A stretch of 54,007 nt of DNA from a virus. The notes under the pieces were generated by a model. The model worked only from the letters and a program-made list of their open reading frames with translations, made no database searches and was not told the origin of the DNA. The stretch's first letter is position 1, and every line of letters begins with the position of its first letter. Positions 1 to 54,007 of the stretch are shown in pieces. Location of the stretch: IMG/VR virus record IMGVR_UViG_3300003410_000471, positions 1 to 54,007 of that record. The stretch is one strand, 5' to 3'. Position numbers and translations under genes: made by a program.

Positions 1-176
1 CCACCGTAAATTACAATGCGAGCATCGTCGTCTGCATAGTTTACACGTAGAGCATCAGCAAGCCATACTTTGCTGTTGACTTGTCCTTTCCAAAAACTTT
101 CAAGTGTACGATATCGGTCATTGCTGTTGCGAATTGCATCCATCCAAAATAGTACATCTTGTATATCAACTCTCAT
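1..176 (-). CDS. Possible SAM-dependent methyltransferase, N-terminal part (runs off the window)
   Basis: Only the first 58 codons are inside the window; the gene continues past base 1. It starts at an ATG at 176-174, inside the end of the UDP-sugar dehydrogenase gene (11-base overlap, 166-176). The visible part begins MRVDIQDVLFWMDAIR, has a middle stretch ESFWKGQVNSKVWLADAL, and ends in DARIVIYGG. A beta strand ending in a YGG-type glycine turn after a helical leader resembles the N-terminal region of small phage proteins annotated as class I methyltransferases, but the SAM-binding region itself lies mainly outside the window. The assignment is therefore tentative. It is the last visible member of the sugar/radical SAM gene run and should be co-transcribed with it. 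Confidence 0.45.
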   Translation of the reverse strand, partial: MRVDIQDVLFWMDAIRNSNDRYRTLESFWKGQVNSKVWLADALRVNYADDDARIVIYG

Positions 177-900
177 TTCGAACCTTTTTATTGTATTCAA
201 TTGCTTCACGTAAGATACTCAGCTCAACGTTATTGCGGTGGGCTGTTTTTATGATTGCATTTGTATCTTTAGGAAAGCAATGTCCACCAAAGCCACGTTC
301 ATCTGTAATGAATGTATGACTGTCGCCAATGCGTTCGTCCATGCTTGTATAGTGCGCAACTGCTGAATACTCTACATCAAGTGCATCGCACAAATCATAC
401 AGTTGATTGAAGTATGCAACTTTAAGTGCAAGAAAACTATTGCGAGCATACTTGGCTAAGATAAGTTCACGAGGCTCTGCAATTTCAATGTTCACTTCGA
501 ACACATCTTTCCAAAAGCAGGTATTGGTTCCGCCTATGAGCATTAAACGCATGTTCTGTAGATCTTCTACTGCACTTGCTGCACGTAGGAACTCTGGGGA
601 GAAGTTTAGCATACGATCAGGAAACGCATCTACTAGCATATCCCAGCCTTCTACAGAAATTGTGCTTTTGATTAGTACGGGCACATCTGGTGCTGCTTCG
701 ATTACTTCGTACACATTGTCCATGTGACAACTGCCGTCTGGTCGCGGTGGTGTGCTTACACAGACAATTACTGCATCAACATCGTCGTAAGAATTAGTAT
801 ACCCTAATGCCGGGTCATTGATTACAACATCGTGTTTAAACTTTAGAACTTCGTAATGTGCTTTGCCAACGAACCCATAACCTGCTATTAATATTTTCAT
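166..900 (-). CDS. Short UDP-glucose/GDP-mannose dehydrogenase family protein
   Basis: A 244-residue member of the nucleotide-sugar dehydrogenase family, which oxidises UDP-glucose-type sugars to uronic acids using NAD. The N-terminal Rossmann domain has GYGFVG at residues 7-12. The central helical region has KYARNSFLALKVAYFN at about 150-165. The catalytic motif GFGGHCFPKD puts the active-site cysteine at residue 208. Full-length enzymes of this family are usually about 390-450 residues; this one stops soon after the catalytic motif and lacks the C-terminal sugar-nucleotide-binding domain. The frame is intact and ends with a clean stop, so it looks like a natural short form, not a broken gene. 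The ATG at 900 overlaps the preceding radical SAM stop (ATGA). It probably feeds sugar nucleotides to the neighbouring glycosyltransferases, although activity without the third domain is uncertain. Confidence 0.85.
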   Translation of the reverse strand: MKILIAGYGFVGKAHYEVLKFKHDVVINDPALGYTNSYDDVDAVIVCVSTPPRPDGSCHMDNVYEVIEAAPDVPVLIKSTISVEGWDMLVDAFPDRMLNFSPEFLRAASAVEDLQNMRLMLIGGTNTCFWKDVFEVNIEIAEPRELILAKYARNSFLALKVAYFNQLYDLCDALDVEYSAVAHYTSMDERIGDSHTFITDERGFGGHCFPKDTNAIIKTAHRNNVELSILREAIEYNKKVRNES

Positions 901-1895
901 ATTTTCCTCTTTGGTATTTTACTATCTGCACTGCTTACACAACTAGGTGTAACGCATTTCTTTGGTGTCTTAAACAGCGTAAAACCGCCGTCTAACGTGC
1001 CTAAAGCTTCGTCATGACAACTGTAGCTGCGCTTTACTTCGTTCTCTCTTATAACGCATCCTTGATAGCCTGCATTACATTCCCAGCCCTCGAACTTGTT
1101 AAAACCAAACGCATTAAATCGTTCTGCTTGATCTATGTAGTAGGTATTTCCGCCTGTGTCTTGCAATTCTACTTGTAGTAAAGGTATTATTCCTTTAAAT
1201 GCTTCTGGGATCGTTTGCGGGAATCCTGTTTGCATTTTGTGTACTTGTTCATCTGTGTATCCGTGTACAACGTAGGAGGCAGTAGGGTCGGATTGGGGCT
1301 TGAGAGTGACATTAATACCTCTGGAGGCAAATCGTTCAAGACGTTGATAAAGTTCGTCAAACATTTCTGGCACCATGACTTGATTGATTGTAACATATAC
1401 ACCTGCTTTCATAAGTTGAAGACATTTGTCTCCAAACTCTTGCTCGTTAGCAAACTCTGAATGATAGCTTGCTGTAATACTTCTACGTTGCAAACTGCTC
1501 GTAGTTTCTATCCATTTGTTCCACCATTTGCTTCCTGGGCTGAGATTGGTCGTCATGTGGATACTCTGGTACTCGGGAGTTGCATCACTGCAATAATGGT
1601 CTATAACCTTCCCAAAGTATTTATAAGCTGTGGGTTCGCCGCCGCTAAAACTAAAGTGAAAATCTTTAAAACCATTTGCACGGGCCTGACGTTTTATTTC
1701 ATCTATTGTACGAGTGTAAACTTCTAAATCTTGATGGTCAGGAGTGCTGCTGCGAGCATAGGGCCAGCAGTAGCTACAGTTGTAATTACAAAATCTTGCA
1801 AGTATCCAAGACACTGTAAACAAGTTTGTATTTAATAGAGTCTTTTGACCAAAGCTTGTTATATCTTTAAATGGTATGTTTTGAAAATTGTTCAT
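897..1895 (-). CDS. Radical SAM protein with C-terminal cysteine cluster
   Basis: A 332-residue radical SAM enzyme from the ATG at 1895. The longer frame would need a TTG at 1907, which I did not choose. The core iron-sulfur motif CxxxCxxC is at residues 36, 40 and 43 (CNYNCSYC), followed by the GGEP SAM-contact motif at 85-88. The C-terminal part carries cysteines at about 273, 280, 293, 314 and 319, a spacing like the SPASM/twitch auxiliary-cluster domains that often modify peptides or activate partner enzymes. The substrate cannot be read from the sequence. The gene begins inside the end of the small glycosyltransferase gene (29-base overlap), ends in an ATGA overlap with the dehydrogenase, and differs from the two longer radical SAM proteins of the cluster, whose extra cysteines are N-terminal. 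Confidence 0.88.
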   Translation of the reverse strand: MNNFQNIPFKDITSFGQKTLLNTNLFTVSWILARFCNYNCSYCWPYARSSTPDHQDLEVYTRTIDEIKRQARANGFKDFHFSFSGGEPTAYKYFGKVIDHYCSDATPEYQSIHMTTNLSPGSKWWNKWIETTSSLQRRSITASYHSEFANEQEFGDKCLQLMKAGVYVTINQVMVPEMFDELYQRLERFASRGINVTLKPQSDPTASYVVHGYTDEQVHKMQTGFPQTIPEAFKGIIPLLQVELQDTGGNTYYIDQAERFNAFGFNKFEGWECNAGYQGCVIRENEVKRSYSCHDEALGTLDGGFTLFKTPKKCVTPSCVSSADSKIPKRKI

Positions 1896-2541
1896 GCAAC
1901 CACTCAAAATTGTTTATAAGGCTAATGTCACTCTTATTAGAAATCCCAAACTTCCTACCAGCATTAGCACCAGCAAGAGCGTAATTGCCGTAGCGTTTCT
2001 CAGAGACTTTTGTACACCACGTATCGAGTCTCTTTTCGGTTTCTTCGTTGTTTTGTCTTGTAATTGTTTTACTACTTAGTTTGGCACATTCTCTAAATGC
2101 ACTACGCCATGTTTCAAATGGACTTGTGTTAAATGCTGTAGTATTTGCAACTTCATCCATAGCAATAAAATGTTCACTTATGCTTGTAGTCATATCCGCC
2201 TTACTTGTATCCATTTCTATTGTAAGTTTGCGGGGAAATAACTTTACTCCTCCATAGCCATATTCTAATCCATTAATAGGATTATTTGCTCTCCATACAT
2301 GTACATGATCTAATTGATGGTCCGGGACAACATAATCAAAATTAAATGTATTTTTAATAATTGCATCGCCGTCGACTATCCAAAACATCTTAGTAAAGCA
2401 TTTCTTTGCTGCCTTTATGTGTGCTTGATGTATTCCTTTAACTCCGTGTACACGTTTAGCCATAGGAAATCGTGCCTTTAGTGCAGCATAGTTTTCATCT
2501 GCAGAAGGCTCTTGGTAACTAATAAAGACTATATCGTACAT
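1867..2541 (-). CDS. Small glycosyltransferase-like protein (DGD motif)
   Basis: A 224-residue protein with a glycosyltransferase-A-like beginning: MYDIVFISYQEP, then RVHGVKGIHQAH at about 30-41, then WIVDGDA with the metal-binding-type DGD at 57-59. The same pattern appears in the 305-residue protein at 9744-10661 (LSYDEPNAEKNY, RVHGVEG, VDGDN), so the two are paralogues. This copy is shorter, but a WR(S/A)(A/G)FRE element is shared. The sugar donor and acceptor are unknown. The start ATG at 2541 coincides almost exactly with the transcription start predicted from the sigma70-type promoter at 2548-2576, and no good Shine-Dalgarno sequence precedes it, so the message may be leaderless. The downstream radical SAM gene begins within this one. 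Confidence 0.72.
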   Translation of the reverse strand: MYDIVFISYQEPSADENYAALKARFPMAKRVHGVKGIHQAHIKAAKKCFTKMFWIVDGDAIIKNTFNFDYVVPDHQLDHVHVWRANNPINGLEYGYGGVKLFPRKLTIEMDTSKADMTTSISEHFIAMDEVANTTAFNTSPFETWRSAFRECAKLSSKTITRQNNEETEKRLDTWCTKVSEKRYGNYALAGANAGRKFGISNKSDISLINNFEWLHEQFSKHTI

Positions 2542-2547
2542 TGTATT

Positions 2548-2576
2548 ATTGTAACACCGTGTTTAATAAATGTCAA
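2548..2576 (-). promoter_or_regulatory. Sigma70-type promoter inside the sugar-modification run
   Basis: Read on the minus strand, TTGACA (2576-2571) is followed by 17 bases and TACAAT (2553-2548). The -35 box overlaps the stop codon of the upstream radical SAM gene. The expected transcription start, about 7 bases past the -10 box, falls at about 2541, which is the A of the ATG of the next gene. Confidence 0.7.
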
Positions 2577-4093
2577 GAAGAGTATCGATTATATAGTTCA
2601 GCAAATTCTGGAAATGTTTCGCAGAAATTAGTGTTTCTACGGGCATCATGCTGATCAAAATATTTAACTAGGTTATAACGATTTCTTTCAACTGCTTCAT
2701 CGTTATTCAAGTGACGTGCTTTTAATACTGCTAGATTGCGTTCTGCTTTTTTAATTTCAAAGTCATAAAAGCCTACAAAATCGTCAGTATTTGCATTTGC
2801 TTTCATAAATTCAATTGCATCTTCTAAATAATGATCAAACTCTTTAGGTAGTATTTGTATTGCTTGCCATGCTGGATTTCTTAGTAACGGAATATCAAAC
2901 CAAATTCGCTGCCTTGGGTGGATTTCGTAGTCGTCATGTGTATTGTACTGATCATATATAGGAATATATTTTGTTCCTTGATTGCCTTTACTGTACTCGG
3001 CTCTTAGAGAAAGTATATATTCTAAAAAGCTTTTAAATTTAGGAACACTCAATGCGTTGAATGTATTGATAAATGTCATTGTTGTATTATTGGTTTCTGC
3101 TAAAAATCTATCTACATTACTTTGCATTGCACTGTAATCTAATCCTGTTCTGATATATTCGGCTTGTTCTTCTACACTGTCAACACTAACAAATACTGCG
3201 ACATTTTTTAATGCCATGTTAACATACCAGTTGTTACCTGAGCCAGGATTAAAACGTTCGTCGTCTTTCCATATTTGTATTTCTTCTAGTTTCTTCAACT
3301 TGGTAATAAATTTGTCCATTAATTCAGATTTTGGAGGTGAAAAGTTACTGGTTACGCTAACCTCTAACCATGCGTTAGGATTTTCGTAGATATAATCCAA
3401 TACTTTAAATGTATTAACGTCCATTAGCGGCTCTCCGCCTGTGATACGAAATACTTCAAGTTTTTTGTATAACTCCGGCCACCATTTCCAAAATGCTGTT
3501 ACATAGGGATTATCGGCTTGCGGAACTTTTAGTGGCATTAATCCATCTTTTGCTAGATACTCGGTATTATTATGTTCTGCCTTTTCGCCTTTGTCATTTA
3601 TAATACTATAAGATCCGAACTTGTTGATTTCTTCTTCCCATGCTGTGCTAAGGTGCGGACTACAATATGAACATTTAAGATTACATGCTTGATTAAAGTT
3701 TACTTCTACGTAACGCGGAGTTATATCTCCGGTATCTAATGCTTCAAAAACATCCGTTTTAGAATTTTGTGCCCATTGCTCGCCGCTGCGATAAATTCTA
3801 TCACTGCGTCCGCCTTGATCTTCAATTTTCCAACAGTAATTACATCCTTCAGGACGTTTACCTGCGAGCATCTCTTTGCGTTCTTGTTTCTTTTGTTTTG
3901 TATTATGTAGAGCACTTGGATTTTCTTTAATTTCTTCCGCATCAATTTTATGCAAGGGAGGATGATAACAACTATGTGTTGTGCCGTTGGTCAAGTGCAT
4001 GGACATCTGTGCCCATTTTGCATAGCACATGCTTGACGAAATACGTTTTAATTGGGATTCTGCTACATCAGCAGCATCATTATAATTACTCAT
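2573..4093 (-). CDS. Radical SAM protein with N-terminal auxiliary cysteine motif (twitch-like), 506 residues
   Basis: The radical SAM core is shown by CNLKCSYC (cysteines 137, 141, 144) and TGGEPLMD (GGEP at 219-222). The distinctive feature is an N-terminal region with cysteines 23, 42 (in HSCYHP), 84 and 87 (in GCNYCW), which looks like a ligand set for an auxiliary iron-sulfur cluster of the twitch/SPASM kind placed before the core rather than after it. The protein at 8347-9747 has the same four cysteines at identical positions and is a clear paralogue. The C-terminal part is long and charged; near its end both share a DxRRNTNF(C/L)ETFPE element. Related proteins are known in phages as twitch-domain radical SAM proteins, with no established substrate. 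The gene is joined to the upstream SGNH-like gene by an ATGA overlap. Confidence 0.88.
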   Translation of the reverse strand: MSNYNDAADVAESQLKRISSSMCYAKWAQMSMHLTNGTTHSCYHPPLHKIDAEEIKENPSALHNTKQKKQERKEMLAGKRPEGCNYCWKIEDQGGRSDRIYRSGEQWAQNSKTDVFEALDTGDITPRYVEVNFNQACNLKCSYCSPHLSTAWEEEINKFGSYSIINDKGEKAEHNNTEYLAKDGLMPLKVPQADNPYVTAFWKWWPELYKKLEVFRITGGEPLMDVNTFKVLDYIYENPNAWLEVSVTSNFSPPKSELMDKFITKLKKLEEIQIWKDDERFNPGSGNNWYVNMALKNVAVFVSVDSVEEQAEYIRTGLDYSAMQSNVDRFLAETNNTTMTFINTFNALSVPKFKSFLEYILSLRAEYSKGNQGTKYIPIYDQYNTHDDYEIHPRQRIWFDIPLLRNPAWQAIQILPKEFDHYLEDAIEFMKANANTDDFVGFYDFEIKKAERNLAVLKARHLNNDEAVERNRYNLVKYFDQHDARRNTNFCETFPEFAELYNRYSS

Positions 4094-5013
4094 TTAAATC
4101 TCTCATGTAAATATTCTGCAACTTCTATACTGATAACTTCGCCCGGGTGTTGTAGATCTCTTGCAGTTTTATCAATCTTAAAGTGTTTTTCGGCATTTAG
4201 GATTTGGGCAGTAGAATAAAAAAAGGATATACTAGAATACTTGCTGCGTTCTTTCCATAACCACTTTCCAATTAATCCTTGATTATAAGTAAGGCCTATT
4301 TCGTGGGAAGGATCTGCATATGTAAGTTGCCATAATTTACTAACGTCAGTTTCTTGACTCGTGTGAGGAGCTTTGTGTCGTCCGTCCCAAGGCCCAGATT
4401 TGTGTCTGCCGATCTTTGAAAAAAATTCAAATCTATCCGTAGGAGTCCAAATAGTAGCTACTGCGTATGGTGTTTCAAAGCTTTCCAATATTTTTGTAGA
4501 ATTATATAAAATTAAACTATTCGAACCTCCTGGAACTCCTAAATTAATTACTGGGCGCCCGGATAGTCGTTCTAAATGAAATGATATTGTCTCGTCGTCC
4601 GATAGGCCAATGCCGTATGTACAAGAACAACCTAATAATACAATAGAGTTTTTCCAATCAATTTGATCCCATTCTAGAGTACGGAAACCTGAACTATTAA
4701 CTGTATATGTAACCTCTTTTGTTAGATATTTCCAATCTTTACCTTTTTTTCTTTTACTACTGTTAAATCTATTTTCGTCGTCTCCTTGCAACCATAGATA
4801 TTTTCCAGAAACTTCTGGAGAATCAATTTTATTAAATGTGCCGACTGGATTTATTCCGAAAGGGTGCTCTGTATCCGTTAGATACAATGGAAAATTGTCA
4901 TCTATCTGTTTATCATCAAATAAAGGAGGTGATTTATTAGATTTTTCATTCGTATTTTGGCTTTGAGTGACCGAACGAAATCTTGCCATCATTTTTTTAT
5001 TTTTTTTACTCAT
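4090..5013 (-). CDS. SGNH-hydrolase-like protein A
   Basis: A 307-residue protein with signatures of the SGNH/GDSL hydrolase fold, a group containing esterases and O-acetyl-sugar transferases or esterases. A VNSSGFR element is at about 105-111. Block I reads LLGCSCTYGIG, with the candidate nucleophile serine at 130. NLGVPGGSN at 157-165 fits the oxyanion-hole blocks. DLQHPG (Asp286, His289) fits the block V D-x-x-H pair. The N-terminal 40 residues are basic and polar and probably unstructured. The first codons contain two runs of seven or eight A residues on the coding strand, a spot where polymerase or ribosome slippage is possible. It sits between another SGNH-like gene and a radical SAM gene, so acylation or deacylation of a glycan is a reasonable guess, not a demonstrated role. 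Confidence 0.75.
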   Translation of the reverse strand: MSKKNKKMMARFRSVTQSQNTNEKSNKSPPLFDDKQIDDNFPLYLTDTEHPFGINPVGTFNKIDSPEVSGKYLWLQGDDENRFNSSKRKKGKDWKYLTKEVTYTVNSSGFRTLEWDQIDWKNSIVLLGCSCTYGIGLSDDETISFHLERLSGRPVINLGVPGGSNSLILYNSTKILESFETPYAVATIWTPTDRFEFFSKIGRHKSGPWDGRHKAPHTSQETDVSKLWQLTYADPSHEIGLTYNQGLIGKWLWKERSKYSSISFFYSTAQILNAEKHFKIDKTARDLQHPGEVISIEVAEYLHERFK

Positions 5014-5021
5014 ATTAGCCT

Positions 5022-6032
5022 TTAAATATTGTTTATATAGTTATATAAGTGTTTTGCAAATAAGTCATGTCCTTTCTGACTAGGATGCGAACACGGTGTC
5101 ATCCATCCGTTATATGAACCTTTTCCTAAAAACTGAAAATAATGATCATGTTTATCATCTAACTTATCTTCTTGAGCAATAACTAAGTCAGCAAATGTAG
5201 TGTGTCCGTCAGGTTTAAACATGTTGTTCCATGGAAATAACTCCAACAAATTTGTTTTATCTGATGCAGACTTGCTTAGGATAGGCTTGGTAGATTTTAC
5301 AAATAACTCATCTTTTCTTGTTACTTCTTTTGATAAACATTCTCGAAAATAGTCCTTGTCGTATCTTCTATCAAAACCCGGTGTAATTATTAATTTTGCC
5401 TTTTTAGACTTACACCAAGACATTAGTTCTTGCACATGGGCAAGTTGTTCTATTACCTCAAATTTATCACTTGACAGAGTTTTAGCATACCCTTCCCATA
5501 GCGTTTTACGCGGACTCTCTTCCATATCTTTATAATGGGGCCACATGCATTTCCAATTAAAATGGTCAACTGCTACATCATTAACAAAATCAAATCTTTC
5601 AAGACCGCTAGGCATATATAGCACTATAATTTCTTTTAATTCGTTATAGTTAATTTCAGGATACATATATAATTCTTTGATTGACGCTCTATTGCCACAT
5701 CCTCGAAGTCCTAGATTAATTGGAGTATATTTTCCGTTAAAATACTTGTTGCACAAAACACTAACAAAGGCATTTTTGTATTCCATCATAGTAAAATCCA
5801 TTCCATGCATTGAATTGGAAACACCTTGATAATTTTTTGATATTCTTTTACGCTCTTTTGAAGATGCATCTATAACAAGTGGAAGTCCTTCAGTATACTT
5901 CCATTTAAAATTTTCATATAGCTCATCATCAAATGCGCCTTGGCCTTGTACAAAGGAACACCCAATTGCAATAATGGCCCTTTTAGTATTTTTTAAATCT
6001 TTGTTTATTCTAGTAACTTGCGATTTATACAT
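5022..6032 (-). CDS. SGNH-hydrolase-like protein B
   Basis: A 336-residue protein with an SGNH-like plan. IAIGCSFVQGQG places a candidate serine nucleophile at residue 26, NLGLRGCGN follows at 106-114, and SHPSQKGHDLFAKH near the C-terminus supplies a histidine at 316. Unlike its neighbour at 4090-5013, the position three before this histidine is proline (313) where the usual Asp of the D-x-x-H block would be, so the catalytic acid may be missing or supplied elsewhere. The ATG at 6032 overlaps the stop of the preceding gene by one base (TAATG), indicating coupled translation. A role in trimming or decorating a sugar is inferred from context only. Confidence 0.7.
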   Translation of the reverse strand: MYKSQVTRINKDLKNTKRAIIAIGCSFVQGQGAFDDELYENFKWKYTEGLPLVIDASSKERKRISKNYQGVSNSMHGMDFTMMEYKNAFVSVLCNKYFNGKYTPINLGLRGCGNRASIKELYMYPEINYNELKEIIVLYMPSGLERFDFVNDVAVDHFNWKCMWPHYKDMEESPRKTLWEGYAKTLSSDKFEVIEQLAHVQELMSWCKSKKAKLIITPGFDRRYDKDYFRECLSKEVTRKDELFVKSTKPILSKSASDKTNLLELFPWNNMFKPDGHTTFADLVIAQEDKLDDKHDHYFQFLGKGSYNGWMTPCSHPSQKGHDLFAKHLYNYINNI

Positions 6033-7348
6033 TATGTTTCCTTATCGACATAATCTTCTATAACTTTTAAATACGGTGAAGGATGTTTATTAGTCCTAGA
6101 CTTTAAAATGTTATAATTATGATTTAAAATATCTTCTAAGCCTCGAAACCATTCTAATTTATCATCAACAGACATACTGTTTATTCTAGAAATTTCATTA
6201 GTAATTGCTTGCATACGTGGCCAAGTACTTAATTTATCATAACTTTCATCGATAAAGGGACTAAATGTTTTATAGCCTAATTCACGCAATCTAGATAAAG
6301 ATCCTTTGTTTCCAGCTATTATAAAAGGATGACAGCATGCTATAGGTTTAAATGTTTTTTCACTAAGAAAACATTCGTGCTCACTGTCTCCAAACGATGC
6401 TTCGCTAACAACTGTAACCCAGGTGTCTAACATTATTTGTTCGTTAAACATAGTCAAATAGTTTCCGCAATCGTGATCGGCAAATTTTTTTAATCCTGAG
6501 TTGTTCGGAGGTAGTAACGGTAATTTACCAATTATATTAGAATAGTCGCTTTCTGTCATTGTTTTGTCTTCGTAGTAAGACTGATTCAATTTAAAGACAT
6601 TCATACTGTTTATTCCACAGTCTAATAATCCAGCATCTGATAGATGCTTAAAAAACCAAGCACGATGAGCTCTTGGGCGCTTCTGTAATGCACTATATGT
6701 TTTTATGGTAGACAAGTTAGTTTCTTTATACGTTAATTGTTGTTCAAAATTTGGATATGTATCAGTTGCAGCATGGGATAAAATGTTTGCAATCGAAGTT
6801 TCAAAATGTGGATAAGGAACTACAAAAATTTTATTATCTGGAAGTCGATCTTTAGCCCAGTTATTATATTGATCTCTACTATCTAAATTGCCAGTAACAT
6901 ATATAATTTGCGTAGGAGGTATTCTATACTTTTCAAGATTATTGTGAAACCATGCCCAAAGCCATTCGGTTTGATACCCTTCATGACACTGATCTATTAG
7001 TAAGTATGCATTTTTTCGGCTTAATGATTTACGTTGTTTTTTACTTAGGTGTCCAAATAAAGTAACTCTATTAGGATTTTCTTTATCAAGACCTAACCCA
7101 GTATCGTCTGGACCGCACCAATCCCACGGGGCATGGGCTACACCAGTTGCAATAATATGTTTCTGATTTTTTTCTCGAGTTGTAGAGAATGTGTGGTATC
7201 CGTGTTCTTGTTGTCCTCGACGCTGATGATAATCAATTACGATAGGACTAGGAGTAAATCTACGTATTCCGGATAGATTTTTATCACGGCATTTAATAAA
7301 ATTTGTAAATAATCCGTGCGTGCCTATAGATTCGAATAAAAAATGCAT
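6032..7348 (-). CDS. Glycosyltransferase-like protein with exostosin-type C-terminal motif
   Basis: A 438-residue protein that I do not recognise with certainty. Its C-terminal third holds FLSEKTFKPIACCHPFIIAG, then a G-x-L-x-x-L-R-E-L-G-Y-K-T-F stretch and FIDESYD. The order S-E-K-x-x-K-P-hydrophobic, P-F-hydrophobic, G-x-L, L-G-(F/Y)-x-T-(F/W) is typical of the donor-sugar-binding half of GT-B transferases such as exostosin and fucosyltransferase families. The N-terminal half has no motif I can name but includes a histidine-rich stretch near residues 40-60. It abuts the epimerase stop with no spacer and overlaps the next gene by one base, consistent with a sugar-transfer role in the same pathway. 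The exact family is uncertain. Confidence 0.55.
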   Translation of the reverse strand: MHFLFESIGTHGLFTNFIKCRDKNLSGIRRFTPSPIVIDYHQRRGQQEHGYHTFSTTREKNQKHIIATGVAHAPWDWCGPDDTGLGLDKENPNRVTLFGHLSKKQRKSLSRKNAYLLIDQCHEGYQTEWLWAWFHNNLEKYRIPPTQIIYVTGNLDSRDQYNNWAKDRLPDNKIFVVPYPHFETSIANILSHAATDTYPNFEQQLTYKETNLSTIKTYSALQKRPRAHRAWFFKHLSDAGLLDCGINSMNVFKLNQSYYEDKTMTESDYSNIIGKLPLLPPNNSGLKKFADHDCGNYLTMFNEQIMLDTWVTVVSEASFGDSEHECFLSEKTFKPIACCHPFIIAGNKGSLSRLRELGYKTFSPFIDESYDKLSTWPRMQAITNEISRINSMSVDDKLEWFRGLEDILNHNYNILKSRTNKHPSPYLKVIEDYVDKET

Positions 7349-8350
7349 TTAAATTAACCGATCCGTCCATGTTTTTGGAGTTTTGTAATTTACAATCTCT
7401 AGTGGAAATGTGTAGTCAAACGGCTTTGTGCCTCGTTTTTTAATATAGTCAACAGTATATTCAACTGCTGTTTCTAAATTGGTAGTTGTTTTATAATTTA
7501 ATAACTTGCGAGCTTTATCTGCACTACACATTGCATGTTTAACTTCTTGAGGACGGTCATCGACATGTATAGGATCTAAATTACAACCTGTTTTATTGGC
7601 TACTAGTTTTGCTAAATTTTTGATATTTATTGTTCCTTCATCTGGTCCAATATTTACTATTTGGCTTGATATATTTTTATCTAATGCGAGTTTTTCAAGA
7701 CACTGAATACAGTCATCAATGTAACTAAAGCATCGTGTTTGTTCGCCATCGCCGTATATAATAGCAGGATTGCCTTGTAAATTTCTATTGATCATAATAC
7801 TCATTACATTTCGGAATGGATCATCATAACGCTGCCTTGGTCCAACAATGTTGTGCGGCACAGCAATATTCCATTCCATACCGTGTACTTCACTTAGCGT
7901 AGTCAGTACTTGTTCGCCTGCTACTTTAGCAATGCCGTAAGGATCAACTGGGGCAGGTGTCTGTGTTTCAACAAACGGAATCTGTTGATTTCCGTAACGT
8001 GCCATACTAGTACAGTATACAAAACGTTTTACCTTGTTTTCAAGTGCTGCACTAATTGTAGATACCGTTGCTTGAAATATATTCTTAGTAATAAAATCTG
8101 GGCTTACTACACTTAGACCTTCATGAGCAGTTGCAGCAGTGTGTATAACAATATCTATATCTTTCATTATATCTGCCATGCGTTCTCTGTCGCAACAATC
8201 TACTTTGTACAAAGTAGCTTTGTGATGTACATTATCCTCATAACCGCCAATCAGTGTATCGTTGCCAGATACTTCGTGACCAAGTTCTATCATACGATCT
8301 GCTAAATGACTTCCTAGAAATCCTGCAATGCCTGTTATAAAAATTTTCAT
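7349..8350 (-). CDS. NAD-dependent epimerase/dehydratase (nucleotide-sugar, extended SDR family)
   Basis: A 333-residue protein of the extended short-chain dehydrogenase family, usual length for nucleotide-sugar epimerases and dehydratases. It opens with TGIAGFLGSH (glycines 7, 10, 13), the NAD-binding loop. CTSMARYG at 113-120 supplies the catalytic serine or threonine region, and DPYGIAK gives the YxxxK pair at Tyr138 and Lys142. RCFSYIDDC and NIGPDEG are typical substrate-domain elements. It is expected to interconvert a nucleotide sugar in the cytoplasm for the neighbouring transferases; whether it epimerises or dehydrates cannot be decided from the motifs. The ATG at 8350 overlaps the stop of the radical SAM gene upstream (ATGA). 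Confidence 0.92.
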   Translation of the reverse strand: MKIFITGIAGFLGSHLADRMIELGHEVSGNDTLIGGYEDNVHHKATLYKVDCCDRERMADIMKDIDIVIHTAATAHEGLSVVSPDFITKNIFQATVSTISAALENKVKRFVYCTSMARYGNQQIPFVETQTPAPVDPYGIAKVAGEQVLTTLSEVHGMEWNIAVPHNIVGPRQRYDDPFRNVMSIMINRNLQGNPAIIYGDGEQTRCFSYIDDCIQCLEKLALDKNISSQIVNIGPDEGTINIKNLAKLVANKTGCNLDPIHVDDRPQEVKHAMCSADKARKLLNYKTTTNLETAVEYTVDYIKKRGTKPFDYTFPLEIVNYKTPKTWTDRLI

Positions 8351-9747
8351 AGTTTTCCTAAATTTTGTTCACTTGCTAAAGACTTACAATGATTCCAAAA
8401 ATTATCCATTTCAGGAAAAGTTTCTAAAAAGTTTGTATTTCTTCTACGATCCATCTCTGTAAACCAATTATAAAAATCTGCACGACCTTCTTGTACTCGG
8501 GTTTCGTCATAATTAGCTGTTGCAAAGTAATCTCGAACTCGACGAAACTTTTGATATTCTAACTCTGTAAATTTGGTCGGATCGTAATCGTCTTTGTTAT
8601 CGTTAATAAATTGTAAAATTTTATCAAAATACGGCAAAAATTCTTCTTTTGGTAAAATCATCATATCATACTGTAAAGGTTCTTTTAAATACGGTGTGTC
8701 AAATCTAATGCGCCGGCCATATCCTCCTGGATTCATTGTTGGTTGATATTTTGTTCGCCAGTCTAAAATCTTTTGTAAAAAATCTGTAAACGAAGTCACA
8801 CTTAAAATATTAAATGTACACATAATACTAACAGGTGCATTTGTAGTTGCTATATAGGTTTCTAAATTTTGTTCCCACAACTCTGTTTTAAGTCCAGTAC
8901 GAATATATTCGGCTTTTTTGCCCCAAGAGTCTAAACTTGAAAATAATTTAAAGTTTTTAATCTTTTTATTTTCCACTAGGCTTTTTACATTTGTTGCTAG
9001 TTTTTCTACAAGTGCTGGCTTAACACCTAGATTGCTATTTAAATTTAATTCTAATTTAGGCTTTGCTTCTTCTTGTAAAAGGTCAAATAGTCTCCAAGTA
9101 CTACGGTGCATCAAAGGTTCGCCGCCGGTGAGACGTAAAATGTTTAGTGTTTTACTAACTTCTGGCCACCATTTCCACCAAGCAGCAATATACGGATTTT
9201 CTTCTTCAGCATATGGTTTAAACCAGTCAACATTTAATGTATGATTTTTAACTGGCATTGGCCCGTGTTTTTTTATTTCTGCATCATACGAACTACTTGC
9301 CATAGGATGACAGTATCCACATTTAAAATTACATTCGTTACTAAACGCCAATTCAATATATTCAGGATTAATATTAAAATCCCAAGGACTATTAACAATT
9401 TCTTCTAATCTATGCTGATTATAAATGCCTGCATTACGTTCGTGCCTATCACTAATATGTGTATCACTAAGACCTTCAACATTCCAGCAGTATTGACAGC
9501 CTTTGGGCTTTTCGCCTACCAGCATTAAAGCACGTTCTTTTTTCTTTTCTATCGTATTATGAAGTGCAGAAGGATCCTTTTCAATTTCTTCAAGAGGTAT
9601 ATGATGAGGTGCTGGATGATAACAACTATGTGTGTCACCAGTATGCAAATAAATTGTAGTATGATGCCACTTTGCTAAACAGAAAGTAGGACTAATCTTA
9701 TTTGTAATCTCTTTAGTTTGTGTTATTCTGTCAGTTTCATTACTCAT
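8347..9747 (-). CDS. Radical SAM protein with N-terminal auxiliary cysteine motif (twitch-like), 466 residues
   Basis: Paralogue of the 506-residue radical SAM protein at 2573-4093. Core motif CNFKCGYC has cysteines 139, 143 and 146, and TGGEPLMH places GGEP at 208-211. The N-terminal auxiliary set is Cys23, Cys42 (HSCYHP), Cys84 and Cys87 (GCQYCW), at the same residue numbers as in the paralogue, so the first 87 residues align without a gap. The C-terminal RRRNTNFLETFPEMD element is also shared. The protein lies directly after the DGD glycosyltransferase gene (ATGA overlap) and before the epimerase, so the pair transferase plus radical SAM occurs twice in this cluster. Substrate unknown; modification of a sugar or of a lipid- or peptide-linked acceptor are both possible. 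Confidence 0.88.
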   Translation of the reverse strand: MSNETDRITQTKEITNKISPTFCLAKWHHTTIYLHTGDTHSCYHPAPHHIPLEEIEKDPSALHNTIEKKKERALMLVGEKPKGCQYCWNVEGLSDTHISDRHERNAGIYNQHRLEEIVNSPWDFNINPEYIELAFSNECNFKCGYCHPMASSSYDAEIKKHGPMPVKNHTLNVDWFKPYAEEENPYIAAWWKWWPEVSKTLNILRLTGGEPLMHRSTWRLFDLLQEEAKPKLELNLNSNLGVKPALVEKLATNVKSLVENKKIKNFKLFSSLDSWGKKAEYIRTGLKTELWEQNLETYIATTNAPVSIMCTFNILSVTSFTDFLQKILDWRTKYQPTMNPGGYGRRIRFDTPYLKEPLQYDMMILPKEEFLPYFDKILQFINDNKDDYDPTKFTELEYQKFRRVRDYFATANYDETRVQEGRADFYNWFTEMDRRRNTNFLETFPEMDNFWNHCKSLASEQNLGKL

Positions 9748-10661
9748 AGTTTTTCTATAAACCTTTGATTGTCAGTTCTTGACGGATGCTGGTACACTGC
9801 TTTAAAAAATTTACTTTGCTGTGCATCTAATGGTTGTTCTGCGATAGGTATATCTAGTTGACTGATTAACTTAATACCGTATTCTTCAATTTCATAATCG
9901 ACATCTTCAATTGATTCAAACGACACTTTCCATAAATCGTTCAAGTATTCAAAGTCACGTACTTGCACGTAATCCCAGTCTGTACACATTGTCATATACA
10001 ATCCTGCTCGTGTTCCAAGTATTGCCCAGTCACCGTTTTCTACATCTTTGCCTATCATACTCCATATGTATAGCCAGTGCAAGCAACGCCAGTGATTATT
10101 CTTTAGTTCTTCTTTTGAAATTCTTACGCCGCGATCAGTTGCAAGTTTAACACCTTCTCTAAAACCTGCTCTCCATGCTTGTGCAGGAGTTTCGTTGTTG
10201 TACACGTCAGAATAACAACTATTCATTTGAATGTATTGTGCATCCCAGCAAAAGTCTACTTGAGCATGTGCATTATCAGGGTCTGCATTTTCATGTGTTT
10301 TCATATTCAATACATACTCACGAGGCCAACATTTAAGTCCGCCGTTGCCGTACATTAGTCCATTAATCTCATTACGGCCGCACCAGCTGATAACAGTATT
10401 TTTCAAATCTGCATGTTCATCGAAGTCAATTTCTTGATTTAAAAAATCTTCACGTATACGGTTGTCACCGTCTACTGTAATAAATCTATCTGTCTCGCTT
10501 AGTTCTGCACAAGCTTTGTGTGCGGCGTCTGAGCCTTCTACACCGTGTACACGTTTAGCCCACGGAACTTTTTTACACAAGTCAGCGTAGTTTTTTTCTG
10601 CATTAGGTTCGTCATAACTAAGATAGATAATATCGTAGTCAATTGGTTTAAATTTTGCCAT
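9744..10661 (-). CDS. Glycosyltransferase-like protein (DGD motif), 305 residues
   Basis: A longer paralogue of the 224-residue protein at 1867-2541. It has IIYLSYDEPNAEKNY near residues 11-25, WAKRVHGVEG at 34-43, and ITVDGDN with DGD at 64-66, then an aromatic-rich middle and an AWRAGFREG element. This is consistent with a metal-dependent GT-A transferase, although I cannot name the CAZy family. The ATG at 10661 overlaps the stop of the preceding 446-residue gene by one base (TAATG); the stop overlaps the radical SAM start (ATGA). The tight coupling to a radical SAM gene suggests that both products act on the same acceptor. Confidence 0.72.
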   Translation of the reverse strand: MAKFKPIDYDIIYLSYDEPNAEKNYADLCKKVPWAKRVHGVEGSDAAHKACAELSETDRFITVDGDNRIREDFLNQEIDFDEHADLKNTVISWCGRNEINGLMYGNGGLKCWPREYVLNMKTHENADPDNAHAQVDFCWDAQYIQMNSCYSDVYNNETPAQAWRAGFREGVKLATDRGVRISKEELKNNHWRCLHWLYIWSMIGKDVENGDWAILGTRAGLYMTMCTDWDYVQVRDFEYLNDLWKVSFESIEDVDYEIEEYGIKLISQLDIPIAEQPLDAQQSKFFKAVYQHPSRTDNQRFIEKL

Positions 10662-12001
10662 TATATAATCTCATGAGCATAACTTTCAAAATATTTTGCT
10701 GTGTATATACTTACATCAGTATCACTACTTTCAGACTCGAATATGAACGGAATTGCCGTTAGACTATCTGATAATAATTCTCCAACAGTAAATTCTAGAC
10801 TTCTAAAAAGTACATTTGGATCATATTTTGATGTTACACTAAAATATAATACTTCCGTAGGTTTATATCCACTAGTTAATAGGAATTTTTTAGTATGTGG
10901 ATTTAATAAAATACTCCAATAATTTCCAAAAGTGTTTTGTTGAATAATTATGTCGTATTCTTTATCAACTTGTACTTGATGAAGTTGTTTTCCTGATAGA
11001 ATAATTTGTCCATTTTTTAAATTTACCGGCATATGCAAGTCTAATTGTATATCTCGATATGTAATTTTTTCAGTTAAGTCAACTAAATCAACTTCTGCAC
11101 ACATATCATCAACATAATACAAAAGTGTAGTAGGATTAGAATAGAAAAAGATACTTGTTTTATCTTTACTAAAATCCTGCATTACAAGTTGTATGCTGTA
11201 TATACTGTTATCGTTAAGTACAACGTCTCCAGGAGTAATAGTTTTAACTACCGGAAGTTTTTTATTTGCATCTGAATATAATTTTACATTGCTAACAACA
11301 ATTTCTGCATTATCCATAGTAAATTCAGTATATGCTGGTTGATCTTCTAAGAGTCTATAAACTACTCCGTTAATCCAAACATGCTGTCCTGACAAATGAG
11401 ATAATTCCTTATACCAAACATCTACGTGTATACCCACGTATTCTGGAATCATGGTTAGTTTTTCTGCTGAATGGGTTTGTGTAGGCAACGAAGTTATTAG
11501 TACGTCCTCTACAAAAAGAATATGTTCATCTTTGTCAAATACCTCAGAAGGAACTAGATCTGTCTTTAATTTATAAACATTATCTTTAAACCAAACACAC
11601 TGGTTTTTACTATAACTATGATTATCGTTATACATATAAATGTCAACACCATCGTAAACTTTTTCTATAGAAAAATGCTCATCATGTGTATGCTTAATTA
11701 CAGGCAATTGATAACACATTGTATCAGCTGTTCGATGAGAGTCGTCGTATGCTACTTCTTTTAGTCTTATTTCTTTAACACTGACATCATAAAAAATAGC
11801 ATACTCATCTGTACGGCGTTCGCCAGTAAGTATAGACTGAACTTCGTTCGTATCAATAGGAAAAATCTTGTACTCTTCATCAGGAATATTCTTACTGCTA
11901 ATTTTGTATATTTTTCCGTTATCGCTGTCATAATAGACATAGGATTTTGTCCTATCACTGCTAACTTGTATTCTTTTAATTAAATTTTGTAAATCAGACA
12001 T
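10661..12001 (-). CDS. Unknown repeat-containing protein, 446 residues
   Basis: I do not recognise this protein. It is rich in beta-forming residues (V, I, Y, T) and has no evident signal peptide or membrane segment. A degenerate unit recurs about every 55-105 residues, each centred on a short G/N-x-x-V/I-Y-x-hydrophobic strand: near residue 28 (NGKIYKI), 135 (CVWFKDNVYKL), 205 (GQHVWINGVVYRL), 260 (VVLNDNSIYSI) and 330 (NGQIILSGKQL). This suggests a string of small beta domains, such as a binding or adhesin-like scaffold. It lies between glycosyltransferase genes, overlapping the upstream one by 8 bases and the downstream one by 1. It could be an acceptor or scaffold for the transferases, or a virion protein; neither is shown. 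Confidence 0.6.
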   Translation of the reverse strand: MSDLQNLIKRIQVSSDRTKSYVYYDSDNGKIYKISSKNIPDEEYKIFPIDTNEVQSILTGERRTDEYAIFYDVSVKEIRLKEVAYDDSHRTADTMCYQLPVIKHTHDEHFSIEKVYDGVDIYMYNDNHSYSKNQCVWFKDNVYKLKTDLVPSEVFDKDEHILFVEDVLITSLPTQTHSAEKLTMIPEYVGIHVDVWYKELSHLSGQHVWINGVVYRLLEDQPAYTEFTMDNAEIVVSNVKLYSDANKKLPVVKTITPGDVVLNDNSIYSIQLVMQDFSKDKTSIFFYSNPTTLLYYVDDMCAEVDLVDLTEKITYRDIQLDLHMPVNLKNGQIILSGKQLHQVQVDKEYDIIIQQNTFGNYWSILLNPHTKKFLLTSGYKPTEVLYFSVTSKYDPNVLFRSLEFTVGELLSDSLTAIPFIFESESSDTDVSIYTAKYFESYAHEII

Positions 12002-12836
12002 TTGTTAGACTCCTGTATCTTTCTATTGCAGGCGATTTTGTTACGAAGTCATTTTCAGTATAGTGCAGAATTCCTGTTTGTGCATAATTGCCTATTTTTA
12101 TACTACCATCTTTAGAAATATACACACCTACACGATCTTGCCAGCTAGATTGTATTTCATTCCATCCTTGGCAGTAAGGTTTCATATGTGTAAAATTAGG
12201 AAACTTAGCAATTTTATTTGTAATTGCATCTTCACAATCTAGTATACTAGTAACGATAGCAGCACATACATCAATACTTAGATGTGTAGGGCGAGATGTA
12301 GCCACTAAATGTTGTTCGTAAAACGCTTGCCAATTGTTTACTATTAGTTCTAACCAAGCATAAAACTCTTGTGCAAATTTGCATTTCTTAAAATAATGAA
12401 ATCCGCTAAACAAGTTTGGTAAATTGTTTTCTATAAATGTTTTTCTATAGTAACTAGTATCTGCTGCTTCGCCTCTATAATTTAGTACATTGCTAACAAA
12501 AAACATTTCATAATTAGACAAAAACTTCCACCACATGTCAATGTTTTGTAACACTAACATATCTGTATCCATTACAATTGTTTCGTCATACGGACTAGCA
12601 TGATATAATTTCCATCTATTTTCAATTTTCCAGTCAGTGTCTTTGGCTGCATCGTTAAACGGAATAGGAATAATTTTATCAAAGAGTTTTTGATATTCTT
12701 CTGGCACAATATTATTTGTTACTAAACTAATAGGAGTATCATTATGCGCTCGTAAACTCATTGCTAATAATGATGCTTGTTCAACGTAGTTGTCTATTTC
12801 ATTATTTTGCGCAAGAACCATTATACCTTTACTCAC
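11994..12836 (-). CDS. GT8-like glycosyltransferase A (DTD motif), GTG start
   Basis: A 280-residue GT-A type transferase. Helical and strand pattern plus YDETIVMDTDML, with the metal- and nucleotide-sugar-binding DTD at 90-92, resemble glycogenin/GT8-like phage transferases. The start is a GTG at 12836: beginning there gives MSKGIMVLAQNN, which aligns with MSKGVFLIARNN of the adjacent paralogue, whereas the first in-frame ATG would remove these residues. The gene overlaps its upstream paralogue by 8 bases through the same GAGTAA arrangement seen at the next junction upstream. The two transferases look like an old tandem duplication now well diverged. Donor sugar and acceptor unknown. Confidence 0.75.
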   Translation of the reverse strand: MSKGIMVLAQNNEIDNYVEQASLLAMSLRAHNDTPISLVTNNIVPEEYQKLFDKIIPIPFNDAAKDTDWKIENRWKLYHASPYDETIVMDTDMLVLQNIDMWWKFLSNYEMFFVSNVLNYRGEAADTSYYRKTFIENNLPNLFSGFHYFKKCKFAQEFYAWLELIVNNWQAFYEQHLVATSRPTHLSIDVCAAIVTSILDCEDAITNKIAKFPNFTHMKPYCQGWNEIQSSWQDRVGVYISKDGSIKIGNYAQTGILHYTENDFVTKSPAIERYRSLTNV

Positions 12837-13680
12837 CAGTGAACTCCTTATCGATAATTCTATTAAGACTAATTTTATTCATGACATGAATTGTTTGTCC
12901 TTGTGTTTTTAATGCTGTGTATTCTCCAAGATAGTCTTCCTTTTCTACTAAAAACAGCATTTCATCATCTACAAGTTTCCACAAAATGTCTTTATCTGTA
13001 GTATACAACATAGTTCCTGGTAGTTGTTGTGCAAAATCTCCCTTTGTAAAGCCATTTAACATATGTATAGCGATACTAAATGCAAAATCATTCCTAAACA
13101 AACTAGAAGTAATTTGATATGCCCTTCTATAATGATTCCATTCTTGCTCTATATGAGCAACAAGATCAAAAAACACTTTGTTTATTTCTGTTTTTCTAAA
13201 AAACACAACAGTAGCCCAGTAAAAGTCGACACTAGGATCACTTATTTTATCAAATTCAGTTTCGTCTCTAACTTTTGCAATATCGCTGGAGTTTTTATAA
13301 ATTAAAAAATCTGAGGTAGAATTAAAACAATCTTTCAACAAACTGTTTGATACAATATAATCTGTATCCATTAATAGAGTTTCGTCATATGGCGTAAGGT
13401 CATATACACTTGCACGATTATTATTTTTAAAGTTAGCTGTTTTTTTAGTCAAGCCGCCGTCGAAAAAATATCGCATATTAGATGCGCTGGTATACTCTAA
13501 TTCGATAATATTATCAAAGTCATCAGTGCCGAATGTTGTGGTTAGATATTCAGCACTATCAGTAGCAACTGTTACCGGAATATCTAAATATTTTTTTATA
13601 CGCTTTGCAAGAAATACTGCTTGTTTAACATAGTCAATATGTCCATTATTTCGTGCAATTAAAAATACACCTTTACTCAT
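12829..13680 (-). CDS. GT8-like glycosyltransferase B (DTD motif)
   Basis: A 283-residue paralogue of the protein at 11994-12836. It begins MSKGVFLIARNN and has PYDETLLMDTDYIV with DTD at 105-107, the GT-A metal site. An insertion of about 15 residues separates the N-terminus from the DTD relative to the other copy. The ATG at 13680 lies inside ATGAGTAA, where the TAA terminates the upstream 116-residue gene, an 8-base overlap. It is the first transferase after the sigma70-type promoter at 14050-14078. It is expected to be cytoplasmic and to add a sugar to a cell or phage acceptor not identified here. Confidence 0.75.
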   Translation of the reverse strand: MSKGVFLIARNNGHIDYVKQAVFLAKRIKKYLDIPVTVATDSAEYLTTTFGTDDFDNIIELEYTSASNMRYFFDGGLTKKTANFKNNNRASVYDLTPYDETLLMDTDYIVSNSLLKDCFNSTSDFLIYKNSSDIAKVRDETEFDKISDPSVDFYWATVVFFRKTEINKVFFDLVAHIEQEWNHYRRAYQITSSLFRNDFAFSIAIHMLNGFTKGDFAQQLPGTMLYTTDKDILWKLVDDEMLFLVEKEDYLGEYTALKTQGQTIHVMNKISLNRIIDKEFTGE

Positions 13681-14023
13681 AATTGACTAGTTTCTCTACA
13701 CTTCTATTCTTTTTAAGTTTAGCATATGCAGTATAATAGCTGTTAGATGCTACAGTGTATTTGTTTATAATTTCGCCATAAAATTCTTCAAGATTTTCAA
13801 TCATACACGGAATATTATTGTCATCAGTAATTACAACTTCGTCTTGATCAGCAGATACCATTGCACTTACAAAGGTAATTAGTTCACGAGTAAGCGTAAA
13901 CTGTGATCCTTTGTAAAAATGAATTAATTCTTCTTGATATTTTTCTGCTAACAGTCTTTTTTGATTATTGAGGGTTAGCATATAATTAGAAAAGTCTAGT
14001 GCTTTTTCTAAACGTTCGTCCAT
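13673..14023 (-). CDS. Conserved phage hypothetical protein, 116 residues
   Basis: A small, mostly helical, acidic protein opening MDERLEKALDFSNYMLTLNNQK and ending NRSVEKLVNYE. It resembles small hypothetical proteins seen in other marine T4-like phages, but no function is known to me. It is the first gene of the minus-strand run that continues to base 1. An AGGAG Shine-Dalgarno at 14031-14035 lies 7 bases before the ATG at 14023, the clearest ribosome-binding site of the run, and a near-consensus sigma70-type promoter lies just upstream. Being first behind a strong promoter suggests it is the most abundantly expressed product of the run. Confidence 0.8.
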   Translation of the reverse strand: MDERLEKALDFSNYMLTLNNQKRLLAEKYQEELIHFYKGSQFTLTRELITFVSAMVSADQDEVVITDDNNIPCMIENLEEFYGEIINKYTVASNSYYTAYAKLKKNRSVEKLVNYE

Positions 14024-14049
14024 AGTTAAACTCCTAGTTTATTGTTACT

Positions 14050-14078
14050 AGTATATATTAAGTTTTAGGATTTGTCAA
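14050..14078 (-). promoter_or_regulatory. Strong sigma70-type promoter for the sugar-modification run
   Basis: On the minus strand TTGACA (14078-14073, consensus) is followed by 17 bases and TATACT (14055-14050). Expected transcription start is about 14043, 20 bases before the ATG of the 116-residue gene. It sits in the short gap after the last structural gene, so it gives the cluster 14023 to 1 its own host-RNA-polymerase promoter. Confidence 0.88.
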
Positions 14079-14089
14079 GTGGAGTTTGG

Positions 14090-15073
14090 TTAAGAAAGGG
14101 TACGTATAGTAGTACCTACAGGTACATTATCAATCACAACTGCATCGTGTAATACACCATTGATTGTTACTTGGCTATCAGGAGTCGCTGTTTCTACAAC
14201 ACTATTAAATGTTCCAAATACCGGTTCGTCGATGCCATAAGTAGGATCATTTGGCGCACCATCTACAAATTCTACTTTAAATTGTATAGCAGACGTATCA
14301 TCTCCTGTGGCATATTCAGCAGCGTATATATTATATCTATTTCTAGCATACACTGCTCCGCCTGTTCTAGAATACAACAACTGATAACTTGATGTTAGAT
14401 CATAATTTCCAAGATTTGATCCAGTACCAATTCCTGCATTATTAATAGTTTCTGTTGCCTTAAAGCTCGTCGAACCCATTGCATTTAATATCGATTGCCA
14501 ATCAACTGTTTTAGCTTGACTTCCTGTATAACCTACATTAGCACTAATTCTAATTTGGCCTCCGGCATTGAAAAAGTGTCTGCGTTCAATAGCAGTATTA
14601 AATGTTATTGTAAAAATGTGAGAAATAGCACTAACCCAGGTAGTTGTATCTGGGCGTGTGCTGGATGCTGCTGAGACTGCTGCAATTGTTAAATTATTAG
14701 GATCTACAATTAATTTATCTGTATTAATATTAGTTGCTAAAGATTCTAACCCTTGTACATACGCTTCTTCAATTTTGTCAGCGTTTGCCAAGTTTGTGTC
14801 GTAATCTCCAATTACAAATTCATCAATTGTAACGGCGGCGCCCACTTGGTGGAATCTAGTTCTTACTAAGTCAATATATAAATCTTCATAATCTTGAGCA
14901 GTAATTTTATCAGCATCGGCTGGAGAAGTTACCGAACGTGTACCAACTACGCTATTAGTGCTGAATAATTGCCCGTAACCAAACTCAGGAGAGGCAGTAT
15001 TAGATTCACCTAGAATTAAATTTACATTATCTCGGAGAGTATTATATCTACTGGCTAATATTGTTGTTGGCAT
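14090..15073 (-). CDS. Virion structural protein, 327 residues (paralogue of the next gene)
   Basis: A beta-rich protein without transmembrane segments, similar to structural proteins found beside tail fibres in marine T4-like phages. It shares with the neighbour at 15135-16058 an N-terminal helix (ASRYNTLRDNVNLILG versus AARINNLQSSIALILG), an (R)FHQVG/(R)VHQVG element, and a central block: RR(H/F)FFN(A/T)GG(Q/E)IR(I/L)SAN, a DW segment, then (L/I)GNYDLTSSYQ-type and NIY(A/T) elements. I place the start at ATG 15073; the frame extends one codon further to a TTG at 15076. A late promoter motif lies at 15098-15105. It probably decorates the tail or fibre base; the exact position in the virion is unknown. 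Confidence 0.75.
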   Translation of the reverse strand: MPTTILASRYNTLRDNVNLILGESNTASPEFGYGQLFSTNSVVGTRSVTSPADADKITAQDYEDLYIDLVRTRFHQVGAAVTIDEFVIGDYDTNLANADKIEEAYVQGLESLATNINTDKLIVDPNNLTIAAVSAASSTRPDTTTWVSAISHIFTITFNTAIERRHFFNAGGQIRISANVGYTGSQAKTVDWQSILNAMGSTSFKATETINNAGIGTGSNLGNYDLTSSYQLLYSRTGGAVYARNRYNIYAAEYATGDDTSAIQFKVEFVDGAPNDPTYGIDEPVFGTFNSVVETATPDSQVTINGVLHDAVVIDNVPVGTTIRTLS

Positions 15074-15097
15074 CAATTATCTCTTTACTGTTAAGTA

Positions 15098-15105
15098 TAT
15101 TTATT
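15098..15105 (-). promoter_or_regulatory. T4-type late promoter motif AATAAATA
   Basis: The minus-strand octamer AATAAATA matches the late promoter element recognised by gp55-type sigma factors (TATAAATA in T4, NATAAATA in marine relatives). It lies 24 bases upstream of the ATG at 15073, in an intergenic gap of 61 bases, with the start codon preceded by AAGAGA. Confidence 0.65.
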
Positions 15106-15134
15106 TAAAAAATATTTAGAAAATTAAATGCTGA

Positions 15135-16058
15135 TTATGTCAATGTCTGACTATTAAAATATGCAGGAGCAGGAACTGTTACGTCACCGTTAGCACGGTA
15201 ATGTTGTAGTACACTTTCTAGTCTGCCGTCAACATTATTGTCAATGTTGTTATCAAACACTACATCATTGAACTCAACTCTAAAAATAATACGTGTATCG
15301 ATATCCGAACGTGCTTTAACAGTGTAAATATTGCCTGCGTATATTGCACTATATGTGCCTGATCCTATTTTTTGATATATATCTTGATACGAGGCTGTTA
15401 AACTATAGTTGCCAATTGATGTGCCGCCGCCTGTTGTTGAAGTTGTAGAGTCTGAACCAAATTTAATTGTTCCTACTTGAGAACATAACTGGCTCCAATC
15501 TAGACCTTTAGGAGTACTTGCGCTAGTGTTATTAGCACTTAATCTAATTTCTCCGCCTGTGTTAAAAAAGAATCGTCTAGCAGATGCAGAAGAGAAAGTA
15601 ACTTGAATTTCGTGTACTATTAACCCGTTCCAAGAACTTGATCTTACATTAGATATACCAGGTTCTAAAGCAGCTTGACTAGGATGTATCAATGCTTTAT
15701 CTGCTTGCACCTGTGTCATTAAATTTTCAAAATCTACAATTCCTTTTTTAATACCGTCTGGATCAATTGATGTTACGCCATCATTATCTATAAAAGAACT
15801 TGTATTTTCAGCAACAATATTTAAATTTTGTAAAACTTCAGCAATTCCAATATCGCCAGGACCTACTTGGTGTACTCTTGCTTTAAGAATGTCAGTATAA
15901 ATGGCATTCATATCCGCTGCTTCAACTACATCACCTGTATTAGAAACTGGAACACTAGTAACTACTTGTCCGTATCCGTTTTGTCCGGAGCCATTGCCTA
16001 ATATAAGTGCAATGCTTGATTGCAAGTTGTTAATTCGTGCTGCTGTAATATCTGCCAT
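15135..16058 (-). CDS. Virion structural protein, 307 residues (paralogue of the preceding entry)
   Basis: Starts MADITAARINNLQSSIALILGNGSG, has RVHQVGPGDI at about 74-83, and a central block RRFFFNTGGEIRLSAN followed by LDWSQL and GNYSLTASYQ that matches the 327-residue protein next door. The C-terminal thirds differ, so the pair shares a mounting or core domain with divergent tips. An AAGGA Shine-Dalgarno lies 6 bases before the ATG at 16058. It follows the 494-residue fibre gene by only 9 bases and is likely transcribed with it from the late promoter at 17580-17587. A role as a fibre-associated or baseplate-peripheral protein is inferred from position. Confidence 0.75.
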   Translation of the reverse strand: MADITAARINNLQSSIALILGNGSGQNGYGQVVTSVPVSNTGDVVEAADMNAIYTDILKARVHQVGPGDIGIAEVLQNLNIVAENTSSFIDNDGVTSIDPDGIKKGIVDFENLMTQVQADKALIHPSQAALEPGISNVRSSSWNGLIVHEIQVTFSSASARRFFFNTGGEIRLSANNTSASTPKGLDWSQLCSQVGTIKFGSDSTTSTTGGGTSIGNYSLTASYQDIYQKIGSGTYSAIYAGNIYTVKARSDIDTRIIFRVEFNDVVFDNNIDNNVDGRLESVLQHYRANGDVTVPAPAYFNSQTLT

Positions 16059-16067
16059 GATGATTCC

Positions 16068-17552
16068 TTAAACTTTTAGTACACATTCTACTAGTTTTTC
16101 GCCCTCATCGCTGTTGCTTTCTAATGCAACACCAACTAAACTGCCGCCGTTAATTTCTGTGCTTGCACAACCATTAGCGTTGACATAAACTGCTTGCCCT
16201 TTCTTAACTGCACCTATAATGCGAACTGGTAAGCGCCCTTTAAGACCAATGTATTGACCTTCTGCTTCACTGTTCATCATTACAGCTGGATCCGTTGATA
16301 CAACACCAATTGCAATTGCGCCTACACTTGCTGCTTCAACTTCGTGATCTTCGTGTGCGCACACTGTAACTACTGTACCTGGCGCTAGTTCTTCGCCTGT
16401 TGAATACTTTTCTGCAAGGTCAGCATAACGTGCTTGTGTTGCAACACCTTGGAATAAGTTTGCTGCTATGTTTCCTGTTGCATCTCTAACTGCTACTGTA
16501 TTATTAGTTGCGCTCGAACTTGCACTACGGAAATCGCTACCCACTCTTAGTGTAGCAGCTTTAGTTGCTTCGCCTGTAAAGTTAGCAGCATAAACATTTG
16601 ACCATCCTAGGCTAGCACTGCCTAATGTAAATGTGTTGTCTGCTGCTGGTACAAATCCAGTTGATGTAACTGTGGCAACATGTGTTAGTACACCTGCGCC
16701 ACTGGTAACTTTTAATTTAATTACACCATTGTTAGTAATATTTTGGATTATGCCATCAAATCCATTAGTATCTATTTTAACTTGGAAATCGTTCGATTCA
16801 CCAATTAACGCTCCTTCGTCTGGAAATTCAACTGCACTAGTAAATACTGTATTGCCTACTCCAGTTTTAACATAGTTATCTGCTGTAAATCCGCCGAGCT
16901 TTTCAGCGTTTGTTGCTGTTCCATGGAATCTGTCTTCTCCAGTAGTAACACCAGCTGTTGCTAGTTTAGTATTACGCAGTGTAATACCTTTGTTAATTCT
17001 ATCGAATCCTTGTGCAATTAATGCAGTTTCACTTGCATTTAGATCAAACTGTGTAGGACTAATAACAAAAATTGTTTCGTCTTCAATAACACTAGATATC
17101 AATCCTCTAGTAGCACTTGTAGAATCAAGAACTTCAAGGCTTTGCATTTGGGTTACGCCTTCACCTGCGTTCTGTGGTCCTATAAGTACAAAGTTTGTAC
17201 CGTTATACACATAAAGTTGATCATTGCCATTATCCCACCAAAAATCAGCAGTGGCTAATCCTGTTGGTTCTGTTGCACCTACTTCTGCTCCGCCTGTTGT
17301 ACGCCATTGTGTACCATCATAAAACTTTAGTTTGCTTGTGCCACTGTCAAACCATACCTGACCGCTAATCGGTCTACTTGGCTGATTTGCTCCGCTAAAG
17401 TTTTCTAACAAAAACAAGAAGTTTTCGTTTTGAATTTCACCGTACCCTGCGTAGTTTTTACCGATGAATTTAAGGTCAGTTGTTTGATCAACTGTACCAT
17501 CTTCCACTGTAGTTAACAGTGTGTTATTATATCTGTCTATTGCATATGCCAT
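16068..17552 (-). CDS. Tail fibre protein, 494 residues, with self-cleavage-type C-terminal domain
   Basis: The N-terminal 120 residues (YAGYGEIQNENFLFLLENF, then GQVWFDSGTSKLKFYDG, then VYNGTNFVLIGPQ) form a module shared with the two fibre proteins upstream. The middle is beta-repeat-like. From about residue 372 the C-terminus begins ARYADLAEKY and continues with APGTVV, VGVVSTDPAVMMN and GLKGRLPVRIIGAVKKG, a pattern seen in phage fibres with peptidase G2-like or intramolecular-chaperone-like ends that may be released after folding. It lacks the collar domain of the 691-residue paralogue. An AGGGG ribosome-binding site precedes the ATG, and a late promoter lies at 17580-17587. Expected function is host-receptor binding or trimer assembly at the tail. 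Confidence 0.8.
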   Translation of the reverse strand: MAYAIDRYNNTLLTTVEDGTVDQTTDLKFIGKNYAGYGEIQNENFLFLLENFSGANQPSRPISGQVWFDSGTSKLKFYDGTQWRTTGGAEVGATEPTGLATADFWWDNGNDQLYVYNGTNFVLIGPQNAGEGVTQMQSLEVLDSTSATRGLISSVIEDETIFVISPTQFDLNASETALIAQGFDRINKGITLRNTKLATAGVTTGEDRFHGTATNAEKLGGFTADNYVKTGVGNTVFTSAVEFPDEGALIGESNDFQVKIDTNGFDGIIQNITNNGVIKLKVTSGAGVLTHVATVTSTGFVPAADNTFTLGSASLGWSNVYAANFTGEATKAATLRVGSDFRSASSSATNNTVAVRDATGNIAANLFQGVATQARYADLAEKYSTGEELAPGTVVTVCAHEDHEVEAASVGAIAIGVVSTDPAVMMNSEAEGQYIGLKGRLPVRIIGAVKKGQAVYVNANGCASTEINGGSLVGVALESNSDEGEKLVECVLKV

Positions 17553-17579
17553 TTATGTAACCCCTAGTGCTATTAGTAT

Positions 17580-17587
17580 TATTTATC
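17580..17587 (-). promoter_or_regulatory. T4-type late promoter motif GATAAATA
   Basis: Minus-strand GATAAATA just past the stop codon of the 636-residue fibre gene, in a 39-base gap, 27 bases before the ATG at 17552. It would drive the 494-residue fibre gene and the 307-residue structural gene. Confidence 0.68.
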
Positions 17588-17591
17588 GTTT

Positions 17592-19502
17592 TTACGAATA
17601 CACCAGAGTTGACTGGTGTTCCCAAGCAGTGCCGCTAGATTTGTATGTCATCATTGTTCTAGCAGGAGTTAGAATAACATTACCGCTTGCGCCTTCTGCG
17701 TCAAACACCACATCCTGAACAACTGATTCGTTTTGTGTGCCGTTGCTGTCGACATCAATATAACTTATGACTTTTGCACTCTCAACATCAACACCTTCAA
17801 CAGTTGCTCCAGCATATGAAGTTGTATGTATCCTAGCAATTTTATTTGTATTAAGCGAAATAGCAGGATATAAATCATTTAAGTAAGAAGATACAGTTGA
17901 TTCTAATACTGCGCCAGTACCTAAACCAGTAATATCCATACTAAATGCAATTGCTTCAGTTACAATTTCTTCATCTACGTATTCTTTTGTAGTTACAGTA
18001 TTACTTACTGATTCGTCTACGGCAAGCTCTGCTGCTTTTCTAGAACTTATTGCTTTAGCAACCCCAGTAATGCTTTGATTATCTGTAATATTGATATCAG
18101 CGCCTGCTGTAATTGCAATGCCGTTTGTTGAAGTGATAGCCATATCATTCGTAGAGCTAATTATTTTGCCGTTGATGTTAATTTCGTCAACTTGCAATAC
18201 AGTTAACGTGCCAATTTGATCTAGATCTAACGCTTTAGTAACATTAACTAACGTATCATTTGTTAGTTTGTCAACTCCGCCAATTTTGTAAGTAGAAGTA
18301 CTATTCAATAAATCAAAGTTTACATTTGAAGTAAACGAGTTAGTAGCAACTTTCCAAAGTATATCCTTACTGCCATTACTACTATTAACTTGTATACCCG
18401 AACTGTCGGCTTGTGCATCAGTAAGTTCTGTACTATCATTTAGCACACCAATTTCGATAATTTTATCTTCAACTCTCAGTGTTTGCACATCTAATGCAAC
18501 TCTGTCGCCTTCGACAATTAAGTCGCCTGTTACTCTTAAGTCGCCTTCTACATCAAGTGTGTATTCCGGTAGCCTGTCAGTTGTAAATATACCTACTCGT
18601 GCAGTGCTTGCATCAATATAAATTGCATCTACTGAAATTGCGCCGAACTCAGTAGACTTAACACGCAGACTTAAATCGTGATCAGTAAGCTGGTTTTCAA
18701 TATAAAAGCGAGGTCCAACAACTTTCTGTACGTTGTTTTGTGACAATCCAATTGTTAAACCACCTGAGTTTTGAATTGTTAGTGTACCTGTTGTAATACC
18801 GTTTGCTGTAGATGGAAGGAAACTATCAGCTGTTCTAACTATACCGCCTGCTGTTACAAGTGCGTTTGCAGAATCTGCAATTCCTCTATATTTAAAATTA
18901 TCAGTGTCAATAATATTATACCCAGATTTGATAATTCCATTTGGATTTGCATCTGTGACTAGACCTAAAATACGCTGTGCATATTGAGGTGTAAATTCAA
19001 TATTACTAATAACTGCTGATAGTGTGCCGGCTACATATAGGTATACCACTGTTCTCGAACGGCTCTGGGAGTCAAGAATACTACCAACTTCAAATCCGCT
19101 CTTTCCTTGAGACTCTGTATACTGTGGACCCATTAACATTAAGTCCGTGCCGTCAAATGCATACACCTGATTGTTTAGGTTGTCAATCCACAAGTCGCCT
19201 GCAACCATTTGTGGACGAGTATTTTGTACAATTGGTCCGCCACTGGACTTCCATACAGTGCCGTCATAAACTTTCAAACGCTGTTCATTGCTATCCCACC
19301 AAAGCTGTCCAGTGATCGGATTGCTAGGTGCAGCAGTATTTGAGAAATTTTCTAATAGCTTAATAAAGTTTTCGTTAAAATATTCGCCGTAACCTGAATA
19401 ATTTCTACCAACTAATACTAAATTAGTACTAGTAGTATCTATTTGTCCATCAATTAGGTCTGTTAGCAGTGTGCCGTCTGTCTTATTTAATTGATAGCTC
19501 AT
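17592..19502 (-). CDS. Tail fibre protein, 636 residues
   Basis: Second of three tandem fibre paralogues. Its N-terminal module has YSGYGEYFNENFIKLLENF, GQLWWDSNEQRLKVYDG, GDLWIDNLNNQVYAFDG and LMLMGPQ, matching both neighbours. The middle, near residues 315-350, has DLRVTGDLIVEGDRV and VEDKIIEIG elements common in trimeric phage fibre shafts. The C-terminal third differs from the other two fibres: no collar domain and no ADLAEKY-type domain. Instead it ends in a serine- and threonine-rich beta segment. A GGAG Shine-Dalgarno lies 6 bases before ATG 19502, one base after the stop of the collar-type fibre gene. The different tip suggests a separate receptor or a different place in the fibre network. 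Confidence 0.8.
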   Translation of the reverse strand: MSYQLNKTDGTLLTDLIDGQIDTTSTNLVLVGRNYSGYGEYFNENFIKLLENFSNTAAPSNPITGQLWWDSNEQRLKVYDGTVWKSSGGPIVQNTRPQMVAGDLWIDNLNNQVYAFDGTDLMLMGPQYTESQGKSGFEVGSILDSQSRSRTVVYLYVAGTLSAVISNIEFTPQYAQRILGLVTDANPNGIIKSGYNIIDTDNFKYRGIADSANALVTAGGIVRTADSFLPSTANGITTGTLTIQNSGGLTIGLSQNNVQKVVGPRFYIENQLTDHDLSLRVKSTEFGAISVDAIYIDASTARVGIFTTDRLPEYTLDVEGDLRVTGDLIVEGDRVALDVQTLRVEDKIIEIGVLNDSTELTDAQADSSGIQVNSSNGSKDILWKVATNSFTSNVNFDLLNSTSTYKIGGVDKLTNDTLVNVTKALDLDQIGTLTVLQVDEININGKIISSTNDMAITSTNGIAITAGADINITDNQSITGVAKAISSRKAAELAVDESVSNTVTTKEYVDEEIVTEAIAFSMDITGLGTGAVLESTVSSYLNDLYPAISLNTNKIARIHTTSYAGATVEGVDVESAKVISYIDVDSNGTQNESVVQDVVFDAEGASGNVILTPARTMMTYKSSGTAWEHQSTLVYS

Positions 19503-19503
19503 T

Positions 19504-21579
19504 TTATTCTCCGGTATATATAATGTAATTGACTGCTAAGAAGGGATTCATTACATCGATCGGAGTGCCTAACGTAGTGTCTGTTTTTATTCCGCCGCTG
19601 CTTGCAATACCTTGTGTACCGCCCAACCCTGGTTCTATCGGCAGAGATATTGCATTATCGTCAACAGGTTCGCCTGCTCCTACTCTAACTCCGTAAAACT
19701 GTGTTCCGCTAGCACCTTCTAAATCGTGTTCGTGTTCTGGTAAATTATCTGTTGTAATTGTTTTTGTTTCTGTTCCAGCATTTCCGCCAATAGCATCAGC
19801 AGCAATGTCTGTAACACGGTTAGCAGCTGGGCCGCCCATATTGTCAAGACCTAATGCAAATCTACCTCTAAAGTCAGGCAACGTAAATTTAGCAACACCA
19901 TTATCGCTTACTAAACTAGCATCTTTAAAGTTGTGTCCTATTGCTATCCATAATTCATTATAATCTGATTTATTAACTTCTTGGCCATCACAGAGCAACC
20001 ATCCGTCTGGCGCTTCTTCTCCGCCGAACGGCATCATCGCACCGGCTGGTACAAGCGGAATTGTTTTTAAGAAGTTGCGTTTGGTAATTCTATAAACACC
20101 AGTTGTTCCAGTAGTTACGTTTAATAACAATTCGTCTGCATTTCCTGCATCGTAAGTAACATCTTTATTACTAATAAAACTATTTGCAATACTTACTGCG
20201 AAGGTTTTTGTACTACCACCAGTTTGTCCATCAAATTCAAAGCTGTTTGGTTCTACGTCACCACTTAGTGCAAATGTAGTAGCACTAGCTAGTCTATCTG
20301 CACTACCTGCTCGTCCACTAACTGTGCCACTTACGTTGCCTTGAATGTTTCCGAAGAATGTAGTAGCATGTATTTGTTCGTATTTGTTAATTGCTGTACC
20401 AATACTCCTTGATGCATTTTGATCTGGAGCAATATTACCTGTTTGTAATGTGCCTGCCGCAAGGTCACCGTTACCCTTCATCAGAATGTCGCCGCCTACA
20501 ACTAAGTTTTGACTGATGCCTACTCCGCCCGATGTTACTAGACTACCATCACTAATAGCTGTAGTGTTTTCAGTGCTAGTAAGAGTTAATACTCCTGTTT
20601 CTGCTTCGCCAGTTTTGGGAGATATTTTAATATTACCTTTAACATCTATTGCTTCTTCTGGAGCACTATTGTTGAAACCTACATTACCGTCGCCTGTAAT
20701 ACTCATAACAGTTGGTGTTAGGTTTCCGTTTCTCATTCTAATATCAATACTCGAACCACTAGTGTTGTGCTGAATAACACCAGTCTCGCCATCGATACCT
20801 AAACTTAATTGTCCGCCTGTGCCAACTTTAATACCATCATTACTTTTAACACTTAGTTGGTAATCTGTACTACTTGCTGCATTTCCTCTTAAAAAATTAC
20901 TAGCTGCAATAGTTGTACTACCAACAACCAATGCTTCGGCTTTTTCAGCAGTTCCGTAATATTTTAACGGCTGTAAGTTTACAATAGCCTCGTCTGCAAT
21001 ATTCATGCCAGGATTTATGCCTGTTCTAAATCCCTTGATTGCAATTTTAGGTATAAAACTTTGACTACTGATAATAATTACAGGCTGATCTTCAACCTTA
21101 ATTGTTAATACGTTATAGGTTACGTCATCAATACCTACTAGTGCATCTGCTTGGGCTCCAGTTAAAAGTCCGTCACTAAAGTCTGGGCCTACTAGTACCC
21201 ATGCGCTACCTGTAAACAAATATAGTTGTTGACTATCTGTATTAACCCACAAATCTCCAGCACTTGAATTTGCAACTGCTGGTGCAGAACTTGCTTTTTT
21301 AAGGCCGCCGCTTGCAACCCAATTAGTTCCGTCATAAACTTTAAGTTGATCCACTCCGTCTGTCGAATCATACCAAAGCTGCCCTTCTACAGGACGTTCA
21401 GGAGCTGTAGTATTTGCAAAGTTTTCTAATAAATGTAAGAAATTTTCGTTTACTGCTTGACCGTATGCTGTTGTGCCACGACCTGGAAATTTTAATGTTG
21501 TTTCGTTATTAAGCGTGTTATCTTGGACATTGATTGTACCTTTATTAACAGTGTCAGTGTAACTTATTGTATATGGCAT
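19504..21579 (-). CDS. Tail fibre protein with tail-collar domain (gp12-like C-terminus), 691 residues
   Basis: Largest of the three fibre paralogues. The shared N-terminal module has TAYGQAVNENFLHLLENF and GQLWYDS, then VYDGTNWVASGG and WVLVGPD. From about residue 513 the C-terminus is a phage tail-collar domain: PAGAMMPFGGEEAPDGWLLC, then LPDFRGRF at about 570, then LPEHEHD with its HxH pair at about 616, then NPFLAVNYIIYTGE at the end. In T4 the short fibre gp12 uses such a domain, with histidine-bound metal, to hold the cell surface irreversibly. I infer an equivalent function. AGGAG lies 6 bases before the ATG and overlaps the stop of the 200-residue gene. Confidence 0.88.
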   Translation of the reverse strand: MPYTISYTDTVNKGTINVQDNTLNNETTLKFPGRGTTAYGQAVNENFLHLLENFANTTAPERPVEGQLWYDSTDGVDQLKVYDGTNWVASGGLKKASSAPAVANSSAGDLWVNTDSQQLYLFTGSAWVLVGPDFSDGLLTGAQADALVGIDDVTYNVLTIKVEDQPVIIISSQSFIPKIAIKGFRTGINPGMNIADEAIVNLQPLKYYGTAEKAEALVVGSTTIAASNFLRGNAASSTDYQLSVKSNDGIKVGTGGQLSLGIDGETGVIQHNTSGSSIDIRMRNGNLTPTVMSITGDGNVGFNNSAPEEAIDVKGNIKISPKTGEAETGVLTLTSTENTTAISDGSLVTSGGVGISQNLVVGGDILMKGNGDLAAGTLQTGNIAPDQNASRSIGTAINKYEQIHATTFFGNIQGNVSGTVSGRAGSADRLASATTFALSGDVEPNSFEFDGQTGGSTKTFAVSIANSFISNKDVTYDAGNADELLLNVTTGTTGVYRITKRNFLKTIPLVPAGAMMPFGGEEAPDGWLLCDGQEVNKSDYNELWIAIGHNFKDASLVSDNGVAKFTLPDFRGRFALGLDNMGGPAANRVTDIAADAIGGNAGTETKTITTDNLPEHEHDLEGASGTQFYGVRVGAGEPVDDNAISLPIEPGLGGTQGIASSGGIKTDTTLGTPIDVMNPFLAVNYIIYTGE

Positions 21580-21589
21580 AATTTACTCC

Positions 21590-22192
21590 TTAACCTGCTA
21601 AACTTTGTACACGCACTGTGTAATCAATCTGAATTAATCTGTTGAGTGACTTTTGTACTGGATGGAAAATAACATGAGTAATTAATCTGCCTGTACCGCT
21701 TGTACTATAACTGCGCAATCCTAATTCGTCAAATACATACGGACTGTCGGTTGCACTTGCAGTATCAAATGCATCTTGTCCATTTGGCTCTCCGTAATCT
21801 AACAAACAACTTACAACAATATCAGTATAGTTAGTACCACTTACATGACGTGTTTCTAATTTATTACGTGCAGGATCAGTATTATTCACACTTCTATCAT
21901 CAACAACTTTGGTATAGGTTTGGTTGTATAGACTTGCATTTGTGCCTGTGCTGTTAGGTGTTAGGTATGTAATAATACCTGTTGGGTCAACACTTGTGCC
22001 GCCGTTGCCAAAACTCATTTCATATATAAATCCTTGCCCAGCATTACTTAAACTCTCTGCAAGTGCAAGACTCATATTTTCATAATGAATTGCATTGCGC
22101 TTGTCAATATATACTTTTTGTGACTCGGGATCGAATATTTTGATATGTCCCTGAACCAATACTCCATTTGTGTCTTGCATGTTATCGCTCAT
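21590..22192 (-). CDS. Virion structural protein, 200 residues
   Basis: A conserved structural protein of marine T4-like phages, recognised by VQGHIKIFDPESQKVYIDKR, NAIHYENMSLALAES, a FGNGGTSVDPTG-type block and ITYLTPN. Its single compact domain is beta-rich with no membrane segment. It follows the giant gene and precedes the fibre genes, so it may join fibres to the baseplate, but that is positional inference. The ATG at 22192 has AGGA upstream and a late promoter motif at 22212-22219, making it the first gene of the fibre transcription unit. Confidence 0.75.
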   Translation of the reverse strand: MSDNMQDTNGVLVQGHIKIFDPESQKVYIDKRNAIHYENMSLALAESLSNAGQGFIYEMSFGNGGTSVDPTGIITYLTPNSTGTNASLYNQTYTKVVDDRSVNNTDPARNKLETRHVSGTNYTDIVVSCLLDYGEPNGQDAFDTASATDSPYVFDELGLRSYSTSGTGRLITHVIFHPVQKSLNRLIQIDYTVRVQSLAG

Positions 22193-22211
22193 TTAATTTT
22201 TTCCTATACTG

Positions 22212-22219
22212 TATTTATT
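22212..22219 (-). promoter_or_regulatory. T4-type late promoter motif AATAAATA overlapping the giant gene's end
   Basis: Minus-strand AATAAATA, 19 bases before the ATG at 22192. It overlaps the TAA stop codon of the 5121-codon gene (22217-22215), so the last codons of that gene double as the promoter of the fibre unit. Confidence 0.65.
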
Positions 22220-25200
22220 CAGGCAGCGCACTTGTTCCTGCACGTAAGAACCTTGCAATTGAATTTTCTGAATCACTTAATGATACGCCGTCATCTGTCC
22301 AGGCTCGGCCAACTTTTTTAACAACTGTTACTCTTGTATCTTGTGCAGGAGCAGTAGCTAGAGTAATTTCGTTTGTATCTGCATCAAACGTAAAGTCTGC
22401 TACTATTGTTGTATCGCCTTCTGGACTATCTAGTGCTGCGGTGTAATCAAAGACATCTAATGGTGTCTTACGCATACGTGTTCCTGCAACAAACACTTCA
22501 ATTTCGTTAATTGACGATACTGGGTAACTAACTTCAAAAGTAGTTGTTAGTCCGTCTGCTGTAGTGTTAGATACCAATGTTTGATCTTTATATGGAACAG
22601 TTTTGCCTATATTTTGGTCAAACACATCGGTATTTACATCATATGTATCTTTGACTCCTGTCCCCAATGTTCCTCTACGAAGTTGACGTAATGTATTTTC
22701 TTCTTTAACAAAATATTCAATACGCTCACCTTCGATAAAGATTACGCCTGGCAAATTTCGACTTTTATTTGGTTCTGATAAATTAAATGCATTATCTAAC
22801 TCAATTCTTAAATCATAATAATTTAGTGCCTGTGCTAGTTTAGCAGTTGATTTTTCTAAACGTTTGAAATGTGTTCTATTAAGCATATCTTTAAACTGTC
22901 GGTAAGCAAACTTAGGCTTGCTTGCTGCAGATGTAAAGTGAATAACGTCTATAACAGCATCTGCATCCGGACGCCTAACTAATTGTAATTTTAATTTATC
23001 GTCTGTAATATAATAATCAACGCTAGGCGATAATAGTTCACCATTTACAGCAACCCAGACATACTGTGCATCAATTGCAGGCGATCTTAGTGTAATTTCT
23101 CCAACTGTCAGTCTATTATAAGTGATGTAATCTACATCTTCTGGAATCAACGTAGTTCTCGATACAACATCATAATTAATACGTTCAATTCCTAATAAAT
23201 TATGATTAGTAAATTGAATTATTTCAATCGTTGAATTGTCAGCAGGAACATCGTCTAATGTAATAGTAGATCCATTTATTCTATAATCTCCATCAGTAAT
23301 TACATACATTTCTAGTGTATCTCCTGGTGAGCCAATATCATCAGAAAGTGTAATATTACTATTTGCAATTTCAAAACGCCAGTCTAATGGTGTTGATAGT
23401 TCTGATCCGTTTAAAAATACCTTAACATCTTGAACATCTAAACTACCCTGTGGCATTTGGAATATCTCAAACGGGTATTCACGCTGACTATTTTGAGGTA
23501 TTGTATATTTGACATTGTATCCTGCATTTAAAATTAAGTTATCAACTTTAACCAGAACGTTGTGTTCTGATGGAATTGCGTAAAGAGGAGCATTTGATAA
23601 GTTGAACTCATTGGTTACACCGTCACCTGTAAAGGTGTCTTTGGTAATTTGACTATAATTAACTTGCTCATCTGCTGAGAATACTGTGTAATTAATTACA
23701 GCACCGTCGGCAACAACTTCTTCAAATCTGATAACAGTTTTAGGTGTTGTTTCTGATGCAAATGCTGCAACTGTTTGTTGTACACCGTTAATACTTGCAT
23801 ACACACTTGCTCCATCTTCCCAGTCGACTGTTGTCTCAAATTCAGTAGTCGATCCGTCGCCTAGTAATTTTCCAAAGTCTAACAAATTTTGTGTGCCTTG
23901 AGATACTGTTACAATATTCAGTTCTGCTCCGACTGTTGCACTATCAAGTGTTACAGTGTTTGCACTCCAATCAATAGTATAATCAGTCTGCGGAAGTATA
24001 ACATCTGCAACTTTTACAATCACTGCATTGCTGCTATTCGGAATAACACCTAAATCATAAGTTAGTGTGCTATCCATAATGTAGCTCTGACTGTTGATAA
24101 CGCCTTGACCTTCACTGTCTCTTGTGTAAACTTTAATATCTAGTGTGTCAAGAATTTGTCCTGGAACAACTTCTTCAGGACCGCTGCTTGTAGTAGGTGT
24201 AACAAATCCATCACCATCTACAATAATTTCTTCTGCTGCAATACCACGTGCTGATGTATAAGCTAAGTCGCCGCCTGTAAGTGCTGTATCGTAACTTTCT
24301 AGATCAGGTATAACACTGCCGTCGCTGGTTGTTTTTCTTACTACAAAAACATCGCCGTCTAACAAGCTTATGCCAAGATCCTGTACATATACAACGTCAG
24401 TAGTGCCGTCGCCTGTAATACTGTTTGTGATAGCATATACGTTTGTTGGTGTTCCTTCATCATAATTTGGATCGTCAATTCTTACACCGTTCTTGTAAAG
24501 GTTATAAACAACGCCATCTTCTAAAGGTTCGCTAAGTTGTACTGCAATTGTCGATCCGTCTGCTGTAAACACTTCGTCTTCAAAAGTGTCATCAAACTCG
24601 TCCCAATTATCAGTGTACCAAGGCTGACTGTCAAACCCGCTTGGGCTCGAAAAATCAAAGCTACGCACTTCAACGCCACCGTAATCAACACCAGACATCA
24701 GTTGTGCTAAGTCATTGCCGTACATTCCTGCAATCGGAGTGTACGCAAATTTAATTCTGTCTTCTGCACTTAGCATACTCAACGGAATAACATATTCGAT
24801 ACGAATTACTGAATTTAATTTTGGAGGAGTTGTAAATAGTACTTTACCCTGTTCTCTAGCATAAGATTTATCAGTATTTTCAATATTTTCGTATGTATAT
24901 TTGCTACGTAGTTGTAAAATATTATCCACATATACCTTAATTTTCGTGTTACTAAGATCCATTGGCCATTCGAGGAAGAATCTATTTTCGAATCCAGTAC
25001 CTGTGAATGTTTCTGTTTTAGCAAGAGTGTCAAATGTAAATGTTCCACTTGTTCTATCGAATTTAATTTTAACAAGAGGACTTCTTACCAATCCATTACC
25101 TAACACTGCTGTTGCTCTTGCAGGTGTTCCAGTTTCTAACTGTGAGCCAGAAATTACAACAGTTGGTGCAGTAGTATATCCGGTTCCTGGATTGGTTATT

Positions 25201-28200
25201 TTGATACTAGTTATAGATCCATAACCTAAATACGCTTTAGCAGTTGCTCCGGTGCCGCCTCCGCCTACTAATGTAATAATCGGTTCAAATGTAAATCCTG
25301 AGCCACCGTCTCCGATTTTGATTTCTGTTATTTGATAGCCGATATTGTCTTTCCAATGTTTGCGAGGGTACGTTGTAGTATCTAAATTTTCATCAACTAT
25401 TTCACCGTTAACTATTTTTGCGTTACTAGCTTCGATTGTTTTAGAAGTTTTATTGTATACTGGAGAAAGATCAAAGTCACTAATACTGCTATTTGTAGGA
25501 TCAATAGCATTATATTCGCTAACAAACTCTCTAATCTTTGTCGAATACGGTTTAAATTCTTCTACAAAATCTTGATAGCTTTGTAAATTATCATTATTAA
25601 ATGTTATGTCTTGCTTACTCAACGATTCTCTGTTATGTGTTGCTTTTACAAAACTAGTTTTAAACATCCAATCTACAGATTGCTGCTCTGCCATTACATA
25701 ACGTAATGCAGCTATAAATAATTGATTATACTCTGTTTCTAAATCTCCAACAAAAATATTATCTCTAATAGTTTCAAGTATGATTCTTATTTCTATACTA
25801 GGAGTATTATCATAAAAATTACTATCAAAACTTCTGTTGTCAAAACCTACAGTGTTTTTACCATAGTCATACAAGGTATCATTAAATTGTATTGTACCGT
25901 TTTGTCTGCCAATAACATCGTAGTTAATTGTATAATCTTCACTATCTTGATCATCTATTTTTTGCAACAATAGCCAGCCGCCGCTACCTACTGTTTCAAT
26001 TTTGACAATATCGCCAATATTATTTTGTAGACTAGGCAGTTCATAAGACCCTTGAATTATATCATTAATATTAGTAAATTGATTATATCCGTCTGCAAAC
26101 CAATCTGTATATCTCCAATAAGATTCTACATTATAACTTTGTAATTTTCTTCTATACCATTCCTTACCGTCCCACGAGTACAACGCCCACTTGTCTTGTA
26201 TAGTTTCATCTGCATTTACTAATACTGTAAATGGGCGAACAGTTATTGTAGTATTACTATTATAACCTTCTCCTGTATTAGTAAGTTGCACATCGATTAT
26301 TTGTCCTAAATTATTAATTTCAATATCGAAATCAACGTTTGAACCAGTGCCATTAACTTTGAAACTAGGAGCAACTTTGTAGCCTCTGCCAGGATCTGTG
26401 ATATTAATTCTAGAAATACGACCATTAATTACTACAGGTGTTAGTATTGCAGGAACAATTTTATTTGTACTTACAAATGCAAGTTCTGAGAATGTATCAA
26501 TTGTTAAGTCGTACTCTCTAGAAATTTCTGTAGGCGCTGCATCTAGCTGTGTTAGTGCAGATATGTCGTATTCGTCAACTACTAAAGTTTCTAACAATTT
26601 TAGGTTTATTCTTTCAATTGTCTGCTTTAGTGCTTCAAAGCGGTTAACAAACATGCTCTGTCTTGGACGATTTTGTACGCCGTAACGATTTTTAACAGTA
26701 ATAGTAGGATCTGGTACAATTCTGTTGTTGTCGTCAAAACCAATTAAACTATCAAACCATTTGCGCTCGATATCAGGATCAGGTTTGCTTGTCTTTAATC
26801 CATCTGATATTAATTTGTATTGACTATGAACATTTTGAGTTTTCTTTGGACCCGTTGAATATTTAATGTTTAGTACTAAGTCGTCGTTGTCGACAAATGT
26901 ATCAAAATTGTTAAGCACAAACTTATTGTTAGAAAGTAGACTCAAGAATGGATATCCTTGAGTTCTTGGATTTTCTATAAGAGCAGCAATATCTCTAATG
27001 CTTAACCTTCTGTTTTCCATTACAGGAACAGTAACTTTGTTAACTACCCAGAAGTAATATTTGTTGCTAAATGTTTTGCTTACTTCATCGTATATAATTT
27101 TGGTAGAATATCTAGTATCGCCAAACAAACTTGTTCCGCTAATTTTAGATACAATTCCACTAGGTGTATCTGCAATACTATCCCAGATACTAGGAATATA
27201 ATTACTTTCAACCCATTCATAAACGTCAATTCTTGATCCAGGCACTAGCTTATTCCAATTATTTTTTTGGAATGTTGTAGATCCTTGATACGCATGTGTA
27301 AATTTAGCAGTTCCAATATTCCACCAAACTTGTCCTGTATGTTTATCTGTCCAAGCTCTGTTTGGATCAACTGAACTGTCCGATGTATTTCCTGTATTAT
27401 ATACTGCTGGATCGAAAGAAGTTTTAAATGTAATTTCTTGATCTGCTGGGCCTGCTATTTTTCCTTGTACTGGATCAATATAATCAATATAACTTACAAG
27501 TTTATTCTCACGCTTGTTATATAAAAATGCTCCTCTAATGTTATCTACATCTACTGGAGTTATTCCTTCACTTATAACGTTCCATGCAAATGTATTTGCA
27601 TTTTTTCTAAAGTCGAGTAATGTTCCTTTATTTTCGTTGCTTACTTGGTCTGGCATTCCGATGTAAACGTGGTTGCCGTTAGCATAAACGTTTTCGCCGA
27701 ATGTTGTTTGTGTTAGTGGGTATACAAACTGCTCTGAGTATATTAAGTTTTCGTTAACAGTTTCGTAAACGTAAACAACACCTTTGTCTAGTTTAATGTT
27801 TCTAAAGTTTGTAAATTCGTTATCAAACGTAGTTGCGGTTTCTTCAGTGTCAGCATATACTGCAACGTCAAACGTAGTTGGAATTGTTTGATCGCCGTTT
27901 AAACTCGACACTACCAAGTTGTCTGCGCCAAAATCTAATCCAAATCCAAAGCCTTCGCTTTCTTCGTTGTTAGGCGGTGTTAGTGTTTGTGTCAGTACAA
28001 ATACACCGTCCGTTTGTGTGTAGACATATACAACACCTTGATTAATTTTATTAGTATCTACTAACATTGAACTAATTGCAATCTGTGTTCCCGCAGGATT
28101 TATTGCAACTTTGTCTGCCCAGCCTGTGACATTATCAGGAGCAGATATTATTTGGTCTATTTGGAACTGATCACCAACTGCACGATAAATTGCTATTTTG

Positions 28201-31200
28201 GTGTCTGTTGTACTATCTGTTTGTACTTGCTTAGTAGTTACAACTAATACTTGCGAATCTTCGCTTATGCTAAAACTTTTACTAAACTCGATTAAATTGT
28301 CAATCGGATCAAAGACTTCTTCATTATAAAATCTAGTGGATGTTAAGTTTGGCAAGTAACCTAAATAATCAATATTTGTACTTATTGACTCCCATAAATC
28401 ATTTGTATCGGAAGGCTCAGTGGCTCCTATTGATATGTTTGTTAGTGCTTTCCAAAGTTTATTGTTTCTTGAAACAATACTACCCAATCTGTAAGAATAT
28501 GTATTATCAAATTCACCACGATAATTAGAATCTTTTCCGTGTTTCCAACTAATTTTATCCCAATAAATCGGATCTAGTATAACATTTTGTGCGTTGCTAG
28601 TTGCTTTGCGGCAAATATAGTAATCATCCCTATATATTACAATGTCGCCGATTTGATAAGAGGTTAATTTATATTCGCCTTTAAAGCTATCTGTAGACTT
28701 AGTACCATGACGGAAAATTTCGATTGCACCAGGATGCGTTCTTCTAAGATTGTCCGGGCCTATATCAGCAATACTGTCACTGCCTACTAATAACGTGTAA
28801 TAGTTTCCTGTTTGTGTAATAGAAACTTTGGAGCCAAAATATCTATTCGGAGCTCTGTATTCAGAAACAAATAGATTTTGGAATCTATAACTACCGTCAG
28901 GCAATTTTCTATAAATTGCAACAGCGCCTTCATTTGTTAGTGCAGGACTTGTTCCAAATTTATCAGCAGGAATGTGATAAATTTGTGTATAGTCTTTATT
29001 TAAACTATACGGAGGATTAGATAGTCTCTGTATTCCAGATTCTGTAGTTTCGTCAAAGAACCAGTATTCTTCATCAAGTATACTCGGATTATCAACTATA
29101 TTAAAATCACTAGTGTTTTCAAATACTAGTAATTTTCCAACTATTTGATTTCCTAATATAATATTATTGTTTATATCTGATACTGTTCCAATTGTACGAT
29201 CAACATCAGTTACGCCGCGCAGTGCAGTATTTGCTGTTCTACGTATTTGATAGCGACCAATATTAGATTGTTCTAGCCATTCTCCTGTTAGCACTTTTAG
29301 GTAAACTCTAACACTGTTAAAATTACGTTTTAAAAACACTACTTCGGCACTACTTGTAGTAATTGTAGTTAATGCTAGGCCACCTTGACCGTCACGCGGT
29401 GTTTGCACATCTTCAATTACATCTCCAACTTGTGGCTCAAATGCAAATCCTGAGAAATCAAATTCAGTTAAGTCGAAATCAATATAACCGTCCCAAATAT
29501 CAACAATTGTTTGTTGCTTGTTTAAGATATCATATGAAAATCCTGCAGATGCAACGTCGATAATTCTATTGTCAAGATTATATAGTCTAAATTCTGTTGT
29601 GTCGCCGATTGTCGAAGTATCACTAAATGTTTTTCCTACTCTAGCTACCCATTTATTACTAAGAATATTTCGTTCAACTCCATCCTGTCCGTCAAAACCA
29701 GACGGATCACCCCTGTATGATAGTTGTTCAATATAACTTGCACGATTTTTTTCAGTTACAAATGTTCCAATAGTACCAACGGTGTTTTGGATATTATAGT
29801 ATGGATTTAATTCGCGTGATGATCCTTGTAGCTTAACATCTGCATATACTAGACCCCTGCCTGTATCATAATAGACACCGTTATTGGAGTAAGAAAAACT
29901 TGTATTAATAAACCAAAATCCGCCGACTGCATCTGTTGTACTATACGTATCTTCTTCTGTATAAAAGCCTACGAAATCCAGTTCATTAATGAACAATTCT
30001 CCTGTAACATCAAATACACCATTTGTATCTTTAACATAAATTACAGCACTGTCTCGACGAGTTCCAACATATGCAACTTCTGCACTTCCTGTGTCTGTTG
30101 TTACAATAGATCCTACTAGGGGTAAAGATATAAATGTTTCGACAAAGAATACGTGATCAATTTTTTCAACAATTACATGGTCTTGGGACAAATAATCTGC
30201 AAATACGTTTTGAGGCGTATCTAATAACCCATCAAAAGGAATATAGTTGTCTAATGTAGGATAAGTGTAACTACGTCTATTCCAAAAAAGATTAATTGTA
30301 TCTCCAGCTGAAGTGCCAAGATACATATCTTTAGGAGCACGAACTAGCAAGTGGTTAACAGTGTTGTTTTCTAGCCCAGGATCGCCGGCAACTAGTAGAT
30401 TTAACGTTGTACTATCTGCATCAGCAGAACTTGCAATATTTACATAAGTGTCAAATGTACTAAAAGGCTGACTAGCAATTTCTGGTAGTACTTCTCTATT
30501 AACTTTCCATAAGCTCTCTCTATAACGTACAATGTCGTTTTTAATATAAGTTGCGTCTGGCTGGAAGTCGAACGTACTTTCATTAGTTACTGCATCAGTT
30601 TTATATGCTAATCGAGTATTAACATCACTAGCTTGCGGAATTCCTACAACCAAGTATTCTCCGTCAGGTGATACAGCAATACTTTTTCCAAAGTCGCTAT
30701 CATTTCGAGTGAATAAATCATCATTATCTATAACAATTTCTTGATCTAACAATAAGTTTGACTGCTCACGTGTTCTTCTATAAACAGACACTTTGCCGTT
30801 AGCGTCGTTTGGTGCGGATACAAAAACATTGTTATTGTTTTTTGTTATTGCAACACTATCACTAAACCCTTGATCTGTACTGTCGTACTCTGATGGATTT
30901 ACTATTGCTTGCGAATTTAAATAAACTGAATTATTTTCTAATACAGCCCATTCGGTTTTATACGTATCTACCCACAGTCTTTGTTTATTATATAAATCCT
31001 GATTTATTGCGTTGTTGATTTCTGATAAATCATCAACTCGGATAGTTCTAAGTGTCGATGCCGTAAACTTTTCATCTTCAAAATTTGAGATGTCATTGTC
31101 TAATGGAACTCTTATACGGACTGTATTTAAATTAATACTATCGATTTCATATAACCCATTTACTGAATACTGAGCTGCTCCACGAATTCCAAGATAATCG

Positions 31201-34200
31201 TTAACAGAAAATAATTCATTTGCCCATTTGTCTAATGTTAATTCTACTAATCGCAAACCGTTTTCTGCTATTTCAGTTATATCAGAATCTAAACTTAGCA
31301 CATTTACATTTGGATTAATTAATTGCATAACTGTCCAATTTTTATTGTCTGTATCAGTTATCCAAATTGTATCACCTAAGCTGATTTGATTAGTGTCAAC
31401 TGCTGCTAGATCAGTCAAACTTCCTACAATAAAATCAACATCGTTTTCGTTTGTATACCCAGATGTTCTAATATATTCACTGGCTATGGTTTTAGTAGGT
31501 AACGGTGCGTGATCATAATCTGCAGGTTTGTCAAATACTTCGTTTGGTAAAATTCTGTAGATCTTATCAAAGTTAGTTGCAGGCAATGTGCTTACAAGCT
31601 CAACTGCTTGAGGTGACTCTTGCATTTTGTCTTGTTGTAAGTTGTACTCAACCTGCTGCACATCATCAACTGCGCCATAACGTCCAACTTGAATTGCCCA
31701 TTCTTCATAAAACTCTAAGTTATCAGCAGTATTGCCAAGTGCATCAAACAATTTAGTAAACACATTCATTGTGCCTTTGTCTGCAATTGCACCTCTGTAG
31801 AATTTAAACTGGCTTACATCATCATTAATAATGTTAGAAAGGTACTGACGCTTTTGATAGCCTATCAAGTTTTGTGCAGCACGTTGCTGGTCAATATCAA
31901 AGCTGTCTGAATCTAAATCATAGAAATCTGTAAATTGTGTAACTCTATAATCAAAGTTAGTCATTAATTGTGATTCAGGCTTTTCACTAAGTCTATACCA
32001 CAGATTATTATTAAATGTTTGTGAACCAGATACATTAGAAGTTGCTACATAATAATATTGTTTGTATTTTACAATATCTCCAATAATATAATCTTTCCAT
32101 TGTGTCCAGTCTGTAAATTTTGCATCGTCATACACAAACCCAGGAATGTTAAGGCCGCCGTTCCAGTTGTCTGATCTATATCCGTTAACACGTATTCTAT
32201 CTTGTCTATATCCAGTTGCTGGATTATATATTGTATCGTTAAAATCAGTTGTGTTGTCTATTAGTACAACATGCTCTTTTTGTACCAAAGGTAACGATAC
32301 ATGATATAGTCCTTCTTCGGTTCCGACTGTTTCTATTCCAAAACTGTTTTGATCTCGTAGTACACTATTAAATTCTGAATCTAAAAATAATCCATCGGCT
32401 TTAAAAATATTATATCCGTAGAAATCATCTTTAATGTTGTCTACAATGTAATAATCTTTGTTAAATTCTATTAAATTTGAAGCAGGACTTAACGAAATAA
32501 GAGATTTTTCTGCCCATCCTTGTGTTGTCCAGAATAAAAACTCTTTTGCACTTTGGCTCCAGTTTTCAACTGTATTGGACCCATCAATTACATTTTCAAA
32601 CCTAAATCCAATTTCTTGTTGTCTTAAACTATAACCTAATAAAAAGTCAACTACTTCTTGGGCTGAATTAAGTTTACTTCCGTATTGCAATCGGTCAAGT
32701 TTTGTAGTTTTAAAGTTTTTCTTAAATTCTGCTGTTCTGCCACCTGTTAAAGGAAGTTGTGGCAACTTAATAATATTGTTAGTATCAAATGTGTTGCTGC
32801 TAGTAAAAGAGTCAATAACTCGATAATAAGAATTATTATGTAGTATTACTTCTCCACTTATAAAAGAAGTATTAGGATTCCAAGAAACAGTTTTCTCTGA
32901 TATTCCGCCTACAGTTACAACTGATTTTGACGATCCTTGTTGCGGACTGTAATACTCAAAGTAAGGCTTTTCTAAATTGTAACCTCGTAACACATATCCT
33001 ATTTCAGCTCTTTCTACAATTACCCCACTATAAATTGCCAACTCAGAAGGGCTGCTGGTATTTAAAAATACTTGATAATTTTCTTGAGGTACAAATATAC
33101 CGTCTTGTGTAAGATTTTGTGTCGGAGATCTGCTATCTAATATTAAATTAAATTTTTCTTTGCTAGTAAATCCTGCAATTTTAATTCCAATCTGATTGGT
33201 TATTGAAGCAAGGTCATCTGCATAATCTTGATACACTGTAAGTATATCACTAGCTACTAAGTTATAGATATAATTTACCAAACCAGAAGTCATAGTTCTA
33301 GTTTCTGATTGAATAGTGTTCGGTAGTTTTAAATCTTTAATAACAATCGGCTTGTTTGTTTCAATGTCTGTCCATTGATTTGTTAAATTTTTAGAAATTC
33401 TAGAAATATCAAACCCTAAACTCATTGTTTTTGCAGGTTTATTTAATAATAGTGCTGCTAGTACAGAAAACGGATATTCAGCGCTTCGACGCCACGCATT
33501 TTCAACAGGTGAATAATCGCCAAATTTAAAGTTATTGGTTGCATTTCTTATGTTAAAGTTTTCAGCAATGCCGATATCTAATGGCGATAATAGTTTACCA
33601 TTACTATTAACAGGAATAAAACTAGTTAACCCGGGACGAGAATACTTTAGATCAATACGTGTATTTTTAGGGTCTGAAATACGACCTTCTTCTAGATCCT
33701 TCCATAAAACTAAATTATCTCCTGTATAAGGAGCAGGCCCGTATACTTCATTCCACCAATCAGGCTTAGATGTTAATCCTAGCATTTCCCAAGGGTGACT
33801 GTGAGGCCTATCAGTATCAAATAATCTTACAAAAACGCCCCGCCAAAAACCTGGATTGGCATTGTTGTTGGGTGACGACGTAGATGAATAATTAAAAGTC
33901 CAATTATTATTTCTATTATAAAAAGTATTTTCAGTATAAGTTTGATTATTTAGGTTATTTTGTAACCACTTATGAAATTCACTTAATAGTGTGTTATCAA
34001 TTTCTGTTTTTGTAAATTCATTGGTTCTAAAATCGCCGCCAATAAACTCGTTAATGTCTAATCTATCAGTTGAATATTCTGCTTTAATGTTATTGAATAT
34101 TCTTTTTTCAAACTCTAATAATAATTCATCTCTAAAGTCTTTATATGCTCTAATATAACTGCCATCGTGACCTCTAATAAATGCAACTCCAATTGGGTAC

Positions 34201-37200
34201 TCGGTAATTTCAATATTATCGTTTCCAGCAATAGTTGCATCTAATGTAGGTATATAAAATAGCTTGTTCATTCCTACAAAGGAATAAGATTTAGACAAGT
34301 TAGCCAAACCTGCTGCACTTTTAGTTGTATAAACAGGGTAAAACCACCCTCTTTTTCCAGTTGACTCGTCTTCTCCGTAAATTTTGAAAGGACCAGAAGA
34401 AACTGGTTCTTCTGCAAGTACAGTATCGTCAATTGTTAACTCGGGATAATACTTTGGGTATAGACCTAATTTTGTGGGAGTCGGAGGAATAAAACTACCG
34501 TCAGAATTTTCATATTCGAATATTTCAATTAAGTCATTTTCAGTTTGGCCTGCATCGATTGAAATATAACCAGGTATATCAAAATTATAATCTTTATTGT
34601 AAGTTAGCTGGACATTGTTTAAGTAAACTATTACACTTTTAACACTCAATTTACTTAAATTAAAATTAGTACTTAACGGGTAATCTGTTACTCTAGAATC
34701 TAAAACAGTGTATTCAATCTTGTTAGATGATCCAAAAGGAATCATATCAGAAAAGTAAAATGGTTGAGATTTTAGTTTTCCTGCATTAATTTCTTTTAAA
34801 ATTTTGTCAACGTGCTCTTTAGTAAGACCATCAAATCCTAGTGTTGTTGCAACATCAATAAACGTCTTTTTAAATCTTGAATATTCTTTTTTAGAATACT
34901 GCAAAGCTTTAATAATATTATAATTTTTATTAGTTATATGATACAGCGGCAAATTGATCGGACCACTATGTTTGACAAACCTCTTACCGTAACGATCTAA
35001 ATCTCCTAAATCACGGAGGTTACTAGATCCTAAATATGTGCCTGTATATCCGGGCACATCTTCTAGCATACTATCAACATGATCGATTACTTCGCCTAAA
35101 GTAAATTGATTAACGTCATCATTTAATGGATTGCGTTCTAAATTATAAGGAAATTCATAATATCCATTATTATTTTTAATACTGTTTGAAGTTGTTTTAA
35201 TTTTAATAATATCGTCGGCTATCAAATCTTTTACAAACTTAATAATTGCATTTGAAGAAGATTTATCAATTATATAATCATCATCAAGTAATTGTAACTT
35301 ATGATTAACGTAAACAACAGTTTTTAAATCACTAATACTGCTTGAATTTTCATAGACGTCGATTTCAAAATCGTTAGTCTGCACAGTAGTAGCAGCATAT
35401 TCTCTTATAACTTTTTGTTTGCTAATAGTTGGAGTTCGACTAAAGCCATTTTCATAAGTAAAATTAGTAAGAGAAGTATATTTTTTCAAATATCCGCTGT
35501 CTATTTTTTGAGTTAATAGTTCAGTATCTGTTTGATATGTAAAAGTATCGTTTAATAAATTAAAATCAAACGTAATATCGCCTGAATTATCAATTGACTT
35601 ATAACTTAAAGGAAATCCTAATTCAGTATCATCGATGCCATCGCCTTGTGCATATGAAAACAGCTTAGTGCCTTTAAACGTCGACGACCCGTAGTATGTT
35701 TCGTCATTGAAACTATTACCATTTACATCACATACATCAAACATAGGCGACTGGTTAGTTTCTGTTTTTTCTTGAGCAGCAAGCCATTGACCTTTATGAT
35801 AATGATAACTTTTGCCTGCGTTTTTTACACCTTGTGTAACTAATACAGTTTCAAGATCAATTGGCATAGTATCTTCAGTTTCAATTAAACTAATTTGTCT
35901 ATTATTTCCAATATTAATAAATTTAACTTGATAAATTTTTCCGTTTACTAAAATATCTGTATCTGCTGTAAACAAAATGCGCATATTTTCTGCTAGATTA
36001 ATGCCATCGATATTATAACCAATTTTTCCTTCGATAGTAGAAAATACATCAGTTGTAAACGTATCAATTAAGTCAATGTCTTTTTTAGCAATTGCACCAA
36101 AATTCTCTAGTTTTAATCCTGCTTCAAATTCGATGATAGGACGTTTAGCACGAGCCAATTCGTCAACATTTCTAGGCAAATTATTAAATTCAAAACTTTT
36201 TAAAATTACATCTTTATGATGCCATCTATTGTAACGACTCCATGCATTTCTATCAGGCGTTGCACGGTTGATAACAACATAGTCTTTTTCAGTAGCATAA
36301 GAGCTAGCATCAGAAAACGGTAATGTATCAAAGTTATCAGAGTCAAACGCTATCTGTTTGTTATCACTGTATGCTGCTGGAATTATTAAATCTAAGTCTC
36401 GTATTAACTTAATTTTGTCGCCGACGCCTTCAACATACCAATCACTATTTGCATAAATTTCCGGAGTTACATCGCCTTGAAACTTAATTTTCATACCGTT
36501 AGACAGGCTAACATTATTAGAACTTGTATATGTCTTTTTACCTAAAATTTCTTCTTCAACATTTAAGAATGTGTTTTCTTCAACATCGTAAATTCTAATT
36601 TGGCCACTAGTATCAACTGCATTTTTACTAATGTAATACAATTTGTCAGGAGCATTGACTGGTATTGTGAATTCTATAGTACCTTTTTCAATATAAGCAA
36701 TAGCAACTTCTTCGCCTTCTTCACCTAATTTACGTATGCCATCAGGATAAAGTGTAGATACGTTTTCGTCATCTTCAAATGTTACGCTACCTCCACTAGG
36801 AAGTATAATAAAATCTCCTTGGTCGTATTCATTACCATATAGTGATGCACCAAATAGACCGTCGCCTCGCAACCCTTCTGTGCCTGCTGTTAATATAGCA
36901 GTGCCAGGTGTAAATGTTCTACTAATTGCAATAGCCATTGGATGTCCGGGAGCATCAATTTCAAAACGGTATGTTTGTCCTCGATATAGTTTTAAATTAG
37001 GATTTCGTGTTAGTCCATCATTAAACACATAAGAAATATTATCGCCCTGATCTTCAGTAGTAACTGTGTACGTACTTACTATTTCTCTGCTTTGACCTTG
37101 TACAGAAATACTAATTGGGCCGTTTGGTAGCCAATAATATTCACGGAAGTTTACAAATTTATCCCAATCAATATTTGGGTTCCATGCATATGTTTCTTGA

Positions 37201-37580
37201 CTGTTTAAACGACTGTGATTTTCTACATTAGCTCCGAATACATTCAGTTGCCCAATATAATCGTTGTAATCTTTATAAAAAGTTACATTGTCATATAAAT
37301 CTTTAATAACTGTTGCAGGTTCTAATTGATAGTTAGTTCTATTATTGGTGACATCATCAACGTAATTGTCCGCAGCCTTAAATGACTTAGCAGTTTTCCT
37401 ACCGTAATACCCGTTAATTTTTTCGGCAACGCCTGGTTGTATTAATTGATCTAATGTGCCTTGTAAAAACTTTTTGTTAGCTTGTGTTCTAAAAAACTTA
37501 GGTAAAAAATCACTTGCCGTGATTTTATTATTTTGTCCTGGAACTGGAAGTGCGCTTTCGTTTTGATCATTTTTAGCCAT
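22215..37580 (-). CDS. Giant multidomain tail/baseplate-associated structural protein, 5121 residues
   Basis: A single uninterrupted frame of 15.4 kb, roughly 560-570 kDa. The N-terminus (SDFLPKFFRTQANKKFLQGT, about 24-43) is typical of giant structural proteins of marine T4-like phages. Approximate modules follow. GDIV/Y-x-x-x-YY modules resembling small carbohydrate-binding domains are near 1840, 2350, 2980 and 3040. FG-GAP-like propeller blades (FGKSIAVSPDGEYLVVG and relatives) are near 2250-2300, 2930 and 3160-3300. Two GxGY-type beta repeats are near 3730-3780 and 4090-4145. Several tail-fibre modules (GDGxTxxF) are between 4340 and 4685. A conserved end terminates in RFLRAGTSALPE. It overlaps gp6 by one base (TAATG), with GGAGG upstream. 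This points to a huge tail-attached, possibly surface-binding, protein. No enzyme motif is evident. Confidence 0.88.
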   Translation of the reverse strand: MAKNDQNESALPVPGQNNKITASDFLPKFFRTQANKKFLQGTLDQLIQPGVAEKINGYYGRKTAKSFKAADNYVDDVTNNRTNYQLEPATVIKDLYDNVTFYKDYNDYIGQLNVFGANVENHSRLNSQETYAWNPNIDWDKFVNFREYYWLPNGPISISVQGQSREIVSTYTVTTEDQGDNISYVFNDGLTRNPNLKLYRGQTYRFEIDAPGHPMAIAISRTFTPGTAILTAGTEGLRGDGLFGASLYGNEYDQGDFIILPSGGSVTFEDDENVSTLYPDGIRKLGEEGEEVAIAYIEKGTIEFTIPVNAPDKLYYISKNAVDTSGQIRIYDVEENTFLNVEEEILGKKTYTSSNNVSLSNGMKIKFQGDVTPEIYANSDWYVEGVGDKIKLIRDLDLIIPAAYSDNKQIAFDSDNFDTLPFSDASSYATEKDYVVINRATPDRNAWSRYNRWHHKDVILKSFEFNNLPRNVDELARAKRPIIEFEAGLKLENFGAIAKKDIDLIDTFTTDVFSTIEGKIGYNIDGINLAENMRILFTADTDILVNGKIYQVKFINIGNNRQISLIETEDTMPIDLETVLVTQGVKNAGKSYHYHKGQWLAAQEKTETNQSPMFDVCDVNGNSFNDETYYGSSTFKGTKLFSYAQGDGIDDTELGFPLSYKSIDNSGDITFDFNLLNDTFTYQTDTELLTQKIDSGYLKKYTSLTNFTYENGFSRTPTISKQKVIREYAATTVQTNDFEIDVYENSSSISDLKTVVYVNHKLQLLDDDYIIDKSSSNAIIKFVKDLIADDIIKIKTTSNSIKNNNGYYEFPYNLERNPLNDDVNQFTLGEVIDHVDSMLEDVPGYTGTYLGSSNLRDLGDLDRYGKRFVKHSGPINLPLYHITNKNYNIIKALQYSKKEYSRFKKTFIDVATTLGFDGLTKEHVDKILKEINAGKLKSQPFYFSDMIPFGSSNKIEYTVLDSRVTDYPLSTNFNLSKLSVKSVIVYLNNVQLTYNKDYNFDIPGYISIDAGQTENDLIEIFEYENSDGSFIPPTPTKLGLYPKYYPELTIDDTVLAEEPVSSGPFKIYGEDESTGKRGWFYPVYTTKSAAGLANLSKSYSFVGMNKLFYIPTLDATIAGNDNIEITEYPIGVAFIRGHDGSYIRAYKDFRDELLLEFEKRIFNNIKAEYSTDRLDINEFIGGDFRTNEFTKTEIDNTLLSEFHKWLQNNLNNQTYTENTFYNRNNNWTFNYSSTSSPNNNANPGFWRGVFVRLFDTDRPHSHPWEMLGLTSKPDWWNEVYGPAPYTGDNLVLWKDLEEGRISDPKNTRIDLKYSRPGLTSFIPVNSNGKLLSPLDIGIAENFNIRNATNNFKFGDYSPVENAWRRSAEYPFSVLAALLLNKPAKTMSLGFDISRISKNLTNQWTDIETNKPIVIKDLKLPNTIQSETRTMTSGLVNYIYNLVASDILTVYQDYADDLASITNQIGIKIAGFTSKEKFNLILDSRSPTQNLTQDGIFVPQENYQVFLNTSSPSELAIYSGVIVERAEIGYVLRGYNLEKPYFEYYSPQQGSSKSVVTVGGISEKTVSWNPNTSFISGEVILHNNSYYRVIDSFTSSNTFDTNNIIKLPQLPLTGGRTAEFKKNFKTTKLDRLQYGSKLNSAQEVVDFLLGYSLRQQEIGFRFENVIDGSNTVENWSQSAKEFLFWTTQGWAEKSLISLSPASNLIEFNKDYYIVDNIKDDFYGYNIFKADGLFLDSEFNSVLRDQNSFGIETVGTEEGLYHVSLPLVQKEHVVLIDNTTDFNDTIYNPATGYRQDRIRVNGYRSDNWNGGLNIPGFVYDDAKFTDWTQWKDYIIGDIVKYKQYYYVATSNVSGSQTFNNNLWYRLSEKPESQLMTNFDYRVTQFTDFYDLDSDSFDIDQQRAAQNLIGYQKRQYLSNIINDDVSQFKFYRGAIADKGTMNVFTKLFDALGNTADNLEFYEEWAIQVGRYGAVDDVQQVEYNLQQDKMQESPQAVELVSTLPATNFDKIYRILPNEVFDKPADYDHAPLPTKTIASEYIRTSGYTNENDVDFIVGSLTDLAAVDTNQISLGDTIWITDTDNKNWTVMQLINPNVNVLSLDSDITEIAENGLRLVELTLDKWANELFSVNDYLGIRGAAQYSVNGLYEIDSINLNTVRIRVPLDNDISNFEDEKFTASTLRTIRVDDLSEINNAINQDLYNKQRLWVDTYKTEWAVLENNSVYLNSQAIVNPSEYDSTDQGFSDSVAITKNNNNVFVSAPNDANGKVSVYRRTREQSNLLLDQEIVIDNDDLFTRNDSDFGKSIAVSPDGEYLVVGIPQASDVNTRLAYKTDAVTNESTFDFQPDATYIKNDIVRYRESLWKVNREVLPEIASQPFSTFDTYVNIASSADADSTTLNLLVAGDPGLENNTVNHLLVRAPKDMYLGTSAGDTINLFWNRRSYTYPTLDNYIPFDGLLDTPQNVFADYLSQDHVIVEKIDHVFFVETFISLPLVGSIVTTDTGSAEVAYVGTRRDSAVIYVKDTNGVFDVTGELFINELDFVGFYTEEDTYSTTDAVGGFWFINTSFSYSNNGVYYDTGRGLVYADVKLQGSSRELNPYYNIQNTVGTIGTFVTEKNRASYIEQLSYRGDPSGFDGQDGVERNILSNKWVARVGKTFSDTSTIGDTTEFRLYNLDNRIIDVASAGFSYDILNKQQTIVDIWDGYIDFDLTEFDFSGFAFEPQVGDVIEDVQTPRDGQGGLALTTITTSSAEVVFLKRNFNSVRVYLKVLTGEWLEQSNIGRYQIRRTANTALRGVTDVDRTIGTVSDINNNIILGNQIVGKLLVFENTSDFNIVDNPSILDEEYWFFDETTESGIQRLSNPPYSLNKDYTQIYHIPADKFGTSPALTNEGAVAIYRKLPDGSYRFQNLFVSEYRAPNRYFGSKVSITQTGNYYTLLVGSDSIADIGPDNLRRTHPGAIEIFRHGTKSTDSFKGEYKLTSYQIGDIVIYRDDYYICRKATSNAQNVILDPIYWDKISWKHGKDSNYRGEFDNTYSYRLGSIVSRNNKLWKALTNISIGATEPSDTNDLWESISTNIDYLGYLPNLTSTRFYNEEVFDPIDNLIEFSKSFSISEDSQVLVVTTKQVQTDSTTDTKIAIYRAVGDQFQIDQIISAPDNVTGWADKVAINPAGTQIAISSMLVDTNKINQGVVYVYTQTDGVFVLTQTLTPPNNEESEGFGFGLDFGADNLVVSSLNGDQTIPTTFDVAVYADTEETATTFDNEFTNFRNIKLDKGVVYVYETVNENLIYSEQFVYPLTQTTFGENVYANGNHVYIGMPDQVSNENKGTLLDFRKNANTFAWNVISEGITPVDVDNIRGAFLYNKRENKLVSYIDYIDPVQGKIAGPADQEITFKTSFDPAVYNTGNTSDSSVDPNRAWTDKHTGQVWWNIGTAKFTHAYQGSTTFQKNNWNKLVPGSRIDVYEWVESNYIPSIWDSIADTPSGIVSKISGTSLFGDTRYSTKIIYDEVSKTFSNKYYFWVVNKVTVPVMENRRLSIRDIAALIENPRTQGYPFLSLLSNNKFVLNNFDTFVDNDDLVLNIKYSTGPKKTQNVHSQYKLISDGLKTSKPDPDIERKWFDSLIGFDDNNRIVPDPTITVKNRYGVQNRPRQSMFVNRFEALKQTIERINLKLLETLVVDEYDISALTQLDAAPTEISREYDLTIDTFSELAFVSTNKIVPAILTPVVINGRISRINITDPGRGYKVAPSFKVNGTGSNVDFDIEINNLGQIIDVQLTNTGEGYNSNTTITVRPFTVLVNADETIQDKWALYSWDGKEWYRRKLQSYNVESYWRYTDWFADGYNQFTNINDIIQGSYELPSLQNNIGDIVKIETVGSGGWLLLQKIDDQDSEDYTINYDVIGRQNGTIQFNDTLYDYGKNTVGFDNRSFDSNFYDNTPSIEIRIILETIRDNIFVGDLETEYNQLFIAALRYVMAEQQSVDWMFKTSFVKATHNRESLSKQDITFNNDNLQSYQDFVEEFKPYSTKIREFVSEYNAIDPTNSSISDFDLSPVYNKTSKTIEASNAKIVNGEIVDENLDTTTYPRKHWKDNIGYQITEIKIGDGGSGFTFEPIITLVGGGGTGATAKAYLGYGSITSIKITNPGTGYTTAPTVVISGSQLETGTPARATAVLGNGLVRSPLVKIKFDRTSGTFTFDTLAKTETFTGTGFENRFFLEWPMDLSNTKIKVYVDNILQLRSKYTYENIENTDKSYAREQGKVLFTTPPKLNSVIRIEYVIPLSMLSAEDRIKFAYTPIAGMYGNDLAQLMSGVDYGGVEVRSFDFSSPSGFDSQPWYTDNWDEFDDTFEDEVFTADGSTIAVQLSEPLEDGVVYNLYKNGVRIDDPNYDEGTPTNVYAITNSITGDGTTDVVYVQDLGISLLDGDVFVVRKTTSDGSVIPDLESYDTALTGGDLAYTSARGIAAEEIIVDGDGFVTPTTSSGPEEVVPGQILDTLDIKVYTRDSEGQGVINSQSYIMDSTLTYDLGVIPNSSNAVIVKVADVILPQTDYTIDWSANTVTLDSATVGAELNIVTVSQGTQNLLDFGKLLGDGSTTEFETTVDWEDGASVYASINGVQQTVAAFASETTPKTVIRFEEVVADGAVINYTVFSADEQVNYSQITKDTFTGDGVTNEFNLSNAPLYAIPSEHNVLVKVDNLILNAGYNVKYTIPQNSQREYPFEIFQMPQGSLDVQDVKVFLNGSELSTPLDWRFEIANSNITLSDDIGSPGDTLEMYVITDGDYRINGSTITLDDVPADNSTIEIIQFTNHNLLGIERINYDVVSRTTLIPEDVDYITYNRLTVGEITLRSPAIDAQYVWVAVNGELLSPSVDYYITDDKLKLQLVRRPDADAVIDVIHFTSAASKPKFAYRQFKDMLNRTHFKRLEKSTAKLAQALNYYDLRIELDNAFNLSEPNKSRNLPGVIFIEGERIEYFVKEENTLRQLRRGTLGTGVKDTYDVNTDVFDQNIGKTVPYKDQTLVSNTTADGLTTTFEVSYPVSSINEIEVFVAGTRMRKTPLDVFDYTAALDSPEGDTTIVADFTFDADTNEITLATAPAQDTRVTVVKKVGRAWTDDGVSLSDSENSIARFLRAGTSALPE

Positions 37581-40500
37581 TAGTAACTATAGCCTCCGCC
37601 TGTTGTATTTGTGTTGGTATTAGTTGCTTTTGACATTTCACTTGTTATTCCTGCTGTTGTACTGGAAGCAACACTATTAATTATTGTGCCACTGGCTTGT
37701 AAATTTGTAGCTGTTAATTGGTCTATTGTTTCAATATCCGTTACTTTTGCTGCACTTGCAAACACTTCATCTGGTTCACTTTTTATTTCAAACAAACTAC
37801 CAAAACTTTGTGTAGTCTGTCTAGGAACTATTAGTATACTTACCAGTTTTGGAGATAGCTCGTTCATAATATAGGCACTAAGTTCTTGAAAGTAAAATGT
37901 CTCGCCAAAATCCCAATTTTCAATATCAAAAAACTTATTAATTGACTCAATAATTTCTGATTTAAGTTCATTATCGTTGACAACTAAATTAGGATTTTTA
38001 ACAATTTTAAATTTAACCTGCAAGTCTGGAGAAGCTTTATCTCCAAATAAAATTTTGTATTTTGCTGGATGATAAATTATTTCATCACTAATTGATTTAA
38101 TTTTATTAATTTCGCCGCCATAACTTCTAAACAATTCATCATTACTAGGAGGCTTAGGTTTAGAAGTTATTATACCCGAGATATACTGTTTAACTTGTGT
38201 ATCATAAGTTTTTGAAAGTATGTAAGTATCAATAATATTACTTGCACTTGGATCAATTCTATAACCGCTATCTGCAACATGAATGTAGTGGAATTTTAGA
38301 CCTGCTCTGCCAAAGTATGCTTTATAATCAGTATTAAGAACTGTATTGTTTAATTCCTTGTTTAGCTTTCTAAATACACCTTCATCAATAAGATAAAAAA
38401 TTTGTCCTTCTAGTCTGCTACTGTAAGGAGCAATTGCTGATTCGTTTTGCACTACAATAATTTCAGAATTTGCATTTGCAAAATATTTAAAATCTTCTAC
38501 ACCATCAGTAGTTGTATATTTTTTTTGAAATACTATCTTATCTGCTGTAGAAATTTCTGTATTTTCCTCACCTACAATTTGTTCAAAAATATCAGGATCA
38601 TCAATTACGCCGTCATCATCCAAATCAATAAATTGAACTTGTATCTTACGGCTATCTAAGTATCCTTCGGCATCTCTATATGCATCAGTAATTGTCCAGT
38701 TAAAATCTCTGGTAAACGGTGTTATTTCTCCAGGTTTTCTATTAATATTTAAAATATCGATTTTATCTCTTACTATTTGACCTGTGCTAGGATCGTAAAT
38801 CTTATCAGCTGCGTCAAAGAAGAATCTAATTTCATCAGCACTTTCCATTACGTATCGTAAATTACGATGTGTAATAGTATATTTTTCGCCATCTGTTTTA
38901 AAGTACAACATCCAGCTTGCATCGAGGTTTTCGCCAGTAATGTCGCCTGCTTTACCTGTAGCAAATTTACTAAGAGTATTAATATCTTCTGCTAGTACAA
39001 TCTTCCACTGTCTATCATATTGATCATAACGCAAAGCAAAATCTTTATATTCGAATACTTGATCAATTAATTGTGTTTTGATATCGTTAATTAGTGTTCG
39101 AGAAAAATTAGGAATAATTTGTTCCAATAGTGCGCCAGTTGGAATAATATCATTTAATACTATCGGAGCAATGCCATCTTCGTCTAGTTCTGTGCCGTTT
39201 CCTGATACAGAAATTACTTTAACCCATTTATAATCAACTTTGCCTAAATGGTCTCCAACTTCGGAATCGTTCATTAATGTGCCATCGGGCATAAAGTGTT
39301 TTCCTTCAGGTGCAACAAATTTTAGCATGGCGCCTGATTCCAATAGTCGCAAACTGTTAGCAGTGAAAGACCCCACTGTGTAAGGGTTTTCGTCTATATC
39401 ACGAAATAATCCATTGGTCTGATTTGTGCTTACACTTGATTGTAACCACGATGCTGTAAGATCACTAACAATAATTTTAGGGTATTTTGCAAGATAAAAA
39501 TTTTGAGAATTAACATTGCCTAAAATTCCTTCGATTGTGTTATATATAACTCCCTCGATATCTGTTTGTGTTGAAAATGTAAATGACTGTTTTTCTATAA
39601 ATTCTTCTTTGTAAATTACACCATCATCTGAAAACAAACTTGTATTAGAATATTTGCCGCTGGCATCTTTTAGATCAAAAAATCGACTAATTCCGCTACT
39701 GATTCTATTTGAACTTTTGGTTTTAATAATATCTTGGCTGATTGCAAGAGGTCCAATATTATAATCTTCACCTGTAATCAAACGGTTTTGTGTGTAATAC
39801 GTAGTAGGTGCATTTTGTTTAATTTCTGTATTAGTTTCTGATGCAGTGCCATTATTAATGGTATAATTTAATTTAAGCCCAACAGTAAGAGTATGCAACG
39901 AACCGTTTCTTGACTGGTAAGGTATGTCTATTGTTAACGTGTTGATAGCACCCGGGGTTATTACACTTCGTAAGTTATTACTAGTTCTATAATAAGATCT
40001 AAAATTACCAGTTGGCAGATTTCCAAAAACGCCGTCACTGAATACTAAATTAATTCTGTCGCCGATGCGAGTGGTTACAGCAAACACATCTCTAGTCTGA
40101 TTAAACAAACTATTATAGATAACGTTATTGCCTTCAGTTGAGTCAATTTTCGTCCATTGATTGCTTTCTATTCCAGCACTGTTTACTGCAAATAACCAGA
40201 CGTCCGAATCGTTAATATTTTCTACATCAATTTGTACAGCTTGGTTAGGAGTAGGATTACTTACTGAAAAATTTCCTGTCTCAAGCTTGCCTTGACGGAA
40301 ATGCATAAAGAACCCTGTATTATTACTTCCTGCTCCTTGGCCGTCATCTCGGAAAAGAAATGCAGGACTATTACCAGGAAGCGGAGCTTCTTCTAAAATA
40401 GAATCTTCTGATATGTCAGTACTTACAATTTCAAATCGAGTACTTACACCTTCGATTCGTTTAGTAAACGGGTATATTGCCTGTCCTGTATTTGTAGCGT

Positions 40501-41068
40501 TGAATCGATATTTTTGTGTCTGAACATCTGCAATTAATGATGTCTTTAAAGGATTGCCAATTGAGTTAGACAGCGGCAATGCTGAATTCATAATTTTGAC
40601 AAACTGCTCAAAGTAGTTTGAGTTAGTTTGATCATTCCATTTGATCGTAATACCTGATAAGTTTAGACCGTTTGAATCTAAAATATTTTCAGTTGTTTTA
40701 ATTGTGTCAAATTTTAGTAAACCGTTTGCTGCTTGATTTCTGCGTGGATTGTAGGACAGCATACGTGCAAGACGTAGTACGCTTTCTCTGCGTTCTGCTG
40801 TTTCAAGGAAGTTTTCTCTAGCATTCAAGTCAATGCGGAATGATAAGTTTTGCCCAAGGAAAGCAATCATATCAATCAATGCAAGATATTCACTTGACTC
40901 AATGTAATCGTTAAAATCTTCTGGGTAGTTTTGACGCAGATAGTTAATCATTGTGCGTCTTAGATTATCAAAATCGTAGCTCTGGAAATCAGCGTTTCTA
41001 AAACTTTGGTAAATTCTCTTCCAGTCCTCAGCTACTAATAGCCTTGACTGCCTATCATTTGCAGACAT
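37580..41068 (-). CDS. gp6: Baseplate wedge protein gp6
   Basis: A 1162-residue homologue of T4 gp6, the protein whose dimers form the inner ring of the baseplate wedges. The N-terminal region is highly characteristic: LVAEDWKRIYQSFRNADFQS, then YLRQNYPEDFNDYIESSEYL, then a FLGQNLSFRIDLNARENF-type block and RRESVLRLARMLSYNP. It is far longer than T4 gp6 (about 660 residues), as is usual in marine relatives, with inserted beta domains and an Asn/Thr/Gly-rich C-terminal tail. An AGGA ribosome-binding site and a late promoter motif at 41093-41100 precede it. It follows gp25, the same order as in T4-like genomes, and is translationally coupled to the giant gene. Confidence 0.93.
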   Translation of the reverse strand: MSANDRQSRLLVAEDWKRIYQSFRNADFQSYDFDNLRRTMINYLRQNYPEDFNDYIESSEYLALIDMIAFLGQNLSFRIDLNARENFLETAERRESVLRLARMLSYNPRRNQAANGLLKFDTIKTTENILDSNGLNLSGITIKWNDQTNSNYFEQFVKIMNSALPLSNSIGNPLKTSLIADVQTQKYRFNATNTGQAIYPFTKRIEGVSTRFEIVSTDISEDSILEEAPLPGNSPAFLFRDDGQGAGSNNTGFFMHFRQGKLETGNFSVSNPTPNQAVQIDVENINDSDVWLFAVNSAGIESNQWTKIDSTEGNNVIYNSLFNQTRDVFAVTTRIGDRINLVFSDGVFGNLPTGNFRSYYRTSNNLRSVITPGAINTLTIDIPYQSRNGSLHTLTVGLKLNYTINNGTASETNTEIKQNAPTTYYTQNRLITGEDYNIGPLAISQDIIKTKSSNRISSGISRFFDLKDASGKYSNTSLFSDDGVIYKEEFIEKQSFTFSTQTDIEGVIYNTIEGILGNVNSQNFYLAKYPKIIVSDLTASWLQSSVSTNQTNGLFRDIDENPYTVGSFTANSLRLLESGAMLKFVAPEGKHFMPDGTLMNDSEVGDHLGKVDYKWVKVISVSGNGTELDEDGIAPIVLNDIIPTGALLEQIIPNFSRTLINDIKTQLIDQVFEYKDFALRYDQYDRQWKIVLAEDINTLSKFATGKAGDITGENLDASWMLYFKTDGEKYTITHRNLRYVMESADEIRFFFDAADKIYDPSTGQIVRDKIDILNINRKPGEITPFTRDFNWTITDAYRDAEGYLDSRKIQVQFIDLDDDGVIDDPDIFEQIVGEENTEISTADKIVFQKKYTTTDGVEDFKYFANANSEIIVVQNESAIAPYSSRLEGQIFYLIDEGVFRKLNKELNNTVLNTDYKAYFGRAGLKFHYIHVADSGYRIDPSASNIIDTYILSKTYDTQVKQYISGIITSKPKPPSNDELFRSYGGEINKIKSISDEIIYHPAKYKILFGDKASPDLQVKFKIVKNPNLVVNDNELKSEIIESINKFFDIENWDFGETFYFQELSAYIMNELSPKLVSILIVPRQTTQSFGSLFEIKSEPDEVFASAAKVTDIETIDQLTATNLQASGTIINSVASSTTAGITSEMSKATNTNTNTTGGGYSY

Positions 41069-41092
41069 GTACGTTTCCTTGTTTACTGATAA

Positions 41093-41100
41093 TATTTATC
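41093..41100 (-). promoter_or_regulatory. T4-type late promoter motif GATAAATA before gp6
   Basis: Minus-strand GATAAATA in the 63-base gap between gp25 and gp6, 24 bases before the ATG at 41068. It would drive gp6 and, through the TAATG overlap, the giant gene. Confidence 0.68.
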
Positions 41101-41131
41101 TTATAAGAAAAAGTGCGTATTTAATTATTTG

Positions 41132-41566
41132 TTAAAGCAAACCGTTTTCTTTATCAAATTTAAAACGTAATTGATCTGTTATACCGAACGGTAAGACTGT
41201 TATTTTACAGTCAATCTGTATACCTTGTTCATAAGTGTCAATTAAAATGTCTTCTGCTTTTATTCTAGGATCATAGTTTATAATACGAGTAACATCTTCA
41301 ATGATTGCTTCTTGAACTTCAATTGTAAAAGGTTCGTATAAAATATCCCAAATGATTGTGCCAAATGTAGGATCACTTAGTTTTTCAGTTTGGCGTATGT
41401 GAAAGTGATTGATTAGATCTTGTTTAATTAGTTCATAATCATATATACTAAAACTTTTAGCATCTGCAACTGTAGAAAATCCTCTATATTTTCTACCAGT
41501 AGACGCTGTTTGTAATGCAGTATTAACAGTTACACGCTTGTATAAGTTTTTTTCTAATTGGCTCAT
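41132..41566 (-). CDS. gp25: Baseplate wedge protein gp25 (lysozyme-like fold family)
   Basis: A 144-residue homologue of T4 gp25 (about 132 residues), which binds the sheath-initiating face of the inner baseplate. Family features are YDYELIKQDLINHFHIRQTE, SDPTFGTIIWDILYEPF and DVTRIINYDPRI, the last containing the conserved region around which gp25-family proteins bind gp6. Despite the family's lysozyme-like label the role is structural. It lies between the spike gene and gp6, the order found in T4-like phages. The gap of 24 bases to the upstream gene holds no convincing late promoter. Confidence 0.93.
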   Translation of the reverse strand: MSQLEKNLYKRVTVNTALQTASTGRKYRGFSTVADAKSFSIYDYELIKQDLINHFHIRQTEKLSDPTFGTIIWDILYEPFTIEVQEAIIEDVTRIINYDPRIKAEDILIDTYEQGIQIDCKITVLPFGITDQLRFKFDKENGLL

Positions 41567-41590
41567 ACTATATTTACCCTTTATTATACC

Positions 41591-44071
41591 CTATTCTGGC
41601 GTAGCAGAAGTTCTTACTGTCGACGTAGCAGCACTATTATCTGTCGGTTCAGAAGTTGGTGGATTGGCATTAGCTGCTGCAATTTCTTGTTCTAAACTTT
41701 TAAGTGCATCTGCTTCTTCGTTATGGAATCTGTTAACAACAGATTGACGAATTGCAGCAGTACTACTTCGAAAATATTTGCTTCCGTTTTCTGCTCTGCG
41801 TTCAGCATATATTGCTCTAAGCAAGGCAGCATCAGTAGGCGTTGTTGCAGTTATTTCATTTGGCGGGTAACCTAAACTTGACAACGCACCACGGAATACA
41901 TTTCTTGCGCCGCCTGGCCCATGTTGTATCGATGTTGAAAATACTGCTTGCTGTACTGTTCTAGCTCTTGTTGTAGAATCAAGTCCAGTTGCTTTATTAA
42001 TTAATCTATTTGCAGGAGTAAAATATTGAATTGCAGTATATTCACTCTGTGCATTGCCGCCTTCTGCGGTTCCCATTGCCTGTGCCCATGCTGCTTTATA
42101 TGCATCTGTTCCGGCTCTTCCTGCTGCTGCTCCGCCTGCTGCTGCTAACTGCGATTCTAAATCAGGATGTGCTGTTGCAAGCCAAGAATGGAATTCATTT
42201 AATGCACCTGTATTTGCTGCAAGTTGATATTTTCCGTAGCTCCAGCCGCCTGTGCTATCCCAGCCGATAATTCCCGGATCGCCTTTAGATTCGTATTTTT
42301 CACTTAGTGCGCCAATATTAAAATCAAATGTATGAGTACTATTATAATTTCCTGGAGGGACAGATGCTTGCCCATTGCCACTTACTCTACTTTGTACTCC
42401 AGTACTAACATTGCCTCCACTGTTCGTTACATACGCACTGCTTGTGCGTCCTTGTAAGTTTTTATCAAACGTATCTGGTGTAACTATACGATCAGCTGAT
42501 GGCAATCCACCAGGCTGTTCTCTATCTGTTTGTATTTTCTTAAATGACATCGGATCCATGTTTTCATGGTGAGGCCAAGGCTCGTGTTGAGGAGATCTTG
42601 TAAGTATAGTTTCGTATGGGCTAATAACTCCGCCTGGTCGCACACGTGGCAATGTGTGTGTACTCAGCGGTTGTACTGCTTTTGCCGGATTTGCTGTAGG
42701 TGCGTTAGGGCCATTCATATGAACATAAGTTGCTGTTTCTCTATGTTCTTTTGCACTGTTAATAAACGTGTTTGCGCCAGCAGTAAGTCTATTATCTTGT
42801 CCTGTTTTAAGATGTAACGTTTTTCCAGTTTCGATATGTTGCGTATCTTTTACTTTTATATGCTGACTTTGTCCTACAGTAATTTTACTGTCTTTGCCAA
42901 CATGTAAATTAAAATTGTTTTTAGATTCAATTTGAACTCTGCCAGTTTCTCCACCTTTGGTGTTGCGTCCTGACGCTTTAATATTAACATTTCTGCCTGC
43001 TTCCATATTAATATCGCGTTCAGCAGTAATGTTAAGATCATTTTCCGTCATGATACTAACACTGTCTTGTGCATGAATATCAATTTTGCCATCACTGGTC
43101 ATTTCGATCCATGTAGATCCACGAGCATTTCCAATGTAAATTAAATCTTCTGAATTATGCATTAGTATTTGATGACCAGTTCTAGTTCTAAAACGCATTA
43201 ATTCATTTTGTGGTATAGTTCTATCGCCGCCGGATTCGTTATTGCCTTTGTTTTTATAAACAGGCGGGCCATCTTCTGCATGGGTTGTACGAACAAATCT
43301 TTCGTCGCCGTCATCCATAACAAATGCACTGCCGCCTAATCTATTGGACGGGACAACAACCTTATTTCCTACTGTTCCAATTTCAACTGTTGGATGTCCG
43401 TCTCTTCGATCTTTAGGTCCGGGTGTGCTAATGCCAAATACTGCACTTGGCATTTCACGACGAGAGCTACTTGTAGTTGTTCCACGTACTTCATCATTAA
43501 GCAGACCTTGTATTTCTAAAGATTCTGCAAAGTCTTTGTTGTATGGTTTTGCAAACAAAGTAGGGTCTACTCTTGATCCTGTTTCGATCGATTTGTTGTA
43601 TTCGCCTACTGGGAGTTTTCTGCCTTTTAAGGGAGGAGGAGTTATTCCTGTAGTATTCTCAGTCGATGCTTTGCCGTCGGGAACCATAAAGTTCATGTAA
43701 TCTGCAGGAATGCATCCGATCCAGTAACCAAAGTTTGCATTACCTTCTGCAAACATTACTAGAACTTTTGTGCCTACGTCCGGCGGCACCATCCACATGC
43801 CGTATGATTTTTGTGTGTGTTCGTATCCATCATTGGCAGTAAGTGCAGCATTTGGCGTAACACCATAAAACGGACTTAAATACCTTACGTTTAATAACTG
43901 TCCTGTACGTTCCGGTGACCCGCCTGCACTTGTATATTTTAGTAATTCAACAACTAAGCCGCCCATGTACCTAGTATCAAAATTATTAACAACTATAGCT
44001 TCATACGGGCCGCTGTCTTTAAATCCTGTTCTTAGTGTACTTGCTGTTCTTGTGTAATTTCCGTTTGCCAT
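41591..44071 (-). CDS. gp5: Baseplate hub spike protein (gp5-like) with C-terminal muramidase-like domain
   Basis: An 826-residue central spike protein. Residues about 20-130 form an OB-fold-like domain (YEAIVVNNFDTRYMGG to FGYWIGCIPADYMNFMVPDG). Residues about 325-450 are a run of short alternating strands (DINMEAGRNVNIKASG, KITVGQSQHIKV) expected to build a trimeric beta-helix needle like T4 gp5C and VgrG. From about 583 to 790 there is an extra domain beginning LSEKYESKGDPG with a SYGKYQLA element, like the VgrG3-type or chitosanase/muramidase-like C-terminal domains. It probably cuts peptidoglycan during tail penetration. T4 instead carries a lysozyme between the OB fold and the needle. 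The tail end is rich in A, T, S and P. Confidence 0.82.
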   Translation of the reverse strand: MANGNYTRTASTLRTGFKDSGPYEAIVVNNFDTRYMGGLVVELLKYTSAGGSPERTGQLLNVRYLSPFYGVTPNAALTANDGYEHTQKSYGMWMVPPDVGTKVLVMFAEGNANFGYWIGCIPADYMNFMVPDGKASTENTTGITPPPLKGRKLPVGEYNKSIETGSRVDPTLFAKPYNKDFAESLEIQGLLNDEVRGTTTSSSRREMPSAVFGISTPGPKDRRDGHPTVEIGTVGNKVVVPSNRLGGSAFVMDDGDERFVRTTHAEDGPPVYKNKGNNESGGDRTIPQNELMRFRTRTGHQILMHNSEDLIYIGNARGSTWIEMTSDGKIDIHAQDSVSIMTENDLNITAERDINMEAGRNVNIKASGRNTKGGETGRVQIESKNNFNLHVGKDSKITVGQSQHIKVKDTQHIETGKTLHLKTGQDNRLTAGANTFINSAKEHRETATYVHMNGPNAPTANPAKAVQPLSTHTLPRVRPGGVISPYETILTRSPQHEPWPHHENMDPMSFKKIQTDREQPGGLPSADRIVTPDTFDKNLQGRTSSAYVTNSGGNVSTGVQSRVSGNGQASVPPGNYNSTHTFDFNIGALSEKYESKGDPGIIGWDSTGGWSYGKYQLAANTGALNEFHSWLATAHPDLESQLAAAGGAAAGRAGTDAYKAAWAQAMGTAEGGNAQSEYTAIQYFTPANRLINKATGLDSTTRARTVQQAVFSTSIQHGPGGARNVFRGALSSLGYPPNEITATTPTDAALLRAIYAERRAENGSKYFRSSTAAIRQSVVNRFHNEEADALKSLEQEIAAANANPPTSEPTDNSAATSTVRTSATPE

Positions 44072-44074
44072 TTA

Positions 44075-45418
44075 TTAGCCTGCGCCTCCGCTTAATGCTG
44101 CCTGTCGTTGCTTTAATAAACTTCCTGTTGCAGCAGTAGTTGTGCCAACAGGAATGCCACCATCAACAGGAGTTACTGGAGTGGAATCAGGAGCAACTGA
44201 CGTTCCTGATACATTCATACTAGGGCCGCCTGAATTAGGTGTAAAAACTTTTTTACCACTATTAAAATCGTATCTGTCAAATCCTCCTTCTAGTGGCTCG
44301 TATATATATACGTTTGGCCTACTGTTAGTCGGTGTTGTTGACTGCCCTGCTGTAGGCGTAGACGGTTCTTGAGTTACTGTAGTAGGTGCTGTGGAAGTAG
44401 CATCGGCTTGTCGTCTTGCTACTTCTGCTGCGCCGTTACCTCTACCGCCTCCAATGCCAGGAATTACTGACGCTGGTGATGCGGCTGCTGCTCTTGCTTG
44501 TCTTATAATTGCATCATCATAAGGCATATTTGATGGCGGTGTTGCACCACTTCCATCTGCATTAGTAACTGGAGGATTGTTAGGCAGGCATGGATCAACT
44601 CCTGTACTTACGTTAGGAGAAAGACGAGTTGCTGTTGCACCGGCAGATGAACTTGCTGAAGACGAAGTAGTTGACGATGGCGTTGTTGGTCCAGGAGTTA
44701 CAGACGCAGAAGCAGACGATGTTAGTGGTATAGGAGTATCACCTTTAGAATCAAACCTACTAGTAACTTCGCCTGTAGGAGATGCAGGTTGTGTAATCGG
44801 AGCGGCACCTTTAGAATCAAATCTACTACTAAGTTCTCCGGGTATAGTCTCACTTTCTGTAACTACACCCGCAGCACCTGGTTTAGCAGTTGTAGTAGTT
44901 ACAGTAGTATTTCCTGTTGTTGCACTAGTCGTAGCTTCTGATTGTGTTTCTGGCCTACTGTCATCTCGTGCGGGGTCAGGAACATATACAGGAAGACCTT
45001 CAAATCTGTCTACTCTTATTCCGCCTTCAGGCATTCGTGTAAATTGGTCGTACTCTTTGCCCCAACGACTGCCAAAATCGTGGCGTAATGCAGAGTAATG
45101 GTCAATTAGTGGCATTATATCTGTTGTATTATTGCGAGTATCCCACTCGCCCATGTCTACATATCGTATTACCCAGTAATTTTTGTTAGCAGGATAGGGT
45201 ATATCTTCGCCTTCATTATCGATTACTATAACTAATCCAGACTCTCCTTTTCTTAAAAATATTTGGCCGGCATGTTCATACAAATCGTCAACATTTTGAA
45301 AACAAAGTTGTCCGAGGCTATTTCTCCAAGGCGTTGTTGGACTAACTTCAACCGAACTTTCTTGATCTAAAATATTTCTTGCTTCTTCTGGTAAACCGCC
45401 GTCGTCTTCATCTGCCAT
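44075..45418 (-). CDS. Structural protein with long Ser/Thr/Pro/Ala-rich linker, 447 residues
   Basis: The first 150 residues are ordered and resemble a conserved baseplate-region protein of marine T4-like phages (GQLCFQNVDDLYEHAGQIF, VIRYVDMGEWD, RVDRFEGLPVYVPDP). The rest is low-complexity, rich in T, S, P, A and G, and contains a tandem duplication of 22 residues centred on SRFDSKG (see repeat entry). A short ordered island NVYIYEPLEGGFDRYDF lies near residue 375. Located between the hub protein and the spike gene, it is probably a minor baseplate component or an assembly factor for the hub. I do not know its exact counterpart in T4. It ends 3 bases before the spike gene. Confidence 0.7.
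   Translation of the reverse strand: MADEDDGGLPEEARNILDQESSVEVSPTTPWRNSLGQLCFQNVDDLYEHAGQIFLRKGESGLVIVIDNEGEDIPYPANKNYWVIRYVDMGEWDTRNNTTDIMPLIDHYSALRHDFGSRWGKEYDQFTRMPEGGIRVDRFEGLPVYVPDPARDDSRPETQSEATTSATTGNTTVTTTTAKPGAAGVVTESETIPGELSSRFDSKGAAPITQPASPTGEVTSRFDSKGDTPIPLTSSASASVTPGPTTPSSTTSSSASSSAGATATRLSPNVSTGVDPCLPNNPPVTNADGSGATPPSNMPYDDAIIRQARAAAASPASVIPGIGGGRGNGAAEVARRQADATSTAPTTVTQEPSTPTAGQSTTPTNSRPNVYIYEPLEGGFDRYDFNSGKKVFTPNSGGPSMNVSGTSVAPDSTPVTPVDGGIPVGTTTAATGSLLKQRQAALSGGAG
44708..44839 (-). repeat. Tandem duplication, 2 x 66 bases, in the linker-rich structural gene
   Basis: Two adjacent 22-codon units (44774-44839 and 44708-44773) encode GELSSRFDSKGAAPI and GEVTSRFDSKGDTPI followed by diverged proline/serine residues. 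A 16-base core is identical in both and spaced exactly 66 bases apart (44806-44821 and 44740-44755). The units are in frame. Confidence 0.8.
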
Positions 45419-45422
45419 TATT

Positions 45423-48395
45423 TTATCCTAATAAACTTTTAATTTTAGATTTTGCTGCACCAGTAGCTGCTGCAATTCCTTGATTTGCAGCATTATTTAC
45501 TGCTGATTGTGCTTGATTTGCTGCGGCTCTGGCTTGACTTTCAAGACTGCCTAGAGCAGATTGTGCATCACCTAAAGCTCCTTTTAGATCTGCGCCTGCA
45601 CCTCCAAATGCATCAAGTCCTGGTATAACTTTTGTTAAATCCGTTAATTTAGCAACACCAACATCTGCACCTTCTATCGCTTGTGTAAATTGACTTCCTA
45701 CTCCAGCAACTTGTTCTTCAAGATTAGCAAGCGGAGCTGTTAACTTTGCTGCTACATCTTGTGGAACTGCCGGCATTAAATTTCTAATATCGTCTTTGGA
45801 CGGAGTAGGCATACAATCTGTACTAGGTTGTCCGCTTTGTCCTACTGTGCCATCTGATTTTGTAGTTTGGTTAGCAAGGGCTGCGGCATTATCAACTTGT
45901 ATTAGATTATTGTTCCCTGTAGATGCCTCGTCATCTTGACCTCGACGTCTGATCATTTTAAGAGTTTGAGTAAATTTGCCGCCACTAAAATTATTAGTCA
46001 CTGCCCATATTTGAAATAACCCACTGAATCCTGGAACAGCCTGCGGCATTTCCATAGTTGCACCTGTAACTTGATAGTCGAAAGGAGTTTTAAAATTAAC
46101 CACACAAATTACAGGACCTTGAGTATACTCCATAGTTCCATCTTGTGACAGTCCTGGACGTCCACTATTTGGTGCGGTATAATTACCAGTTTGTTGTGGA
46201 AGAAAGAATGGATCTCCCATAATTTCCATTTCAGCAGTTACCATATCAACATTCATATTTGTAATTCTGTCGTGAAAGTGTTCAGCAATCTGACGACGTA
46301 CATCATTACTAAGAGTGCCTACTGGATCTGCTAGTCTATTTTTTAACGCTACTGCCGGCTGTGCTTCGTCATTGGTTTTTCTATCACTATCTTTTTTTGC
46401 AGAGGCGCCGCTTGGAGTATTATCTTGAGTAGATGCTGTTTTGCCGGCATCTACATCCATAATAGACCCTGCGCCCATACCAAAGTCTGAAGTTGCTGTC
46501 ATTAAAAATGCATTATTAAAGTTAATATCAAAATTTAACACATCTTCATTTTTTCCAGTATAGATATAGTTGTATTCTTTTATAGCAGATTCTCTTAGTC
46601 CTTTGGTGTTTGCAGGAGCAGAATTTGGAGACATTGTAACTGCTTCATCAACTTCATAAGGAACAATACTATACACATAAACCTTTGGCTTGCGGCCGAC
46701 CTGTTTTTCTGTACTATCACTGTCATCAATAAACACCTGTGTATCAATTCTAAACCATTTGTTTAAACCATTAGTTGCACCTTCAGTGGAACGTTCGGCT
46801 GCATATTTAGATTGCAGTACCATTCGTTCAATAATACTAGTAATTTGTTCGCCTTGACTAAACTGAAAGTCTCTCGACACTGTTGCAGGCTGTGCAGCAA
46901 CAGAAGTAGTGTCAACTAAATTAGTATCAGGATTAACTACCGCTCCTGCTTCTGCTTCGCTCGTGTTGCCAGGAGCATTAGTGTCTTCGTTGAGAGGACT
47001 TAAACCAATTTCATTCATTAAATCAGTGTTTTCAGCAAACGATTTTAATACAGCATATGTGTCTGTAGATTGTTGTATAGTTACAATTTTAGGATTAAAC
47101 GAAGATCGAAGTCTTGGGTTATTTGCTCCTGCACCTGTACGCTGTGCTTCTTGTTCTTCTGGCGAAGTAGTAAATGCACTTTCGTCTATTCTTCCTGTTT
47201 TGAGTGCATCAACTAAAGAAGTTGGGTTTTTTGGGAAACATATTACATACCTGTCAAATTTTGAAAGAGCACTAGATTGTTCTAAACTTTCTATCTGGCC
47301 GTTGATTGCATTTGTTAATGAATTATCGTTAGTTTCAAGCACTTGATGCAGAAGTGTTCCGTTAGATCTTATTTGTGTGTTAATTGTATTGACATCGTCT
47401 GCAAGTCCTGATTCACTCATGGGAATTGCTTTAACTTCATACTTACTTCCTTGCCCGCTTACATTAAAATCCATATTAACAAATTTTATAGGTATAAAAA
47501 TAGGACGTTGAAGGTTATTAGAATCAGTTGTGCCATCTAAATTCCAACCGTTAAAATCAATTCTTATGCAAAAAGGAGCGTTAGTATAACTACTGTATCC
47601 AGCAGCAGCCGCTGCTGTGATTATAGCTTGTATAAAATTGCCCATACTATATGGCTCAGTTACTGTGAATCTTAATGAAGTTCCAAGAGAAACCCGTGTA
47701 TTAGGATTAGGAGCAACAACTGCATCCATCTCAAAATCGTCTATATAGTATTCTGCATGATCACTGTTTCCGGCACCAGTTTCATCAAATACCTGAACAC
47801 GTTTATCTAAGTTTCCGCCAGACGATTGTATAATATAATTGGTAAATCCTCCAGAACTTCTATAACTTTCTGGATTGTTATATTCAGATGCACTGAGTAC
47901 ACCTAGTGTAATTGAATAATTAAATCCGTTGTGATTTCTTAACGGATTAGGTATTCTACTAGCAGAAGTGTCGTCTCCTGCATATGGAGCTCTGTTTCCC
48001 CTGTCTGCAAACTCAGTATATGCACTGCGTTCGGATAGTTCTCTATATTGTGATAGTGTTAATGCATATTCTTCGCCTGTAAGTCCAGCTAAATCTGCTA
48101 TACCTCTTTCTACAATTTTTAAAGGATTGTTTGCTAATCCTGTTAGTTCTTCTGCATTAGCAATCAGGCCACCTAGTTTGTTTTGAATTCCTCCGAAAAG
48201 ATCTCCGCCAAATGCTCCGCCGAGTTTGCTAGTTGCTGCACCTAATAAAGCACCTTTTACATCGCCACCACTTAATGCTGTATTAATTAACTGACCGCCT
48301 ACTCCAGGAACAGCAGATCCAATACGCTGACTAACACTGCTTACCACAGAAGATTTTAAACTACTTTTTAAAGATGCACCTAGGTTAATTGCCAT
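45423..48395 (-). CDS. Large baseplate hub protein, 990 residues
   Basis: A large protein encoded between gp53 and the spike gene, the place of the hub in T4-like marine phages. The N-terminal 100 residues are Ala/Gly/Ser-rich and amphipathic. An ordered region around 200-320 contains YYIDDFEMDAVVAPNPNTR, RFTVTEPYSMGNF and CIRIDFNGW. A second ordered region around 710-825 contains NVDMVTAEMEIMGDPFF, VICVVNFKTPFDYQ and LFQIWAVTNNFSGGKFTQTL, reminiscent of tail-hub (gp27/gpD-like) barrels. The last 110 residues form an Ala-rich helical tail. A hub or cap role joining tube, wedge and spike is likely; equating it with T4 gp27 is inference from position and fold-like pattern. Confidence 0.72.
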   Translation of the reverse strand: MAINLGASLKSSLKSSVVSSVSQRIGSAVPGVGGQLINTALSGGDVKGALLGAATSKLGGAFGGDLFGGIQNKLGGLIANAEELTGLANNPLKIVERGIADLAGLTGEEYALTLSQYRELSERSAYTEFADRGNRAPYAGDDTSASRIPNPLRNHNGFNYSITLGVLSASEYNNPESYRSSGGFTNYIIQSSGGNLDKRVQVFDETGAGNSDHAEYYIDDFEMDAVVAPNPNTRVSLGTSLRFTVTEPYSMGNFIQAIITAAAAAGYSSYTNAPFCIRIDFNGWNLDGTTDSNNLQRPIFIPIKFVNMDFNVSGQGSKYEVKAIPMSESGLADDVNTINTQIRSNGTLLHQVLETNDNSLTNAINGQIESLEQSSALSKFDRYVICFPKNPTSLVDALKTGRIDESAFTTSPEEQEAQRTGAGANNPRLRSSFNPKIVTIQQSTDTYAVLKSFAENTDLMNEIGLSPLNEDTNAPGNTSEAEAGAVVNPDTNLVDTTSVAAQPATVSRDFQFSQGEQITSIIERMVLQSKYAAERSTEGATNGLNKWFRIDTQVFIDDSDSTEKQVGRKPKVYVYSIVPYEVDEAVTMSPNSAPANTKGLRESAIKEYNYIYTGKNEDVLNFDINFNNAFLMTATSDFGMGAGSIMDVDAGKTASTQDNTPSGASAKKDSDRKTNDEAQPAVALKNRLADPVGTLSNDVRRQIAEHFHDRITNMNVDMVTAEMEIMGDPFFLPQQTGNYTAPNSGRPGLSQDGTMEYTQGPVICVVNFKTPFDYQVTGATMEMPQAVPGFSGLFQIWAVTNNFSGGKFTQTLKMIRRRGQDDEASTGNNNLIQVDNAAALANQTTKSDGTVGQSGQPSTDCMPTPSKDDIRNLMPAVPQDVAAKLTAPLANLEEQVAGVGSQFTQAIEGADVGVAKLTDLTKVIPGLDAFGGAGADLKGALGDAQSALGSLESQARAAANQAQSAVNNAANQGIAAATGAAKSKIKSLLG

Positions 48396-48396
48396 T

Positions 48397-48696
48397 TTAG
48401 AATCCTAAAGTATTGCGCAGTGCTGTTGGATCGGGTAGATAAATTTTTGTTCCTGCTACAAAATCAAATACAGGATCCTTTAGAACGTCCAAGTTTCTCT
48501 GTGCAAATACCCACCACAATTCTTTTTTACCGTAAGTAATGTGTGCTAATAAATCTGGGCGATATGTATATTCTGATGTTATTTCAAAAAGAATATCTTC
48601 TCTATTAATAGGAACAGGACGCGGCGATAAAACATCTAAGTATCCGTTTTCATTAATAGGCGTTCTTGCGTACTGACTTAAACTGGTGTTTTTCAT
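48397..48696 (-). CDS. gp53: Baseplate wedge protein gp53
   Basis: A 99-residue homologue of the T4 wedge protein gp53, recognised by ILFEITSEYTYRPDLLAHI, YGKKELWWVFAQRN and a C-terminal LysM-like strand VFDFVAGTKIYLPDP. T4 gp53 is about 196 residues, so the marine form is trimmed to the core. It completes the wedge and contacts gp6, gp25 and gp48. The ATG at 48696 overlaps the stop of gp48 by one base (TAATG) and has AAGGA upstream, indicating coupled synthesis of two baseplate parts. Confidence 0.88.
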   Translation of the reverse strand: MKNTSLSQYARTPINENGYLDVLSPRPVPINREDILFEITSEYTYRPDLLAHITYGKKELWWVFAQRNLDVLKDPVFDFVAGTKIYLPDPTALRNTLGF

Positions 48697-49547
48697 TATA
48701 CAAATCCTTCCGGACCGTTAACATGGCCGCCGCCTGCGAATTCATTTAAATTAAATCCTGCTTGCGAACGTCTTGCGTACTGAGGTTGTAGTGTGACTGT
48801 TATCGCACTCTGTGTTGGTACATAGTTTACCATTCCATTTACAGTACATTGTATATAATCTACATCTACTGGCAAGTCTGTTGTAAAGTTTGTAATTACA
48901 ACAGGAATATCATTCAATACATGTTTACCGTAACCGTTTAGTCTACAAACCACTGGTGGATTACCTAGCGGAGTACTATTACCGTAAAACATTTTGGTTG
49001 CTGTTCTTAAAAAGTGCAAACAAGCAATCCAATATTTTGCATCGTTTTCATTTTCTTGATAAAATTCACCTGTAATAGTAATTGCATCAACTTGACTATT
49101 TTCATATGCATTATAGGGATAGTTAGTATGTGTAGGTTGTATTTGGCTATAATTTGCACTGTGACTTAATAGTACTGTAGGATTGAATGGAAATATCATT
49201 CTGTTTCCTGTGTTAAACGCACTCGATCCACTTGATTCTCTTAGAGGTGCTAGTATATCACCTTCATCTAATATCACAGAAGGAACTTCTATACTTACTC
49301 TCCAGTCGCTTGGATCGGAAACACTATTATTAGGCGAAATAACTGCTCTAGAAATAGTTCTATTATTAATAGATGATCCGAATCCGCCAGTTTCATTAAT
49401 GAAATTTGCAGCAAGTTTACCAAGAGGTCCTAAACTACCTAACTTATTGTTGATAGTTTCGCCGATGGCGCCTTTGACAGCACCTTTTGCATCATTTACA
49501 ATACTGCTGACAAAATTGCTCGAATCGAAATTAATTTTAAATGGCAT
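48696..49547 (-). CDS. gp48: Baseplate tail-tube cap/initiator protein gp48
   Basis: A 283-residue protein matching the gp48 family of marine T4-like phages. Signatures are RMIFPFNPTVLLSHSANYSQ, THTNYPYNAYENSQVDAIT, ITGEFYQENENDAKYWIACL and HFLRTATKMFYG, followed by the strand CTVNGMVNYVPTQSAITVTL. In T4, gp48 caps the baseplate hub and starts tail-tube polymerisation. It is the first gene of the minus-strand structural block. A GGAG at 49557-49560 lies 9 bases beyond the start, and a one-mismatch late promoter (49571-49578) abuts the divergent sigma70 promoter of gp55. Confidence 0.85.
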   Translation of the reverse strand: MPFKINFDSSNFVSSIVNDAKGAVKGAIGETINNKLGSLGPLGKLAANFINETGGFGSSINNRTISRAVISPNNSVSDPSDWRVSIEVPSVILDEGDILAPLRESSGSSAFNTGNRMIFPFNPTVLLSHSANYSQIQPTHTNYPYNAYENSQVDAITITGEFYQENENDAKYWIACLHFLRTATKMFYGNSTPLGNPPVVCRLNGYGKHVLNDIPVVITNFTTDLPVDVDYIQCTVNGMVNYVPTQSAITVTLQPQYARRSQAGFNLNEFAGGGHVNGPEGFV

Positions 49548-49570
49548 ATTTAATTTATCTCCTACAATAC

Positions 49571-49578
49571 TATTTAGT
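49571..49578 (-). promoter_or_regulatory. Possible late promoter (ACTAAATA) for gp48, one mismatch
   Basis: Minus-strand ACTAAATA differs at one position from the NATAAATA motif found four times elsewhere on this strand. It lies 23 bases before the ATG of gp48, the same distance as the better matches, and its first base is the first base of the divergent gp55 -35 hexamer. Confidence 0.35.
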
Positions 49579-49606
49579 TGACAAAATTAAGTATGTATAT
49601 TATAAT
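49578..49606 (+). promoter_or_regulatory. Consensus sigma70-type promoter for gp55
   Basis: TTGACA (49578-49583), 17 bases, TATAAT (49601-49606): a full match to the bacterial housekeeping consensus. Expected start of transcription is about 49613, with GGAG at 49622-49625 in the leader. Confidence 0.93.
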
Positions 49607-49631
49607 AAGTATAACATAACCGGAGATGTCA

Positions 49632-50480
49632 ATGAGACCTAAAAATTATCTAAACAATAAAGATATATTAAAAGAAATACACAAATCAAAAAATAAGTTC
49701 AACAGTTATCTTGCACCTGAATATGCAGATTACGACATTATTCTGCCAAGTGTAGATAAAATTAATCGATTAACTGTTGCAGAGGCGAAGCGTAACAAAG
49801 CAAAAAAGCTATCATCTGCTGAATACGAGCGCAGAAAAGGGTTAGGACACAAAGTTAAACAAGCAGAATGCGAAACAAAACCTACAGAAATTACTAAAGA
49901 AGAATTAATCTTCCGTGTAATGACGTTTGATCATATTCCTGAAGAGCCGGGACGTAAAAAGAACCCAAAGACAGTAGCAGACACTCGAGTTAAACTTCCG
50001 TTTCCTCCGTTTCATCATTACAAGTATAACGAAGACGGTGAAATTGTTCTTGTTGGAAAAAGCCACTGGGTAGGCGGTATGGACAACGGACATTTTAGTC
50101 ATCAACACGGTAAAGCAACTGACAAACTTGCTATGATGTGGTTAAAACTCGTAGATAGATATGCAACTCGTGGCAATGTTCGCGGATATACTTACAATGA
50201 CGAGATGAAAGGACAAGCAATACTGCAATTGGCGCAGATTGGGTTGCAGTTTGACGAATCTAAGTCAGATAATCCATTTGCATACTATACAGCCGCCGTT
50301 ACTAACAGTTTTGTGCGTGTTATCAACATAGAAAAGCGCAATCAAAACATTAGAGACGATATTCTAGAAATGAATGATCTATCGCCGAGCTACACAAGAC
50401 AAAATCAAGGCGAATGGGAAGCAAGTGTTAAGCGGAATGAAGATGCTTCACCAACTGCGTATACAAATTCCAAAAAATAG
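49632..50480 (+). CDS. gp55: Late-transcription sigma factor gp55
   Basis: A 282-residue homologue of T4 gp55, the divergent sigma that directs host RNA polymerase to late promoters when tethered to the sliding clamp. The recognisable sigma-region-2-like part is near residues 190-240 (KGQAILQLAQIGLQF, then NPFAYYTAAVTNSFVRVINI), followed by RDDILEMNDLSPSYT. The N-terminus RPKNYLNNKDILKEIHKSKN is conserved in marine phages. I choose the second ATG (49632): GGAG at 49622-49625 then has a 6-base spacer, whereas it would directly touch the first ATG at 49626. The gene is longer than in T4 (185 residues). A consensus sigma70 promoter drives it, and matching late motifs lie on the opposite strand of the window. 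Confidence 0.92.
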   Translation: MRPKNYLNNKDILKEIHKSKNKFNSYLAPEYADYDIILPSVDKINRLTVAEAKRNKAKKLSSAEYERRKGLGHKVKQAECETKPTEITKEELIFRVMTFDHIPEEPGRKKNPKTVADTRVKLPFPPFHHYKYNEDGEIVLVGKSHWVGGMDNGHFSHQHGKATDKLAMMWLKLVDRYATRGNVRGYTYNDEMKGQAILQLAQIGLQFDESKSDNPFAYYTAAVTNSFVRVINIEKRNQNIRDDILEMNDLSPSYTRQNQGEWEASVKRNEDASPTAYTNSKK

Positions 50481-50481
50481 G

Positions 50482-50510
50482 TTGACTACTGTTAATTTTT
50501 GTTATATACT
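50482..50510 (+). promoter_or_regulatory. Sigma70-type promoter for gp47-gp46
   Basis: TTGACT (50482-50487), 17 bases, TATACT (50505-50510), beginning just after the gp55 stop codon. Expected transcription start is about 50517, which lies downstream of the upstream-most frame start and supports the TTG start of gp47 at 50538. Confidence 0.85.
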
Positions 50511-50537
50511 TTAACAAGTATATATGGAGGATACTCT

Positions 50538-51554
50538 TTGTTTAAAAAAGCTGCGGTGTTTACGGACATCCATTTTGGTCTAAAGGGCAATAGTCGTGTT
50601 CACAACGAAGATTGCGAAGAATTTATCGATTGGTACATAGAACAAGCACAAGCTGCTGGTTGCGAGACCGGCATTTTCTGCGGAGACTGGCATCACAATC
50701 GTAATTCACTAAACTTAACTACTATGGATGCAACAATTCGTAGTATGGAAAAGCTAGGCAAAGCATTTGAGAAGTTTTACTTCTTTGATGGCAACCACGA
50801 TTTGTATTACAAAGACAAACGTGACGTCAACTCAACTGCATTTGCTAAACACATTCCGGGTATTACGTTTGTAGACGAGATTCTTATTGAAGATGACGTT
50901 GCACTAGTACCTTGGCTAGTAGGCGACGAGTGGAAGAAGATGAGTGACATCAAAACAAAGTATTTGTTTGGTCACTTTGAACTTCCTAGCTTTTATATGA
51001 ATGCCCTAGTGCGTATGCCTGATCACGGTGACTTAAAACCTGAACATTTTAAGCATCAAGACTATGTATTCAGTGGACACTTTCACAAACGTCAGAAGCA
51101 AGGTGCTATTCACTACATTGGCAATGCGTTTCCGCACAATTATGCTGATGTAGGCGATGATGATCGCGGTATGATGATACTTGACAAGGAAAATAACCTA
51201 GAACCCGAGTACATCAATTGGCCCAATTGTCCTAAGTACCGCACAGTTAAGCTAAGTGAACTGATTGACAATGCAGATACTATTATAAAGAGTAAAATGT
51301 ACTTGCGTGTGACACTTGACTTGCCTATCAGCTATGAAGAAGCTAGTTTTATTAAAGAAACGTTTATTAATCAATACGGTTGTCGTGAAATTACACTCAT
51401 TCCGCAAAAACAACTGGAAGAAATTAGTACAGAGCTTGATATTGCACAATTTGAAAGTGTAGATCAAATTGTGAGTAACGAAATTGCAGAACTAGACACC
51501 AACAACTATGATAAAAGTATGTTGTTGCAAATTTATAATGGATTAGAATCGTAA
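50538..51554 (+). CDS. gp47: Recombination endonuclease subunit gp47 (Mre11/SbcD-like), TTG start
   Basis: A 338-residue metallophosphoesterase nuclease; T4 gp47 is 339 residues. Metal-binding motifs in order are FTDIHFG (Asp10, His12), FCGDWHH, FDGNHDLYY, FGHFELPS and SGHFHKR. With gp46 it forms the complex that resects DNA ends for recombination-dependent replication and, in T4, helps degrade host DNA. The start is a TTG at 50538: a strong GGAGG at 50526-50530 sits 7 bases before it, and it gives MFKKAAVFTDIHFG directly at the family N-terminus. The longer frame beginning at 50499 would start inside the promoter. Transcribed from the sigma70-type promoter at 50482-50510; gp46 follows after one base. 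Confidence 0.94.
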   Translation: MFKKAAVFTDIHFGLKGNSRVHNEDCEEFIDWYIEQAQAAGCETGIFCGDWHHNRNSLNLTTMDATIRSMEKLGKAFEKFYFFDGNHDLYYKDKRDVNSTAFAKHIPGITFVDEILIEDDVALVPWLVGDEWKKMSDIKTKYLFGHFELPSFYMNALVRMPDHGDLKPEHFKHQDYVFSGHFHKRQKQGAIHYIGNAFPHNYADVGDDDRGMMILDKENNLEPEYINWPNCPKYRTVKLSELIDNADTIIKSKMYLRVTLDLPISYEEASFIKETFINQYGCREITLIPQKQLEEISTELDIAQFESVDQIVSNEIAELDTNNYDKSMLLQIYNGLES

Positions 51555-51555
51555 T

Positions 51556-53325
51556 ATGATTAAGATCAAAGATTTAACAGTCAAAAACTTTATGAGTGTG
51601 GGCAATCAGACTCAAGCAGTAGACTTTGACCACGAACAGCTAACACTTGTACTAGGTGAGAACCTAGATCAAGGCGGAGACGACAGTGGTTCACGTAACG
51701 GTACTGGTAAGACTACTATTATCAACGCACTAAGCTATGCTTTGTATGGCAATGCACTTACAAACATTAAAAAGAACAACTTGATTAACAAAACTAATTC
51801 AAAAGGAATGTTGGTGACGCTTACTTTTGAAAAAGATAATAACGAATACCGTATTGAAAGAGGTCGTTCGCCTAATATCTTTAAATTCTACATGAATGAT
51901 CAAGAAAAACTAGTAGACGAGTCACAAGGCGACAGTAGACAGACGCAGGACGATGTAAACACACTATTAGGTATGAGTCACGACATGTTTAAACACGTTG
52001 TTGCTCTGAATACCTACACAGAACCGTTCTTGAGCATGCGTGTTAATGATCAAAGACAGATTATTGAACAGTTGTTGGGTATTACTATCCTTTCTGAGAA
52101 GGCTGATGCACTTAAAGAACAAGTTCGTCAAACAAAAGATGCTATTACAGAAGAAACACTAAAGATTAATGCTATTCAAACTGCTAATGAGAAGATTGAA
52201 GGCAGTATTGAAGGATTAAAGCGCACTCAACGTGCTTGGATTGCTAAGAACAAACAAGACCAAGACAGTTTAGCAAGTGCTATTGAAGAATTAGAGAAGC
52301 TGGACATTGAAGCTGAACTAGAGTCGCATGAAAAATTAGCAAACTGGACTGAACACAACAATGCTATCCTTGCTCTTAAGAAAGAACTAAGCACACTTGA
52401 GCCTGCACTACAACGTGCCGACAAAAGTGTAACCAAAGCAGAGAAAGACATTGCAGATCTTGAAGATGCAACCTGTTACACATGTGGTCAAGAACTGCAT
52501 GCAGACAAGAAAGCAGAGATTGCAGAACGCAAAGGCAAAGAACTTGCTGATGCACTAGTATATCAAACAGAAGTTGCAGGCAAACTTACTGATGTAATGA
52601 AAGCACTTGAAGAAATTGGTGACATCAATGGTAAGCCTACAACATTTTATGACAGTGCTAAAGAAGCATACGAGCATAGAAGCAATGTAGACAATCTAAA
52701 GAAAGCACTTGAAGACAAAAAAGTTGAAACTGATCCTTATGCTGCACAGATTACAGAATTAAACGAATCTGCTATTCAGCAAATCGACTGGAACAGTGTT
52801 AACGAACTTACAAGTTACAAAGAACATCAAGAGTTCTTGCTAAAGCTGCTTACGAACAAAGACAGTTTCATTCGCAAGAAGATTATTGACCAGAACCTAG
52901 CATATCTAAACAACAGACTTACATATTATCTCGACAAACTAGGATTACCGCATCAAGTATTGTTCCAAAACGATTTAAATGTTGAAATTACACAACTAGG
53001 TCAGGATCTAGACTTCGATAACTTGAGTCGAGGAGAGCGCAACAGACTTATCTTAGGATTAAGCTTTGCATTCCGTGATGTTTGGGAAAGCTTGTATCAA
53101 AATATCAACTTGTTGTTTATCGATGAGCTTATTGATAGCGGCATGGACACTGCTGGTGTAGAAAATAGTTTGAGTGTCCTCAAGAAGATGGCTAGAGAGC
53201 GTAGCAAGAACATTTATCTTATCTCACACAAAGACGAACTGATTGGTCGTGTTAATCATGTGTTGCGAGTTGTAAAGGAAAATGGATTTACAAGCTATGC
53301 AAACGATTTAGAGGTTGTAGAATGA
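51556..53325 (+). CDS. gp46: Recombination endonuclease subunit gp46 (Rad50/SbcC-like ATPase)
   Basis: A 589-residue SMC-type ATPase, close to the 560 of T4 gp46. The Walker A region is SRNGTGKTT at about residues 46-54. A coiled coil runs from about 180 to 300 and resumes after the zinc hook CYTC at about 307-310. The ABC signature LSRGERNRL is near 490-498 and the Walker B LLFIDELID near 519-527, with a D-loop-like GMDTAG after it. It works with gp47 in end resection. The start ATG is one base after the gp47 stop, and the end overlaps the next gene (ATGA). Confidence 0.95.
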   Translation: MIKIKDLTVKNFMSVGNQTQAVDFDHEQLTLVLGENLDQGGDDSGSRNGTGKTTIINALSYALYGNALTNIKKNNLINKTNSKGMLVTLTFEKDNNEYRIERGRSPNIFKFYMNDQEKLVDESQGDSRQTQDDVNTLLGMSHDMFKHVVALNTYTEPFLSMRVNDQRQIIEQLLGITILSEKADALKEQVRQTKDAITEETLKINAIQTANEKIEGSIEGLKRTQRAWIAKNKQDQDSLASAIEELEKLDIEAELESHEKLANWTEHNNAILALKKELSTLEPALQRADKSVTKAEKDIADLEDATCYTCGQELHADKKAEIAERKGKELADALVYQTEVAGKLTDVMKALEEIGDINGKPTTFYDSAKEAYEHRSNVDNLKKALEDKKVETDPYAAQITELNESAIQQIDWNSVNELTSYKEHQEFLLKLLTNKDSFIRKKIIDQNLAYLNNRLTYYLDKLGLPHQVLFQNDLNVEITQLGQDLDFDNLSRGERNRLILGLSFAFRDVWESLYQNINLLFIDELIDSGMDTAGVENSLSVLKKMARERSKNIYLISHKDELIGRVNHVLRVVKENGFTSYANDLEVVE

Positions 53326-53528
53326 TAGAAGATGACGCACATGATTTGCTAGTAAAAGCATATCTTGCATATTTCGAAGCAAACGAAAAGTTTATAAAAA
53401 GAAATAGTGTAAGAACACATCGCGCAGTACGAAAGTGCTTGCGCGATATTCGTGCATTAGCAAAAGAACGTGCAGATGAAATACACGTTCATCATAACAC
53501 AACAAGGCAAACCAGAAAAGACAAATAA
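53322..53528 (+). CDS. Small conserved phage protein, 68 residues
   Basis: A helical, basic protein (LLVKAYLAYFEANEKFIKRN, VRTHRAVRKCLRDIRALAKE) with a histidine-, threonine- and lysine-rich end. Small proteins of this kind follow gp46 in other marine T4-like phages, but no function is known to me. Its ATG overlaps the gp46 stop (ATGA), so it is almost certainly co-translated. The alternating basic and acidic helices could allow binding to nucleic acid or to the gp46/47 complex; this is a guess. Confidence 0.75.
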   Translation: MIEDDAHDLLVKAYLAYFEANEKFIKRNSVRTHRAVRKCLRDIRALAKERADEIHVHHNTTRQTRKDK

Positions 53529-53553
53529 CAACTTAGGCACTGGTAAGTAACTG

Positions 53554-54003
53554 ATGCAGTGGACTTACCGAGGTGAAACAATTGACACAATACCAGATGA
53601 GTATGAAGGATTTGTTTACCTTATCACTAACAAGACCACAGGCCAAAAATACGTAGGCAAGAAACTAGCAAAATTTAAAACCACTAAGCCACCTCTAAAA
53701 GGCAAAAAAAATAAAAGACGCGGCTACAAAGAAAGCGACTGGAGAACATACTATGGTAGTTCAGACAGACTAAACGCAGATGTAGCAGCACTAGGCGAAG
53801 AACACTTTACAAGAGAAATATTATATCTTTGTAAAGGCAGAGGCGAAATGTCATATATAGAGGCAAGAGAACAATTTGATCGGCGGGTACTTGAAACAGA
53901 TGAATACTACAACGGTATCATTAATGTTAGAGTAGGCGGATCAGACAAACTCAAACAGGCATTGCTAGAACATCACATCCAGGCAAAACAATCCAACACA
54001 TAA
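53554..54003 (+). CDS. SegE-like GIY-YIG domain protein, 149 residues
   Basis: A compact protein with the N-terminal half of a GIY-YIG nuclease fold: GFVYLITNKTTGQKYVGKK (about 19-37), where FVY and YVG stand for the GIY and YIG motifs. A basic loop follows, then DWRTYYGSSDRL near 74-85 and a conserved-looking YIEAREQFDRRV helix with a candidate catalytic glutamate. This matches the SegE-type family named after a T4 homing endonuclease, but many phage members are stand-alone proteins with no evidence of mobility. It lies 25 bases after the small gene and ends 4 bases before the window edge. Whether it cleaves DNA is unproven. Confidence 0.75.
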   Translation: MQWTYRGETIDTIPDEYEGFVYLITNKTTGQKYVGKKLAKFKTTKPPLKGKKNKRRGYKESDWRTYYGSSDRLNADVAALGEEHFTREILYLCKGRGEMSYIEAREQFDRRVLETDEYYNGIINVRVGGSDKLKQALLEHHIQAKQSNT

Positions 54004-54007
54004 GGTT

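Follow-up and report, generated by a model that had tools for sequence, protein, structure and literature searches.

Pelagimyophages possess host recognition clusters (HRCs) that bring together tail fibres, GT8 transferases, UDP-glucose dehydrogenase and cassettes of radical SAM (rSAM) genes (PMC7029224). In P-SSM2-type cyanophages, transferases and epimerase/dehydratase genes share one "LPS" cluster (PMC7824862). The marine T4-like genome TARA_ERS488813_N000010 contains 12 rSAM genes, and the same study ties rSAM genes to Fe-S assembly, not sugars (PMC5332604). In mycobacteriophage virions, glycans occur on the capsid and the tail-tube protein (Freeman 2023, via an excerpt of PMC12619734). 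Phage transferases are commonly taken, untested, to modify the host O-antigen or DNA.

The window analysed here is a stretch of 54,007 nucleotides (IMG/VR record IMGVR_UViG_3300003410_000471) from an uncultured, aquatic relative of the giant T4-type phages; by baseplate protein its nearest isolates are Atu_ph07, Phosso and SCTP-2, of the giant T4 superfamily. Positions 1-14023 hold 14 reading frames which, according to the ORF list, form a single coupled run on the minus strand behind the tail-fibre genes. Most overlap by 1-41 bases or abut, in keeping with the tight coupling noted in a preliminary description of this DNA, and the only real gaps are of 66 (14024-14089), 31 (2542-2572) and 8 bases (5014-5021). 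The island runs on past base 1, the boundary given there: another contig, without a difference in the 4054 bases compared, extends it by about 15 kb. Five further rSAM genes adjoin the window edge, and the 37.6-kb contig has nine rSAM matches. For island genes having close relatives dN/dS is 0.02-0.23, which indicates purifying selection. We consider it somewhat probable (roughly 0.55) from gene content and comparison that this is a tail-fibre-linked, cassette-exchanging island whose products make and attach unusual sugars in the cytosol.

A promoter at 14078 marks the start of the island. Its first gene, o116 (13673..14023, on the minus strand like all that follow), encodes a conserved small protein of 116 aa. 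Next come two paralogous transferases with the DTD motif reported earlier, T1 (12829..13680) and T2 (11994..12836), both glycogenin-like. Their profile matches PDB glycogenin-2 at 4e-5, and D105 and D107 of the DxD motif are invariant; no curated Pfam glycosyltransferase family matched at E<=0.1, so we term them GT8-like and do not file them under GT8. The fast-evolving o446 (10661..12001; 446 aa), like o116 counted as a member of the island, lies between T2 and G1 and gave nothing over cut-off in a Pfam search. G1 (9744..10661), a divergent GT-A transferase with a DGD motif, closes this constant module. Its AF2 model has a pLDDT of 89, and the best Foldseek matches in the PDB are the GT-A enzymes SunS, ThuS, RmlT and TarP, at a TM of about 0.3 and thus at fold level only. 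D64 and D66 are invariant across 60 sequences, and this holds in G1 and G2 homologues. The constant pair T1/T2, together with G1, would begin the glycan.

The middle cassette opens with rSAM_A (8347..9747) and ends with rSAM_B (2573..4093), the third rSAM gene of the preliminary description. The two are paralogues (35% identity, 2e-95) and score far over the curated cut-off of 170 bits for N_Twi_rSAM (NF033640): 310 bits (3e-92; model 1-397 of 398) and 314 bits (1.6e-93; model 1-398 of 398), respectively. The CX3CX2C cysteines C139/C143/C146 and an N-terminal, twitch-like set (C23/C42/C84/C87) are invariant in 56 sequences, and by these profile matches both proteins belong to that family. Between them lie an NAD-dependent sugar epimerase/dehydratase (7349..8350; PF01370, 4e-46), whose top NCBIfam match, LegB, is under cut-off, and o438 (6032..7348), a GT-B-fold transferase with a SEKTFKP motif which the preliminary description had missed. 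The AF2 model of o438 (pLDDT 93) finds trehalose-phosphate synthase with Foldseek (1.3e-4), at a TM of about 0.4 and again at fold level only; PDB sequence searches with G1 and o438 gave nothing useful. Two proteins called SGNH-like follow. The reading frames are there, and the assignment of both is weak: SGNH2 (4090..5013) is SGNH/GDSL-like at 5e-4 (NF047474), and SGNH1 (5022..6032), with its GCS and C-x-HP motifs, conserves GCS and HP and has no canonical DxxH Asp, which leaves the SGNH hydrolase motif incomplete. As an IMG/VR seed SGNH1 recovered only five loci and was left out of the statistics.

A second constant module opens with G2 (1867..2541), a GT-A transferase paralogous to G1 (32% identity, 5e-36). 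It is followed by rSAM_C (897..1907), in which PF04055 matches at 3e-13 and C40/C44/C47 of CX3CX2C are invariant. rSAM_C has no N-terminal twitch and scores 36 bits against N_Twi_rSAM, under the 170-bit cut-off, so it belongs to another family. A duplicated transferase plus rSAM unit had been proposed (10661-8347 and 2541-897). The order does occur twice; the duplication does not stand, since G1 and G2 are paralogous and the paralogue of rSAM_A is rSAM_B, not rSAM_C. The short UDP-sugar 6-dehydrogenase (166..900; 244 aa) is matched by PF00984 (2e-24) and PF03721 (5e-9) and keeps GGHCFPKD. Neither a sugar kinase nor a nucleotidyltransferase was seen among the window's island genes. With five transferase-like proteins in three folds (T1/T2, G1/G2, o438), the epimerase, the dehydrogenase and the sugar genes of relatives, the earlier view of a gene set for making, attaching and altering sugars is supported. 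The epimerase and dehydrogenase would prepare activated sugars, o438 from the cassette and G2 would lengthen the glycan, and the SGNH-like and rSAM proteins may then tailor it.

Some 500 IMG/VR loci share a constant-variable-constant layout, and the order is strongly conserved, not scattered, in independently seeded sets of loci. Among distinct loci seeded with T1 the fibre-linked core order is kept in 41/41, 38/38, 35/35 and 28/28, with o116 before T1 in all 41. Seeding with fib307 gives the order fibre-o116-T1-T2-o446-G1 wherever the contig reaches, except that a 206-aa gene is inserted in two loci and o446 is replaced in one. The gene after G2 is rSAM_C, rS360 or c10 in 34 of the 36 distinct loci having a next gene. 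Between G1 and the G2 module, 83 loci present 25 different gene contents, and in several phage pairs homology stops at the G1 stop codon; the alignments thus indicate that the block between G1 and G2 is exchanged as a cassette among related phages, which would change the tailoring genes a phage has. Islands of relatives also contain genes for UGD407, a DegT aminotransferase, a carbamoyltransferase and a 2OG oxygenase, the last three of which may add to the preparation of activated sugars, and kin contigs of 135-165 kb have up to 19 rSAM matches. No carrier of G1, T1, o438 or fib307 was found by tblastn of the collection of phage isolates searched; for rSAM it gave only a 25%-identical protein in Vibrio phages K566/K567.

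The tail fibre/collar genes (14090..22192, minus strand; 328, 307, 494, 636, 691 and 200 aa) lie directly upstream of the island. A late-promoter-like ATAAATA box (15098..15104, minus strand) precedes fib328, with others at 17586, 22218 and 41099. Such boxes occur before fib328 in 52/70 loci (4.8 expected), before fib494 in 60/68 (5.5) and before o200 in 23/30 (1.2). The T4 late box TATAAATA is not present before the island, and its variant NATAAATA is found only at structural genes, among them the fibre genes. The island has sigma70-type promoters of its own. One (14050..14078, minus strand; TTGACA-17-TATACT, an 11/12 match) lies in the 66-base gap before o116, where a match of at least 11/12 is present in 64-65% of 90-92 distinct relatives and in 0.4% of shuffled sequences. 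The other (2548..2576, minus strand; TTGACA-17-TACAAT, extended TG) has its -10 some 6 nt upstream of the G2 start codon; there, at least 11/12 is matched in 41-42% of 90 distinct relatives versus 0.9% of shuffled sequences, at a fixed position of -34/-35. Cytosolic enzymes under host-type promoters could be made ahead of the late structural proteins on which they would act, tail fibres being the likeliest of these. Sigma70 rather than late promoters would equally suit remodelling of the host.

Early alteration of the host O-antigen or capsule that blocks co-infecting phages (superinfection exclusion) has been proposed for pelagimyophages and P-SSM2-type cyanophages, and similar transferase/UGD islands were so interpreted (PMC7029224; PMC7824862). 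The absence of late boxes at the island's promoters and a hypervariability that fits conflict over surface serotypes agree with this view. Against it, the island core is inseparable from the tail-fibre genes, and neither a flippase nor a polymerase, ligase or lipid-carrier transferase was recognised. Every protein of the named island families also has fewer than two membrane segments; multi-pass membrane proteins are thus lacking, which fits an intracellular target. We regard host-surface remodelling as unlikely.

The rSAM proteins might instead act directly on fibre or other proteins in a RiPP-like manner, the transferases being partly a separate pathway. At the corresponding genomic position Atu_ph07 and Phosso, cultured kin of the window phage, carry different rSAM genes (some SPASM-like), and interleaved with these is a protein whose end reads CHxSCHxSCHxSRSRR. 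A bacterial double N_Twi_rSAM has a flagellin gene on either side. The Cys/His-rich tail is absent from the fibre proteins of the window and from other loci, however, the operon leaves no space for a precursor peptide, and the sugar enzymes travel together with these rSAM genes; direct protein modification therefore seems improbable to us. A RiPP system in the window lineage itself was rejected, as neither a precursor ORF nor Cys-rich fibre tails were found and the widest intergenic gap is 66 bases. In favour of a sugar pathway, the bacterial locus with the flagellin genes also has two GT9 transferases, and two further bacterial N_Twi_rSAM genes have GT4 genes next to them or close by. N_Twi_rSAM relatives in Bdellovibrionota, on the other hand, stand for the most part alone or in rSAM arrays, and G1, T1, o438 and SGNH are not their neighbours. 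The family is thus not inherently bound to glycans, and for this reason the action of the rSAM proteins on a glycan is a step that we infer. A bacterial origin of the entire island was rejected, since relatives in Bdellovibrionota and other bacteria lack the sugar core.

In another phage lineage the block rSAM_A-epimerase-o438-SGNH-rSAM_B adjoins a DNA ligase gene and no fibres, which weakens the case for the fibre as sole target. This arrangement, the many phage transferases that act on DNA and the QueC-like PP-loop genes further along related islands would suit tailoring of modified phage DNA bases. The linkage to fibres speaks against that, and so may 8 of 10 long related contigs (one of 236 kb), possibly incomplete, in which no thymidylate-synthase-fold hydroxymethylase was found; the window contig is itself a fragment. 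A Tet/JBP match was likewise seen in 0/10 of these contigs, where the positive control gave no signal either. DNA hypermodification is, in our estimation, very improbable.

For a cytosolic, fibre-linked sugar island, tail fibres are the leading candidate target, at a little under even odds; the host surface is an unlikely one and other targets, taken together, are slightly less so. On a more specific and rather doubtful proposal, the phage's own fibres have sugars, or residues, that rSAM enzymes tailor, and exchangeable cassettes between constant transferase genes change the chemistry of the fibres and not their sequence. More widely in the lineage, in Atu_ph07 and Phosso, the equivalent site has rSAM genes beside a candidate substrate with a CHxSCHxSCH tail. 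Since cultured Agrobacterium and Sinorhizobium phages retain rSAM genes at the same position, this can be tested at the bench. If fibres are the target, chemistry would be a further means of varying host recognition, next to sequence variation and diversity-generating retroelements. The island thus offers a concrete alternative to the customary assignments, with a constant core fixed to the fibres, a swappable tailoring cassette, host-type promoters of its own and a heavy rSAM load.

The extreme rSAM load recalls TARA_ERS488813_N000010 (PMC5332604), except that here many of the genes sit in a fibre-linked island with transferases. The same abundance separates the island from the P-SSM2-type cluster, as the review describing the latter never uses the term radical SAM (PMC7824862); another difference is that the window's island showed no sugar kinase or nucleotidyltransferase. 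Mycobacteriophage glycosylation belongs to unrelated phages, and the excerpt of PMC12619734 describes neither rSAM tailoring nor a swappable cassette. Nearest are the pelagimyophage HRCs, likewise hypervariable fibre islands with many transferases, GT8 commonest, and rSAM cassettes differing between sister phages (PMC7029224); the view in the preliminary description that no such make-up was known from phages is therefore not supported. In the present case two promoters are resolved, as are the parts of the island that stay constant and those that are swapped, in a phage whose closest isolates are giant T4-superfamily phages. Pelagimyophage HRCs are placed between VrlC and gp14; the left side of the present island falls outside the window. 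With its fibres, transferases and rSAM cassettes in one hypervariable island, the locus corresponds to an HRC of the kind already known, in a new form.

To the right of 14 kb, this 54-kb virus record carries T4-type structural genes, comprising fibres and collar, a 5121-aa ORF, baseplate wedge and hub; a late sigma factor and SbcCD follow the hub genes. The 5121-aa product is encoded by one uninterrupted frame (22215-37580) flanked by baseplate wedge and fibre genes. The wedge and a 200-aa protein are closest, at 36-55%, to those of giant phages such as Sinorhizobium phage Phosso and Agrobacterium phage Atu_ph07, with Salicola phage SCTP-2 also among the nearest for the wedge only. From base 1 to 14023 lie 14 genes, all on the minus strand, which overlap or abut apart from gaps of 31 and 8 b; a 66-b gap sets this island apart from the fibre gene.

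Two of the radical SAM (rSAM) proteins, rSAM_A and rSAM_B, share 35% identity and score 310 and 314 bits as NF033640-type N_Twi_rSAM (cut-off 170), and the SAM-cluster and N-terminal twitch-like cysteines are all invariant in 56 relatives. The third, rSAM_C, is of another kind. The DGD proteins G1 (9744-10661) and G2 have invariant DxD aspartates; a PDB sequence search gave no relative for either, and a confident predicted model of G1 matches GT-A transferases. The DTD proteins T1 and T2 gave a profile match to glycogenin and matched no Pfam family. The epimerase and a short UDP-sugar dehydrogenase (UGD) are clear assignments. The preliminary description missed o438 (6032-7348), which has a GT-B fold, and both of its SGNH calls are weak, SGNH1 lacking the DxxH aspartate.

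Six seed genes together yielded about 500 loci in IMG/VR, a number that includes overlapping parts of single contigs. The order o116-T1-T2-o446-G1, behind the fibre genes, is nearly invariant wherever the contig reaches, with these genes linked rather than scattered in related phages. In several phage pairs DNA homology ends at the G1 stop codon. The interval from G1 to the G2 module has 25 different contents in 83 loci, the former being the safer number since the loci were not dereplicated. Another phage lineage has the rSAM_A-epimerase-o438-SGNH-rSAM_B block as well, there next to DNA ligase. The second module, G2-rSAM_C-(UGD)-c10-rS360-N_Twi_rSAM-rSAM_C, runs on beyond the window, as seen on a contig that shows 100% identity across the 4054 b compared. 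In relatives, a single contig can contain as many as 19 Pfam radical SAM matches.

A repeated transferase-rSAM unit had been proposed. G1 and G2 are paralogous (32%). Their rSAM neighbours are not paralogous to each other, and the pair was therefore not duplicated as a unit. The transferase-then-rSAM order nevertheless recurs: N_Twi_rSAM directly follows G1 in 21 of 28 distinct T1-seeded loci, and rSAM_C or rS360 directly follows G2 in 27 of the 36 distinct G2-seeded loci having a next gene.

Further genes were noted in related loci. Where the window's island continues, an rSAM protein (L445:647-1705) has a zinc ribbon of HMPTM type at its N-terminus (PF23545) and is related to the Tes/TrsS families. 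PP-loop ATPase-like proteins with an SGGxDS motif occur in phages (L445:8255-8947 and L448:1425-2168, both with a QueC-like C-terminal CxxCxxC) and in one Bdellovibrionota genome (L182:5444-6205), their genes adjoining N_Twi_rSAM and other rSAM genes. Phages also carry B12-binding radical SAM proteins (L448:10537-12390, L450:527-2491 and L445:6027-7571), the first two matching KedN5-type C-methyltransferases (1e-56 and 9e-76) under the curated cut-off. Fatty-acid-desaturase-like proteins (H-R-x-F/x-H-R/K-S motif) are found in some islands (L340:5098-5895, L251:10366-11124, L068:5189-5941), and genes for a TctC-like binding protein and a TctA-like membrane protein (L447:18463-20000, L448:1-528) lie on a phage contig in which radical SAM matches number 19. 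One in-frame TGA interrupts N_Twi_rSAM matches in two related contigs (G003:33266-34327, G005:31854-32921), which could be two overlapping genes or real read-through.

Relatives of N_Twi_rSAM in bacterial genomes are chiefly from Bdellovibrionota, solitary or in rSAM arrays, and G1, T1, o438 and SGNH are absent beside them. One Bdellovibrio-type MAG encodes an 834-aa protein in which N_Twi_rSAM is fused to another radical SAM domain (L169:10001-12505); its gene is flanked by two flagellin genes, and the locus also has two GT9 transferases. A further two bacterial relatives lie beside or near GT4 genes. N_Twi_rSAM together with epimerase- and o438-like genes occurs on one contig binned as Pelagibacterales, which may be a phage contig. 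In the cultured relatives Atu_ph07 and Phosso other rSAM genes, some of them SPASM-like, occupy the corresponding place behind the fibre gene, adjoining proteins of about 300 aa with a CHxSCHxSCHxSRSRR ending (Atu_ph07 gp170, L516:29119-30009, CHSSCHASCHNSRSRR; Phosso, L517:30415-31335, CHTSCHASCHSSRSRR). Among the loci examined this tail is found nowhere else; it is possibly an rSAM substrate on a virion protein.

Strong sigma70-type promoters precede o116, within the 66-b gap, and G2, at the 31-b gap; their positions are fixed across relatives. At 11/12 matches or better they are present in 64-65% (o116; shuffled, 0.4%) and 41-42% (G2; 0.9%) of distinct relatives, compared with 0-2% before other island genes and 9% before G1. 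The -10 box of the G2 promoter stops about 6 bases short of the start codon, so that the message may be nearly leaderless. An ATAAATA box precedes the structural genes o200 (23/30; expected 1.2), fib494 (60/68; 5.5) and fib328 (52/70; 4.8), and is not above chance level before island genes (o116 10/92; 6.0). By analogy with T4 biology, this split would correspond to early versus late expression.

Island genes having close relatives show dN/dS of 0.02-0.23, a set that leaves out UGD and SGNH2, for which no relatives were in range. Among the named island families, no protein is predicted to have more than one membrane segment, and polysaccharide export would thus need host machinery. Remodelling of the host surface by these enzymes is a second, less likely possibility, consistent with the sigma70 promoters and with copies of the rSAM_A-to-rSAM_B block without fibres; the linkage of the island to fibres and the absence of export genes argue against it, and favour placement on the fibres. 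The best reading is that enzymes expressed from host-type promoters would synthesize a tailored glycoconjugate in the cytosol, most likely for tail fibres.

In the literature searched we found no description of a constant-variable-constant layout in which two paralogous transferases flank the variable part, of the promoter split or GT-B assignment, of an rSAM load this large, or of the corresponding position in giant phages in culture. The kind of island is already known, contrary to the initial impression that no phage pathway with this exact make-up had been described: a marine T4-like genome carries 12 rSAM genes (PMC5332604), and pelagimyophages have a hypervariable host-recognition cluster of fibres, GT8 transferases, UDP-glucose dehydrogenase and rSAM cassettes (PMC7029224), with which this island has fibres, transferases, a UDP-sugar dehydrogenase and rSAM genes in common.
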